This document shows positions 1-44,450 of a stretch of DNA of 44,450 bases, piece after piece. The notes under the pieces are model-generated. The model saw only the letters and a program-made list of their open reading frames with translations, had not been told where the DNA came from and searched no databases. Numbering within the stretch: position 1 is the first letter of the stretch; every line of letters starts with the position of its first letter. This DNA is from Candidatus Sulfotelmatobacter sp. (GTDB lineage: Bacteria; Acidobacteriota; Terriglobia; Terriglobales; Acidobacteriaceae): positions 1 through 44,450 of the forward strand of contig JASHNU010000044.1 of the NCBI GenBank assembly GCA_030041475.1. The letters are read 5' to 3'. A program made the position numbers and the translations under genes.

Positions 1-84
1 GACAGTTGTGCTCATGCATTCCTTGCAATCGACGATTTCGTTTCGCAGGGCAGCAGGGCGGCGAAATCCGCTGACGATACCCAT
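1..84 (-). CDS. Possible 5' end of a gene running off the left edge
   Basis: An ATG at 84 on the minus strand opens a frame of 28 codons that is still open at base 1. It is preceded by AGAAGG four bases upstream, a fair ribosome binding site. The peptide begins MGIVSGFRRP and contains a C-x2-C pair. The fragment is too short to assign a family, and the call rests only on the start context and the open frame. A small competing frame on the same strand stops inside this region, so this may not be a gene. Confidence 0.25.
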   Translation of the reverse strand, partial: MGIVSGFRRPAALRNEIVDCKECMSTTV

Positions 85-382
85 TTTGCCTTCTCCCTCA
101 CTTTGGACACATGTTTCGCCGGCGCGAAGTATGATCGCGAGATGGGTCGAGCGTACGACGACGAAGATGCGAAACTGGCCGGCAGTCCAAGGGGCATGGA
201 TTCCCCCTCCCCAAAAATGATGGCCGAGATTATAAACCCGCGCGCAACAAGCGTTGCAGGCGGAGCCGGCACCGCCGGGTGCCTCGTCGAGAGTTAGCTT
301 CTTTCTTTGGCCTGTCCGAGTGGGACCGGATTAAGCCATAAGGCGTAGCGCTACAGCGAGGAGACTCCCCACACAGCGTCCC
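85..382. other. Intergenic region, no supported gene
   Basis: About 300 bases between the left-edge fragment and the end of the MarR gene. Short frames exist on both strands, but none has family-like sequence or a convincing start. I see no clear terminator or operator here. Confidence 0.4.
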
Positions 383-916
383 TTATCTTCCTCCGTTGCG
401 CGATCCAGCCAACCCGCGATCAAGAGGCGCGCGGCTTTCGTCATTGTTTAAGTGAACAAATTTCTTTAGGAGATGCATAAAGACTTTCTGCTCGTCCCGA
501 TTAAGTGCTCGAAGCAGGTGACTCGCCAGAACGGTGCTGCGCGGAACAAGTTTCCTTAGAAGATCAGTTCCTTCCGGTGTGAGATGAAGCAGGCGGAAGC
601 GCTTGCTCTTCATCGGCATCATCCGGTGCACAAGTCCACGCTCTTCCAGCCGCACTGCAAGATCTGCGGCGGTTGAGGTATCCAGGGCACAAAACTTCGC
701 GAGCGTCACTTGGTCAATCCCCGGGTGCTCCTGAAGAACTCGCAGCACGCAGTATTGGATAGGCGTCACGCCATTACCCATGGTCGAGTGAAACATCGAA
801 ACGGCTATCTGCTGAGCACGCCGGATTAAATGGCCCGGCTCGTCGTAGACTTCGACTAGCGCCGCACTGCTACGCCTGGCCCTGCGAATGGGTGAACGTT
901 TGGCCTGGAGACTCAT
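383..916 (-). CDS. MarR-family transcriptional regulator
   Basis: A 177-residue protein with the MarR layout. An N-terminal dimerisation helix is followed by the wing helix-turn-helix around residues 50-105, with the pattern TPIQYCVLRVL, a helix over VTLAKFCALD, the recognition helix near STAADLAVRLEERGLV, and the wing at LHLTPEGTDLL. MarR proteins bind palindromic DNA as dimers and are usually released by a phenolic acid or its CoA thioester. The gene is divergent from the feruloyl-CoA synthetase gene with a 43-base gap. This matches the known arrangement of hydroxycinnamate regulators of the FerC/HcaR/CouR type, so feruloyl-CoA or a related thioester is the likely ligand. That role is inferred from position. 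The basic N-terminus (about 20 residues) is longer than usual. Confidence 0.88.
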   Translation of the reverse strand: MSLQAKRSPIRRARRSSAALVEVYDEPGHLIRRAQQIAVSMFHSTMGNGVTPIQYCVLRVLQEHPGIDQVTLAKFCALDTSTAADLAVRLEERGLVHRMMPMKSKRFRLLHLTPEGTDLLRKLVPRSTVLASHLLRALNRDEQKVFMHLLKKFVHLNNDESRAPLDRGLAGSRNGGR

Positions 917-933
917 GCTGGACCCTATTGTAA

Positions 934-954
934 GGGAAGATTAGTGTGCTTCCC
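934..954. promoter_or_regulatory. Candidate MarR operator in the marR/fcs divergent gap
   Basis: The perfect inverted repeat GGGAAG-N9-CTTCCC lies between the two divergent starts. Its half-sites are 15 bases apart, as expected for a winged-helix dimer. It is the only dyad in the 43-base gap. It lies so close to the TTG at 960 that either the fcs start is further downstream or the operator overlaps its ribosome binding region. Confidence 0.4.
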
Positions 955-959
955 ACCGC

Positions 960-2870
960 TTGCGGCGACGAGTTACATCCATTAAGCTCGTCCCGTTGAG
1001 TACACTGAACCACAGCACGAATCTTCACGGTTTACCGCTACGGCCAGTGCGCTTCTTCTCGCCCGATGTCGAGCTGACCCGCCGACCCGACGACAGCTTG
1101 CTGATGCGGTCCGTTGAACCCCTGGGCGATTACGACCGTCGCGTGGGAGATTGGCTGGACCGCTGGGCGCGGGAGGCGCCAAATCGCATCTTCATCGTCG
1201 AGCAGAGCCAAACTGGAGAGCGGTGTATCTCTTACGGCGAAGCTCGGGAATCGGTGCTGCTCCTGGCCGAGGGATTGCTCGGCTATGGGCTGGGCGCAGA
1301 GCGGCCCCTCGCCATTCTCGCGGCGAATGGGATTGATCACGCGCTCATCATGTTGGCCGCGCTTTACGTCGGCATCCCCATTGCTCCTGTCGCTCCTGCC
1401 TATGCCCTGCAGTCCAGCGATTACGCGAAGCTGTCCTATGCTTTTGAGTTGTTAACACCCGGAATGGTCGTGGTTGATGATGGAGCGCTTTATCGCCAAC
1501 CGCTTGAACACGCTCTCCAGTCGAACACTCCATTGATAGCTCTTCGGAATGCCTCGGCATCCCCGAACATGCGGGATCTGGCGTCGCTCAAGGGTGATGG
1601 CAGTCATCGCAATGCAGTGCGCGAAGCGGCAGAGCGAGTCGGTCGGGAAACGATTGCCAAGTTTCTGTTTACCTCCGGCTCGACCGGCATGCCAAAAGCT
1701 GTCATCAACACTCACGGCATGATTTGCTGCAACTCCCAGATGAAGCGGCAAGTGGCGCCGTGCCTGGAGGAAGAGCCGCCAGTGATGGTAGATTGGGCTC
1801 CCTGGAACCACACCGCAGGCAGCAACAGCAACTTCAGCATTATTCTTCACAATGGCGGCACCCTGTATGTCGATCCGGGGAAACCCACTGCGGCGCTGTT
1901 TGGCGCAAGTCTCGAGTTACTACGCCGGGTATCGCCGACCATCTACTTCAACGTGCCGCGCGGCTACGAACTGTTGATCCCTCACCTGGAGGCCGACCGG
2001 GCGTTTCGCAAGCAGTTTTTTTCACGGCTGAAGTTTCTCTGGTATGCAGCGGCGTCGATGCAGCCGGCGACTTGGTTCGATCTTGAACGGCTGGCTGTGG
2101 AAACGGTTGGGCACAGGATCTTAACCGTGAGCGGCCTGGGTATGACCGAGACGGCACCCATTGCACTCTTCGGCAACGTGAAGGCAAGTGGCCCCGGAGT
2201 CGTCGGGATACCAGTCGCAGGCGTCGAACTTAAGCTCATCCCGGAGGACAACAGCTTCGAGGTGCGCTATCGAGGCCCAAACGTTACTCCGGGCTACTGG
2301 CGCGATCCTGCGGCAACCGCGGCTGCTTTCGATGAGGAAGGCTTCCTGCGCTCCGGGGATCTGCTTAGTTTTATTGATGCGCAACGGCCACAGGCCGGTC
2401 TTCGCTTCGATGGCAGGATCAATGAAGTTTTCAAGCTTGACTCGGGCACTAAAGTCAGCGCCGGCAAGTTGCGCCTGGATGCGCTGGACGTGCTGCGGCC
2501 GCTGGCCATTGAAATTGTTGTCGCGGGAGCCGACCGTAAGGATGTGCGCATTCTTGTCTTTCCCGACTGGGAGGTATGCGCCGCCGCCGCCGGTCTGGAT
2601 CGCGCGGCCAACCCTGCACAGATCGCCTCCCACCCGACCGTCAGGGCGATGTTTCACGAACGCGTCGCCAAACTGTACGCCGCCGGCACCGGCAGTTCCA
2701 ACCGCATCGTAGCTGCCTTGCTAGTCGACGCCCCGCCCTCCAGCGCAGCTGGCGAGCTAACCGAGAAAGGCACGGTGAACAGTCGCGCCCTGCAGCGGAA
2801 CCGGCCCGAGCTTCTCGACGCTTTGTTCGGAGATGAAGATGGGCGAGTGCTGCGCATGGAAGGCGCTTAG
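960..2870 (+). CDS. fcs: Feruloyl-CoA synthetase (AMP-forming, hydroxycinnamate-CoA ligase)
   Basis: A 636-residue ANL-superfamily ligase. It activates ferulate, and probably p-coumarate or caffeate, to the CoA thioester with ATP, giving AMP and PPi in the cytoplasm. The P-loop FLFTSGSTGMPK is at about residues 234-246. The acyl-adenylate motif GLGMTETAP, the hinge region around GEGFLRSGDL-like sequence, and the C-terminal GRINEVFKLDSGTKV (about 485-499) follow. That last motif is typical of the feruloyl-CoA synthetase branch rather than long-chain ligases. Length fits the family (about 620). The start is uncertain: TTG at 960 lacks a ribosome binding site, and TTG at 996 or GTG at 1047 would fit the family N-terminus (LPLRPVRFFSPDVE) as well. 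It is divergent from the MarR gene and convergent with the hydratase/dehydrogenase gene, which probably acts next on its product. Confidence 0.88.
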   Translation: MRRRVTSIKLVPLSTLNHSTNLHGLPLRPVRFFSPDVELTRRPDDSLLMRSVEPLGDYDRRVGDWLDRWAREAPNRIFIVEQSQTGERCISYGEARESVLLLAEGLLGYGLGAERPLAILAANGIDHALIMLAALYVGIPIAPVAPAYALQSSDYAKLSYAFELLTPGMVVVDDGALYRQPLEHALQSNTPLIALRNASASPNMRDLASLKGDGSHRNAVREAAERVGRETIAKFLFTSGSTGMPKAVINTHGMICCNSQMKRQVAPCLEEEPPVMVDWAPWNHTAGSNSNFSIILHNGGTLYVDPGKPTAALFGASLELLRRVSPTIYFNVPRGYELLIPHLEADRAFRKQFFSRLKFLWYAAASMQPATWFDLERLAVETVGHRILTVSGLGMTETAPIALFGNVKASGPGVVGIPVAGVELKLIPEDNSFEVRYRGPNVTPGYWRDPAATAAAFDEEGFLRSGDLLSFIDAQRPQAGLRFDGRINEVFKLDSGTKVSAGKLRLDALDVLRPLAIEIVVAGADRKDVRILVFPDWEVCAAAAGLDRAANPAQIASHPTVRAMFHERVAKLYAAGTGSSNRIVAALLVDAPPSSAAGELTEKGTVNSRALQRNRPELLDALFGDEDGRVLRMEGA

Positions 2871-2918
2871 ATTTCGATCCGGGCATGCGTAAACCCGATC
2901 GTCAAAGCGCACAGGTCG

Positions 2919-5039
2919 CTACCGCGGTGCGGAGGCCCGGTCCCACTGTTCGAAGCTTGTGCCCGCAGAAGCCAGGCGCTCGATCAACGTGGCAGGGCGC
3001 CAGTAATAAACCAGCTTTTCGTGATAGTGGCGAATCCGTTGCAACACCTCGGAAAGTCCCAGCGTATCGGCGTAAAACATCGGCCCGCCAAGGTGGCGTG
3101 GGAATCCGTAACCGCTCGTCCAAACCACATCAATATCGGCAGCGCGTGCCGCGATTCCTTCTTCCAGAACCATTGCGCCGACATTGATCAGCGCCAGAAT
3201 GCATCGCTCGACGATCTCCTCATTGCCAATTTCGTGCCGCGATATACCTCTCTCGAACGCAAGCTTCTCGATAAGGTTGTTCACTTCAGGATCTGGCATG
3301 GCCTCGCGGCTGCCATTTTCATAACAGTAGAAACCGCGACCGGTCTTCTGGCCGAGCTTCCCCATTTCTGTAAGGCGGTCGGCGATGACGAAATAAGGGT
3401 CAGGACGCTTTTCCCGCTTGAAAAGCTGGACGCGTGCTTTGGTGCCCACATCGTTGCCGCCCAGGTCGCTTACCCGTTGCGGCCCCATCGCAAAGCCGAA
3501 ATTCTCGAGCGCCGTGTCCACCTGTATCGGTGTGGCTCCTTCCAGCAGCAACTGCTCGGCCTCACGAAAGTAGCCATCGAGCATCATCCGATTCCCGATG
3601 AAACCGAAGGCGTCGCGCGAAACAACCGCAACCTTCTTGAGGAGTTTTGCGACGCAGAATGCTGTTGACAGGCTTTCAGGTGAGCTATGGTCGGTGCGCA
3701 CAATCTCCAAAAGCCTCGAGGCTTGTGCGGGAACGAAGAAATGCAGCCCCAATACGCGCCCCGGATGCGCCGTGGCGCGGGCGAGTTCGCTGACAGAAAG
3801 AGTGGAGGTGTTAGTGGCGATCAGGCGCTGGGGCGGAAGGACGGAGTCGAGCTTCGATAATACGTCTTTCTTCAACTCCCTATCCTCAAATACAGCCTCG
3901 ATAACGAGATCGGCATCCGCTACATCGGCCAGGGTGCGGGCATTCCGAATACGCCGAATGCGTTCATCGGCGACGTTCTGATGAATGCGGCCGCGTCGCA
4001 CGCCTGATGCGTACGTTGAATGAATACGTTCACGGCTGCGGATGAGGGAAGCAGGATCGTTGTCGTTGAGCAGCACTTCCAGGCCGGCGTCGGCGAAAGC
4101 AATCGCGATGCCGCTGCCCATCGTACCCGCGCCGATCACCGCCACCCGGTGGATCGCCGGCGACAGCGTTCGCTTGGCCTCGACTGCGGATACTCCACTC
4201 GATTTCCCTGACTCGCGCTCCGCAAAGAATACGTGCCGAAGTGCCAGGCTCTCGCGTGACGCCAACGACTTCTGTGCAAGAGCGGCCTCTATTGCGATAC
4301 CTTGCGAGAACGGCAGCTTGGAAGCTTTGATTGCTTCTATGACCAGCTCCTGCGTCGTGCGCCCCTTCAAAGCACGAGCATGAGGAAGCAGTGCAGAAGC
4401 AATCTCTGCTTCATCGAGGCCGTCAGTAACCGTGCGGCTGCACGTTGGGCGCGGGCCGAGCCCCTCCTGTACAAGACGTTCACAAAAAAATAGCCCCGCA
4501 TTACGCAGATCGTCTTCCGCAACCTCATCCACCAGCCCTTTGGTCTTGGCTTCAGGTGCCGAAATAGGTGTCCCGGACAGAATCATATTCAAAGCAGCGC
4601 GTGCGCCGATCAGCCTTGGGAGGCGTTGCGTCCCCCCCGCGCCCGGAATGATGCCCAGCGTGATCTCCGGCATTCCGAGTTTTGCGTCTTTATGAGCGAG
4701 GCGATAGTGACAGGCCATTGCCAGTTCGAGTCCTCCGCCTAAGGCAAGTCCGTGTATCGCGGCGACCACTGGAATTGGAAAGGCCTCCAGTGCGGCCTGC
4801 ACTTGTTGGAGAGAGGGCTCGCCCTCCGGGCGATCGAACTCAGTGATATCAGCGCCCGCGCTGAACGGCGAGCCCTCCGACATAATTAGCAGCGCTTTGA
4901 TGCCAGGGTTCTTCTCCGCCCGCGCAACCACATCAGCGAGCGCGAGCCGTACGGAATGGCTAATCGCGTTCACGGGAGGGTTGTCGATGCAAATCAGCCC
5001 TACAGGACCTAGCTGATTGAAGGTCACGGTTCTTGCCAC
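2919..5039 (-). CDS. Enoyl-CoA hydratase / 3-hydroxyacyl-CoA dehydrogenase fusion
   Basis: A 706-residue bifunctional beta-oxidation enzyme of FadJ/FadB-alpha type. The N-terminal crotonase domain (about 1-190) has the oxyanion-hole segments SAGADITEF and HGLALGGGLELAMA and the catalytic glutamate region MPEITLGIIPGAGGTQR. The dehydrogenase domain starts near residue 295 with the NAD motif VIGAGTMGSGIA, has HFFVPA with the catalytic histidine, and ends with two C-terminal dehydrogenase lobes (FIGNRMM; TGRGFYCYENG). I chose GTG at 5039 because GGAG lies eight bases upstream; a TTG at 5063 adds eight residues. It faces fcs tail to tail. It would hydrate feruloyl-CoA and oxidise it to the beta-keto thioester. 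General fatty-acid oxidation is the alternative role. Confidence 0.88.
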   Translation of the reverse strand: MARTVTFNQLGPVGLICIDNPPVNAISHSVRLALADVVARAEKNPGIKALLIMSEGSPFSAGADITEFDRPEGEPSLQQVQAALEAFPIPVVAAIHGLALGGGLELAMACHYRLAHKDAKLGMPEITLGIIPGAGGTQRLPRLIGARAALNMILSGTPISAPEAKTKGLVDEVAEDDLRNAGLFFCERLVQEGLGPRPTCSRTVTDGLDEAEIASALLPHARALKGRTTQELVIEAIKASKLPFSQGIAIEAALAQKSLASRESLALRHVFFAERESGKSSGVSAVEAKRTLSPAIHRVAVIGAGTMGSGIAIAFADAGLEVLLNDNDPASLIRSRERIHSTYASGVRRGRIHQNVADERIRRIRNARTLADVADADLVIEAVFEDRELKKDVLSKLDSVLPPQRLIATNTSTLSVSELARATAHPGRVLGLHFFVPAQASRLLEIVRTDHSSPESLSTAFCVAKLLKKVAVVSRDAFGFIGNRMMLDGYFREAEQLLLEGATPIQVDTALENFGFAMGPQRVSDLGGNDVGTKARVQLFKREKRPDPYFVIADRLTEMGKLGQKTGRGFYCYENGSREAMPDPEVNNLIEKLAFERGISRHEIGNEEIVERCILALINVGAMVLEEGIAARAADIDVVWTSGYGFPRHLGGPMFYADTLGLSEVLQRIRHYHEKLVYYWRPATLIERLASAGTSFEQWDRASAPR

Positions 5040-5133
5040 TGCTATCGCTCCGTTCGTTTTCAAAATATGAGACGACGCAAGGTTCGCTGATCGGAGACTT
5101 GGCTCTTTCTCTCTGCAGGCTCCGAATTCTTAA

Positions 5134-5165
5134 TGTATACAAGACATTGCAATGTTCCGTATACT
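5134..5165. promoter_or_regulatory. Dyad operator (TGTATACA) overlapping the ligM-1 promoter
   Basis: Two GTATAC sites (5135-5140 and 5159-5164) lie exactly symmetrically around the 12-bp perfect palindrome ACATTGCAATGT (5144-5155); all three share the centre 5149.5 as a nested dyad. Read as a promoter on the plus strand, TATACA (5136-5141) and TATACT (5160-5165) are an acceptable -35/-10 pair with an 18-base spacer, so a bound repressor would cover the promoter core. The motif recurs before the metF-like gene, the GntR gene and ligM-2. The gap is shared with the divergent hydratase/dehydrogenase gene. Confidence 0.5.
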
Positions 5166-5204
5166 GAACGTCGCCTTGCCTACATTCTCGCACCGGGGGC
5201 TGAG

Positions 5205-6602
5205 ATGAAACAGAAGAGCCTGGAAGATCTGCTGCAGAGCGTGGGAAACCCGGTAAAGATGCTGCGCAATTCGCAGATTGGTGCTTACATCTATCCGGTT
5301 GTTCCTTACGAGTACTCCAACTGGCGCGATGAACAACTGGCTTGGCGTGAGACCGCGGTTCTGTTCGACCAGTCGCACCATATGGCGAACATTTACGTCG
5401 AAGGCCCGGATGCGTTGAGAATGCTCTCCTATCTCGCAACCAACAGTTTCGCGAACTTCCCCGTCAATCGAGCCAAACAATTCGCACCATGCAGCTACGA
5501 CGGTTATGTCATCGGCGACGGCATTCTTTTTCATCTGGAAGAAAACCGCCTCGTTTTCGTGGGGCGCGCCCCGGCCGCAAACTGGATTCAATTTCACGCT
5601 GAAACCGGCGGTTATGACATCAAAATCGAGAAGGACGACAGGTCCCCTTCCAATCCGAAAGGCAAAGCAGTTTTTCGGACCTGTTACCGCTTCCAGATTC
5701 AAGGCCCGAATGCGCCGCAGGTCCTGGAAAAGCTGAACCGGGGGCCGGTCCCGGAGATCAAGTTCTTTCACATGGATGCGATCAAAATTGCCGGGCGAAG
5801 AGTCCGCGCGTTGCGCCACGGCATGGCTGGCGCTCCTGGCCTGGAGGTATGGGGGCCGTATGAAGAGCGCGAGGAGATTCGTGCGGCCATCGTTGACGCC
5901 GGCAGAGATTTTGGCCTTCGCGAAGTCGGAGCCAGAGCCTACGCGACCAACACGCTGGAGTCGGGATGGATTCCATCCCCGCTTCCTGCCGTCTACTCCA
6001 GCGAACGGATGAAAGCCTACAGGCAATGGCTGCCCGCCGCGAGCTATGAGGGAACGGGTTCCCTCGGTGGCAGTTTCGAGTCCGATGACATCGAGGACTA
6101 TTACATGTCCCCGTATGCTCTGGGTTACGGGCCGTTCGTCAAATTCGACCACGATTTCATCGGAAGAGAAGCACTCGAGAAAATGGCCGGTCGACCGCAG
6201 AGGAGAAAGGTCACCTTCGCCTGGAACGCCGAGGATGTCTTGAGGGTGTTTGCATCGATGTTTGAATCGGGCGAGATGTCTAAGTATATCGATCTGCCGC
6301 TGTCGAATTACGCGTCTGCCTCGTACGACAAGGTGCTATTGGGAGCGAAGACTGTCGGGTTCTCCATGTTCGGGGGTTACAGCTATAACGAGCGCTCAAT
6401 GCTCTCTCTGGGGGTTGTTGATCCGGACATTGAGACCGGCGCCGAAGTCAGGATTGTGTGGGGCGAAGGGGGAGGCGGCACCCGAAAGACGACCGTAGAA
6501 AGGCACAAACAAACGGAGATTCGGGCCATCGTCAGCCCGGTGCCTTATTCGAAAGTCGTACGCGAGACCTATGCGAAGGGATGGCGTACGGCTCAAGGGT
6601 GA
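5205..6602 (+). CDS. ligM: Tetrahydrofolate-dependent aromatic O-demethylase (LigM/DesA type), copy 1
   Basis: A 465-residue protein of the GcvT-fold O-demethylase group, close in length to Sphingobium LigM (about 471). It moves the methyl group of vanillate, 3-O-methylgallate or syringate to THF, giving 5-methyl-THF and the free phenol. The N-terminus NSQIGAYIYPVV, FDQSHHM, GRAPAANW and ARAYATNTLESGW are characteristic. Tyr30, His59, Arg121 and Tyr246 align, one position shifted, with the LigM residues I recall as catalytic (Tyr31, His60, Arg122, Tyr247). ATG at 5205 fits the family N-terminus and has a G-rich ribosome binding site; an upstream in-frame ATG at 5133 falls inside the operator. 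It is convergent with the metF-like gene (10-base overlap), which regenerates the cofactor. Whether it acts on vanillate or syringate cannot be read from sequence. Confidence 0.9.
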   Translation: MKQKSLEDLLQSVGNPVKMLRNSQIGAYIYPVVPYEYSNWRDEQLAWRETAVLFDQSHHMANIYVEGPDALRMLSYLATNSFANFPVNRAKQFAPCSYDGYVIGDGILFHLEENRLVFVGRAPAANWIQFHAETGGYDIKIEKDDRSPSNPKGKAVFRTCYRFQIQGPNAPQVLEKLNRGPVPEIKFFHMDAIKIAGRRVRALRHGMAGAPGLEVWGPYEEREEIRAAIVDAGRDFGLREVGARAYATNTLESGWIPSPLPAVYSSERMKAYRQWLPAASYEGTGSLGGSFESDDIEDYYMSPYALGYGPFVKFDHDFIGREALEKMAGRPQRRKVTFAWNAEDVLRVFASMFESGEMSKYIDLPLSNYASASYDKVLLGAKTVGFSMFGGYSYNERSMLSLGVVDPDIETGAEVRIVWGEGGGGTRKTTVERHKQTEIRAIVSPVPYSKVVRETYAKGWRTAQG

Positions 6603-7486
6603 GCAGACAATGTCTTCAATGACCGTTCGGCATCAATCCAATCCATAGTTCGTTGAAGGCCGCCAAAAATGTAAAAGTGCAGACCTGCAATCCCGAGCAG
6701 CTGGCCACCACCGTCCGCAATGGAAGCAGCAAGCCCCTTGATAATCGGTTCAGGGCCTCTTTCAACCAGAACCTTCGCGAACGACGGGTTTTCGCTCAGC
6801 ACCCGCAACGAGTTGCCTATGCCGCAGCGCACCGCATAGCGCATGAGGGTTAGCAAACCAGCCGGGCCGGCCAATCCCACTCGTATCGGAACATCGATGC
6901 CGCGTGCTCGCACTCCTCTCACCCATTCGATCACGGGTTCGGATTTGAAACAGAATTGCGTGATGATCAAGAGTCGCAGCCCTTCCCGCCGCGCGAAATT
7001 TACTTTCGCCTCAAGTGCCTCATTCAAGACTGTCTCAGGAATGTGAGGATTGCCCTCGGGAAAACCGCCGATCGCCACGCGAAATATGCCGGCTTTTTGA
7101 AACACGCCAGTTTGCATTACCGATAGGCTGCTGTCATATGGTCCCGCGGGTAGGTGACGGTCGCCGCCTATGATCAGAATCCGATCCGCCCCCACATCGC
7201 GCAAGTGCTCCGCCAGCCGCTGGAGTTGGGCGCCGCTCTCCAGATGACGCGCGGCCACATGCGGCATGGGGAGATGACCGGCGCGTTTCAACGTTGCCGC
7301 CGGCGCGATCATGTCCATTGGATTCGAGCTGGGAATCCAGGCCAGGGACACTTCGGTGCCCGGATCCAGACGCTCTGCCGCCATCTCTACGGTCTTCGCG
7401 TCGCCCGGATTCAGCTCAATCGAGTAATTGCGCAGAAGTTTGGTAATGCCCGGCGAAGCGGTTGCCGCGTCTGTAGGAAGCATCAT
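6593..7486 (-). CDS. metF: Methylenetetrahydrofolate reductase (MetF-like)
   Basis: A 297-residue TIM-barrel flavoprotein of the MTHFR family. Recognisable segments are HVAAR, ADRILIIGGD, GIFRVAIGGFPEGNP, ITQFCFK and RVGLAGPAG, ending with GLHFYIFGG. The family interconverts 5-methyl-THF and 5,10-methylene-THF with FAD and NAD(P)H. Next to a LigM gene, the expected direction is oxidation of the methyl-THF made by O-demethylation; a ligM-metF pairing is known in Sphingobium SYK-6. No ligH-type formyl-THF enzyme is in the window. The start is the first of two adjacent ATG codons (7486, 7483). There is no ribosome binding site because a perfect GTATAC palindrome ends two bases upstream, so the mRNA may be leaderless. 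It is divergent from the ring-cleavage operon. Confidence 0.88.
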   Translation of the reverse strand: MMLPTDAATASPGITKLLRNYSIELNPGDAKTVEMAAERLDPGTEVSLAWIPSSNPMDMIAPAATLKRAGHLPMPHVAARHLESGAQLQRLAEHLRDVGADRILIIGGDRHLPAGPYDSSLSVMQTGVFQKAGIFRVAIGGFPEGNPHIPETVLNEALEAKVNFARREGLRLLIITQFCFKSEPVIEWVRGVRARGIDVPIRVGLAGPAGLLTLMRYAVRCGIGNSLRVLSENPSFAKVLVERGPEPIIKGLAASIADGGGQLLGIAGLHFYIFGGLQRTMDWIDAERSLKTLSAHP

Positions 7487-7487
7487 G

Positions 7488-7501
7488 TTCAGTATACTGA
7501 A
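7488..7501. promoter_or_regulatory. Perfect palindromic operator TTCAGTATACTGAA at the metF-like start
   Basis: A 14-bp perfect palindrome abutting the metF-like start codon. Its right arm, GTATACTGAAC, is identical to the arm of the ligM-1 operator at 5159-5169. On the minus strand TATACT (7496-7491) could be a -10 element, which would put the transcript start at about the ATG. The site lies in the gap shared with the divergent dioxygenase operon and could control both. Confidence 0.5.
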
Positions 7502-7759
7502 TACGGTTACATTTCTTCACGTGGATCGCGGATTGTCAAGCACGAAGTTAGTGTGGGCGTCTCCCAGTGCGCTAATCGGTGAGGAACACTCGATGGCGCC
7601 GTCACATGGCCTTTCTGTTTGACAGTTGTCCGGGAAAGTGAGAGGTATATTGAGTCTACTTAACGCCTCCCAAGAGGTCTCGTTACTGTGGGGCGTTCCC
7701 CCGGCGTCCTGCAGGAAGCCGAACCAGCATTGGATAAGGCGCTCTCGCAAAGGGGACTC

Positions 7760-8728
7760 GTGCAAAAAGAACCGGTAATGGATGTTGCTCATCTCGGCCA
7801 TTTAGAATTGCTCACTCCCAAGCCGGAAGAGAGCCTGCGGTTTTTTGTCCAGGTTATGGGGATGACCGAGAGCGGCCGGCAAGGCGATTCGGTTTACTTG
7901 CACGCCTATGATGATTACGAGCGGCATTCCCTGAAGCTCACTGCCTCGAAACTCCCGGGCTTGGGCCACGTAGCTTATCGCGCACGAAGCCCCCAGGCTC
8001 TCGAACGCCGGGTTGCGGTCCTCAAGGGATCAGGCTTCGACATAGGATGGACGGAGGGCGATTTGGGGCATGGCCCGGCGTTTCTTTGCCAGGATCCGGA
8101 CGGACATCGAATCGAGCTGTATTACGAAACCGAGTGGTATCAGGCACCGCCAGAGTTGCGGCCTGCGCTCAAGAACCAGGCGCAGAAATTTCCAGCGCGT
8201 GGCATCAACGTGCGGCGCCTCGATCACTGGAATGGACTTGCGGTCGATATCAAAGCCAACCGCGAGTTCTTCGAAAACTACCTGGGCTTTCGCCTGACCG
8301 AGCAGATTGTCTTGGATGATGAATCGGAAGCTGCGATCTGGATGACGTGCACAAACAAGAGCTACGACTTCGCCTACACGCGCGACCACACAGGCACGAA
8401 GGGGCGCTTGCACCACATCACTTATGCCGTCAATAGTCGGGAAGAGGTTCTTCTTGCCGCGGATATTTGCCTGGAAAATGGCGTGTACATTGAAACCGGT
8501 CCTCATAAGCACGCAATTCAGCAAACCTTCTTCTTATACGTATACGAGCCCGGAGGCAACCGCGTTGAGATTGCCAATGCGGGGGCGCGTCTGATCCTGG
8601 CGCCGGATTGGAAGCCGATCCGATGGAGCGAAGCCGAACGCAAGAAAGGACAAGCTTGGGGACTGAAGACGATCGAATCGTTCCATACCTACGGCACACC
8701 CCCAGTGGAGGCGGCACGCAAGATGTGA
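7760..8728 (+). CDS. Type I extradiol ring-cleavage dioxygenase (VOC fold)
   Basis: A 322-residue two-domain vicinal-oxygen-chelate dioxygenase of the catechol 2,3-dioxygenase type (about 310 residues usual). The N-terminal non-catalytic domain starts with HLGHLELLTPKPEES. The C-terminal domain carries the Fe(II) triad: His156 in LDHWNG, His218 or His219 in RLHHITYAV and Glu270 in GNRVEIANAG, spaced as in XylE and BphC. GTG at 7760 is preferred because AAGGGG lies five bases upstream; ATG at 7778 is the alternative. It is first in an operon whose next three genes process 4-oxalomesaconate, so the substrate is probably gallate, 3-O-methylgallate or protocatechuate. In the described gallate and protocatechuate 4,5 pathways this step belongs to LigAB/GalA enzymes, which have an unrelated fold. 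Substrate is inferred. Confidence 0.85.
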   Translation: MQKEPVMDVAHLGHLELLTPKPEESLRFFVQVMGMTESGRQGDSVYLHAYDDYERHSLKLTASKLPGLGHVAYRARSPQALERRVAVLKGSGFDIGWTEGDLGHGPAFLCQDPDGHRIELYYETEWYQAPPELRPALKNQAQKFPARGINVRRLDHWNGLAVDIKANREFFENYLGFRLTEQIVLDDESEAAIWMTCTNKSYDFAYTRDHTGTKGRLHHITYAVNSREEVLLAADICLENGVYIETGPHKHAIQQTFFLYVYEPGGNRVEIANAGARLILAPDWKPIRWSEAERKKGQAWGLKTIESFHTYGTPPVEAARKM

Positions 8729-8830
8729 AGTCCTCTCTGGGGTAACGTTGCATACCTCATGACAGTCAAGAACGCCTAAATTGGTGGAGAAAAATCAATC
8801 CTGGAATCCAGACTCAAATAGGTAGCCATT

Positions 8831-9550
8831 GTGACCGGTCCAAAAACAGCGATGGTCGTAAGCGCCCATTCGGCGGATTTTGTGTGGCGAGCAGGCGGGG
8901 CGATCGCGTTGTATACCGAACGCGGCTGGGAGGTCACTGTCATTTGTCTGTCGTTCGGGGAGCGCGGCGAGTCGGCGAAGCTCTGGCGCGAGCCGGGAAT
9001 GACGATGGACAAAGTTAAAGCCAACAGAAAGGAAGAAGCGACTCGGGCGGCGGAAATTCTCGGAGCTAAGGTAATTTTCTTCGATGTGGGTGACTATCCC
9101 ATGAGAATTCCGGACGGCAGTCTCTACGAACTGGCTGCGCTCTACCGAAGGATCCGGCCCGAGTTTGTCCTCACGCACTCCCTCAAAGATCCTTACAATT
9201 TTGATCATCCGCTCGTTTCTCGGGCTGCGCAGGAAGCGCGCATCGTTGCGCAGGCACATGGACATGAACCAGGAACGCCCGTAATCGGCGCACCGCCCGT
9301 ATTTCTTTTCGAGCCACACCAGCCGGAACAGTGCGAATGGAAGCCGCAGCTGCTACTTGATATCACTCCAGTTTGGCCCAAGAAATATGAGGCCTTCAAA
9401 GCCATGAATGCCCAGGAGCACCTCTGGCATTACTACGAGCGGGTCGCTCTGCAGCGCGGCGCGCAGGCCTCGCGCAACTCCAATAAGACGATCAAATACG
9501 GAGAGGCGTATCAGCGCGTCTTTCCACAAGTTGCGGAGGAGCTTGCATGA
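8831..9550 (+). CDS. galB: 4-Oxalomesaconate hydratase, GalB-like (PIG-L/LmbE family)
   Basis: A 239-residue PIG-L/LmbE-fold protein. The metal-binding segment reads [15 protein letters not shown] instead of the AHPDDE of deacetylases. I recall this substitution as the mark of GalB, the zinc hydratase that converts 4-oxalomesaconate to 4-carboxy-4-hydroxy-2-oxoadipate in Pseudomonas gallate catabolism. Other family segments are [22 protein letters not shown] with the second histidine ligand region, and [15 protein letters not shown]. The GTG start at 8831 has no strong ribosome binding site; ATG at 8852 would remove part of the first strand. It lies 102 bases after the dioxygenase gene and overlaps the aldolase gene by four bases (ATGA), indicating translational coupling. 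Confidence 0.83.
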
Positions 9551-10224
9551 ACCAACCTGTCGTGGTCCGCAACGTGGAGCAACCCCCAGCGGAAGTCGTG
9601 GCTGCCTTGGAGAAATTCGGTGTGACCACCGTGCATGAGGCGCAAGGACGATGTGGTTTACTCGCCTGCTACATGCGCCCTATTTTTCCCGGCGCGACCA
9701 TAGCGGGCCCTGCTGTAACCGTGTCGCTTCCTCCGGGCGACAACCTGATGATCCACGTTGCTGTCGAAGTGTGCCAGGCCGGAAATATCCTTGTGGTGGC
9801 TCCGACTTCAACCTGCACTGACGGTTATTTCGGCGAGTTGCTGGCGACGTCGCTGCGTGCCCACGGAGCCAAAGGATTTGTGGTTGATGCCGGTTGTCGC
9901 GACATTCGCGCCCTGACGGAGATGAAATTTCCCGTCTGGAGCCGCGCGATCAGTTCGCAGGGAACAGTCAAAAGCACACTGGGATCGGTGAACGTTCCGG
10001 TCGTCTGTGCGGGCGCACTGGTGGAAGCTGGTGATGTGATTGTCGCAGATGATGACGGAGTCGTCGTAGTGAGGCGAAGTGCGGTGCGCGAAGTGGCCTC
10101 GGCGGCTGAACAACGGGCTCGCAAGGAAGATGCAAATCGAGAGCGGCTTGCGCGCGGTGAACTCGGCCTTGACATCTACGGCTTGCGCAAGAAGATCGCC
10201 GAACTGGGGCTTAAGTACATCTAA
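9547..10224 (+). CDS. ligK: 4-Carboxy-4-hydroxy-2-oxoadipate aldolase, LigK/GalC type (RraA-like)
   Basis: A 225-residue protein of the RraA-like class II aldolase family. It cleaves 4-carboxy-4-hydroxy-2-oxoadipate to pyruvate and oxaloacetate, and many homologues also act on 4-hydroxy-4-methyl-2-oxoglutarate or decarboxylate oxaloacetate. The diagnostic block is [21 protein letters not shown] followed by CRD, which holds the arginine/aspartate pair for pyruvate enolate and Mg2+ binding (about residues 97-119). [14 protein letters not shown] is the conserved C-terminal strand pair. The start overlaps the galB-like stop (ATGA), and the next gene begins nine bases after its stop. It is the last step of the gallate/protocatechuate 4,5 route. 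Confidence 0.88.
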
Positions 10225-10233
10225 GAGGACTTA

Positions 10234-11379
10234 ATGTCGCGGGCATCGCAAACCGCCATCCCGTGCACGCTGATGCGCGGCGGCACGTCTAAAGGACCTT
10301 TCTTTCTGGCGAGCGATCTGCCAAGCGATGTCCAGACTCGAGACCGTGTATTACTGGCTGCGATGGGATCTCCCGACGTCAGGCAAATCGATGGCGTTGG
10401 CGGAGCAGACCCTCTGACCAGCAAAGTGGCAATCGTATCCCGTTCTTCGCGCGCTGGAATTGATGTGGATTATCTCTTTGTCCAGGTTTCCGTGGATCAG
10501 CCCCTTGTCGATGTCACTCCAACATGTGGAAACATGCTGGCGGGCGTCGGCCCTTTTGCCATTGAGCGCGGCCTGGTTGCGCCCGGGGATCCAATCACAC
10601 CCATCACGATTTATATGGTGAACACAGGAACGGTAGCAGTTGCCCACGTGCCCACGCCGGGCCGCGAAGTGACCTACGCAGGGGACACATCGATTGCCGG
10701 GGTCCCTGGTACGGCGGCCGCGATCCGCATCGACTTCCGCGATACAGCTGGTTCAGTCTGTGGGGCTCTGTTGCCGACCGGCAACACGCTCGACCGGTTC
10801 GATGGAATCGAAGCAACATTGATTGACAACGGCATGCCCATGGTTGTACTGCGAGCCTCGGATTTTGGGAAATCCGGGTACGAGACCCCTGCTGAGCTTA
10901 GCTCCGATCAGAAACTCAAAGCGCGTCTGGAAGCCATTCGTATCCTGGCGGGCGAGCGCATGGGCTTGGGCGACGTGCGTTCGAAGGTCGTTCCCAAGAT
11001 GACTCTGATCGCGCCGCCCCAAGGCGGCGGGCACGTAATGACCCGCACTTTTATTCCACACAAATGTCACGCCGCCATCGGAGTCTTGATGGCGGTTACG
11101 GTGGGCACGGCGTGTATTCTTCCCCGGTCAGTCGCGCATGACATCGTGCACCTGCAAGATGGACCAGAGCAACGGCTCTCGATTCAGCATCCCAGTGGCG
11201 AATTTTCGGTGGAATTTCAGTTGCAGCAAACCGGCGGGATGCTGAAAGTGATCCGCTCGAGCCTGATTCGAACCGCTCGTGCGCTTTTTCGAGGCGAGAT
11301 CCTGGTGCCGGCAAGCGTTTGGGTGAGGCAGGACCCCCTCCCGTCAAAGGATGTTTCGCGGACCGTGCAGCATGCCTAG
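10234..11379 (+). CDS. galD: 4-Oxalomesaconate tautomerase, GalD/LigU-like (PrpF family)
   Basis: A 381-residue PrpF-family isomerase with two diaminopimelate-epimerase-like halves. RGGTSKGPFFLASDLP at the N-terminus, DPLTSKVAIVSR, and TPTCGNMLAGVGPFAIERG with the active-site cysteine are family signatures. PKMTLIAPP is in the second half. In gallate catabolism GalD converts the enol of 4-oxalomesaconate to its keto form before GalB; LigU is a related double-bond isomerase. Aconitate isomerase (PrpF proper) is the alternative, but neighbours on both sides favour the aromatic pathway. It is tightly packed in the operon (nine bases after ligK; its stop overlaps the next gene). Confidence 0.86.
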   Translation: MSRASQTAIPCTLMRGGTSKGPFFLASDLPSDVQTRDRVLLAAMGSPDVRQIDGVGGADPLTSKVAIVSRSSRAGIDVDYLFVQVSVDQPLVDVTPTCGNMLAGVGPFAIERGLVAPGDPITPITIYMVNTGTVAVAHVPTPGREVTYAGDTSIAGVPGTAAAIRIDFRDTAGSVCGALLPTGNTLDRFDGIEATLIDNGMPMVVLRASDFGKSGYETPAELSSDQKLKARLEAIRILAGERMGLGDVRSKVVPKMTLIAPPQGGGHVMTRTFIPHKCHAAIGVLMAVTVGTACILPRSVAHDIVHLQDGPEQRLSIQHPSGEFSVEFQLQQTGGMLKVIRSSLIRTARALFRGEILVPASVWVRQDPLPSKDVSRTVQHA

Positions 11380-12298
11380 CGCGAACACCATTCATCGGGT
11401 GGCGATCGTCGGCTTTGGCGAAGCCGGAGGTATTTTCGCGAAAGATCTCGCGGTCGCGGGCATGGATGTTGTTGTTTTTGACATTCTGTTCAACTCCAGT
11501 CGACAGCGAAAACGAATGCTGAATAAAGCGCAAGCCTGCGGAGTTACGGCCGCACGCAGTTTGAAAGATTGTCTGAACAAGGCCGAACTGGTGATTTCAG
11601 CCGTTACCGCCTCATCGGCATTGGAGGTGGCGAAAGAGGCGGGGACGATTCTTGGCGTGGGGCAGCTATTTCTTGACATCAATTCGGTTTCGCCTGCAAC
11701 CAAGTGCACCGCTGCCAGCTACGTCGTGCGAAAGGGAGCGCGATTCGTTGAGGCTGCCGTGATCTCTGCGGTCCCCAAACAACGATTGCAGGTTCCAATG
11801 CTGCTTGGCGGACCGCATGCATTCGAGACCGCCGAATGCCTGCAGAGGATTGGAATGAACGCTACGCCGTTAAGTGATCAACTGGGCATCGCTTCGGCAG
11901 TCAAGATGTGCCGGAGCGTCATCATCAAAGGCTTGGAAGCGCTTGTCGTCGAGTCTTTATTCGCAGCGCGGATGTATGGCGCAGAAGACAAGGTACTGGA
12001 GTCTTTGGCCGCGAGTTTTCCGGGAATGGGGTGGAAGGATCATTTGCCTGATTACTTGATTAGCCGTGTGGCCGAACATGGCCGTCGACGAGCTGTGGAA
12101 ATGCGCGAAGTAGCGCAGACACTGCAGCATGTTGGCATCGAACCCATGATGGCGCTGGCGACATCTCAACGCCAGAAGCAACTCGTCGGCGAGATGGCCA
12201 AGCGGAGAGTTGCGTTCGATTCTGCCGCGCAGTTCTCCTGGCGTTCTCTCGGTGATGCGGTGGTCCGCCCGCGACGCCGATCCGGATCAGGCAAGTGA
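11372..12298 (+). CDS. NAD(P)-dependent dehydrogenase with DUF1932 C-terminal domain
   Basis: A 308-residue protein with an N-terminal Rossmann fold of the 6-phosphogluconate/3-hydroxyisobutyrate dehydrogenase type (RVAIVGFGEAGGIFAKDL near residue 10) and a DUF1932-type helical C-terminus (KMCRSVIIKGLEALVVESL; residues about 180-275). I chose ATG at 11372, which overlaps the tautomerase stop by eight bases; ATG at 11351 would add seven residues. It is last in the ring-cleavage operon. No described step of the gallate route needs a dehydrogenase. It could oxidise a semialdehyde or hemiacetal if protocatechuate is cleaved, replacing LigC, but this is only inferred. After it comes the convergent GntR gene, 52 bases away. 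Confidence 0.8.
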   Translation: MPSANTIHRVAIVGFGEAGGIFAKDLAVAGMDVVVFDILFNSSRQRKRMLNKAQACGVTAARSLKDCLNKAELVISAVTASSALEVAKEAGTILGVGQLFLDINSVSPATKCTAASYVVRKGARFVEAAVISAVPKQRLQVPMLLGGPHAFETAECLQRIGMNATPLSDQLGIASAVKMCRSVIIKGLEALVVESLFAARMYGAEDKVLESLAASFPGMGWKDHLPDYLISRVAEHGRRRAVEMREVAQTLQHVGIEPMMALATSQRQKQLVGEMAKRRVAFDSAAQFSWRSLGDAVVRPRRRSGSGK

Positions 12299-12350
12299 AT
12301 CTTGAAACTGCAGGCAACCCAGCATGCGGGGGGTTGGAAAGTGGTTGTAC

Positions 12351-13070
12351 TTAACGGTCCAGAGCTGAGATTTCCGCAGTCTCTCCCGCCGGTCGCAATC
12401 CCGCGCGCGAAAGATTGATGCTTACCTTTGCCCCGTGCGCGTGCTCGACCATCAGGGCGGCCACTCGAGAGCTCTCACCGTTTTCCAGCGCCTGAACGAT
12501 CGCGTGATGCTGGCGGTGCGAGTAGAGCAGGTGGTCGTACATTCGCGGGAGGTCAATCTTGTCGAACGCGATCGCATGCGCCGCCGCGAACGGGATTCGG
12601 CCGTTGCGCTCTAGCGCCTCGGCCACCACTTTGCTTCCGGATCCCTGCACGATCAGGGAATGGAATTGCTTATTCATGTCGCCGTAGCGAGCTTCGTCCG
12701 CCAGGGCAAGGTGCCCCTTGGCAAAGATTTCATCTCCGTCACGGAGACACTCATGCAGCGAGTGAATGAGGCGCCGGGATGGCCCTTGTTCCGCCAACAT
12801 ACGAGCCGCCAGGCCTTCGAGCGCGCCACGGACGTCAATCGCATCCATGATTTCCTGAGCCGTAAATGCCCTTACAACAAAACCACGAGTATCGAGCTGA
12901 GTCAGTACGCCTTCCTGCGCCAGGATCGGTAGAGCCTCACGCACTGGCGTTCGGGAAACCCCAAGCTTGGCCGCAAGTTCGACCTCTCTCACTCGCTCGC
13001 CCGGAGGCAGTTCCCCGTGCAGGATCATTTCACGTATTCTTACGATTACCCGCGAGTTCTTACCGGCCAT
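12351..13070 (-). CDS. GntR-family regulator with FCD domain (FadR/VanR subfamily)
   Basis: A 239-residue regulator. The N-terminal winged helix (about 1-70) shows the GntR pattern RIREMILHGELPPGERVREVELAAKLGVSRTPVREAL-like, split here by position rather than quoted whole. The FCD ligand domain (about 75-215) includes DVRGALEGLAARML, the metal/ligand-binding Asp/His positions in DMNKQFHSLIV, and the last histidine pair in YSHRQHHAIVQAL. FCD regulators include VanR, which controls vanillate catabolism in several bacteria. The gene lies centrally among the catabolic genes. Its start is flanked by TGTATGCA sites, and TGTATRCA recurs before both ligM genes and metF. That recurrence supports autoregulation and control of the O-demethylation genes, most simply as a repressor relieved by an aromatic acid. 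Confidence 0.9.
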   Translation of the reverse strand: MAGKNSRVIVRIREMILHGELPPGERVREVELAAKLGVSRTPVREALPILAQEGVLTQLDTRGFVVRAFTAQEIMDAIDVRGALEGLAARMLAEQGPSRRLIHSLHECLRDGDEIFAKGHLALADEARYGDMNKQFHSLIVQGSGSKVVAEALERNGRIPFAAAHAIAFDKIDLPRMYDHLLYSHRQHHAIVQALENGESSRVAALMVEHAHGAKVSINLSRAGLRPAGETAEISALDR

Positions 13071-13071
13071 C

Positions 13072-13120
13072 TGTATGCAACCTGGATCCGCCCGCGATTA
13101 AGGGCTGAAAGTCGCATACA
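13072..13120. promoter_or_regulatory. Inverted TGTATGC / GCATACA sites upstream of the GntR gene
   Basis: TGTATGCA (13072-13079) begins two bases from the GntR start codon. The inverted copy CGCATACA (13113-13120) lies 41 bases away. Both match the TGTATRCA motif at the other catabolic promoters. The placement fits autorepression. Confidence 0.45.
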
Positions 13121-13582
13121 TTCTATTTGAACTCTCGCGAGGAGGAAACCCATAAGACTCGACAGAGGCTGGGCTCCCGACAGGCTAGGGTGATCGAGTC
13201 ATCTCCGCCGCCTGGTGTCCTGACCGGATTCAGGCGAATTGCAGTAAGAACGCGAAAATTCTCAATCGCGGACGAAGATAGAGTGGCCTCTAGGACTGAG
13301 GTGGCATATGCATACAACATTATGCAACGCTGCAACTTCTAAGCCGAGATACCTTCCGAGCTCAGACGCCCGCACGACGGCGAAATCACTTCACCTCAAT
13401 GCTGAAGCGCTCTTTACCGTGAGTCTCAGGAATGGAGACGATCGTGCCTGCCTAGCCTTGACTGTATACATCGCGGTCGTTAAGAATGCATTCGTTTAAG
13501 ATACGTATGCAGGTTGGCCTACCGGAAGACAGGGGCTGCGTACTACGGAGGCGAACAGAATTCGCGATGCTGGGAGTTGCCG
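13121..13582. promoter_or_regulatory. Long upstream region of ligM-2 with further TGTATRCA sites
   Basis: No supported gene lies between the GntR start and ligM-2; short frames here lack family features. The region holds TGCATACA (13309-13316) inside overlapping palindromes GCATATGC and TATGCATA. Near ligM-2 are TGTATACA (13463-13470), the perfect palindrome GAATGCATTC (13484-13493) and CGTATGCA (13504-13511). A possible promoter is TTGACT (13458-13463) with AAGAAT 18 bases further on, which would place TGTATACA between the -35 and -10 boxes. Confidence 0.45.
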
Positions 13583-14977
13583 ATGCAGAACACGAGCTTG
13601 GAAGATGTGTTACAGGAAATCGGAAATCCTCTGACGCTGCTGCGCAATTCCCAGACTGGGCCGTATGTGTATCCGGTAGTTCCAAGCGAATTCTCGAACT
13701 GGAGAGATGAGCAGCTTGCCTGGCAACAAACCTGTGTCCTATACAACCAGTCCTACCACATGACCGATATGTACGTGCGAGGCCCTGATGCATTGAGACT
13801 GCTTTCCGGGTTGGGCGTGAATAGCTTCCAAGGCTTTGAACCAGACAAAGCGAAACAGTTTGTTGCATGCAATCACGACGGGCATGTGATCGGCGATGTC
13901 ATTTTGTTTTACCTTGAAAAGGACCTGTTCAACTTGGTTGGCCGCCCGTCGGTTCACAATTGGGTTCAGTATCACGCCGAGATCGGCCACTATGATGTGA
14001 AACTCGAAAGGGATGAGAGATCCGTCGCCAGGCCGGGGCCAATCACCCGCAAGGCTTACCGGTATCAGGTGCAGGGCCCTCATGCGATGAAGCTCATCGA
14101 AGAAGTGACGGGCAAGCCTGCGCCCGCGCTCAAATTCTTCCATATGACCACGGTGGTGATCGCCGGGCACAAGGTTCGCGCCTTGCGTCATGGAATGGCG
14201 GGACAGCCTGGGCTGGAGTTGTTCGGCCCGTGGAACGAAGGGAAAGCCGTCAAAGCAGCAATCGTTGAAGCGGGGAAGGAATTTGGGCTTCGGCAGGTCG
14301 GGGCGAGAGCATACTCATCCAATACCCTCGAGTCCGGCTGGATCCCTTCACCCATGCCCGCGATCTATTCTGGGGAAAAGATGAAATCGTATCGGCAGTG
14401 GCTGCCGGCAAATAGTTACGAGGCGCTGGCCTCGCTTGGCGGCAGCTTCTATTCTGACAAGATCGAGGACTATTACCTCACGCCCTACGATCTTGGATAT
14501 GGACCCATCATCAAGTTTGATCATGATTTCATCGGACGAGAAGCCCTGGAAAAAATTGCGCACCAGCCCCATCGAAAAAAAGTAACGCTGGCGCTCGACA
14601 GCATCGACGTCACGCACGCCATCAGCACAATGTTTGACAAGAGAAACCGGGCAAAGTATTTCGACTTCCCCTCGGCTGTCTATTGCAGCCTGCCTTACGA
14701 CAAGGTGATGCGAGATGGAGAGCTTGTTGGGATCTCGACCTGGTGCGGCTACAGCGCCAACGAAGTCAAGATGCTCACGTTAGCAATGGTGGACAAAGAA
14801 CACAGCAATCCTGGCACCGAGGTTACGTTTGTCTGGGGAGAGGAAGAAGGAGGTTCGTTGAAGCCTACGGTCGAGCGCCACGTGCAGACGGAGATTCGTG
14901 CCATCGTAAGTCCTGCACCTTATTCCGAAGTTGCCCGCACCACCTACGCTGAAGGCTGGCGTACCGCTCAGAAGTGA
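13583..14977 (+). CDS. Tetrahydrofolate-dependent aromatic O-demethylase (LigM/DesA type), copy 2
   Basis: A 464-residue paralogue of the protein at 5205-6602, alignable end to end. Tyr30, His59, Arg121 (NLVGRPSVHNW) and the tyrosine of ARAYSSNTLESGW (Tyr244) keep the presumed catalytic set. It differs around the active site: FDQSHHM of copy 1 is YNQSYHM here, and GAYIYP is GPYVYP. This suggests a different methoxy substrate. Two paralogues could serve the two consecutive demethylations of syringate (DesA-like, then LigM-like), or vanillate and syringate separately. ATG at 13583 fits the family N-terminus and has GGGAG about eight bases upstream. An alpha/beta hydrolase gene follows after 80 bases on the same strand. 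Confidence 0.88.
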   Translation: MQNTSLEDVLQEIGNPLTLLRNSQTGPYVYPVVPSEFSNWRDEQLAWQQTCVLYNQSYHMTDMYVRGPDALRLLSGLGVNSFQGFEPDKAKQFVACNHDGHVIGDVILFYLEKDLFNLVGRPSVHNWVQYHAEIGHYDVKLERDERSVARPGPITRKAYRYQVQGPHAMKLIEEVTGKPAPALKFFHMTTVVIAGHKVRALRHGMAGQPGLELFGPWNEGKAVKAAIVEAGKEFGLRQVGARAYSSNTLESGWIPSPMPAIYSGEKMKSYRQWLPANSYEALASLGGSFYSDKIEDYYLTPYDLGYGPIIKFDHDFIGREALEKIAHQPHRKKVTLALDSIDVTHAISTMFDKRNRAKYFDFPSAVYCSLPYDKVMRDGELVGISTWCGYSANEVKMLTLAMVDKEHSNPGTEVTFVWGEEEGGSLKPTVERHVQTEIRAIVSPAPYSEVARTTYAEGWRTAQK

Positions 14978-15057
14978 ACTGCCTCCTCGAGTGACAGATT
15001 ATGGGCGGGGCGGAAGAGGGGTTCCGATCAACAACAGATCTGTTCGGGAGGTCATCG

Positions 15058-15777
15058 ATGTCGAACTATGTCTTGGTCCACGGCGCGTGGCGAGGCAGTT
15101 GGATCTGGAAGCATGTCCGAAAGGAGCTTCAGGCGCGTGGACATGAGGTCTTCGCACCCACTTTGACCGGTATTGGCGAGCGCTGCCATCTCCTGTCTCC
15201 GCAAGTCAACCTTGAGACTCACATCGCCGATGTGATCAACCTCATCCGCTGGGAGGAACTGACCGGTGTTGTCTTGTGCGGCCATTCGTACGGGGGATGC
15301 GTAGTAACCAGTGTAGCCGACCGCATTCCGGCCAAGGTCAGTGCGCTGTTCTTTGTCGATGCGTTTGTTCCGGAGAACGGTCAGAGTCTGCACGACACGC
15401 TTCCGCCGGACGCCAGGAACGAACAACTGGAAGCAGCGAAAAACGTTGGGGAAGGCTGGAAAACTCCCCCGATTCCGGCTGAGGCGTTCAACGTTAATCC
15501 CCGGGATCGCGACTGGGTGGACCAGCAGTCCACACCGCATCCCCTGGCATGCTTCCAACAGCCCGCCCGACTCACGGGCGCAATCAACCGCATCGAAGAT
15601 ATTACTTATCTTCTGGCGACCGGCTGGGGCCCTTCACCCTTTCCGCAGTTTTACGACAAGGCGAAAGCCAGGGGATGGAGGACGCTCACCTTGGCATGCG
15701 GTCACGATGTGATGTTGGATCAGCCCGAAGAACTCACTCGGGAACTGCTGGCAATTTCGTCGCGGACCACCCGCTAA
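15058..15777 (+). CDS. Alpha/beta-fold hydrolase (EstP/salicylate-esterase-like)
   Basis: A 239-residue serine hydrolase. YVLVHGAWRGSWIWKHV near the N-terminus gives the oxyanion-hole HG, GHSYGG (about residue 80) holds the nucleophile serine, and CGHDVMLDQPEEL near the C-terminus holds the catalytic histidine. TLTGIGERCHLLSP is typical of the small-esterase group that includes plant methyl-ester esterases and bacterial pyrethroid hydrolases. ATG at 15058 is preferred because GGGAGG lies seven bases upstream; an in-frame ATG at 15001 lacks one. Lying behind ligM-2, it may release aromatic acids from methyl or other simple esters, but the substrate is unknown. It is convergent with the amidohydrolase gene, 57 bases away. 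Confidence 0.8.
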   Translation: MSNYVLVHGAWRGSWIWKHVRKELQARGHEVFAPTLTGIGERCHLLSPQVNLETHIADVINLIRWEELTGVVLCGHSYGGCVVTSVADRIPAKVSALFFVDAFVPENGQSLHDTLPPDARNEQLEAAKNVGEGWKTPPIPAEAFNVNPRDRDWVDQQSTPHPLACFQQPARLTGAINRIEDITYLLATGWGPSPFPQFYDKAKARGWRTLTLACGHDVMLDQPEELTRELLAISSRTTR

Positions 15778-15834
15778 GGGCAGTAGTGGCGGCGGATTGG
15801 CCTTGGAAACTCACACACACCGATAGCCAACGAC

Positions 15835-16683
15835 TCACGCTTCCAGCCCAAACAAGCGCATCGCATTTTGCTTCAGGATCAGCGGGCGTACTTCATCGCG
15901 AATCGGGATCTTCTGGAAATCGTCCAGCCACCGATCCGGCGAGATCAACGGATAGTCGGATCCGAACAAAACCTTATGCTTCAGCAGCGTATTCGCGTAT
16001 TGAATGAGCGTCGGCGGGAAATACTTGGGCGACCAGCCTGACAGATCAATGTATACCTGCGGCTTGTGCAGGCATATCGAGATAGCCTCGTCCTGCCAGG
16101 GAAATGAGGGGTGCGCCATGATGATCGGCATGTCGGGAAAGTCGACAGCCACGTCATCAATGTCCATCGGGTTGCCGTACTTCAATCGAACGCCCCCGCC
16201 TCCGGGCAACCCCGCGCCGATGCCGCTGTGGCCAGTGTGAAAGATCACGGGCAGTCTGGCTTCGTTAACGACCTCATAAAAGGGATACGCCAGTTTGTCA
16301 TTGGCACGGAACTGCTGCACCGGAGGATGGAGTTTGAAACCGCGAATGCTACCGCCTGCAATTAAGCGTTTCGCTTCATCAACCGCCGCCTTTCCCCGCG
16401 TTGGATCTACGCTGGCAAAGGCAAACATGATGTCGGAGTTTTGGGCGGCGAAGGCCGCGACCTCGTCGTTAGGAATGGGTGCGCGTCCAGTAAGTCGTTC
16501 GTCCACGCTGAAAATCACACAGCCGATCTTGCGTGAGCGGTAGTATTCGGCCAGCGCGTAGCGGTCACGGTCCACACCGGAATTGCCAAAATATTTCCTG
16601 GCGGCTTCGTTAGCCACATTATTGCCGTCTGCATTTTCCAGGTGAACGTGCACGTCAATGGCGGTCAAGCCGCGAGCGTTCAT
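15835..16683 (-). CDS. Amidohydrolase-2 family hydrolase, possible beta-ketoacyl-CoA hydrolase (CouO-like)
   Basis: A 282-residue metal-dependent TIM-barrel hydrolase. The ligands appear in order: HxH in AIDVHVHLE (about residue 10), histidine in FHTGHSG, histidine in IMAHPSFPW and aspartate in FGSDYPL. The N-terminus ARGLTAIDVHVHLE resembles, from memory, the group annotated as 4-hydroxyphenyl-beta-ketoacyl-CoA hydrolase (CouO of Rhodococcus), which splits the beta-keto thioester to the benzoate and acetyl-CoA. Together with fcs and the hydratase/dehydrogenase fusion, this would complete thiolase-free removal of the ferulate side chain. LigI/LigJ-type lactonase or hydratase, or a decarboxylase, are alternatives. 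ATG at 16683 overlaps the pcaDC stop by four bases (ATGA), so it is the last gene of that operon. Confidence 0.8.
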   Translation of the reverse strand: MNARGLTAIDVHVHLENADGNNVANEAARKYFGNSGVDRDRYALAEYYRSRKIGCVIFSVDERLTGRAPIPNDEVAAFAAQNSDIMFAFASVDPTRGKAAVDEAKRLIAGGSIRGFKLHPPVQQFRANDKLAYPFYEVVNEARLPVIFHTGHSGIGAGLPGGGGVRLKYGNPMDIDDVAVDFPDMPIIMAHPSFPWQDEAISICLHKPQVYIDLSGWSPKYFPPTLIQYANTLLKHKVLFGSDYPLISPDRWLDDFQKIPIRDEVRPLILKQNAMRLFGLEA

Positions 16684-17867
16684 TTCTTTGGCCCTCTTGC
16701 TGATTGCAACTCTCCGCCTTCTAACACCCTCTGCGCGATTTGAAAACCTGTGTTGGCGGCAGGCACCCCGGCATAAATGGCAGTCTGAAGCAGCATCTCT
16801 TTCAGATCGCACGGCTCCAATTCGTGCGCGAATCCCGCGCGAACATGCATTGCAAACTCTTCCCATCGCCCCAACGCGGCCATGGTTGCAAGCGCAAGGA
16901 GTCGTCGCGTCCGTACATCCAATTCCGGACGCGTCCAGATGGTTCCCCACGCGTAGCGCGTGATCAGTTCCTGAAACTCGCGATTGAAATCGTTGGTTGC
17001 GGCAATGGCTCGATCAACGTGGTCATCGCCCAGCGTTGCACGCCGGACGGCAAATCCTGCTTCGGAACGCCGAGTTTCATCCAGTTCGGGCAGCAGAAAT
17101 TCGAGCAGCGCCGCAAGAAATGACCTGGGCCGCTCCAGGTTGGACAGGTGGGCTGCTAGCAATTGCAGCGAACGCGCGTTCGGGATTTCTCGAGCTAAGA
17201 CTTCGCCGTTACCTGGCCAGGGAGTCGAAATATCGTGATCTCCTGAAATTACCAGTGTCGGAACCCGAATGTTCCTCAGGCTCTGCCGTGAATCGAAATC
17301 GCGCAGCGCGGCACAACATCCAACATATCCGGCTGGATCCGTTCCGAGTAAGACCGATTTCATTGCACTGACGTACGCAGTGTAATGCTCCAGAGTCTGC
17401 TGTGAGAAAAACCGCTGCATCGCCATATCCACGATTGCAGCCATTCCACCCTTACGCACCATTTCGATTCGCGTTTCCCAGTTGCTGCGCTCTCCAAATT
17501 TTGGAGAGGTGTTGGCGAGAACCAGGCTTGTGAGGCGGTCCGCGGCATTCACCCCAAGCCACTGGCCAATCGCGCCTCCTAATGAGAGGCCGCAAAAGGC
17601 AAACTTGCGAATACCCAGCGAATCGGCCAGGCCGAGCACATCGCGTCCGAGCAGTTCGATCGAGTATTCGCCCTTGGTTACTTCTGACGCGCCGTGGCCG
17701 CGCGTGTCGTATCGCAACACCTGGAAATGTGCAAGCAGATCCGGAACTTGCGGCGCCCACATTGCATGATCAAGGCCGATCGAATGGGAAAGGACCAGCA
17801 CAGCCTTTTCAGGCAATCCCTCGAGCCTGTAGAACAGCCGGGCATTGTTGCAATTGGCGAATGGCAA
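16680..17867 (-). CDS. pcaL: Fused 3-oxoadipate enol-lactonase / 4-carboxymuconolactone decarboxylase (PcaDC)
   Basis: A 395-residue fusion. Residues 1-258 are an alpha/beta hydrolase of the PcaD type: LSHSIGLDHAMW, YDTRGHGAS, nucleophile in GLSLGG, acid in ISGDHD, histidine in AAHLSNLE. Residues 265-395 are a carboxymuconolactone decarboxylase domain: FQELITRYAWGTIWTR, LDVRTRRLLALATMAALGR and the terminal EMLLQTAIYAGVPAAN. It would turn 4-carboxymuconolactone into 3-oxoadipate in two steps. Fused forms (PcaL) are known from actinobacteria. Start is TTG at 17867 with GGAG nine bases upstream, inside the end of pcaB; the intergenic gap is three bases. The stop overlaps the amidohydrolase start. 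Confidence 0.9.
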   Translation of the reverse strand: MPFANCNNARLFYRLEGLPEKAVLVLSHSIGLDHAMWAPQVPDLLAHFQVLRYDTRGHGASEVTKGEYSIELLGRDVLGLADSLGIRKFAFCGLSLGGAIGQWLGVNAADRLTSLVLANTSPKFGERSNWETRIEMVRKGGMAAIVDMAMQRFFSQQTLEHYTAYVSAMKSVLLGTDPAGYVGCCAALRDFDSRQSLRNIRVPTLVISGDHDISTPWPGNGEVLAREIPNARSLQLLAAHLSNLERPRSFLAALLEFLLPELDETRRSEAGFAVRRATLGDDHVDRAIAATNDFNREFQELITRYAWGTIWTRPELDVRTRRLLALATMAALGRWEEFAMHVRAGFAHELEPCDLKEMLLQTAIYAGVPAANTGFQIAQRVLEGGELQSARGPKK

Positions 17868-17870
17868 GTT

Positions 17871-19229
17871 TTATTGCTCCCCCTTCTTGGAGGTAGTGCT
17901 ATTCAGCAGAGCCTCACGGAAGGCCTCCGCCGATCCGAGGTACTGTTCTGGAATCTCGAGTTGGTCGAGCGCAGAACGACTCAGGCGCGAGCTGACTTCC
18001 GGCAATTCCGCCAACAGCGTCGAGAGATGTTTGTTTTGTGCAATGCTCTTTCGCATCGTGTCTTCCAAGAGCTTGTGAGCGACGTCTCGCCCCAGCTCGG
18101 GGGCCAGGAGCATCATTACACGCTCGGCAAAGATCAGGCCGTTGGTGTTGGCAATGTTTTGCCGCATGCGCGCCGGGTCTACCGAAAGTCCTTCCGCAAC
18201 CTCTGCCAGCGATGAGGCGGCATATCCGGTCGACTGAACGATGGACGCTACCGTCGGCCACTCAGATTGCCAGCCACCAACCGCCCGTTCGTGCTCCTGC
18301 ACCATGGCTGAAAGAAAACTCGCTACTAACCCGGGAACGCGCTGCGCCGCAGCCAGGGTCAGCGCGCAAGCAATCGGATTTCTCTTGTGCGGCATGGTGG
18401 AAGACCCACCTCTGCCTTCACCCCCTGGTTCGGCCACTTCGGCCACTTCGCTCTGCATCAGCAAGCTGATGTCCCGCGCGATCTTTCCCAAGGAACCAGT
18501 CAGTACTCCACAGCAGCAGACCAGATTGGCCAAACGGTCTCGATGCGTATGCCAAGGCGCTTCGGGGCAACTCAATCCAAGTTCTTCCGCGAGCGCACGA
18601 GCGACAGCGGTTCCTTTGTCTGCCAACGACGCTAACGTCCCGGATGCGCCGCCGAATTGAAGAACCAGAGCCTCATCGAACGCGGACACAAGACGCTTTC
18701 GACCTCGACTCACCGCTCCCAGCCAGCCCGCGACCTTCAAACCGAATGTCACTGGCGTAGCTGCCTGCATCAGGGTTCGGCCCAGCATGACCGTGGCTCT
18801 GTGCTGGCGGGAAAGCGTAGTCAAAGCCTTTTCCAGCCGCTGCAGATCGCCGGTAAGGATTCTTTGTGTGCGCTTCAGTAAAAGAACCAGAGCCGTGTCA
18901 GCGACATCCTGACTGGTAGCACCCCAGTGCACCCATCCCGCCGCTTCTGGATCGCGGGCCCTTACTTTTTCAGTCAAAGCCTTGACCACAGGAATTCCCG
19001 GGGTGCCTGCGCGAAACATGCTCAGAGACAGAGCGGCAATATCGAATTCCTTTGCATGGCCTGCAGCTGCAATGCGATCGGCTGCGGATTTTGGTACGAC
19101 GCCGACGCGTGCCTCCGCGCGGGCCAGCGCGATTTCAAAATCCAGCATCGCTTGCAGGATGGAGATGTCCGAGAACACTTCCGCGAGTATTTCGGTAGTG
19201 GCTAGACTCTCGATGAGACGTGCTGCCAA
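17871..19229 (-). CDS. pcaB: 3-Carboxy-cis,cis-muconate cycloisomerase
   Basis: A 452-residue member of the fumarase/aspartase superfamily, the usual PcaB length. HWGATSQDVADTALVL, GRTLMQAATPVTFGLKVAGW and the superfamily signature GSSTMPHKRNP (about residue 275) are clear. It lactonises 3-carboxymuconate, the product of protocatechuate 3,4-dioxygenase, to 4-carboxymuconolactone for the following PcaDC fusion. TTG at 19229 is supported by GAGG eight bases upstream. It is the first gene of the minus-strand operon, divergent from the cupin gene. The ring-cleaving pcaGH and the later pcaIJ/pcaF genes are not in the window. Confidence 0.92.
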   Translation of the reverse strand: MAARLIESLATTEILAEVFSDISILQAMLDFEIALARAEARVGVVPKSAADRIAAAGHAKEFDIAALSLSMFRAGTPGIPVVKALTEKVRARDPEAAGWVHWGATSQDVADTALVLLLKRTQRILTGDLQRLEKALTTLSRQHRATVMLGRTLMQAATPVTFGLKVAGWLGAVSRGRKRLVSAFDEALVLQFGGASGTLASLADKGTAVARALAEELGLSCPEAPWHTHRDRLANLVCCCGVLTGSLGKIARDISLLMQSEVAEVAEPGGEGRGGSSTMPHKRNPIACALTLAAAQRVPGLVASFLSAMVQEHERAVGGWQSEWPTVASIVQSTGYAASSLAEVAEGLSVDPARMRQNIANTNGLIFAERVMMLLAPELGRDVAHKLLEDTMRKSIAQNKHLSTLLAELPEVSSRLSRSALDQLEIPEQYLGSAEAFREALLNSTTSKKGEQ

Positions 19230-19365
19230 AGCTGTTTCCTCAGTCCGGCATTATACGTGCGCCGGCTCCCGGAACAACTTCAACTTTGCGAACGCGCAGG
19301 AGCGGGGCGAAGTGAATCGTCCGCAAAGATGAGCTGACATTGCCTGACGAATCGATTGGGACTAA

Positions 19366-19395
19366 ATTATGGCAGTCGTGATTATGGCAGTCGTA
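19366..19395. repeat. Tandem 15-bp duplication upstream of the cupin gene
   Basis: The unit ATTATGGCAGTCGTG (19366-19380) is repeated immediately at 19381-19395 with one change at the last base. It lies just before the AGGAG ribosome binding site of the cupin gene. Function is unknown; replication slippage is enough to explain it. Confidence 0.6.
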
Positions 19396-19408
19396 GCCAG
19401 GAGACTCT

Positions 19409-19903
19409 ATGCCGGTTCTCGATACCAAGAGCAGGATTGATGCAGTCGTGCGCGAGTATGCTTTCCCTGATATCCACATCGGTGCTGCAGAGGATGAATC
19501 CCCCTGGGTTCCTTTTCGGCCCAATGTGTTTATCCGCCATCTCGCATTCGACGTGAGAACCAATATGTATGCGAATGTTCTCTGGGTGAAGTCGGGAGGC
19601 ATGTTGGGTCGGCATCGCCATCGTGGACGAGTGTTTGGTTATACGCTGGAAGGTAGTTGGCGTTACCTCGAATACGACTGGGTCGCTCGAGCGGACAGCT
19701 ACGTGCAGGAAAGTCCCGGCGCCATTCATACCTTGGTGTCGGACGAGGGCATGAAGACGGTTTTTTGGCTCAACGGATCGCTGGAATTCTTCGACGAAAA
19801 CGATGGCCTACTCGAAACCCTCGATGTCTTCTGGTTTATGGATCACTACCTCAGCTACTGCCGCGAGAACGGCATCCAAATAAACAAGAAGCTATTCGTG
19901 TGA
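19409..19903 (+). CDS. Cupin dioxygenase of the 2,4'-dihydroxyacetophenone dioxygenase family
   Basis: A 164-residue single-domain cupin. LGRHRHRGRVFGYTLEGSW and YLEYDWVARADSYVQESPG form the first cupin motif with iron-binding histidines, and AIHTLVSDEG gives the third histidine. This pattern is typical of 2,4'-dihydroxyacetophenone dioxygenase, which cleaves the C-C bond of an aryl ketone to 4-hydroxybenzoate and formate. In this island the substrate could be a lignin-derived hydroxyketone, though the family also has many uncharacterised members. AGGAG lies six bases before the ATG. The MFS gene follows 49 bases downstream, so the two may be co-transcribed. Confidence 0.75.
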   Translation: MPVLDTKSRIDAVVREYAFPDIHIGAAEDESPWVPFRPNVFIRHLAFDVRTNMYANVLWVKSGGMLGRHRHRGRVFGYTLEGSWRYLEYDWVARADSYVQESPGAIHTLVSDEGMKTVFWLNGSLEFFDENDGLLETLDVFWFMDHYLSYCRENGIQINKKLFV

Positions 19904-19952
19904 ATTGCGACGTTTGGCCTGCGCGCTGACATGTTTGCTATGATGCGGCGGC

Positions 19953-21212
19953 ATGGGCCGCTCCCGCCGCTACGAAAATAGTCTGGTCGCGATTCTGTTT
20001 TTCACCTGGGGTACGATCTTCTTGGGCCGGATGTCGGCGTTGTATCTCGCGCCTTACTTCGCGCCAGAATTTCATCTCAGCCATGGACAAGTGGGCACCG
20101 TGGCCTCAGTGCTTGCTATCACCTGGGCGGCATCGACTTTCGCTTTCGGCGCCTTGTCCGATCGGGTCGGGCGCAAGCCAGTTCTGGTTCCTGCCGTGTT
20201 TGCCTTCTCCATCCTCTCCTGGGCATCGGGCCTGGCGCACGGCTTTCATCAACTGCTGCTGGTGCGGGCACTGATGGGAACGGCAGGGGGACCGGCCTGG
20301 TCCACGATGACGGCACTGATCGAAGAGTCCTCGCCGTCCGATCGCCGGGGACGAAACATAGGTCTGGTGGTCAGTGCGGCCGCACTTGTCGGCCTGGCGG
20401 CAGCCCCAGTGCTGACAACCCAAGTGGCGGTGCGTTGGGGCTGGCGCCCGGCATTCTTCGTGGCCGGCATTCCGGGATTGGTGATAAGTGTTCTGCTTTG
20501 GAGGTTCGTAGAAGAACCAGCCGAGAGGAGCGGCATCCACGAGAAACCGTCGTTGTCTGAGTATCTTTCGATCCTCCGCTATCGCAACATCTGGTTGTGT
20601 TGCTTGGGGGCGACCGGATTCATGTCGTGGTTGTTTGCGGTGAATGTGTTCGCGCCGCTTTATATTACGGAGGTTGTTCACGAGTCCGCAACGACAGCCG
20701 GGTTCCTCCTCGGCGCAAGCGGACTGGGCAGCTTCTTCCTGGGCTTTCTGCTTCCGTCACTGTCAGACCGCTGGGGCCGCAAACCGACTTTGCTGCTGAT
20801 GGCGGCGATGTCCGCGGTGGTGCCGCTCGCTTTCCTCGCGCCACCGCTGTATGTTTATCCGGCAGTGTTGGCGTCTATCGTTTTTGTCGCCAATTCTGGA
20901 CAGGGTATTGCCAGTGTCGTCCTGGTTTTGGTGCCCACCGAAAGTGTGCCGGCTCAATTCCGAGCCACGTCCATCGGCCTTGCAACGCTAGCCGGAGAGG
21001 TCATGGGTGCGACCGCAGCGCCTATTCTGGCGGGCACATTGGCACAGAAACATGGTTTAGCCGTGACAATGTGGTTGGCGGCGGCTGGCAGCGGGTTGCT
21101 ATTTCTGGTCGCACTTTTTCTTCAGGAAACACGACCCGCTCGGGCTGCGACGTTGGCGATCAAACCACTGATTGGACCGAACCTACCGAAACAGCCGGAC
21201 GTCGCGGATTAG
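19953..21212 (+). CDS. MFS transporter, probable aromatic acid/proton symporter
   Basis: A 419-residue inner-membrane protein with about 12 hydrophobic helices. Motif A occurs in both halves: GALSDRVGRKPVL between helices 2 and 3, and LSDRWGRKPTLLL between helices 8 and 9. The first helix carries FTWGTIFLGRMSALYLAP, similar to sugar-acid and aromatic-acid carriers. RALMGTAGGP and PTESVPAQFRATSIG are further MFS landmarks. Its position after the cupin gene and inside the aromatic island suggests import of an aromatic acid, but the substrate cannot be read from sequence. It ends 24 bases from the convergent CoA-ligase gene. Confidence 0.85.
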   Translation: MGRSRRYENSLVAILFFTWGTIFLGRMSALYLAPYFAPEFHLSHGQVGTVASVLAITWAASTFAFGALSDRVGRKPVLVPAVFAFSILSWASGLAHGFHQLLLVRALMGTAGGPAWSTMTALIEESSPSDRRGRNIGLVVSAAALVGLAAAPVLTTQVAVRWGWRPAFFVAGIPGLVISVLLWRFVEEPAERSGIHEKPSLSEYLSILRYRNIWLCCLGATGFMSWLFAVNVFAPLYITEVVHESATTAGFLLGASGLGSFFLGFLLPSLSDRWGRKPTLLLMAAMSAVVPLAFLAPPLYVYPAVLASIVFVANSGQGIASVVLVLVPTESVPAQFRATSIGLATLAGEVMGATAAPILAGTLAQKHGLAVTMWLAAAGSGLLFLVALFLQETRPARAATLAIKPLIGPNLPKQPDVAD

Positions 21213-21236
21213 GCAGAAACCATGGTAACCGTCAAA

Positions 21237-22838
21237 TTAATCGGAACTCCCCTCTTCACCGGGAGCAGACAGCGCACCTGCTGTCTTTTGCAACTCACGT
21301 AACTTGAACCGCTGCAGTTTGCCGGTTACCGTCTTAGGAAGCTCCGGCAAGTACTCAATCCATTGCGGTTTCTTATAACCGCTCAGTCTCTGCCCAACCC
21401 AATCTTGCAGTTCTCTTCGCAAGCTATCAGTCGGAATGAAATTGTCGTGCAACACCACGTAGGCAGCTGGTTTGAGAAGGCCTGCCGCGTCTTCGCGAGC
21501 TACCACGCCCGCTTCTCGTACTGCGGGATGAGCAATCAAGGCGCTCTCGACCTGAGCAGGACTGAGCCAGCGCCCATTCACCTTGAACAAGTCGTCGGCC
21601 CGGCCCGCGTACCAGAAATATCCATCCAGATCCTGGTAATACTCATCTCCCGTACGAAACCAGGCGCCTTCAAACGTAGCTTTGGTTTTTTCGTGCTGGT
21701 TCCAGTAGCTGGTACAGGTTGAATCCGCTTTCACCAGCAAGTGTCCAATTTCACCTTTTGTAACAGGTATTCCTTCTTCGTTCACGATCTTCGCCTCATA
21801 GCCGGGGATGACTTTTCCACTCGATCCCGGCCGAACCTGCCCGGGAGAATTTGCGAGGACCATTTGCAGAGTCTCAGTCGATCCCCAGGCATCGAGAATT
21901 TCAATGCCAAACCGCTGCTTGAATCGCTCAAACAGCGGAGCTGGCAATGATTCTCCGGCCGAAATCGCGTGTCGAATACTGGAAAGATCAGACTCTCTTC
22001 CATCCTCACGCTGAAACGCTAACAGCGCAGCGTAGTTTGTCGGCACCGAGAAGAACAGCGTCGGACGATAGCGCTCGATGTCCGCGAAAATGCTCACCGG
22101 AGTGGGGCGGGCCGGGGAAAGAATCGTTGTAGCACCGCAGTAGAGCGGAAAATATCCGGCATTACCGAGTCCATACGCAAAGAACAAACGCGCCACGCTA
22201 TAGCAACGGTCGGATTCATTCATCCGCAGGATGCCCTTCGCGTATGCCTCCGAACAAACCACCATGTCGTGGTGAAGATGAACACATCCTTTTGGAACTC
22301 CAGTGCTTCCTGATGAATAAAGCCAAAATGCCATGTCATCTTTGCTGGTGGGCTCCATCTGAAGTTCTGGAGACGCCACTTCCATCAATTCACTTAAATT
22401 GGCGAACTGCGTGTTCGTCTTTCCGACCACAACAACCTCTTTCAAATAGGGCAGCTCATCACGCGAAAGCTGCTGAATTTCCGGCAGGGTAGCCTCGCTA
22501 ACGACCGCAACCAGCGCCCGTGTGTCATTGAGCAGGTATTCATAGTCCTGCGCCCGCAGCCAGGGATTGACCGGCACAGCCACGGCGCCGATCTTGATTG
22601 CTCCAAAAAAGCAGTAGAGGAACTCAGGGCTATCCAGAAGTGCCAGCAAAACGCGTTGCTCCTGGTCGACACCGAGCCGACGCAGAACGTTACCCACCCG
22701 GTTTGTACTCTCCAGCAGATCGCGATAGGACACTCTTTGATTGCCGCATTCGATCGCGATCCGCGCGCCCTGACCTTCGATGACATGGCGGTCCACCATG
22801 ACACTGACGACGTTGAAGGTCTCGGGCAGTTTGATCAA
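21237..22838 (-). CDS. Benzoate-CoA ligase family protein (AMP-forming)
   Basis: About 533 residues if started at TTG 22838, matching the 520-530 of benzoate/4-hydroxybenzoate-CoA ligases; the frame is open to an ATG-like start at 22988, but those 50 basic residues do not look like the family. LPETFNVVSVMVDRH opens like BclA/HbaA. The P-loop is YSSGSTGVPKGCVHLHHD, the adenylate motif DAWGSTETLQM, the hinge GAWFRTGDEYYQDLDG, and the C-terminal lysine is in LPKTVTGKLQR. It activates an aromatic acid to its CoA thioester. No benzoyl-CoA ring-attack genes (box or bcr) are near, so its partner pathway lies elsewhere. Start codon uncertain. Confidence 0.85.
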   Translation of the reverse strand: MIKLPETFNVVSVMVDRHVIEGQGARIAIECGNQRVSYRDLLESTNRVGNVLRRLGVDQEQRVLLALLDSPEFLYCFFGAIKIGAVAVPVNPWLRAQDYEYLLNDTRALVAVVSEATLPEIQQLSRDELPYLKEVVVVGKTNTQFANLSELMEVASPELQMEPTSKDDMAFWLYSSGSTGVPKGCVHLHHDMVVCSEAYAKGILRMNESDRCYSVARLFFAYGLGNAGYFPLYCGATTILSPARPTPVSIFADIERYRPTLFFSVPTNYAALLAFQREDGRESDLSSIRHAISAGESLPAPLFERFKQRFGIEILDAWGSTETLQMVLANSPGQVRPGSSGKVIPGYEAKIVNEEGIPVTKGEIGHLLVKADSTCTSYWNQHEKTKATFEGAWFRTGDEYYQDLDGYFWYAGRADDLFKVNGRWLSPAQVESALIAHPAVREAGVVAREDAAGLLKPAAYVVLHDNFIPTDSLRRELQDWVGQRLSGYKKPQWIEYLPELPKTVTGKLQRFKLRELQKTAGALSAPGEEGSSD

Positions 22839-22947
22839 GGCGCTGCAGTCCTCTGGGAATGGCTTGGGGCCAGGTGCCGGTAAACTCCGACGGCGGCGGA
22901 GTATAGCACGTCGAGAACTGCCTTTGCCTTGCAGGAAACGAAGCTCG

Positions 22948-22973
22948 TGGCGGAGGGAGTGGGATTGAAACCC
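22948..22973 (-). other. tRNA-Ser-like 3' end remnant
   Basis: On the minus strand this stretch reads like a tRNA 3' end: a T-arm-like GGGTTTCAATCCC, an acceptor-like CTCCCTCC, a G discriminator and CCA, as in serine tRNAs. The 5' part of a tRNA is absent upstream and the T-stem pairs only partly, so it is not a functional gene. Such remnants can mark former integration sites. The resemblance could be chance. Confidence 0.3.
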
Positions 22974-23510
22974 GGCACGATTTAACAAATCAAGAAATTA
23001 GTAGGCGCGAATGCCACATCAAACCTTTAAAGGGCTGCGAAAACGTACAACTCCACGTTCTATTGGACGCTTAATCGACGCTTGTTCTTGCGCTCACACT
23101 TTTTCTTTGCCATCTCACTTCGGCTTGGTGGAGGAAGTTGTCGTCCTTTTTCCGTGCATCGCACCAACGGGTTATGACGACAGTAGCAGCGTGACCTCGG
23201 TCCGACTCCTCAATTTTTGGACCAATCCTCCTCAGCCGTTCGGCAAGTCCCTCGTGAAGGCCATTCTGGAGAAAGTTTCCAATATCGCGTTCACTTTCAT
23301 CGCAGCCCGTGCCAGAATGAAGCCCGGCAATTCGAAAATTATCCGGTTTAAAGTCGGATTTTTTCGAGTGCATCCCATCCGGCAGCGAGGGGAAGATCAC
23401 TCGGTAAGTTAGGATATAGCGACTGTTAGCAACCTATCTCCCCGCGAGGCCACTATAAAGGATGGAAATGAGAGAGCAAGAATCACTCTTATTACAGAAA
23501 GAGACTCGTC
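22974..23510. other. Gene-poor region, no recognisable gene
   Basis: Overlapping frames of 109 residues (minus, 23071-23400) and 133 residues (plus, 23011-23412) occupy this stretch. Neither shows a known motif, and neither has a ribosome binding site I can defend. The minus-strand peptide (for example RLRRIGPKIEESDRG) has the more protein-like composition and could be a decayed or orphan gene. Base composition is more AT-rich than in the flanking operons. Confidence 0.3.
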
Positions 23511-23885
23511 GTGTCCCATCCTACCGATGATCTTCGCATAAGATGGACGAAGGTTGTCCTGCCTCCGGTTTTTCTGGAAGAAGAGCTGCCAGCCACCGAG
23601 ACGGCCACATCAACTGTACACCGGGCTCGCAACTCGATTTGCGATCTTCTGACCGGCAAGGATGATCGTGCCCTGGTGGTGGTCGGGCCCTGTTCAATTC
23701 ACGACACCAAAGCTGCGCGCGAATATGCCGGCTTGCTCAAGAAACAGATAGATAGACTTTCGGGCGAGCTTTGCATTGTGATGCGCGTGTATTTCGAGAA
23801 ACCTCGCACCACGATCGGTTGGAAGGGACTGATTAACGATCCCCCAGGACGATTAATGGTTTTGCAGGCACTCGAGCTACGTTAA
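23511..23885 (+). pseudogene. aroG: Truncated 3-deoxy-7-phosphoheptulonate synthase (aroG fragment)
   Basis: The first 113 or so codons match the N-terminus of class I (AroG-type) DAHP synthase: PTDDLRIRWTKVVLPP, LVVVGPCSIHDTKAAREYA and VMRVYFEKPRTTIGWKGL, up to INDP. The full enzyme has about 350 residues and continues with the TIM barrel. Here the similarity stops at about 23847, the frame ends at 23885, and I find no continuation in another frame downstream. The remnant lacks most of the active site and should be inactive. The start is GTG at 23511. Whether an intact copy exists elsewhere cannot be seen. Confidence 0.82.
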
Positions 23886-24413
23886 GGCGGAAGAACAGCC
23901 AGCACCGCGCTCAAACTCATCTCCGGTTCCAGCAGGCGATGGCCCATTAATGGACGTCAGTGGACGTCAGCCCATCGCGTAAGTCTATTGGCACCAACAG
24001 AAATCTGACGGAGCACGCAGTCTAGCGCTAACCATTCTTAGCGAAAATTCCCTGCTGACAGGGAAAAATACAAGGAACTTGCGAAATCAGGAAGCAGTAC
24101 GCTCAAGCAAGCACTTGACACCGCCGGCATTGTCAGAGACGCCTGATTACAACAATTGACTCCCGTAGTTTCCCATAAGCCGACTTCTGGCCCTGCCGGT
24201 GGCCGTGGTCAATTTCCGGATTACCCGTTATTCACGGACTCTTCTTGAGTGCGACTGTTGCACGTCAGGAATGATCCTGCCAACTATAACAGTGATCACC
24301 TCGGTTTGGTTGCAAATCGCTGTTGGGACAGCAGATGAACATCCCTTGACATATGCAAGCAAGCGGGGCCGACCTAGAATCAACCCAACTCGAAGACAAG
24401 AAGGTGTTTACAC
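23886..24413. other. Intergenic region with small repeats and a possible gene-tail remnant
   Basis: No intact gene is supported. Visible items are a tandem TGGACGTCAG duplication (23951-23970), flanked by GCGATGG and CCATCGC arms that could pair, and an open tail 24057-24146 reading DREKYKELAKSGSSTLK onward to a stop, which looks like the C-terminus of a decayed protein. One copy of the 33-bp repeat is at 24143-24175. The stretch also serves as the upstream region of the respiratory module; TTGACA at 24346 has no well-spaced -10 box. Confidence 0.4.
24143..24175 (+). repeat. 33-bp direct repeat, copy 1
   Basis: Begins CTGATTACAACAATTGACTC and is identical over 33 bases to 34341-34373, in the same orientation, 10.2 kb away. 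The identity stops sharply at both ends. Copy 1 precedes the respiratory module; copy 2 follows the M48 gene and precedes the kinase gene. Confidence 0.9.
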
Positions 24414-25790
24414 ATGAGAAAAGCGTCGGCCTTTTTTCTTGCGACAATTTCCGTCTTGGGTTGGCTGTTGTTTACGGCTCTCAATCCGCCCAAGGTGATG
24501 GGAGTTCCAAGTTATGCGCGGCAGACGGGGCTGGCCTGTAGCGGGTGTCACTACAATCCTCCGGAGCTGAACCCGGCTGGACGCCGGTTCAAGCTGACGG
24601 GTTATGTCGATCGCGGCGACGAAACGAAAGTCGTTAAGGCCGATGGCAGTAAGAAGAGCGCCCCGCTCGAACTGCTGGCCTCGCTGCCGCTGTCGGTTGC
24701 GATGGAGGTTTCGTTCACGTCCCTCAAATCGCCGGAGCCCACAACGCAGAACGGCAACTTTGAGTTCCCACAGGACTTCTCTTTATTCCTGGCGGGCGCA
24801 TGGACCAGCCATGTGGGCAGCTTCTTTCAGGCGACCTACGACACGCAAGCCAATAACTTCAGCATGGACAACACTGATATCCGTTACGCCAACAAGACGA
24901 AGTGGGGCGGCAAAGAACTGATTTATGGCCTGGATCTGAACAACAACCCGACCGTAGAGGACCTGTGGAACAGCACACCAGCGTGGGGTTTCCCATGGAT
25001 CGAGAGCGATGTAGCGCCACTGCCAGACGCCGCAGCGGTGATTAACGGGCCGCTGGCGCAGGATGTCGGCGGAGTGGGCGCTTTCGCCATGTGGGACAAC
25101 CATTTGTACTTCGATGCCTCGATGTACCGCTCGGAACATGTGGGTGGTGCGCAGCCAAATCCGGGAACGGGCGCGAGCTACAACATTCGCGGCCTGGCTC
25201 CGTACTGGCGGGTAGCCTGGCAGCAGTTGACGGCAAAAACGCAATATGAGTTCGGCACGTATGGCATGCACATGCGGTCGACGCCCAACCAGATCACGAA
25301 TCCTGATGGATCGAGCATTCCGACCGATTCGTTCACCGACTGGGGCGTGGATACGCAGATCGACCGGACGCTGTTTCGCAAGGATGTGCTCTCGTTCCGG
25401 GCGACCTACATCCGGGAGAATAACGACCTGCTCAGCGCCGTTTACCAGGGGCTGGCCACGCAGGGATCGCACCGGCTGAATACGGTGATGGCGAATGCGG
25501 AGTATCACTTCGGCAACAAGTACTCGACGACGTGGGGATGGTTCACGACGACGGGGACTTCAGACCCGCTGCTATTCCCGCAGGCGCCGGTGACCGGAAA
25601 CCTGAACGGCGATCCGCACAGCACAGGCTATATCGGGAACTTGTCCTATTGGCCATGGCAAAACCTGCAACTGGCGGCCCAGTACACCGGATACACACGC
25701 TTCAACGGCGGCAGCACGAATTATGACGGTGCCAACCGCAACGCGAGCGCAAACAACACGGTCTATCTCGACATCAAGTTTCTTTTCTGA
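24414..25790 (+). CDS. Outer-membrane beta-barrel protein with an N-terminal c-type heme motif
   Basis: A 458-residue exported protein. A signal peptide occupies about residues 1-30. A single heme-attachment motif CSGCH follows at about residues 42-46, within SYARQTGLACSGCHYNPPELNP. The rest is rich in alternating aromatic strands (DFSLFLAGAWTSHVGSFFQATYD, YWRVAWQQLTAKTQYEFGTYG) and ends in YLDIKFLF, with the terminal phenylalanine used for barrel insertion. I infer an outer-membrane barrel with a periplasmic heme segment; no specific family is named. AGAAGG lies eight bases before ATG. It is the first gene of the respiratory module and may link the outer membrane to periplasmic electron carriers. 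Confidence 0.75.
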   Translation: MRKASAFFLATISVLGWLLFTALNPPKVMGVPSYARQTGLACSGCHYNPPELNPAGRRFKLTGYVDRGDETKVVKADGSKKSAPLELLASLPLSVAMEVSFTSLKSPEPTTQNGNFEFPQDFSLFLAGAWTSHVGSFFQATYDTQANNFSMDNTDIRYANKTKWGGKELIYGLDLNNNPTVEDLWNSTPAWGFPWIESDVAPLPDAAAVINGPLAQDVGGVGAFAMWDNHLYFDASMYRSEHVGGAQPNPGTGASYNIRGLAPYWRVAWQQLTAKTQYEFGTYGMHMRSTPNQITNPDGSSIPTDSFTDWGVDTQIDRTLFRKDVLSFRATYIRENNDLLSAVYQGLATQGSHRLNTVMANAEYHFGNKYSTTWGWFTTTGTSDPLLFPQAPVTGNLNGDPHSTGYIGNLSYWPWQNLQLAAQYTGYTRFNGGSTNYDGANRNASANNTVYLDIKFLF

Positions 25791-25829
25791 GGTGGATGTG
25801 GGCAGCGACATTTCTAAAGGAGACGATTT

Positions 25830-26414
25830 ATGAAGCGCTCGAAAGCATTGGTCGTGGGGTTCGTCGCATTGGCATTGTGCAGCCCGGCTTGGGCAGGCGA
25901 TATTGAAGGCAAAGTCAGCGGAATGAAGGGCCATTCCGTGGTTTACGTCGATACTATCCAGGGCAAGACTTTCCCCGCTCCCACCAATCACCCGGTGATG
26001 GATCAGAAAGGCCTGGTTTTCAATCCGCACATTATGGCCGTGCAGCAAGGCACAACCGTTGACTTCCTGAACAGCGACACCGTGGCGCACAACGTCTTCT
26101 GGACTGCCGTCGGTGCCGACAAAAAAGCCGGGCATAATCTGGGAACGTGGCCCAAGGGGGAAAAGCGTTCTTATACCTTCGACAAGACGGGAGCGGTACC
26201 TCTGCTTTGCAATGTCCACCCTGATATGGGCGCGTTTATCGTCGTCAGTCCGACTCCTTATTTTGCTGAGACCGACGACAGCGGCAATTACAAGATCAAA
26301 GATGTTCCTGACGGCAGCTATACACTCACCGTGTGGCATGAAGGCGCGAAGGCTCAGTCCAAGCCAATGGCCGTGTCGGGTAACACCAAAGCAGATTTTA
26401 CGGTGAGCAAATAA
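25830..26414 (+). CDS. Periplasmic cupredoxin with C-terminal carboxypeptidase-regulatory-like domain
   Basis: A 194-residue exported protein with a signal peptide ending at SPAWA (about residue 22). The cupredoxin domain has a complete type 1 copper set: histidine in TVAHNVFW, then Cys, His and Met in LLCNVHPDMGAFIV. Residues about 145-194 (TDDSGNYKIKDVPDGSYTLTVWHEG) form a small beta-sandwich like the carboxypeptidase regulatory domain. Proteins of this design are common in respiratory clusters and are probably electron shuttles. It lies 39 bases after the barrel protein gene, with an AAAGGAG ribosome binding site. Confidence 0.82.
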   Translation: MKRSKALVVGFVALALCSPAWAGDIEGKVSGMKGHSVVYVDTIQGKTFPAPTNHPVMDQKGLVFNPHIMAVQQGTTVDFLNSDTVAHNVFWTAVGADKKAGHNLGTWPKGEKRSYTFDKTGAVPLLCNVHPDMGAFIVVSPTPYFAETDDSGNYKIKDVPDGSYTLTVWHEGAKAQSKPMAVSGNTKADFTVSK

Positions 26415-26498
26415 AGAGCTATGGGAGAACCAGACTCTCGATCCTCCTTCCATCGCTATTTTCAGCTAGACTAGCGGGCGAAGACTCCGACTCCCCCG

Positions 26499-28454
26499 AT
26501 GCTGAAGCGATTCAAGAACAAGAAAGTCGATGCGGACTGGCTGCACTCAAACTTTCCCTGCATGATGGCCTGTCCGGCGCACACCAATGCCGGACGCTAC
26601 GTGGGCCTGATCGCTGAGGGCCGGTTCGAAGAGGCATATCGGCTGGCTCGGGATCCCAATCCCCTGGCTAGTATCTGCGGGCGCGTGTGCGCCCATCCTT
26701 GTGAGACAGCCTGCCGGCGCGGAGAAATTGACCGCCCGATTTCAATCCGCGCTCTGAAGCGTTTTCTGACCGAGCAGTACGGGCCCGAGTCGAAGCACCC
26801 GATCAACATCAATGACGGGCGCGCGCAGAAAAAACTCCCCTACAAGGTCGCGGTGGTTGGCGGCGGCCCCGTGGGGCTTTCCGCCGCTCACGATCTGGCG
26901 CTGATGGGATATGCGGTCACGATCTTCGAAGCCGCGCCGGTCGCGGGCGGAATGCTCTATCTCGGCATCCCCGAATACCGGCTGCCGCGCGACGTGGTCG
27001 AGGCGCAGGTCCGCGAGATTCTTGAGACCGGCGACATCACGCTAAAACTGAACCATGCTGCGGGGCGGGACTTCAGCATTTCTGAGTTGCGACGCCAAGG
27101 CTTCGACGCTGTGCTGATCGCGGTGGGCGCGCACCGCAGCCGCGATCTCAGCATCCCGGGCGTTGATTTCGATGGCGTCCACAAAGGCATAGACTTTCTC
27201 CTCAACGTTAATCTCGGATACAAGTTCACCATCGGAAAGAAAGTCATCGTGATCGGCGGCGGCAACGTCGCCATGGACGTGGCCCGCTCAGCGGCGCGCG
27301 AAGTCGTGAAGCAGCATGCAGGCGGCGTGGAAGACGTGGAGCCCTCCGTGGAGAATGTCTCCGCAGTCGCGACCAAAGAGATGGTGGACATCTCTCTTTC
27401 CGCTTTGCGAATGGGAGCGCGGGAAGTGAATCTGGTCTGCCTGGAGCGCCGCAATGAAATGCCGGCAGCGCTCGAGGAAATTGAGGAAGCGGAAGAAGAA
27501 GGGATCATTATTCATCCTGGGTTTGGACCGAAGCGGATCATCGGCAAAGAAGGAAAAGTCACTGCTCTGGAGACACTCAAAACGAAATGGGTCTTTGACG
27601 GGAACCGGCGCTTCAATCCTGCCTTCTATGAAAACAGCGAGAGCCAGATCGAGTGCGACACCATCATCATGGCGATCGGTCAGGCACCGCGACTCGACTT
27701 CTTCAAGCCGGAAGACAAAGTCGAGCTTTCGCCGCGCGGGCTGATCGCGGTGAATCCGCAGACGTTGATGACTTCGGCTCCTGGAATTTTCGCCGGCGGC
27801 GACTGTGTCTTCGGGCCGCGCCTGATCATTGACAGCGTGGGCGACGGCAAGAGAGCGGCGGTCGGCATTGATGAATATCTGCGCGGCGGAAAGCATCCCG
27901 AGCCGGTCATAGAAGTCGAAGTCCTCAAGCGGCACGCCATGACGCTCGGTTATCTCGATATCAACCGCCAGGCGGTGCCCATGCTCCCGCTCGAACGGCG
28001 CACCGGCGTCACCGAGGTCGAGATTGGCTACGATGCATCGTCTGCGATGGCCGAAGCCCAGCGCTGCCTGCATTGCTGGGTCAACACGATTTTCGAAGGC
28101 ACGCCGGAAGACGGCAGCATGTGCATCCTGTGCGGCGGCTGCGTGGATGTGTGCCCGGAAAAATGTCTGGAGTTGGTGTCGCTGGACCGGATCGCCTTCG
28201 AACCGGAAACCGTTCAGCACATTCGTGACAATCAGGAATGCTTCGGCGTGGAATTCGACGAAGTCAAGGCGGACGAACTGGGCGTGGTCACCGGGGCCGC
28301 CATGCTGAAAGACGAGACCCGCTGCATTCGCTGCGGTTTGTGCGCGATGCGCTGCCCGGTGGGCACGATCACGATGGAGTCGTACAACCTGCTGCCCGCG
28401 GAACCAACCGGCCTGATTTCAGTCGCGGCGATCGGCGCGGGGTTACAGAAGTAG
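26499..28454 (+). CDS. GltD-type FAD/NAD(P) oxidoreductase with two C-terminal 4Fe-4S motifs
   Basis: A 651-residue soluble flavoprotein. Residues 1-110 are the cysteine-rich iron-sulfur domain of glutamate-synthase small subunits (PCMMACPAHTNAGRY, CGRVCAHPCETACRRGEID). FAD binds at VAVVGGGPVGLSAAHDLA, NAD(P) at KVIVIGGGNVAMDVARSA, and the second FAD contact is GIFAGGDCVFGP. Two 4Fe-4S motifs follow: CILCGGCVDVCPEKC (from residue 542) and CIRCGLCAMRCPVG (from residue 609). The family moves electrons between NAD(P)H and iron-sulfur clusters. Its place just before the Rieske and cytochrome b genes suggests it feeds or draws electrons from the quinone pool or a ferredoxin; the partner is not known. 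It is 12 bases from the Rieske gene. Confidence 0.85.
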   Translation: MLKRFKNKKVDADWLHSNFPCMMACPAHTNAGRYVGLIAEGRFEEAYRLARDPNPLASICGRVCAHPCETACRRGEIDRPISIRALKRFLTEQYGPESKHPININDGRAQKKLPYKVAVVGGGPVGLSAAHDLALMGYAVTIFEAAPVAGGMLYLGIPEYRLPRDVVEAQVREILETGDITLKLNHAAGRDFSISELRRQGFDAVLIAVGAHRSRDLSIPGVDFDGVHKGIDFLLNVNLGYKFTIGKKVIVIGGGNVAMDVARSAAREVVKQHAGGVEDVEPSVENVSAVATKEMVDISLSALRMGAREVNLVCLERRNEMPAALEEIEEAEEEGIIIHPGFGPKRIIGKEGKVTALETLKTKWVFDGNRRFNPAFYENSESQIECDTIIMAIGQAPRLDFFKPEDKVELSPRGLIAVNPQTLMTSAPGIFAGGDCVFGPRLIIDSVGDGKRAAVGIDEYLRGGKHPEPVIEVEVLKRHAMTLGYLDINRQAVPMLPLERRTGVTEVEIGYDASSAMAEAQRCLHCWVNTIFEGTPEDGSMCILCGGCVDVCPEKCLELVSLDRIAFEPETVQHIRDNQECFGVEFDEVKADELGVVTGAAMLKDETRCIRCGLCAMRCPVGTITMESYNLLPAEPTGLISVAAIGAGLQK

Positions 28455-28466
28455 GTAGATAGAATC

Positions 28467-28967
28467 ATGGCAGACGAAAAAACGACAGCGAGCGACGAAC
28501 AACTGAACGATCCGAGCCGGCGCGAGTTCTTCATGAAGCTGGGGCTCGGCTCTCTGGGCATCGCGGCGGCGGGCACAGCGGCTTTCTCATATCAGTATCT
28601 CGAGCCCAACGTGCTCTACGAGCCCTCACCCGTGATCAACGCGGGGAAGCCCGATCGCTATCCACTGGACTCGGTCACGCTGGACGTGAACAACGGAATT
28701 TTCATCGTTCATTCGCAGGAAGGATATTTCTCGCTGAGCGCGGTATGCACACATCTCGGGTGCCTGACGGCGTGGAAGCAGGAGTTGGGCATCATTGCCT
28801 GCCCCTGCCACGGCAGCAAGTTCGAAGAGAACGGAAAGAAGATCGAAGGTCCGGCGCCCAGACCGTTGCCCTGGAAACGCATCTGGCTCAACGACGATGG
28901 CGACCTCCTGGTCGATCGCTCAACCGACGTCCCGCCGCTGGCGCGCGACTCCTTCGTGAGGGTATGA
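28467..28967 (+). CDS. Rieske 2Fe-2S protein of a cytochrome bc complex
   Basis: A 166-residue membrane-anchored Rieske protein. [20 protein letters not shown] at residues about 12-35 is a Tat-like signal/anchor. The cluster ligands are in CTHLGC (Cys94, His96) and CPCHGSKF (Cys112, His115), with Cys99 and Cys114 for the disulfide. [13 protein letters not shown] is the usual tail of bc1/b6f Rieske proteins. It takes electrons from quinol at the positive side of the membrane. The start of the cytochrome b gene lies one base after its stop. Confidence 0.93.
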
Positions 28968-28968
28968 C

Positions 28969-29778
28969 ATGGCGAAAACCGATTCTTCCAAAACAATGGA
29001 CCAATACTTCGAGGATCTGCAGCAGACGCGTGTCTGGCGTTCGATTTTTCGCAGCGGCCCCGGATCGAGCACGCTAAAGCGCGCCCTGGCGATCCAGCAG
29101 AACGTATTTCTGCACCTGTTCTCCACCAAGGTGCGGGTACGGGTGCTGAGTTTCAGCGCAACGTGGTACTTGGGGACGCTCACGCTAGGCACGTTTCTGG
29201 TCCTGGTTGCGACCGGTATCCCTCTGATGCTCTATTACCATCCGTCGGTGCCGCAGGCCTATGCGGACACCAAAGACCTGCAGTTCGTCGTCTCCTCCGG
29301 AATGTTTCTTCGCAACCTGCACCGCTGGTCGGCGCATGCCATGGTCTTTCTGGTATTCGCGCACATGTTCAAGGTGTTCTATCGCGGAGCGTATCGCACG
29401 CCACGGGAATTCAACTGGGTCATCGGCGTAATTCTTCTTCTCATCACTCTGTTGCTGAGCTACACCGGTTATTTGCTCCCCTGGGATCAACTGGCTTATT
29501 GGGCGATCACGGTCGGTTCGAACATTGCATCCGCAGTGCCGCTGATCGGAAACAAGATTCACTTTCTCCTGCTGGGCGGCAACGCTGTGAACGCCAATGC
29601 TCTGCTCCGCTTTTACGTGCTGCACTGCATGATTCTGCCGCTGACTGCGATGTTCTTTGTCGCAATTCATTTCTGGCGGATTCGCAAGGATGGCGGCCTC
29701 TATTCCCACGGGAGTGAACCGGCGACGATGAAGGCCGCGACCGCAAACGTCGCTGCCGCTGCGAAGGAGGCGCGTTAA
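28969..29778 (+). CDS. Cytochrome b, N-terminal part (b6-like), heme-binding subunit
   Basis: A 269-residue membrane protein equivalent to cytochrome b6. The heme histidines are in [17 protein letters not shown] (13 residues between the first and last) and [17 protein letters not shown] (14 residues between), a spacing like b6. [13 protein letters not shown] is the Qo-site helix region. An N-terminal cytoplasmic segment of about 60 residues precedes the first helix. The stop TAA overlaps the ATG of the next gene by one base (TAATG). The split cytochrome b points to a b6f-like or menaquinol-type complex rather than mitochondrial-like bc1. Confidence 0.93.
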
Positions 29779-30485
29779 TGGCTGATTCCAAGGATTTCGT
29801 CGCCGGCGTCGATTCCAACGCAAAAAAATCTCCGCGGCGCATTGTGTTTATAACGCGGCGCACCTCCGCCCAGGTGAAAGCTGAAACGGAAGATCAGATA
29901 CAGACTTTCCCTGAAGTGTTGTTCCGCGCCGCCGTCGCCATCGAAGTACTGGCGGTCGTGCTGGTGTGGATTTCGCTGATGTTCAACGCTCCGCTCGAAG
30001 GTCTGGCCGATCCTTCGCATACACCCAATCCTGCGAAGGCCCCGTGGTACTTCCTCGGGCTACAAGAGATGCTGCACTATTTTCCGCCGGTGGTGGCGGG
30101 CGTTCTCGTGCCGGGACTCGTGGTGATGGCGCTGATCGTGATTCCCTACTTTAAGGTCAACATCGAAGCGGACGGGCTGTTCTTGAAGGATCGTGAGAAG
30201 CGGCAGCGCATTTTCTATGTGGTTGCGGCGACGCTTTCAATTTTCCTGCTCGTGTTTAAGGTCTATGTCGCGCTGGCGCCGACGCTGATCATGGCCGGGG
30301 TCATGCTTGTCGCGGCGTACAGTTGTCCCCAATCCACTTCGGCCTTCCGCCGTTATTTGGCGGCGCGTCCGCTCTCTTATTGGGTGATGACGTGGTTCCT
30401 GTTTGAGTTGGTGCTGCTGACCGCCATTGGCACATTTTTCCGCGGGCCGGGCTGGTCCTGGATATGGCCATGGCAAGGTTCATAA
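29778..30485 (+). CDS. Cytochrome b, C-terminal part (subunit IV-like)
   Basis: A 235-residue membrane protein carrying the second half of cytochrome b. PNPAKAPWYFLGLQEMLHYFPP holds the Qo motif, here APWY in place of PEWY; this change occurs in other split-b complexes. At least four hydrophobic helices follow, more than the three of PetD. An N-terminal basic segment of about 45 residues is cytoplasmic. It overlaps the preceding gene by one base and is 25 bases before the octaheme cytochrome gene. Confidence 0.9.
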   Translation: MADSKDFVAGVDSNAKKSPRRIVFITRRTSAQVKAETEDQIQTFPEVLFRAAVAIEVLAVVLVWISLMFNAPLEGLADPSHTPNPAKAPWYFLGLQEMLHYFPPVVAGVLVPGLVVMALIVIPYFKVNIEADGLFLKDREKRQRIFYVVAATLSIFLLVFKVYVALAPTLIMAGVMLVAAYSCPQSTSAFRRYLAARPLSYWVMTWFLFELVLLTAIGTFFRGPGWSWIWPWQGS

Positions 30486-30510
30486 GGATTGTGATGAGGA
30501 TGCGGCGGTC

Positions 30511-32556
30511 ATGAAAGAGAAACTCACGTCGCTCTGGCAGAAACTGTTCGGCGACCCGGTTCGCGCTTTTGGCGTGGTCAGCCTGGTTTTTCTGCTGTCG
30601 CTGGCGATCGCGCCGGCCAAGAACTACTTCAGCGAGTGGCGCCACTACCAGCACAGCTACCTGCGGATGATTCGCAACCGCAGCGACGCCAATACGCTGC
30701 AGCGCCACTTTCAGGGCGGCATCCACCAGATTTGGCTGCCCGAACTCGGGGTAGTGGATCGGTGCACCAGTTGCCATGTCGGCCTAAAGGAAGCCAGCCT
30801 GACGGACGTTGCCACGCAGCCTTTCCGCAAACATCCTGTCGTCCCACACAAACTCGACGAATTCGGATGTGTGGTTTGTCATCGCGGGCAGGGTGCGGCA
30901 ACAACGGTCGCAGAGGCGCACAACAGCACGCTGGCGTGGGAGCAGCCGATTCTCCCGGCGAAATACATCGAATCTTCATGCGGCCAGTGCCATCGCGGCC
31001 CAATGCTCGGCACTCCCCAGCTGAATCAGGGACGCGCTCTGCTGAAGCGCGAAGGCTGCGTGCACTGCCACACCATCAAACTGCCGGATGGCAGCCCGAT
31101 TCAGCCGAATGACGATCCACCGTCGCTCGAGCATATTGCGGACAAGACGACCCGCGAGTGGATTTACGCGTGGCTGAGAGATCCGCAATCTTATGCTGCC
31201 TCGGCGACCATGCCGAACTTCAAGCTTAGCGACGACGACGCCCGCGACGTTTCGGCCTTTTTGATGGCGAACAGCGCGCCGCTCGCCGGTGACAGGGCAA
31301 AGATCACGGCGAAGCCCGCTTCCGATCCGAGCGCGGGGCCAAGTCTCTACGGAGAATCGTTCTGCGCCTCGTGCCACTCCGTGCAGAACGCTGCCGGCAA
31401 TCTGGTTGGAGGCGACGTCGGCCCGGAACTGACCCGCATCGGCAGCAAAGTCAAGCCTGAATGGCTGCAGGCCTGGCTGCGGAACCCGCGCAGCTACGAT
31501 CCGGGCACCGCCATGCCGCACTACCGCCTTAACGACGGTCAGGTTGCGACCCTCTCGGGATTTCTTCTGGCCAAAACCGATTCTGACCTGCTGGCCAACG
31601 TTCATCTTGATCCGGCAACGCCTGAGCAGATTGCCCATGGAAAACGTCTGGTTTCCGATTACGGCTGCGCTTCCTGCCACGAAATCGCGGGGATCAAGAA
31701 ACCGGAGAACTTCGCGCCCGAGCTCACCCGCATCGGCAGCAAGCCGATCACGCAGCTGATCTTTTTGCCGGGGATGCAGCATACTCTGCCTGAATACATC
31801 GCGGGCAAGATCAAGCAGCCGCGGGCGTTCTCGCCGGGCCTGAAGATGCCGCAGTACACGCTGGCGCCGGCGCAGATCGACGCTCTGACAACGGCGCTGC
31901 TCTCCTTCAACGAGCGCTCATTCACTCTGCCGCCGTCGCTAGCGGTTCCCGGCGTGCCCGAGTCGGACTATCAACCCGCCGGCAAAGCCGGCAAATTGAT
32001 GAGCGATCTGGCCTGCTTCAGCTGCCATCGCATCAGCGGCCACGGCGGCGACATGGCTCCTGACCTGACCTGGGAAGGCAGTTCTGTGCAGCGCGAGTGG
32101 CTGGTTCAGTTTTTCAAGAATCCCGGAACGCTGCGCCCAGCGTTGATCCGCCGCATGCCGCGATTCAACCTGACCGACGGTGAGATCACGGAACTCACCG
32201 ACTACATCATGACCGTCTATCAGAATCCAGCCGTTGACCGCGACTCCATGCCGCTAAGCGGCTATCCGCAAGGTCAGGTGGAACTCGGCAGGCAACTTTT
32301 CTATGGAAAGTACTCGTGCCAGGGCTGCCACATTGTTGACACAAAAACCGACAAGGGATATATCGGGCCGACTCTGACTCACGTCGGTTCGCGGCTCACC
32401 GCGGCCTGGATGTACCAATGGATGAAGAATCCGCAGGCGCTGCGCCCGGGCACGATCGAGCCCAATCGCGCCATGAGCGACGAAGACGCCCGCGCGCTTA
32501 CTGCCTTCCTGATGTCGCAGAAGGGCGGAGCAAAACAGGAGATCGCAAAGAAATGA
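30511..32556 (+). CDS. Octaheme membrane-anchored cytochrome c
   Basis: A 681-residue protein with one N-terminal transmembrane helix (VVSLVFLLSLAIAP, about residues 20-34) and eight CxxCH motifs beginning at residues 85, 120, 157, 183, 285, 386, 502 and 603. The first three are close together with CHVG/CHRG spacing. The later ones sit in repeated mono-heme domains with RIGSK..WLQAWLRNPRSY..MPHYRL patterns typical of cytochrome c class I modules. It replaces cytochrome f/c1 as electron acceptor of the Rieske protein in this complex. I chose ATG at 30511; an in-frame TTG at 30427 would lie within the previous gene. Its stop overlaps the next start (ATGA). Confidence 0.92.
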   Translation: MKEKLTSLWQKLFGDPVRAFGVVSLVFLLSLAIAPAKNYFSEWRHYQHSYLRMIRNRSDANTLQRHFQGGIHQIWLPELGVVDRCTSCHVGLKEASLTDVATQPFRKHPVVPHKLDEFGCVVCHRGQGAATTVAEAHNSTLAWEQPILPAKYIESSCGQCHRGPMLGTPQLNQGRALLKREGCVHCHTIKLPDGSPIQPNDDPPSLEHIADKTTREWIYAWLRDPQSYAASATMPNFKLSDDDARDVSAFLMANSAPLAGDRAKITAKPASDPSAGPSLYGESFCASCHSVQNAAGNLVGGDVGPELTRIGSKVKPEWLQAWLRNPRSYDPGTAMPHYRLNDGQVATLSGFLLAKTDSDLLANVHLDPATPEQIAHGKRLVSDYGCASCHEIAGIKKPENFAPELTRIGSKPITQLIFLPGMQHTLPEYIAGKIKQPRAFSPGLKMPQYTLAPAQIDALTTALLSFNERSFTLPPSLAVPGVPESDYQPAGKAGKLMSDLACFSCHRISGHGGDMAPDLTWEGSSVQREWLVQFFKNPGTLRPALIRRMPRFNLTDGEITELTDYIMTVYQNPAVDRDSMPLSGYPQGQVELGRQLFYGKYSCQGCHIVDTKTDKGYIGPTLTHVGSRLTAAWMYQWMKNPQALRPGTIEPNRAMSDEDARALTAFLMSQKGGAKQEIAKK

Positions 32557-33287
32557 TCCGCTATGGTTCCGCCGTCTCTGCCTTCGTGCTGACAGTGCTG
32601 GCCGCCTCTTGCTCGCACAAAGGCGAATCGGCGATTCTGCCCAAGCCGACCGCGTTCGGAGCTGCGGTTGTGGAATCGAGCGGCGGCAAGCAGCTCGCCC
32701 AGACCGGCAGCCTGTTGCCGCAACCCGTGGTTGTTCAAGTAAACGACGAACAGGGAGCCGCAGTCACGGGCGCGCTGGTCGAATTTGCCGCGGCTCCTGG
32801 CGTCGGATTCGATCCGCCCGACGGCCTCACAGACTCGAGTGGGCAGGTTACGACCAACGTTTCGCTGGCTGGGATGGCGGGCCGCTACCAGATCACTGCT
32901 TTCACTTTCGACAAGTCGCACAAGCGGCTCGAACTCAAGCTCGAAGAGATTGCCCTCGGCTATCAAGAGACGCTCGGGCGCCGCCTCAACGACCAATACT
33001 GCGATCGCTGCCATAATTCCGAGTCAACCGTCGAACGGGTTTCGAACTACGACAATCTCGAGGTCAAGCCGCATCCGTTCACGGAAGGCGACACGCTCAA
33101 CAAGATCAGCAATACCGATCTCACAGCGATCATTACGAATGGAGGACCGGCTCTGCAGAAGTCGGCGCTCATGCCGGCCTGGGGCAACACCCTCAGCAAG
33201 ACGGACATTCAGGCGCTGATCGCTTACATCCGCGCCGTTTCTGATCCGCCATCGCGGAGCGCCGGGCCAACCTATGCGCGGAGGTAG
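32553..33287 (+). CDS. Lipoprotein with Ig-like domain and one c-type heme
   Basis: A 244-residue protein. The lipobox LAASC places the lipidated cysteine at residue 20. Residues about 50-140 form a Big_1/invasin-like Ig domain (VVVQVNDEQGAAVTGALVEF; DSSGQVTTNVSLAGMAGRY). The C-terminus has one heme site, CDRCH, from residue 150, followed by a cytochrome c fold with the distal methionine probably in SALMPAWGNTLSKTDIQALIAYIR. It overlaps the octaheme gene by four bases, so it is probably a subunit or electron acceptor of the same complex. It is the last gene of the module; 205 bases without a gene follow. Confidence 0.85.
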   Translation: MIRYGSAVSAFVLTVLAASCSHKGESAILPKPTAFGAAVVESSGGKQLAQTGSLLPQPVVVQVNDEQGAAVTGALVEFAAAPGVGFDPPDGLTDSSGQVTTNVSLAGMAGRYQITAFTFDKSHKRLELKLEEIALGYQETLGRRLNDQYCDRCHNSESTVERVSNYDNLEVKPHPFTEGDTLNKISNTDLTAIITNGGPALQKSALMPAWGNTLSKTDIQALIAYIRAVSDPPSRSAGPTYARR

Positions 33288-33492
33288 GCCACTTCCCTCC
33301 AGTCGTAACGACAAACGCACCTGTCGCGATTGACTCCCGAATCGTCAGCACGGAAGCTATCCAGAAACGGGGTTTGTAGGAAGTTGGGAGGATGCCCGCG
33401 TACAGTCAATTGGTGAAAAACCCCCATTACGCTCATTGAGCCCTGAGAACTAACTGCAAGGTCAATGAGTACCGTCGCCTTGGCAACAGCTA

Positions 33493-34242
33493 TCACTGAA
33501 CTTCACGAAATAACGTTAGTGGTCTCTCCTTTACTTGGTTTGCAGAGTGGACGAGAGGCTGAATCAGTTCGATTCGCTCTTGAATGCTTTTCTCTGCTTC
33601 GATTGCATCCGGCATCTGCTGGCTGAGGACCAGAAACGTCCGAAGCAGGCTTACCATACCATTGGGCGAATAACCGGCTGCAATCGCCAGCCTAGCCCCT
33701 TCAAAATCCGCGGCGCGCTCGTTGTCATGCCCGTACCCTGCCGTAAAATCACCCACCTTTAGCTGATCGAATTGCGAACGCGTCAAATGCTTGTCTGCCA
33801 AAATCTTCACCAGCCGTTCATGGCACTGACCCAGGTCAATGTGTTCGACCTCATGGCCGAGCACAGCGGCAAGTTGGTCTTCGGTGTCCATGTAAGCGAG
33901 AATTCCTCCTCCCACGAACACTTCTCCACCGGGCAGGCCAACCGCGCTTCGGAACATTGGATCCGGGTCCAAGTGGAAGCGGTAGGGCAATTTGCGTTTC
34001 GAGTGCGCCGTCACCTTGTCGCCGACCATTTGCAGATATTGTTCAATCTCTTTCGTCTGCGGAGTGTCCGCTAGGCCGTGCTCCTTGATAAATTGGGCAG
34101 CAAGAATCTGTCCCACCTGAATCTCGTCCGAATCGGAGATACCGGGTGCCGTGGCAGGCCCTGATTGGCAGAAGCTCCCGAACGGCAAGGTGCAAACGGC
34201 GATGAAAAGAAGCCAGCGTGAGATACTCCGAAATCGAATCAT
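33493..34242 (-). CDS. M48-family zinc metallopeptidase, exported
   Basis: A 249-residue protein with an N-terminal signal sequence (residues 1-24). Zinc ligands are His130 and His134 in HEVEH and probably Glu175 in NERAADFEGARLA, as in M48C (BepA/YfgC-like) peptidases. LPGGEVFVGGGILAYMDTEDQLAAVLG is the characteristic segment before the zinc motif. Family members act in periplasmic protein quality control or on outer-membrane proteins. No TPR domain follows, unlike BepA. It points opposite to the neighbouring operons and has no obvious partner; no ribosome binding site is visible at the ATG. Confidence 0.9.
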   Translation of the reverse strand: MIRFRSISRWLLFIAVCTLPFGSFCQSGPATAPGISDSDEIQVGQILAAQFIKEHGLADTPQTKEIEQYLQMVGDKVTAHSKRKLPYRFHLDPDPMFRSAVGLPGGEVFVGGGILAYMDTEDQLAAVLGHEVEHIDLGQCHERLVKILADKHLTRSQFDQLKVGDFTAGYGHDNERAADFEGARLAIAAGYSPNGMVSLLRTFLVLSQQMPDAIEAEKSIQERIELIQPLVHSANQVKERPLTLFREVQ

Positions 34243-34340
34243 AGTGTTTTGATTCTATGCCCTCGCGGCCAGCTGGTAATAAATGGTGCTTACACTCAAA
34301 ACCCTTCCGGCACCTCTCTGGCGGTGTCAATGAGTGTAAT

Positions 34341-34373
34341 CTGATTACAACAATTGACTCCCGTAGTTTCCCA
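34341..34373 (+). repeat. 33-bp direct repeat, copy 2
   Basis: Identical over 33 bases to 24143-24175. It lies 58 bases before the kinase start, in the gap shared with the divergent M48 gene. It contains TTGACT, a possible -35 box, in both copies. Confidence 0.9.
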
Positions 34374-34430
34374 ATCCATGCAAAACGCTTGCGTTGACCA
34401 GAGTGGCGTTGAGGATTAACATTCGCGCGA

Positions 34431-37400
34431 ATGGCTCCGGAGGCTCCAATCATCGGGCAGGTGCTGGGTCATTACTGCGTGATCGAGCAGATCGGAGCTG
34501 GCGGGATGGGTTTGGTCTTCCGCGCTTCCGATCAGCAACTCGAACGGGACGTAGCCATCAAGGTGCTCCCGCCGGGAATGCTGGCCGACGAAGCGGCCCG
34601 CAGGCGCTTCCGCCACGAGGCCCTGGCTCTTGCCAAGTTGAATCATCCCAATATCGGAACGGTTTTCGAATTCGGCAGCCAGGAAGGGTTGGACTTCCTG
34701 GTCATGGAATATGTCGACGGCATTTCCGTGGACACCAGGCTGGGTGCTGGAGCCTTACCGCAGAAAGAGATCCTGCGCCTGGGATTTCAATTGGCGGACG
34801 GATTGGCCAGCGCTCATGAGCACGGAGTCATTCATCGCGATCTAAAGCCGGCGAACCTGCGTTTAACCCATGACAATCGGCTCAAGATTCTCGATTTCGG
34901 CCTCGCGCAATTTGTCCGTCAGGTAAACGACCTAGGGGCGACGGCGAGTATTTCCGAAGGTCGGCCAGTCGCAGGCACTCTTCCCTACATGTCTCCGGAA
35001 CAATTGCGCGGTGAGGTGACTGATCAGCGCACGGACATCTGGTCAGCAGGTGCGGTTCTCTACGAACTCGCCACCGGACGTCGTCCGTTTACGTCTTCGC
35101 AGGTTCCTCTTTTGATCGATGCCATCCTTAACAAAGCCCCGGAAATGCCCAGCACCCTGAATCCAAAGATCTCTCCCGGGCTGGAAATGGCAATCATCAA
35201 GTGCCTCGACAAGGATCCGGAGCGACGCTACCAATCGGCCCGGGAGTTGCGGGTCGACCTCGAACGACTGACTATGCCTGTTTCCGGGATATCCGCGCCG
35301 ACTCCAGCAGTACCACCGATTCCAGCGCCGGCAGGGACACTGGGCAAGATGGGATTGGCAATGGCGGTTGCAGGCGTGATCGTAGTGCTGATTGTTGGGG
35401 CGTTGTCGTATGTGTATTTCAGCCGAAGGCCAACAGAAAACATGACGGCCAAGCCGCTGAACCGGCGTCGCGCAGTGGCAGTCCTGGCGTTCAAGAATTC
35501 CACCTCCCGGTCCGAGTCGGCATGGCTCGCCACCGCTCTTCCCGATATGTTGACCACGGAACTTGCGGCGGGCGAGAAATTGCGCACCATCACCGGCGAC
35601 CAGATTGCGGAAATGAAGCGGACTCTTTCGCTGCCAGACTCAGACTCCCTGGCGCAGCAGACCCTGTCTCAGATAGGAAAGAGCCTGGGGGCGGATCTGG
35701 TGGTGCTCGGCTCTTATGTGGCGTTGCCCAGTGGCCAGCTGCGCGTTGATCTGCATCTGCAAAATGTGGCAGACGGTGAAACCCTGATCTCGGTCAAAGA
35801 GACCGGGGATGAAAGCAATCTCTTTGACCTGGTCAGCCGTGCTGGAGCCCAGTTGCGGGAGAAGTGCGGCGCCGGGCAGGTGAACCCGCAAGATCAGGCC
35901 GGCGTCCGCGCTGCCTTTCCATCTACTCCCGAAGCCTCCAAACTCTACGCGGAAGGCTTGGCCAAGCTGCGGGTGAGTGACGCTATCGCAGCTCGGGATC
36001 TTCTCGAAAAGGCTGTGGCGGCGGACCCGAACTATGCCCTGGCTCACTCGGCCCTGGCGGCTGCCTGGACGCTTCTCGGATATGACGAGAAGGCGCGTTT
36101 GTCGGCGAAGAGTGCATACGAACTGTCCACCTCGCTCTCCCGCGAGGACCACCTGCTCACGGAAGCGAGGTACCGCGAAGCCTCGAAGGAGTGGGACAAC
36201 GCGGCCGCAAACTATCGCACTCTTTTCGGATTTTTTCCCGACAACCTGGAATACGGACTGCTCCTTGCGAGGGCGCAAATGCGGGGAGGGAAAGGGAAAG
36301 ATAGTCTGGCGACTGTTGACTCTCTGCGCCGGTTGCCTCCGCCGGATGGAGAAGATCCCCGCATCGATCTGGCCGCTTCCGAAGCGTGGCAGTCCTTGGG
36401 AGACTTCAAGCAGGGCCAGGCTTTTGCTTTTCAGGCGGCGCAGAAGGCCAGAGCCCGGAACGCAAATCTGATTTTGGCGCGAGCCTTGTATGAACAGAGC
36501 TCCGCCTGGGAGAGCCTGAGCGATACGCAGGATGCCTTGACTTCGGCGGACGAGGCGAACCGCGTCTACGAGAAAGCCGGGGACCGTTATGGGCTGGCGA
36601 GTACGCTTGAGGTGACTGGCCAGGTTCTCTTCGATCGTGGCGATTATCCCGGGGCGCTGACCAAATATAAAGATGAGCTTGCTATTGCGCGCGAGGTAGG
36701 AAATCGCAAGGCGGAATCCTCTGCTCTAAACAACATTGCTCTCGTTCTCAACCAGCAGGGAGACGCGGAGGGAGCTCGGAAGATGTTCGAACAGGCCCTC
36801 TCTGTTTTTCGCGAGGTGAGCGACAAGAAGAACTATGCGATAGCTCTGATTAACATCGCGGGCATCATGAAAGACGAGGGAGACTTGGCCGGAGCCAAGA
36901 AGAATTACGACCAGACTCTGGCTCTCAGCCGTGAAATCAACGACCAGGATGGTATCGCGCTATCGCTTACGGGCATCGGTACCGTACTGGATGGCTATGG
37001 CGATTCCGCGGGGGCAAAGAATATGCTGGAGCAGGCCGTTGCCCTCGATCTTGCGAGCGGGCAGGCAAACGCGTCCGTGGACAAGCTGATTGACCTTGGC
37101 GATGCGCTGCAACACCTGGGGGATCTTCCGGGGGCCCGCAAGAACTATCAGGATGCACTCACGCTGGCCCGCACGGCGGGCGATAAGAGTAATGCGGCGT
37201 TCGCTCTTATGGGACTGGGAAGCCTGGAACTGAAAGGGGCAGATTTCACCGCAGCGCACAAGGATTATGACGATGCCCTCTCCGTCCGTCAGGAGCTGGG
37301 CGAGAAAGACAATGTGGCGGCCACTCAGGTTGCAATCGCTGGCCTCACCCTCGAGGAAGGCCATCCCGACGCGGCTGAGAAACTGGCATGGGAGGGTCGC

Positions 37401-37820
37401 GACGAGTTTCAGAGGGTGCAGAAGCGAGACGACCAGGTTACCGCCACCGCTGCACTGGTGAATGCTCTGGTAGCGGAGAACAAGCAGGAAGAGGCTTTCC
37501 GGGAGTTGGCGAAAACTTCTCCGCTCGCTGCCAAAAGCCAGAATCTGAGCGTGCAACTGGCGTTCGCTATCGCAAAAGCACGCGCCGAAGCTGCCTCGGG
37601 CAAGGCTTCGGCAGCCACTACCCTGAATCTAATGCTTACGAAGGCCGCGAAGGCAGGTTATGTAGGGGACGAGCTTGAGATGCGTCTCGCAGTTGAACAG
37701 ATCATGCTGAAGCTTCACAAGTCCCCTGCCTCCCATGCCGGTGCTGAGCAGATCGAAAAAGATGCCAAGAGCAAAGGATTCAATCTGATTGCCCGCAAGG
37801 CGGCTGCCCTGCAACCGTAG
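34431..37820 (+). CDS. Transmembrane serine/threonine protein kinase with TPR sensor domain
   Basis: A 1129-residue protein. The PknB-like kinase domain (about 15-275) has the glycine loop IGAGGMGLVF, Lys44 in VAIKV, HRDLKPAN with catalytic Asp137, Asp155 of DFG and the APE-region equivalent in YMSPEQL. A proline-rich linker and one transmembrane helix (about 305-328) follow. Residues about 345-485 resemble a TolB/FlgO-like alpha/beta domain (AVAVLAFKNSTSRSES). From about 500 to the end are tandem TPRs, several of them 40 residues long with PGALTKYKDELAIAREVGNRKAE-like periodicity. The kinase should be cytoplasmic and the TPRs extracytoplasmic, which suggests a sensor binding peptides or partner proteins. 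Such fusions are common in Acidobacteriota. Confidence 0.92.
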   Translation: MAPEAPIIGQVLGHYCVIEQIGAGGMGLVFRASDQQLERDVAIKVLPPGMLADEAARRRFRHEALALAKLNHPNIGTVFEFGSQEGLDFLVMEYVDGISVDTRLGAGALPQKEILRLGFQLADGLASAHEHGVIHRDLKPANLRLTHDNRLKILDFGLAQFVRQVNDLGATASISEGRPVAGTLPYMSPEQLRGEVTDQRTDIWSAGAVLYELATGRRPFTSSQVPLLIDAILNKAPEMPSTLNPKISPGLEMAIIKCLDKDPERRYQSARELRVDLERLTMPVSGISAPTPAVPPIPAPAGTLGKMGLAMAVAGVIVVLIVGALSYVYFSRRPTENMTAKPLNRRRAVAVLAFKNSTSRSESAWLATALPDMLTTELAAGEKLRTITGDQIAEMKRTLSLPDSDSLAQQTLSQIGKSLGADLVVLGSYVALPSGQLRVDLHLQNVADGETLISVKETGDESNLFDLVSRAGAQLREKCGAGQVNPQDQAGVRAAFPSTPEASKLYAEGLAKLRVSDAIAARDLLEKAVAADPNYALAHSALAAAWTLLGYDEKARLSAKSAYELSTSLSREDHLLTEARYREASKEWDNAAANYRTLFGFFPDNLEYGLLLARAQMRGGKGKDSLATVDSLRRLPPPDGEDPRIDLAASEAWQSLGDFKQGQAFAFQAAQKARARNANLILARALYEQSSAWESLSDTQDALTSADEANRVYEKAGDRYGLASTLEVTGQVLFDRGDYPGALTKYKDELAIAREVGNRKAESSALNNIALVLNQQGDAEGARKMFEQALSVFREVSDKKNYAIALINIAGIMKDEGDLAGAKKNYDQTLALSREINDQDGIALSLTGIGTVLDGYGDSAGAKNMLEQAVALDLASGQANASVDKLIDLGDALQHLGDLPGARKNYQDALTLARTAGDKSNAAFALMGLGSLELKGADFTAAHKDYDDALSVRQELGEKDNVAATQVAIAGLTLEEGHPDAAEKLAWEGRDEFQRVQKRDDQVTATAALVNALVAENKQEEAFRELAKTSPLAAKSQNLSVQLAFAIAKARAEAASGKASAATTLNLMLTKAAKAGYVGDELEMRLAVEQIMLKLHKSPASHAGAEQIEKDAKSKGFNLIARKAAALQP

Positions 37821-38095
37821 GGTTGTGCCAACAGTATGCAGACTCCTGCATCTTGACATCCCAATCGGGGCGGCCAATACTTGTCCGCTAATTTCTGCGA
37901 GTCCCTCTCGGCTCGCCTGATGATCTTTTTGTGTGCTCGACTGTTTTTCGACAAACAGCAGCAGTTCCGTAATCCAATGGCTCGACCGTGAGGGAGCGCA
38001 ACCGCATTCGCACCGCGACGGAGAATTTCCAAAGACGAAACTCCGAAAGTAGGTTTTTACTTTTCGCAACGGCGGGCAGCCGGAAAGGGGGCAGC

Positions 38096-41000
38096 GTGGA
38101 GAAACTCAGGTTATTGAAGGCTGTTTGCATCGTTGCGTTTTCTGTTGCCACAACGATTGCCTCGACTGCACAAACCCTCACCACGCAGCTGGATTTCACC
38201 GGCAGCGCCAATGGCGCTACCCCCTTATATGGGTATCCGGTAGTCAGCGGCAAATACGGTTATGGGACGACTTCTGGTGGAGGGGCCTACGACCAGGGCA
38301 CGGTGTTCCAGGCAACCCAAATGGGCACCATACTGACGACGCTATATACATTCTGCTCCCAGCTCAATTGCACGGACGGAGCCGAGCCTTTATCAGGGCC
38401 CATAGTTTTCGGCGGGAACATCTATGGAACAACCGAATATGGAGGGGCTAACGGCGCAGGCACGGTCTTCGAGGTCACGCCCGCGGGCCAGTTGACCACG
38501 CTTTACAGTTTTTGCTCCCAACCAAGCTGCACCGATGGCGCGTATCCAATCGCAGGGCTGGTGCAGGTCGGTGGTAACTTCTATGGAACAGCTTTTCTTG
38601 GCGGCGCCCACGGACTCGGCACCGTCTTTGAAATCACGCCCGCGGGCCAGTTAACCACGCTGTACAGTTTCTGCTCCCAGACCGACTGTGCTGACGGTTT
38701 GGAACCTTGGGCCGGTCTGGTACAGGGCGGAAACGGGAACCTCTTCGGAACGACGCTCGCCGGAGGGGCTTTCGGCGCTGGCACAGTTTTCCAAATCACG
38801 CCCGGAGGGACGCTGACCAGGCTGTACAGTTTTTGCTCCCTGAGCAACTGTGCTGACGGTGCCGATCCGTATTCCGGTCTTGTGCTGGCCGATGGGAATC
38901 TCTACGGAACGACTTACTCGGGAGGGGCCAACGGCGTAGGCACAGTCTTCGAGATTACTCTAGCGGGCCAGCTAACCACGCTCTACAGCTTTTGCTCGCT
39001 ATCAGGGTGCACCGATGGTCTTTACCCTTACGCCGGACTGATACTGGCCACGGATGGAAACCTTTACGGAACGACCGGGGGTGGCACCGGCCCTAACTTC
39101 GCCCAGAGCGGTGGCACGGTTTTCGGAATGACGCCCGCTGGTCAGTTAACCACGCTTTACAACTTTTGCTCCCAAGTCGACTGCGCGGACGGCGCTTTCC
39201 CTTTCGAGGGTCTTGTCGAAGGCGAAGACGACACGACCTTGTACGGAGCGACATCCTACGGAGGCAGCCGAGAGGACGGAACAATTTTCAGCCTGCCGGT
39301 GGGGTTGGACCAGTTACCGAAAACGCAGCCGGTCTCCGGTAGAAAAACGCGAAACCCCAGTATTCGCGGAACCGATCTGGCGGCTGCGCCCGGCGTCAGG
39401 CTTAAGGGTAAAGAGGCAGCGTTCGCGGGTGAATCCAGCGCCAAGGTCTGGACCGCTGTTGCTGGCCGGGCAGCCTCTTCCATGATCGGGGCAAAGGCCT
39501 CGGGCGGGGCGGTAAAGTCGAAGGAGACGCCGGCTTTCACCAATGTCTTTAATTTCGACGGAGCCAACGGCGCTGCCGCCTTAACTCTGATTCAAGGCAA
39601 TGACGGAAACTTCTACGGGACGACTGAGAGTGGTGAGACGTACGATGAGGGCACAGTCTTCCAACTCACACCCGCTGGAACTCTGGCAAATCTATATACG
39701 TTTTGTTCGCAAACCTTGTGCACCGACGGCGATGGTCCTGTCTTCGGTCTTGTTCAAGGCGCCAACGGGAATTTCTACGGAACGACGGTTGGAGGAGGGG
39801 CTAACGACGTGGGAACGGTCTTTGAACTCACGTCAGCGGGCCAGCTAACCACGCTGTACAGTTTCTGCTCTCAACCAGGCTGCGCCGATGGCGTGGATCC
39901 AATCGCAGGGCTGATGCAAGCCAACAACGGGAACTTTTACGGAACAACAGCCGAAAATGGGGCCAACGGCGAGGGGGGCACGGTCTTCGAAATCACGCCC
40001 GCGGGCCAGTTGACCACGCTTTACAGCTTTTGCTCCCAACCGGGCTGCACCGACGGCCAAAGCCCTCGGAGACCGCTGTTACAAGCCAGCAACGGGAACC
40101 TCTACGGAACGACCCTCGAGGGAGGGGCTTTCGGCGCTGGCACAGTTTTCCAAATGACGCCCGGGGGAACGCTGACCAGGCTTTACAGCTTTTGCTCCCA
40201 AGAGGGTTGCACGGATGGTACCGAACCTCGCTCAGAGTTGGTGCAAGCGACCAACGGAAACCTCTACGGAACAACGTCGTTTGGCGGCGCCAACGGCGCG
40301 GGCACGGTCTTCCAACTCACTCCCGGAGGAGTACTGACCACGCTCTACAGTTTTTGCTCCCAACCGGGCTGTACTGACGGTGCCAACCCTTACCACGGGC
40401 TGGTGCTGGCTTACGGAAACTTCTATGGGACGACCCTCGACGGAGGATCCAACGGATGGGGAACGGTCTTTGAAATCACACCCGCAGGGCAGCTGACGAC
40501 TCTGCACGAATTTGGCCTCACTGACGGCGCCAACTCCGACGGCCAACTGCTTCTAGCCAATGGAACTTTGTACGGCACGACGTTGTTTGGCGGCAACCGC
40601 CTGGATGGCGTGGTCTTCAGCCTGCCACCTTTGATCGCGCTATCAGGCCCAACCGGAACGGCGACGGTGGGCGTTGCTTACAGCTCGGCGCTGACCGCTA
40701 CAGGCGGAGATGCGCCATACACGTTCTCGATCACCAGCGGATCCCTGCCTCCCAGCCTCACGCTCAATGCATCAACCGGCGCCATCACGGGTATGCCGAC
40801 CACCGCCGGGATATTTAGCTTTATCGCCCAAGTAGTGGACTCGGTGGGTAACCAAGCCACGGCGAGTTGCAGCATCACGGTCGCCAGTACCGGGACCACC
40901 CCTTCCAGCACCAGTCTCAGTCTGGCGCCGTCGAGCATCCCCGTGGGTTCTGCCGGGCCGGTAGTGATGACGGCAACGGTCGCCCCAACTTCGGGCAGCG

Positions 41001-42928
41001 GCACGCCCACCGGAACCGTCGCATACTTTAACGGGTCGACCCAGGTGGGAACAGGTACGTTGAGCGGCGGAGTCGCTACGTTTAATTACAACCCCAGCAG
41101 CCTGGGCGTGGGCATCTACTCGATCACTGCCACCTATAGTGGCGACAACACGTTCGCCGCTTCCACTTCCCCGGTACAGACACTCGCGATTACACAGCCC
41201 GGACCATTTGCCTATGTGGCCAACATAGACAGTGACACCGTGTCGGTGATCAACATTCCTACCTCGGCGGTGGCGAACACTATTCCCACGGGAGAAGAAT
41301 CTGGACCTTGGGGAGTCGCTGTCTCTCCCGACCAAACACAGGTTTACGTCAGCAACAATCACGGAAATAGTGTGTCTGTGATTAACACGGCCAGCAACAC
41401 CGTTGTGGCCACAATTCAAGTGCAGTCGTCTCCCTTTGGCGTGGCTTTCACCCCCGATGGAACGGCAGCGTACGTGGTGAACGGATCCTCCAACAGCGTT
41501 TCGGTGATCAACACGGCCACACAAACGGTGATCGCCACAGTTCCAGTCCAGAGCAGCCCCGTTGGCATAGCGATGGCGCTCACATCGAATGGGACGTTCG
41601 CGTATGTCGCCAATTCCGCGTCCAATACAGTTTCCGTAATCGCTGTGGCAACCAATACGGTGGTTCAAACCATCAACGTTGGCTCTGGTCCTCGGTGGGT
41701 AGCGGTGACTCCGAACAGCAGCCTGGCCTACGTGGAAAATGCGGGAAGTAATAATGTGTCGGTGATTTCCGTCGCCAGCAACACGGTGACGGCGACCATC
41801 CCGGTGGGCACGAGTCCATTCGGCGCCGCCTTCACTCCAGACAGCAGCACGGCTTATGTGGCGAATAGCGCTTCCAATACCGTCTCCGTGATCAACACCG
41901 CATCCAGCAGCGTGGTGGACACGGTTCCGGGTTTCAACGATCCGGTTCAGGTTGCCCTGACGGCAGACGGATCATCTGCGTTCGTGACCAACATAAATGG
42001 AAACAACGTTTCGGTGATTACCACATCCAGCAACACGATCACGGCAACGGTGCCGGTCGGCACGGCGCCGGTCGGTGTCGCCATTGCCTCCGCTCCTCCC
42101 ACCACGCTACAGATTACTCAGCCCTTGAACCCGACCCAGCCGAATATGTTTTCCTTCGGAACCAACAGCTTTGTCGTGCAATACCCTCCAGGCACCAGTT
42201 TTAGTGGCGTGAACATGACGGTAACGGACGTCGAGATAACGCAGGCTCAGTTCGCGCAGCGGGTAGCCGGCACTCAGTTTGCCGGTGCTGCCTGCATCGT
42301 CTATGAAGGCAAGGGCGGCAACTGCGTGGATGAAGAGGTGACCTGCTCCGACAACAGCGGCAACCCGATCACCTGCCCCAGCGAAGTCCAGCCCACCATC
42401 GCGGTGCAGACTAACTTCACTACGCTGCAAGGCATCGTCAACCCAGGCTATCTCACCACTCCCATCGGGCTGAATCAGTGGACGAACATCTTTTCCGGAT
42501 TTAGTGATCCCACGGTGCACGGAAAAACCAAGGGCTTCTCGGAATTTGTGGCGGTTGAGCTGGGAGCTGCCGACCCTCAGGGTGTGGCCAACTTTAAGCT
42601 TCTCTCCCCGAAGTTGCCAGCCACGTATTGCAATCCACCGACTATCCCCTTGGGAATCAAATTGACCTCGGTGGCGAACGGAAGCCCGATCACCGACGCG
42701 GAGGCCAGTGTCTCCGTGGTCAAGACTGCCAATGGCAAGGGAAAACCGACCGACGAGGTCGTCTTCTCAGGAACGAATGTTTTTAAGCAAACCGCACCCG
42801 GTGATTACAAGTATGTACTGCAGTCGGTTGACTATGCGGCGGGTACGTACGCGCTCACGATTTACGGGAATGCGTTCCCGGCGTATCAAGGGCAATTCGT
42901 GGTTGTTCTCAGGAACGAATGTTTTTAA
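38096..42928 (+). CDS. Large secreted GloVer-repeat / YVTN beta-propeller protein
   Basis: 1610 residues. GTG at 38096 is chosen because AAGGGGG lies five bases upstream and a clean signal peptide follows (KAVCIVAFSVATTIASTAQ); an earlier in-frame GTG at 37988 adds 36 residues. Two blocks of GloVer repeats come first: six copies (about residues 60-400) and six (about 490-835), separated by a basic Ala-rich linker. Repeats follow LTTLYSFCSQPGCTDG and NGNFYGTT..GG...GTVFEITP, most with a cysteine pair. Then come a putative-Ig domain (LPPSLTLNASTGAITGMPTTAG), a second Ig-like domain, and seven YVTN blades (about 1037-1330). A C-terminal domain with several cysteines follows. Probably cell-surface or extracellular; function unknown. 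The 3' end was altered by a 90-bp duplication. Confidence 0.88.
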   Translation: MEKLRLLKAVCIVAFSVATTIASTAQTLTTQLDFTGSANGATPLYGYPVVSGKYGYGTTSGGGAYDQGTVFQATQMGTILTTLYTFCSQLNCTDGAEPLSGPIVFGGNIYGTTEYGGANGAGTVFEVTPAGQLTTLYSFCSQPSCTDGAYPIAGLVQVGGNFYGTAFLGGAHGLGTVFEITPAGQLTTLYSFCSQTDCADGLEPWAGLVQGGNGNLFGTTLAGGAFGAGTVFQITPGGTLTRLYSFCSLSNCADGADPYSGLVLADGNLYGTTYSGGANGVGTVFEITLAGQLTTLYSFCSLSGCTDGLYPYAGLILATDGNLYGTTGGGTGPNFAQSGGTVFGMTPAGQLTTLYNFCSQVDCADGAFPFEGLVEGEDDTTLYGATSYGGSREDGTIFSLPVGLDQLPKTQPVSGRKTRNPSIRGTDLAAAPGVRLKGKEAAFAGESSAKVWTAVAGRAASSMIGAKASGGAVKSKETPAFTNVFNFDGANGAAALTLIQGNDGNFYGTTESGETYDEGTVFQLTPAGTLANLYTFCSQTLCTDGDGPVFGLVQGANGNFYGTTVGGGANDVGTVFELTSAGQLTTLYSFCSQPGCADGVDPIAGLMQANNGNFYGTTAENGANGEGGTVFEITPAGQLTTLYSFCSQPGCTDGQSPRRPLLQASNGNLYGTTLEGGAFGAGTVFQMTPGGTLTRLYSFCSQEGCTDGTEPRSELVQATNGNLYGTTSFGGANGAGTVFQLTPGGVLTTLYSFCSQPGCTDGANPYHGLVLAYGNFYGTTLDGGSNGWGTVFEITPAGQLTTLHEFGLTDGANSDGQLLLANGTLYGTTLFGGNRLDGVVFSLPPLIALSGPTGTATVGVAYSSALTATGGDAPYTFSITSGSLPPSLTLNASTGAITGMPTTAGIFSFIAQVVDSVGNQATASCSITVASTGTTPSSTSLSLAPSSIPVGSAGPVVMTATVAPTSGSGTPTGTVAYFNGSTQVGTGTLSGGVATFNYNPSSLGVGIYSITATYSGDNTFAASTSPVQTLAITQPGPFAYVANIDSDTVSVINIPTSAVANTIPTGEESGPWGVAVSPDQTQVYVSNNHGNSVSVINTASNTVVATIQVQSSPFGVAFTPDGTAAYVVNGSSNSVSVINTATQTVIATVPVQSSPVGIAMALTSNGTFAYVANSASNTVSVIAVATNTVVQTINVGSGPRWVAVTPNSSLAYVENAGSNNVSVISVASNTVTATIPVGTSPFGAAFTPDSSTAYVANSASNTVSVINTASSSVVDTVPGFNDPVQVALTADGSSAFVTNINGNNVSVITTSSNTITATVPVGTAPVGVAIASAPPTTLQITQPLNPTQPNMFSFGTNSFVVQYPPGTSFSGVNMTVTDVEITQAQFAQRVAGTQFAGAACIVYEGKGGNCVDEEVTCSDNSGNPITCPSEVQPTIAVQTNFTTLQGIVNPGYLTTPIGLNQWTNIFSGFSDPTVHGKTKGFSEFVAVELGAADPQGVANFKLLSPKLPATYCNPPTIPLGIKLTSVANGSPITDAEASVSVVKTANGKGKPTDEVVFSGTNVFKQTAPGDYKYVLQSVDYAAGTYALTIYGNAFPAYQGQFVVVLRNECF

Positions 42929-42995
42929 GCAAACCGCACCTGGTGATTACAAGTATGTACTGCAGTCGGTTGAGTATGCGGCGGGTACGTACGCG
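42764..42995 (+). repeat. 90-bp direct duplication at the 3' end of the repeat-protein gene
   Basis: Copy 1 (42764-42853) and copy 2 (42906-42995) differ at two positions. The offset of 142 bases is not a multiple of three, so copy 2 is read in another frame and ends the protein with VVVLRNECF. Confidence 0.9.
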
Positions 42996-43181
42996 AGTTG
43001 CAGAGGATGTTGCACCCATTCTGGAAGATTGTCGGCAATAGGAATGTCGGCGATAAACGGGCTTGGAGTCCCCGAAGCCGACTTCGCGGGAGTCAGAGCG
43101 ACAAATTCTTGGACGAGGGTGATCTCAAGGCAGCGGGAGTTCACGAACCCGACGGCTGAAGGCCAGTATCCTTGAGAAGTT
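42929..43181 (+). pseudogene. Displaced 3' remnant after the duplication
   Basis: After the stop at 42928, the frame of copy 1 continues through copy 2 (FKQTAPGDYKYVLQSVEYAA) and stays open to 43175 with a cysteine-containing peptide. No start or ribosome binding site is present, and the sequence after 42996 shows no family. It is best read as non-coding remainder of a rearranged 3' end. Confidence 0.4.
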
Positions 43182-43847
43182 TCAACCCCGGGTCAGCACG
43201 CTTTCGGTTGCGGCTAGCATTCCCAAAATGCAGCACGAGACCGAAGATAGAATACGCAGAGTTCGTACGGGAAGACGGTCGCGGATCTGTAACCCAAGGG
43301 TGATGGCAAAGCCGCCTTTCAGCATGAGAGCCAGCGTGGCGCCAAGCCAAGGCGCAAGAGTCAAATGGAACCTAAGTACCAAAGCCGCCGCCGCAATTTG
43401 GCCGGGGTCTCCCCACTCAGTCAGAAAGAACGAGCAAAAGCACACCAAAGCTGCCTTGGACCGTGTTGCGAGCTTTTCTCCGGCATGTTCCATCTCCTGT
43501 GATTCATCCTGCCAAATCAGAATGGCTGAGATAAAGAACGCCGCCGCGCTAACGAGATAGCTCCAATGGGACTCGAAACGATTGACCACATGCGCCAGCA
43601 AAACAGCGACCGCCATCTTGCCTGCGTTGGCGATCGTGAATGCAGCGAAGACGATCGCCCAATGGAAACGTAGAGAGAGGGAAGCCAAGGCATACATCGC
43701 CCGATCGCCAACTAGCTCCGCGACTAATACCGCCCAGAAGGCGAGCAGCACCACCTCTGCGAAAGATACACTAGAGCCCGTCACGCGGAATCCGAACTCA
43801 TAGCCCAATCTAAGGTGCTCAGCTAGCGATATGTGATGCTGTACCAT
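43182..43847 (-). CDS. GDT1/TMEM165 (UPF0016)-like membrane protein
   Basis: About 221 residues with six hydrophobic helices in two similar halves. The family's ExGD motifs appear as AELVGDRAM in helix 1 (with one extra residue) and TEWGDPGQIAAAAL in the second half. Family members move Mn2+ or Ca2+ out of the cytoplasm in exchange for protons. The central cytoplasmic loop is short and acidic to basic (WQDESQEMEHAGEKLATRSK). ATG at 43847 is one choice; the frame extends to 43898, but any upstream start overlaps the preceding gene, whose stop is at 43823. The overlap suggests coupling, though the products look unrelated. Confidence 0.7.
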   Translation of the reverse strand: MVQHHISLAEHLRLGYEFGFRVTGSSVSFAEVVLLAFWAVLVAELVGDRAMYALASLSLRFHWAIVFAAFTIANAGKMAVAVLLAHVVNRFESHWSYLVSAAAFFISAILIWQDESQEMEHAGEKLATRSKAALVCFCSFFLTEWGDPGQIAAAALVLRFHLTLAPWLGATLALMLKGGFAITLGLQIRDRLPVRTLRILSSVSCCILGMLAATESVLTRG

Positions 43848-44449
43848 TCCGACGCCGCTGACCGCAAGCCGTCGGGGAGGACCGCCCACACCCGCCACTT
43901 GCCGTTTCCCATTCTAGGGAGCTGGATTTCCGGAGTCGTGGAAGTAATACCAGAGTGAGAGCCATCGGCGGCCACGAATTCGAGCTGGTATCCCAGCGCG
44001 CCGGGGCAAGGCGGCAGTGTTACGGGCGTTTGCGGGCTAGTGGTATCGACGACCATGCCATCCGGCGGCGTGAGTGGAACGGGCGCTGCGATGCGCGGAT
44101 CCACGCGCAGCCCGACGGCCATGGCGATTCGCTCCGGAGCCAGACCGGCGACAACCGCCCGCGTAACCAGACTTCCCGGCCGCATTTGCCAGACCCCTCT
44201 TCCATAGGTCGCGGCAGTCAGTGTACGGTCCTTGTTGTGGTAGACCAGATCGGAGACAACCACAGTCGGCAGATTCCCGCTGATGTTCGACCACTTACCT
44301 TCTGTCTCCGCCCAGACGCCTGTATCGCCCGCAACAAAGAGCCGATACGGGGCGTGCGTTTCGTAAGCGGCTGCGTAGAAAACGACATTAGGCAGCGCGC
44401 CGCCGTCGATGTCCTCCCACTTATTGCCCATATCCTGGGAACGGAAGAC
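43823..44449 (-). CDS. C-terminal part of a BNR/sortilin-like repeat protein (runs off right edge)
   Basis: 209 residues of an open frame that continues beyond the window on its 5' side. VFRSQDMGNKWEDIDGGALPN and GDTGVWAETEGKWSNISGNLP are BNR/sortilin-type Asp-box repeats as in beta-propeller photosystem-assembly-like or VPS10-like proteins. TLTAATYGRGVWQMRPG closes the propeller. The last 120 residues include a proline-rich linker and an Ig/fibronectin-like domain (ALGYQLEFVAADGSHSG; GNGKWRVWAVLPDGLRS). Likely a secreted protein; binding partner unknown. An internal ATG at 44431 is not the true start. Confidence 0.75.
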   Translation of the reverse strand, partial: VFRSQDMGNKWEDIDGGALPNVVFYAAAYETHAPYRLFVAGDTGVWAETEGKWSNISGNLPTVVVSDLVYHNKDRTLTAATYGRGVWQMRPGSLVTRAVVAGLAPERIAMAVGLRVDPRIAAPVPLTPPDGMVVDTTSPQTPVTLPPCPGALGYQLEFVAADGSHSGITSTTPEIQLPRMGNGKWRVWAVLPDGLRSAASEWYSITYR

Positions 44450-44450
44450 G

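Follow-up and report, generated by a model that had tools for sequence, protein, structure and literature searches.

Gene cluster of the window

We analysed a stretch of 44,450 nucleotides from Candidatus Sulfotelmatobacter sp., a member of the Acidobacteriota, referred to here as the window. The genes that concern us encode a putative ring-cleaving dioxygenase of the VOC fold, enzymes of 4-oxalomesaconate (OMA) conversion, O-demethylases and several neighbours:

5133-6602, plus strand: ligM, LigM-type H4folate-dependent vanillate/3-O-methylgallate O-demethylase (NF047885, 754.9 bits, cut-off 580); the start may be near 5205
6593-7486, minus strand: mthfr, methylenetetrahydrofolate-reductase-like, a weak match (PF02219, E 9e-6), divergent from the VOC gene
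7760-8728, plus strand: VOC (type I) extradiol dioxygenase of 322 aa, proposed gallate/3-O-methylgallate ring-cleaver (profile, PDB and predicted-structure comparison)
8831-9550, plus strand: galB, GalB-type 4-oxalomesaconate hydratase of the PIG-L fold (PF02585; 5cgz, E 6.9e-105)
9547-10224, plus strand: ligK, LigK/GalC 4-carboxy-4-hydroxy-2-oxoadipate aldolase (TIGR02798 over cut-off; 3noj)
10234-11379, plus strand: galD, GalD/LigU 4-oxalomesaconate tautomerase/isomerase (NF033377 over cut-off; 6p3j, E 6.2e-127)
11351-12298, plus strand: NAD-binding DUF1932 protein (Pfam scan); the true start may be 11372 or later
12351-13070, minus strand: GntR/FCD regulator, candidate regulator of the cluster (profile matches)
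13514-14977, plus strand: desA, DesA-like syringate O-demethylase (NF047633, 797.3 bits, cut-off 800); the start may be near 13583
15001-15777, plus strand: alpha/beta hydrolase behind desA (PF12697)
16680-17867, minus strand: pcaDC fusion (NF051488, 458.6 bits, cut-off 390)
17871-19229, minus strand: a gene which we take to be pcaB-like

The sequence-only reading had placed the VOC gene at the head of an operon of OMA enzymes, and the genes for GalB, LigK and GalD indeed follow it in a row on the same strand (8831-11379). The gap between the VOC gene and galB is 102 bp, galB and ligK overlap by 4 bases and ligK and galD are 9 bp apart; the five genes from the VOC gene to the DUF1932 gene likely form one operon. 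The DUF1932 gene recurs near VOC genes in Acidobacteriota and Alphaproteobacteria, and comparison of its product with the PDB gave no informative solved relative. The DesA-like protein scores 2.7 bits below the DesA cut-off and also exceeds that of LigM (652.8 versus 580 bits), and its assignment as DesA rather than LigM is not certain. From its position and its pairing with desA, which is also seen at loci L010 and L012, the alpha/beta hydrolase is a candidate esterase for the methyl ester that cleavage of 3-O-methylgallate would give. The mthfr-like protein is a plausible C1 partner of the demethylases. Acyl-CoA synthetase-like and FadB/FadJ-like genes and an Amidohydro_2 protein flank the demethylases (960-5063 and 15835-16608); they presumably represent a hydroxycinnamate (ferulate, sinapate) side-chain route that would feed vanillate and syringate into the cluster. 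Further off, cytochrome b-like and multi-CxxCH cytochrome c-like ORFs recognised by eye (28969-33287) look like a respiratory cluster with no tie to the present finding.

Palindromes containing GTATAC lie at three places around these genes:

5134-5141: TGTATACA palindrome, which precedes ligM provided the gene starts near 5205, with a second GTATAC at 5159
7488-7501: TTCAGTATACTGAA palindrome at the start of the gap between mthfr and the VOC gene, a candidate shared operator
13463-13470: TGTATACA palindrome in front of desA

The motif GTATAC occurs seven times in the window against 1.8 expected, a count not reached in 100 shuffles, and three of the seven sites fall within genes elsewhere. Among eight loci with a like arrangement, six (L008, L009, L010, L012, L013 and L014) carry GTATAC in front of ligM or desA or in the mthfr/VOC gap, and none was found at these places in L007 or L011. 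Totals across the like loci are not above chance overall and only the placing is informative; through these boxes, ligM, the VOC gap and desA may be under common control.

The VOC protein and its active site

Two stretches of the VOC protein match PF00903 in the Pfam scan, as in a two-domain VOC fold, and its predicted structure matches 3lm4, AphC, XylE and homoprotocatechuate 2,3-dioxygenase (HPCD) over 285-298 residues. The 2-His-1-carboxylate triad is present as H156, H219 and E270 and was aligned in all 230 clade sequences, which bears out the earlier claim of a VOC-fold extradiol dioxygenase with an intact His-His-Glu triad. The residues discussed below are encoded on the plus strand as follows:

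8225-8227, plus strand: codon of Fe ligand His156 (HPCD His155; alignment, 230 of 230 clade sequences)
8363-8365, plus strand: codon of Tyr202, at the place of the catalytic second-sphere His200 of HPCD (alignment)
8414-8416, plus strand: codon of Fe ligand His219 (HPCD His214; alignment with HPCD)
8495-8506, plus strand: codons 246-249 with the signature pair Thr246 and His249, at HPCD Arg243 and Gly246 (alignment)
8567-8569, plus strand: codon of Fe ligand Glu270 (HPCD Glu267; alignment with HPCD)

His200 of HPCD is a catalytic residue, and its E, Q, N and C variants are named in PDB titles. At this position the window protein has Tyr202 instead of the second-sphere acid-base His typical of type I enzymes, a residue on which membership does not depend, and thereby differs from 3lm4/AphC, 3hpv and HPCD, all with His, and resembles 9wgj and its kin. 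This exchange was overlooked in the sequence-only reading. Tyr was found in 228 of the 230 clade sequences, the exceptions being one Leu and one Cys, the latter at L013, which has the window-type operon. In the type II enzyme DesB, His192 is named in the accessible part of the source as the catalytic His and counterpart of that of BphC, and a His192Phe mutant is mentioned (PMC3962378). The best 120 relatives of 9wgj, mostly Bacillota where named and some Ktedonobacteria, have Tyr in 119 cases; it is therefore a trait of a wider subfamily, and Tyr202 was rejected as a mark of a gallate clade.

A pair of further positions sets the clade apart from most of the 9wgj set. HPCD Arg243, which we take to be a carboxylate ligand, corresponds to Thr246; Thr or Ser stands there in 229 of 230 clade sequences, and His stands at the HPCD Gly246 position in all 230, versus Phe (106/120) and Ser or Gly (112/120) in the best 120 relatives of 9wgj. 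His of the pair occurs in five of those 120, and the four most window-like of the five are 64-77% identical to the window protein. Both residues are also present at L108 and L109, each beside OMA genes. The pair Thr246/His249 is a likely substrate-specificity mark of the OMA-linked clade; we infer the roles of Tyr202 and of this pair. A tree built from 49 chosen rows requires one change of the Thr/His label, with a branch support of 40/96 and some long-branch rows, and does not establish a single, well-supported origin for the clade that bears the pair. HPCD shares fold and triad with the window protein and shows that the VOC fold can bind a carboxylate-bearing catechol; it differs in that Arg243 is replaced by Thr246 and His200 by Tyr202, and the position of cleavage relative to the carboxylate would also be expected to differ.

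Source records, where they name clade members, label them 'catechol 2,3-dioxygenase', and we know of no activity for any member of the clade. In the Pfam scan at E 0.001 only Glyoxalase families were matched and the LigB domain (PF02900) was absent; in NCBIfam the protein misses the cut-off of the HpaD model TIGR02295 (197.2 versus 321.4 bits). It passes that of the catechol 2,3-dioxygenase model TIGR03211 (345.4 versus 320.2 bits), and its nearest solved relative, 9wgj (55% identity), has the sequence of a protein from Geobacillus zalihae that bears the name catechol 2,3-dioxygenase. Both observations would suit an ordinary catechol or pyrogallol 2,3-dioxygenase sitting in the operon by chance, with gallate opened by PcaHG; since gallate is symmetrical, intradiol cleavage would give the same OMA. 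Thr246 and His249, unlike the residues of most of the 9wgj set, argue against it. The entry 9wgj itself was deposited as a catechol 1,2-dioxygenase, its sequence being like type I catechol 2,3-dioxygenases, and our literature search found no publication on it. BLC23O was considered as a characterised relative and set aside, no activity on protocatechuate or pyrogallol being reported in the accessible part of its source (PMC8671467).

A LigAB/GalA homologue elsewhere in the genome had been named as evidence that would speak against replacement; this candidate was rejected, as a search for the LigB family (PF02900) in the window's own 4.63-Mb assembly, 99.56% complete, gave zero matches at E 0.001, the same search giving matches in 4 of 14 control genomes. 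The genome does hold two adjacent intradiol genes on contig C105, read as pcaHG (two PF00775 matches). This pair is what an opening of gallate by PcaHG would need, and together with pcaDC and the pcaB-like gene it means that protocatechuate has a separate intradiol route. We consider the VOC protein to be probably the ring-cleaver of gallate and/or 3-O-methylgallate, by its sequence and context a non-orthologous replacement of the type II enzymes LigAB/DesB/GalA.

Linkage to OMA genes and alternation with LigB

A genome scan for VOC loci yielded at least 80, of which the best 80 (78-95% identity) were analysed. Neighbour genes were called by codon scoring, which drops some real genes, e.g. mthfr in L008 and L010 (found by tblastn), and the neighbour counts in the 80 loci are therefore lower bounds. 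In at least 29 of the best 80 loci, the VOC gene has galB, ligK or galD as a neighbour less than 7 kb away (at least 10 of 20 in Acidobacteriota and at least 19 of 60 in others), and ligM was found at no fewer than 9 of the 20 acidobacterial loci. No OMA gene was seen within 7 kb at 51 of the best 80, an upper figure, 33 of them representing one Bradyrhizobium arrangement (within L037-L085) with the VOC gene flanked on one side by a HerA/DUF87 gene and on the other by a MoCoBD/cytochrome c gene. Measured in five genomes with this arrangement, the distance from the VOC gene to ligK was about 24-26 kb: a module of LigI-like, galB, ligK, decarboxylase-like and DUF1932 genes is situated about 24 kb from it in B. 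barranii (G042), and the ligK-VOC distance is 24-26 kb in four further genomes of the Bradyrhizobium-type family.

Three linked arrangements recur. The first, ligM-VOC-galB-ligK-galD as in the window, was found at L007-L014, some with genes lost at contig ends. The second comprises LigI-like, galB, ligK, 4,5-dihydroxyphthalate-decarboxylase-like and VOC genes (Tardiphaga and part of Bradyrhizobium), and the third VOC, alpha/beta hydrolase, LigJ-type hydratase, ligK, SnoaL and DUF1932 genes (L018). LigJ-type hydratases are present at L018 (2gwg, E 1.6e-69) and L108 (E 2.8e-162); as LigJ, an amidohydrolase, and GalB, of the PIG-L fold, are unrelated and serve one step, linkage follows the reaction and not one gene family. 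In another acidobacterium (G297), TetR (by eye), galD, LigI-like, galB, ligK and VOC genes stand in a row on one strand, ligK and the VOC gene sharing a base; the three marker positions of its VOC protein, which is 59% identical to that of the window, are occupied by Tyr, Thr and His. The window clade is set apart, by its frequent place beside OMA genes, from known type I catechol 2,3-dioxygenases (TIGR03211: XylE/C23O; AphC of Rhodococcus jostii RHA1; 9wgj). Linkage to OMA genes that recurs in both phyla, and with hydratases of two unrelated kinds, is hard to reconcile with chance placement of a catechol or pyrogallol enzyme; furthermore, the neighbour families scanned, covering part of the neighbours, included alpha/beta hydrolases and a class II aldolase but no semialdehyde dehydrogenase. 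We regard chance placement as very improbable.

Several further observations were made at these loci. NCBIfam gave no name for the L018 amidohydrolase or the 4,5-dihydroxyphthalate-decarboxylase-like gene, both of which were named by PDB comparison; the latter (9jp7, E 2.6e-18; L032:9045-9848) and like genes form cluster c16, found at 14 loci and often between ligK and the VOC gene. Upstream of the OMA genes of G297 (L143:9459-13843), HpcH-type aldolase-like, iron alcohol dehydrogenase-like and PdxA-like ORFs were seen by eye, perhaps more of an aromatic pathway. A cobalamin-independent methionine-synthase-like protein is encoded near the VOC gene at L019:15296-16456 (PF01717), L023, L029, L030, L045 and L084 and, by eye, L108, and is possibly a methyl acceptor for demethylation. 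L041, from a record titled Frankia sp. RB7, has a Bradyrhizobium neighbourhood and a VOC protein about 80% identical; probably the label is wrong or the assembly mixed.

The arrangements also bear on which substrate is opened. Within the preferred reading, 3-O-methylgallate rather than gallate could be the main substrate, made by DesA and opened by the VOC enzyme to the methyl ester, from which the alpha/beta hydrolase would free OMA. Such a route without gallate is described for Novosphingobium in the accessible part of one source (PMC6888825), desA is paired with the hydrolase in the window, L010 and L012, and a 2-pyrone-4,6-dicarboxylate (PDC) hydrolase (LigI-like) accompanies the VOC gene in G297 and part of the alphaproteobacterial loci. 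Against this, the gallate-making ligM is nearer and more constant than desA, and L011 and L013 have ligM, VOC, galB, ligK and galD with neither desA nor such a hydrolase in the stretch read; we therefore hold it to be the minor, rather unlikely share of the reading. A type I protocatechuate 4,5-dioxygenase, with the DUF1932 protein oxidising the semialdehyde and LigI-like hydrolases continuing to OMA, would explain the recurrence of DUF1932 near VOC genes and the LigI-like and 4,5-dihydroxyphthalate-decarboxylase-like genes of alphaproteobacterial loci, and LigM yields protocatechuate too, according to the part of the source available (PMC6888825). It is at odds with the intradiol route of the window genome (PF00775 pair, pcaDC), with the window operon, where no LigI-like gene was recognised, and with the many linked loci that show no DUF1932 nearby. 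Protocatechuate is thus less likely as substrate than gallate or 3-O-methylgallate, and we rate such a 4,5-enzyme as improbable.

Returning to gallate-type cleavage, we compared the distribution of the VOC protein with those of LigK and LigB (PF02900). Among 43 genomes picked from the best 80 loci, a choice that favours linked loci, LigK was present in 42 at 1e-30 (38 over the cut-off) and PF02900 in 24 at 0.001 (23 over the cut-off). Eight genomes carry the window-type operon; seven lack a PF02900 match, and the eighth, G004, has one below the cut-off. PF02900 is likewise absent from 9 of 16 non-acidobacterial genomes with galB and ligK near the VOC gene; the other seven have at least one match elsewhere. 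In the Acidobacteriota G011 and G015-G018, LigB lies within 100 bp of LigK and the VOC gene away from it, and the VOC protein is therefore not the sole ring-cleaver there.

In an even sample of the phylum (396 genomes), LigK was found at 1e-70 in six. Two of these have the VOC gene near LigK, namely G297 (68 bp) and G000 (one gene between), with no PF02900 match at 1e-15 and, in G000, none at 0.001 either; the other four have LigB near LigK (G301, G367 and G464 at 37-48 bp, G489 at 1.2 kb) and no VOC at 1e-70. At these thresholds VOC and LigB were never found together in the six. If the window's own genome is set aside, the co-occurrence in the sample comes down to one genome (p 0.025). VOC without LigK was seen in G330 and G430 (47-48% identity, canonical His) and in G544 (68%), which has no LigK at 1e-70 and a VOC gene adjoining a LigJ gene (E 2.8e-162). 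Within the window's own family the VOC gene is rare, with 1 of 150 sampled genomes carrying it and G297, from another sample, as a second case; gene transfer may be the reason.

The second sample comprised 179 genomes of the Bradyrhizobium-type family of G030, with statistics that ignore kinship. VOC (at least 65% identity) was found in 54, LigK in 69 and PF02900 (1e-8) in 94. Of the 179, 44 carry both LigK and VOC, 25 only LigK, 10 only VOC and 100 neither one, which gives an odds ratio of 17.6 (p 1.2e-14); put otherwise, VOC occurs in 44 of 69 genomes with LigK versus 10 of 110 without. Where both occur, the VOC gene lies within 7 kb of LigK in 28 of 44 genomes. Among LigK-bearing genomes, PF02900 was present in 20 of 44 with VOC versus 19 of 25 without (p 0.02, kinship ignored), and 6 of 69 have neither. 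VOC and LigB thus mostly alternate at the place near LigK and are seldom together there, in two phyla. We read this as a recurrent replacement of LigAB/GalA, a stronger result than the sequence-only reading had stated.

Proposed reaction and its significance

Demethylation of syringate by DesA and LigM would yield 3-O-methylgallate and gallate, two neighbouring hydroxyls of which would be bound at Fe(II) by the VOC enzyme and the bond next to the third oxygen cut. XylE-type enzymes cleave 3-substituted catechols next to the 3-substituent, and it is because of this chemistry and of the symmetry of gallate that the OMA enol or its methyl ester is the expected product. Gallate would give the enol of OMA directly and 3-O-methylgallate the methyl ester or PDC, which GalD, GalB and LigK would then take on to pyruvate and oxaloacetate. 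Substrate, regiochemistry, product and metal of the enzyme are what we infer from this context; the genomic case for gallate-type cleavage as a whole is strong, though short of proof.

The proposed step and its partners (LigM, DesA, GalB or LigJ, GalD/LigU and LigK) are those of the type II enzymes DesB, GalA, DesZ and LigAB (PF02900), whose fold is unrelated; the VOC enzyme would be their functional analogue and not a member. PraA, the protocatechuate 2,3-dioxygenase of Paenibacillus JJ-1b, is possibly, we assume, of VOC fold. Likened to the window enzyme by description only, in the accessible part of the source, it also opens a carboxylated catechol in extradiol fashion, but its 2,3-cleavage leads to a different product, 5-CHMS (PMC13254512). 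For the partners DesA, LigM, DesB, LigU, LigJ and LigK there is precedent in SYK-6, with alternative 3-O-methylgallate routes (PMC6888825, in part). That characterised pathways open gallate with type II enzymes, as the sequence-only reading held, agrees with AromaDeg, which in the available text puts gallate dioxygenases under the LigB superfamily and names neither gallate nor protocatechuate as a VOC substrate, in a list that closes with 'among others' (PMC4250580). A paper on Rhodopseudomonas hypothesises, in its accessible part, a pmd 4,5-route for gallate (PMC12366328). Our search of the mainly open-access literature, partly as excerpts and with subscription papers mostly outside its scope, found no VOC-fold gallate, 3-O-methylgallate or protocatechuate-4,5 enzyme, in keeping with the suggestion of a possibly undescribed type.

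On balance, and with somewhat less assurance than for the window protein itself, we favour the view that the widespread VOC clade is a family of type I gallate/3-O-methylgallate dioxygenases, with Tyr for the second-sphere His and a Thr-His substrate signature, which in Acidobacteriota and in Alphaproteobacteria of the Bradyrhizobium type took the place of type II enzymes. Gallate-type ring opening is a key step in the use of syringyl lignin, and annotation based on LigAB/DesB/GalA would score such organisms as pathway-negative and label their enzyme as a catechol dioxygenase. If the view is correct, it would provide a clean case of two unrelated folds for one step and a natural change at a much-studied extradiol acid-base residue. 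Moreover, an important step of lignin breakdown would prove to be solved in a new way in some soil Acidobacteriota and relatives of Bradyrhizobium, and a gap would be filled in models of how soil Acidobacteriota and rhizobia use lignin carbon.
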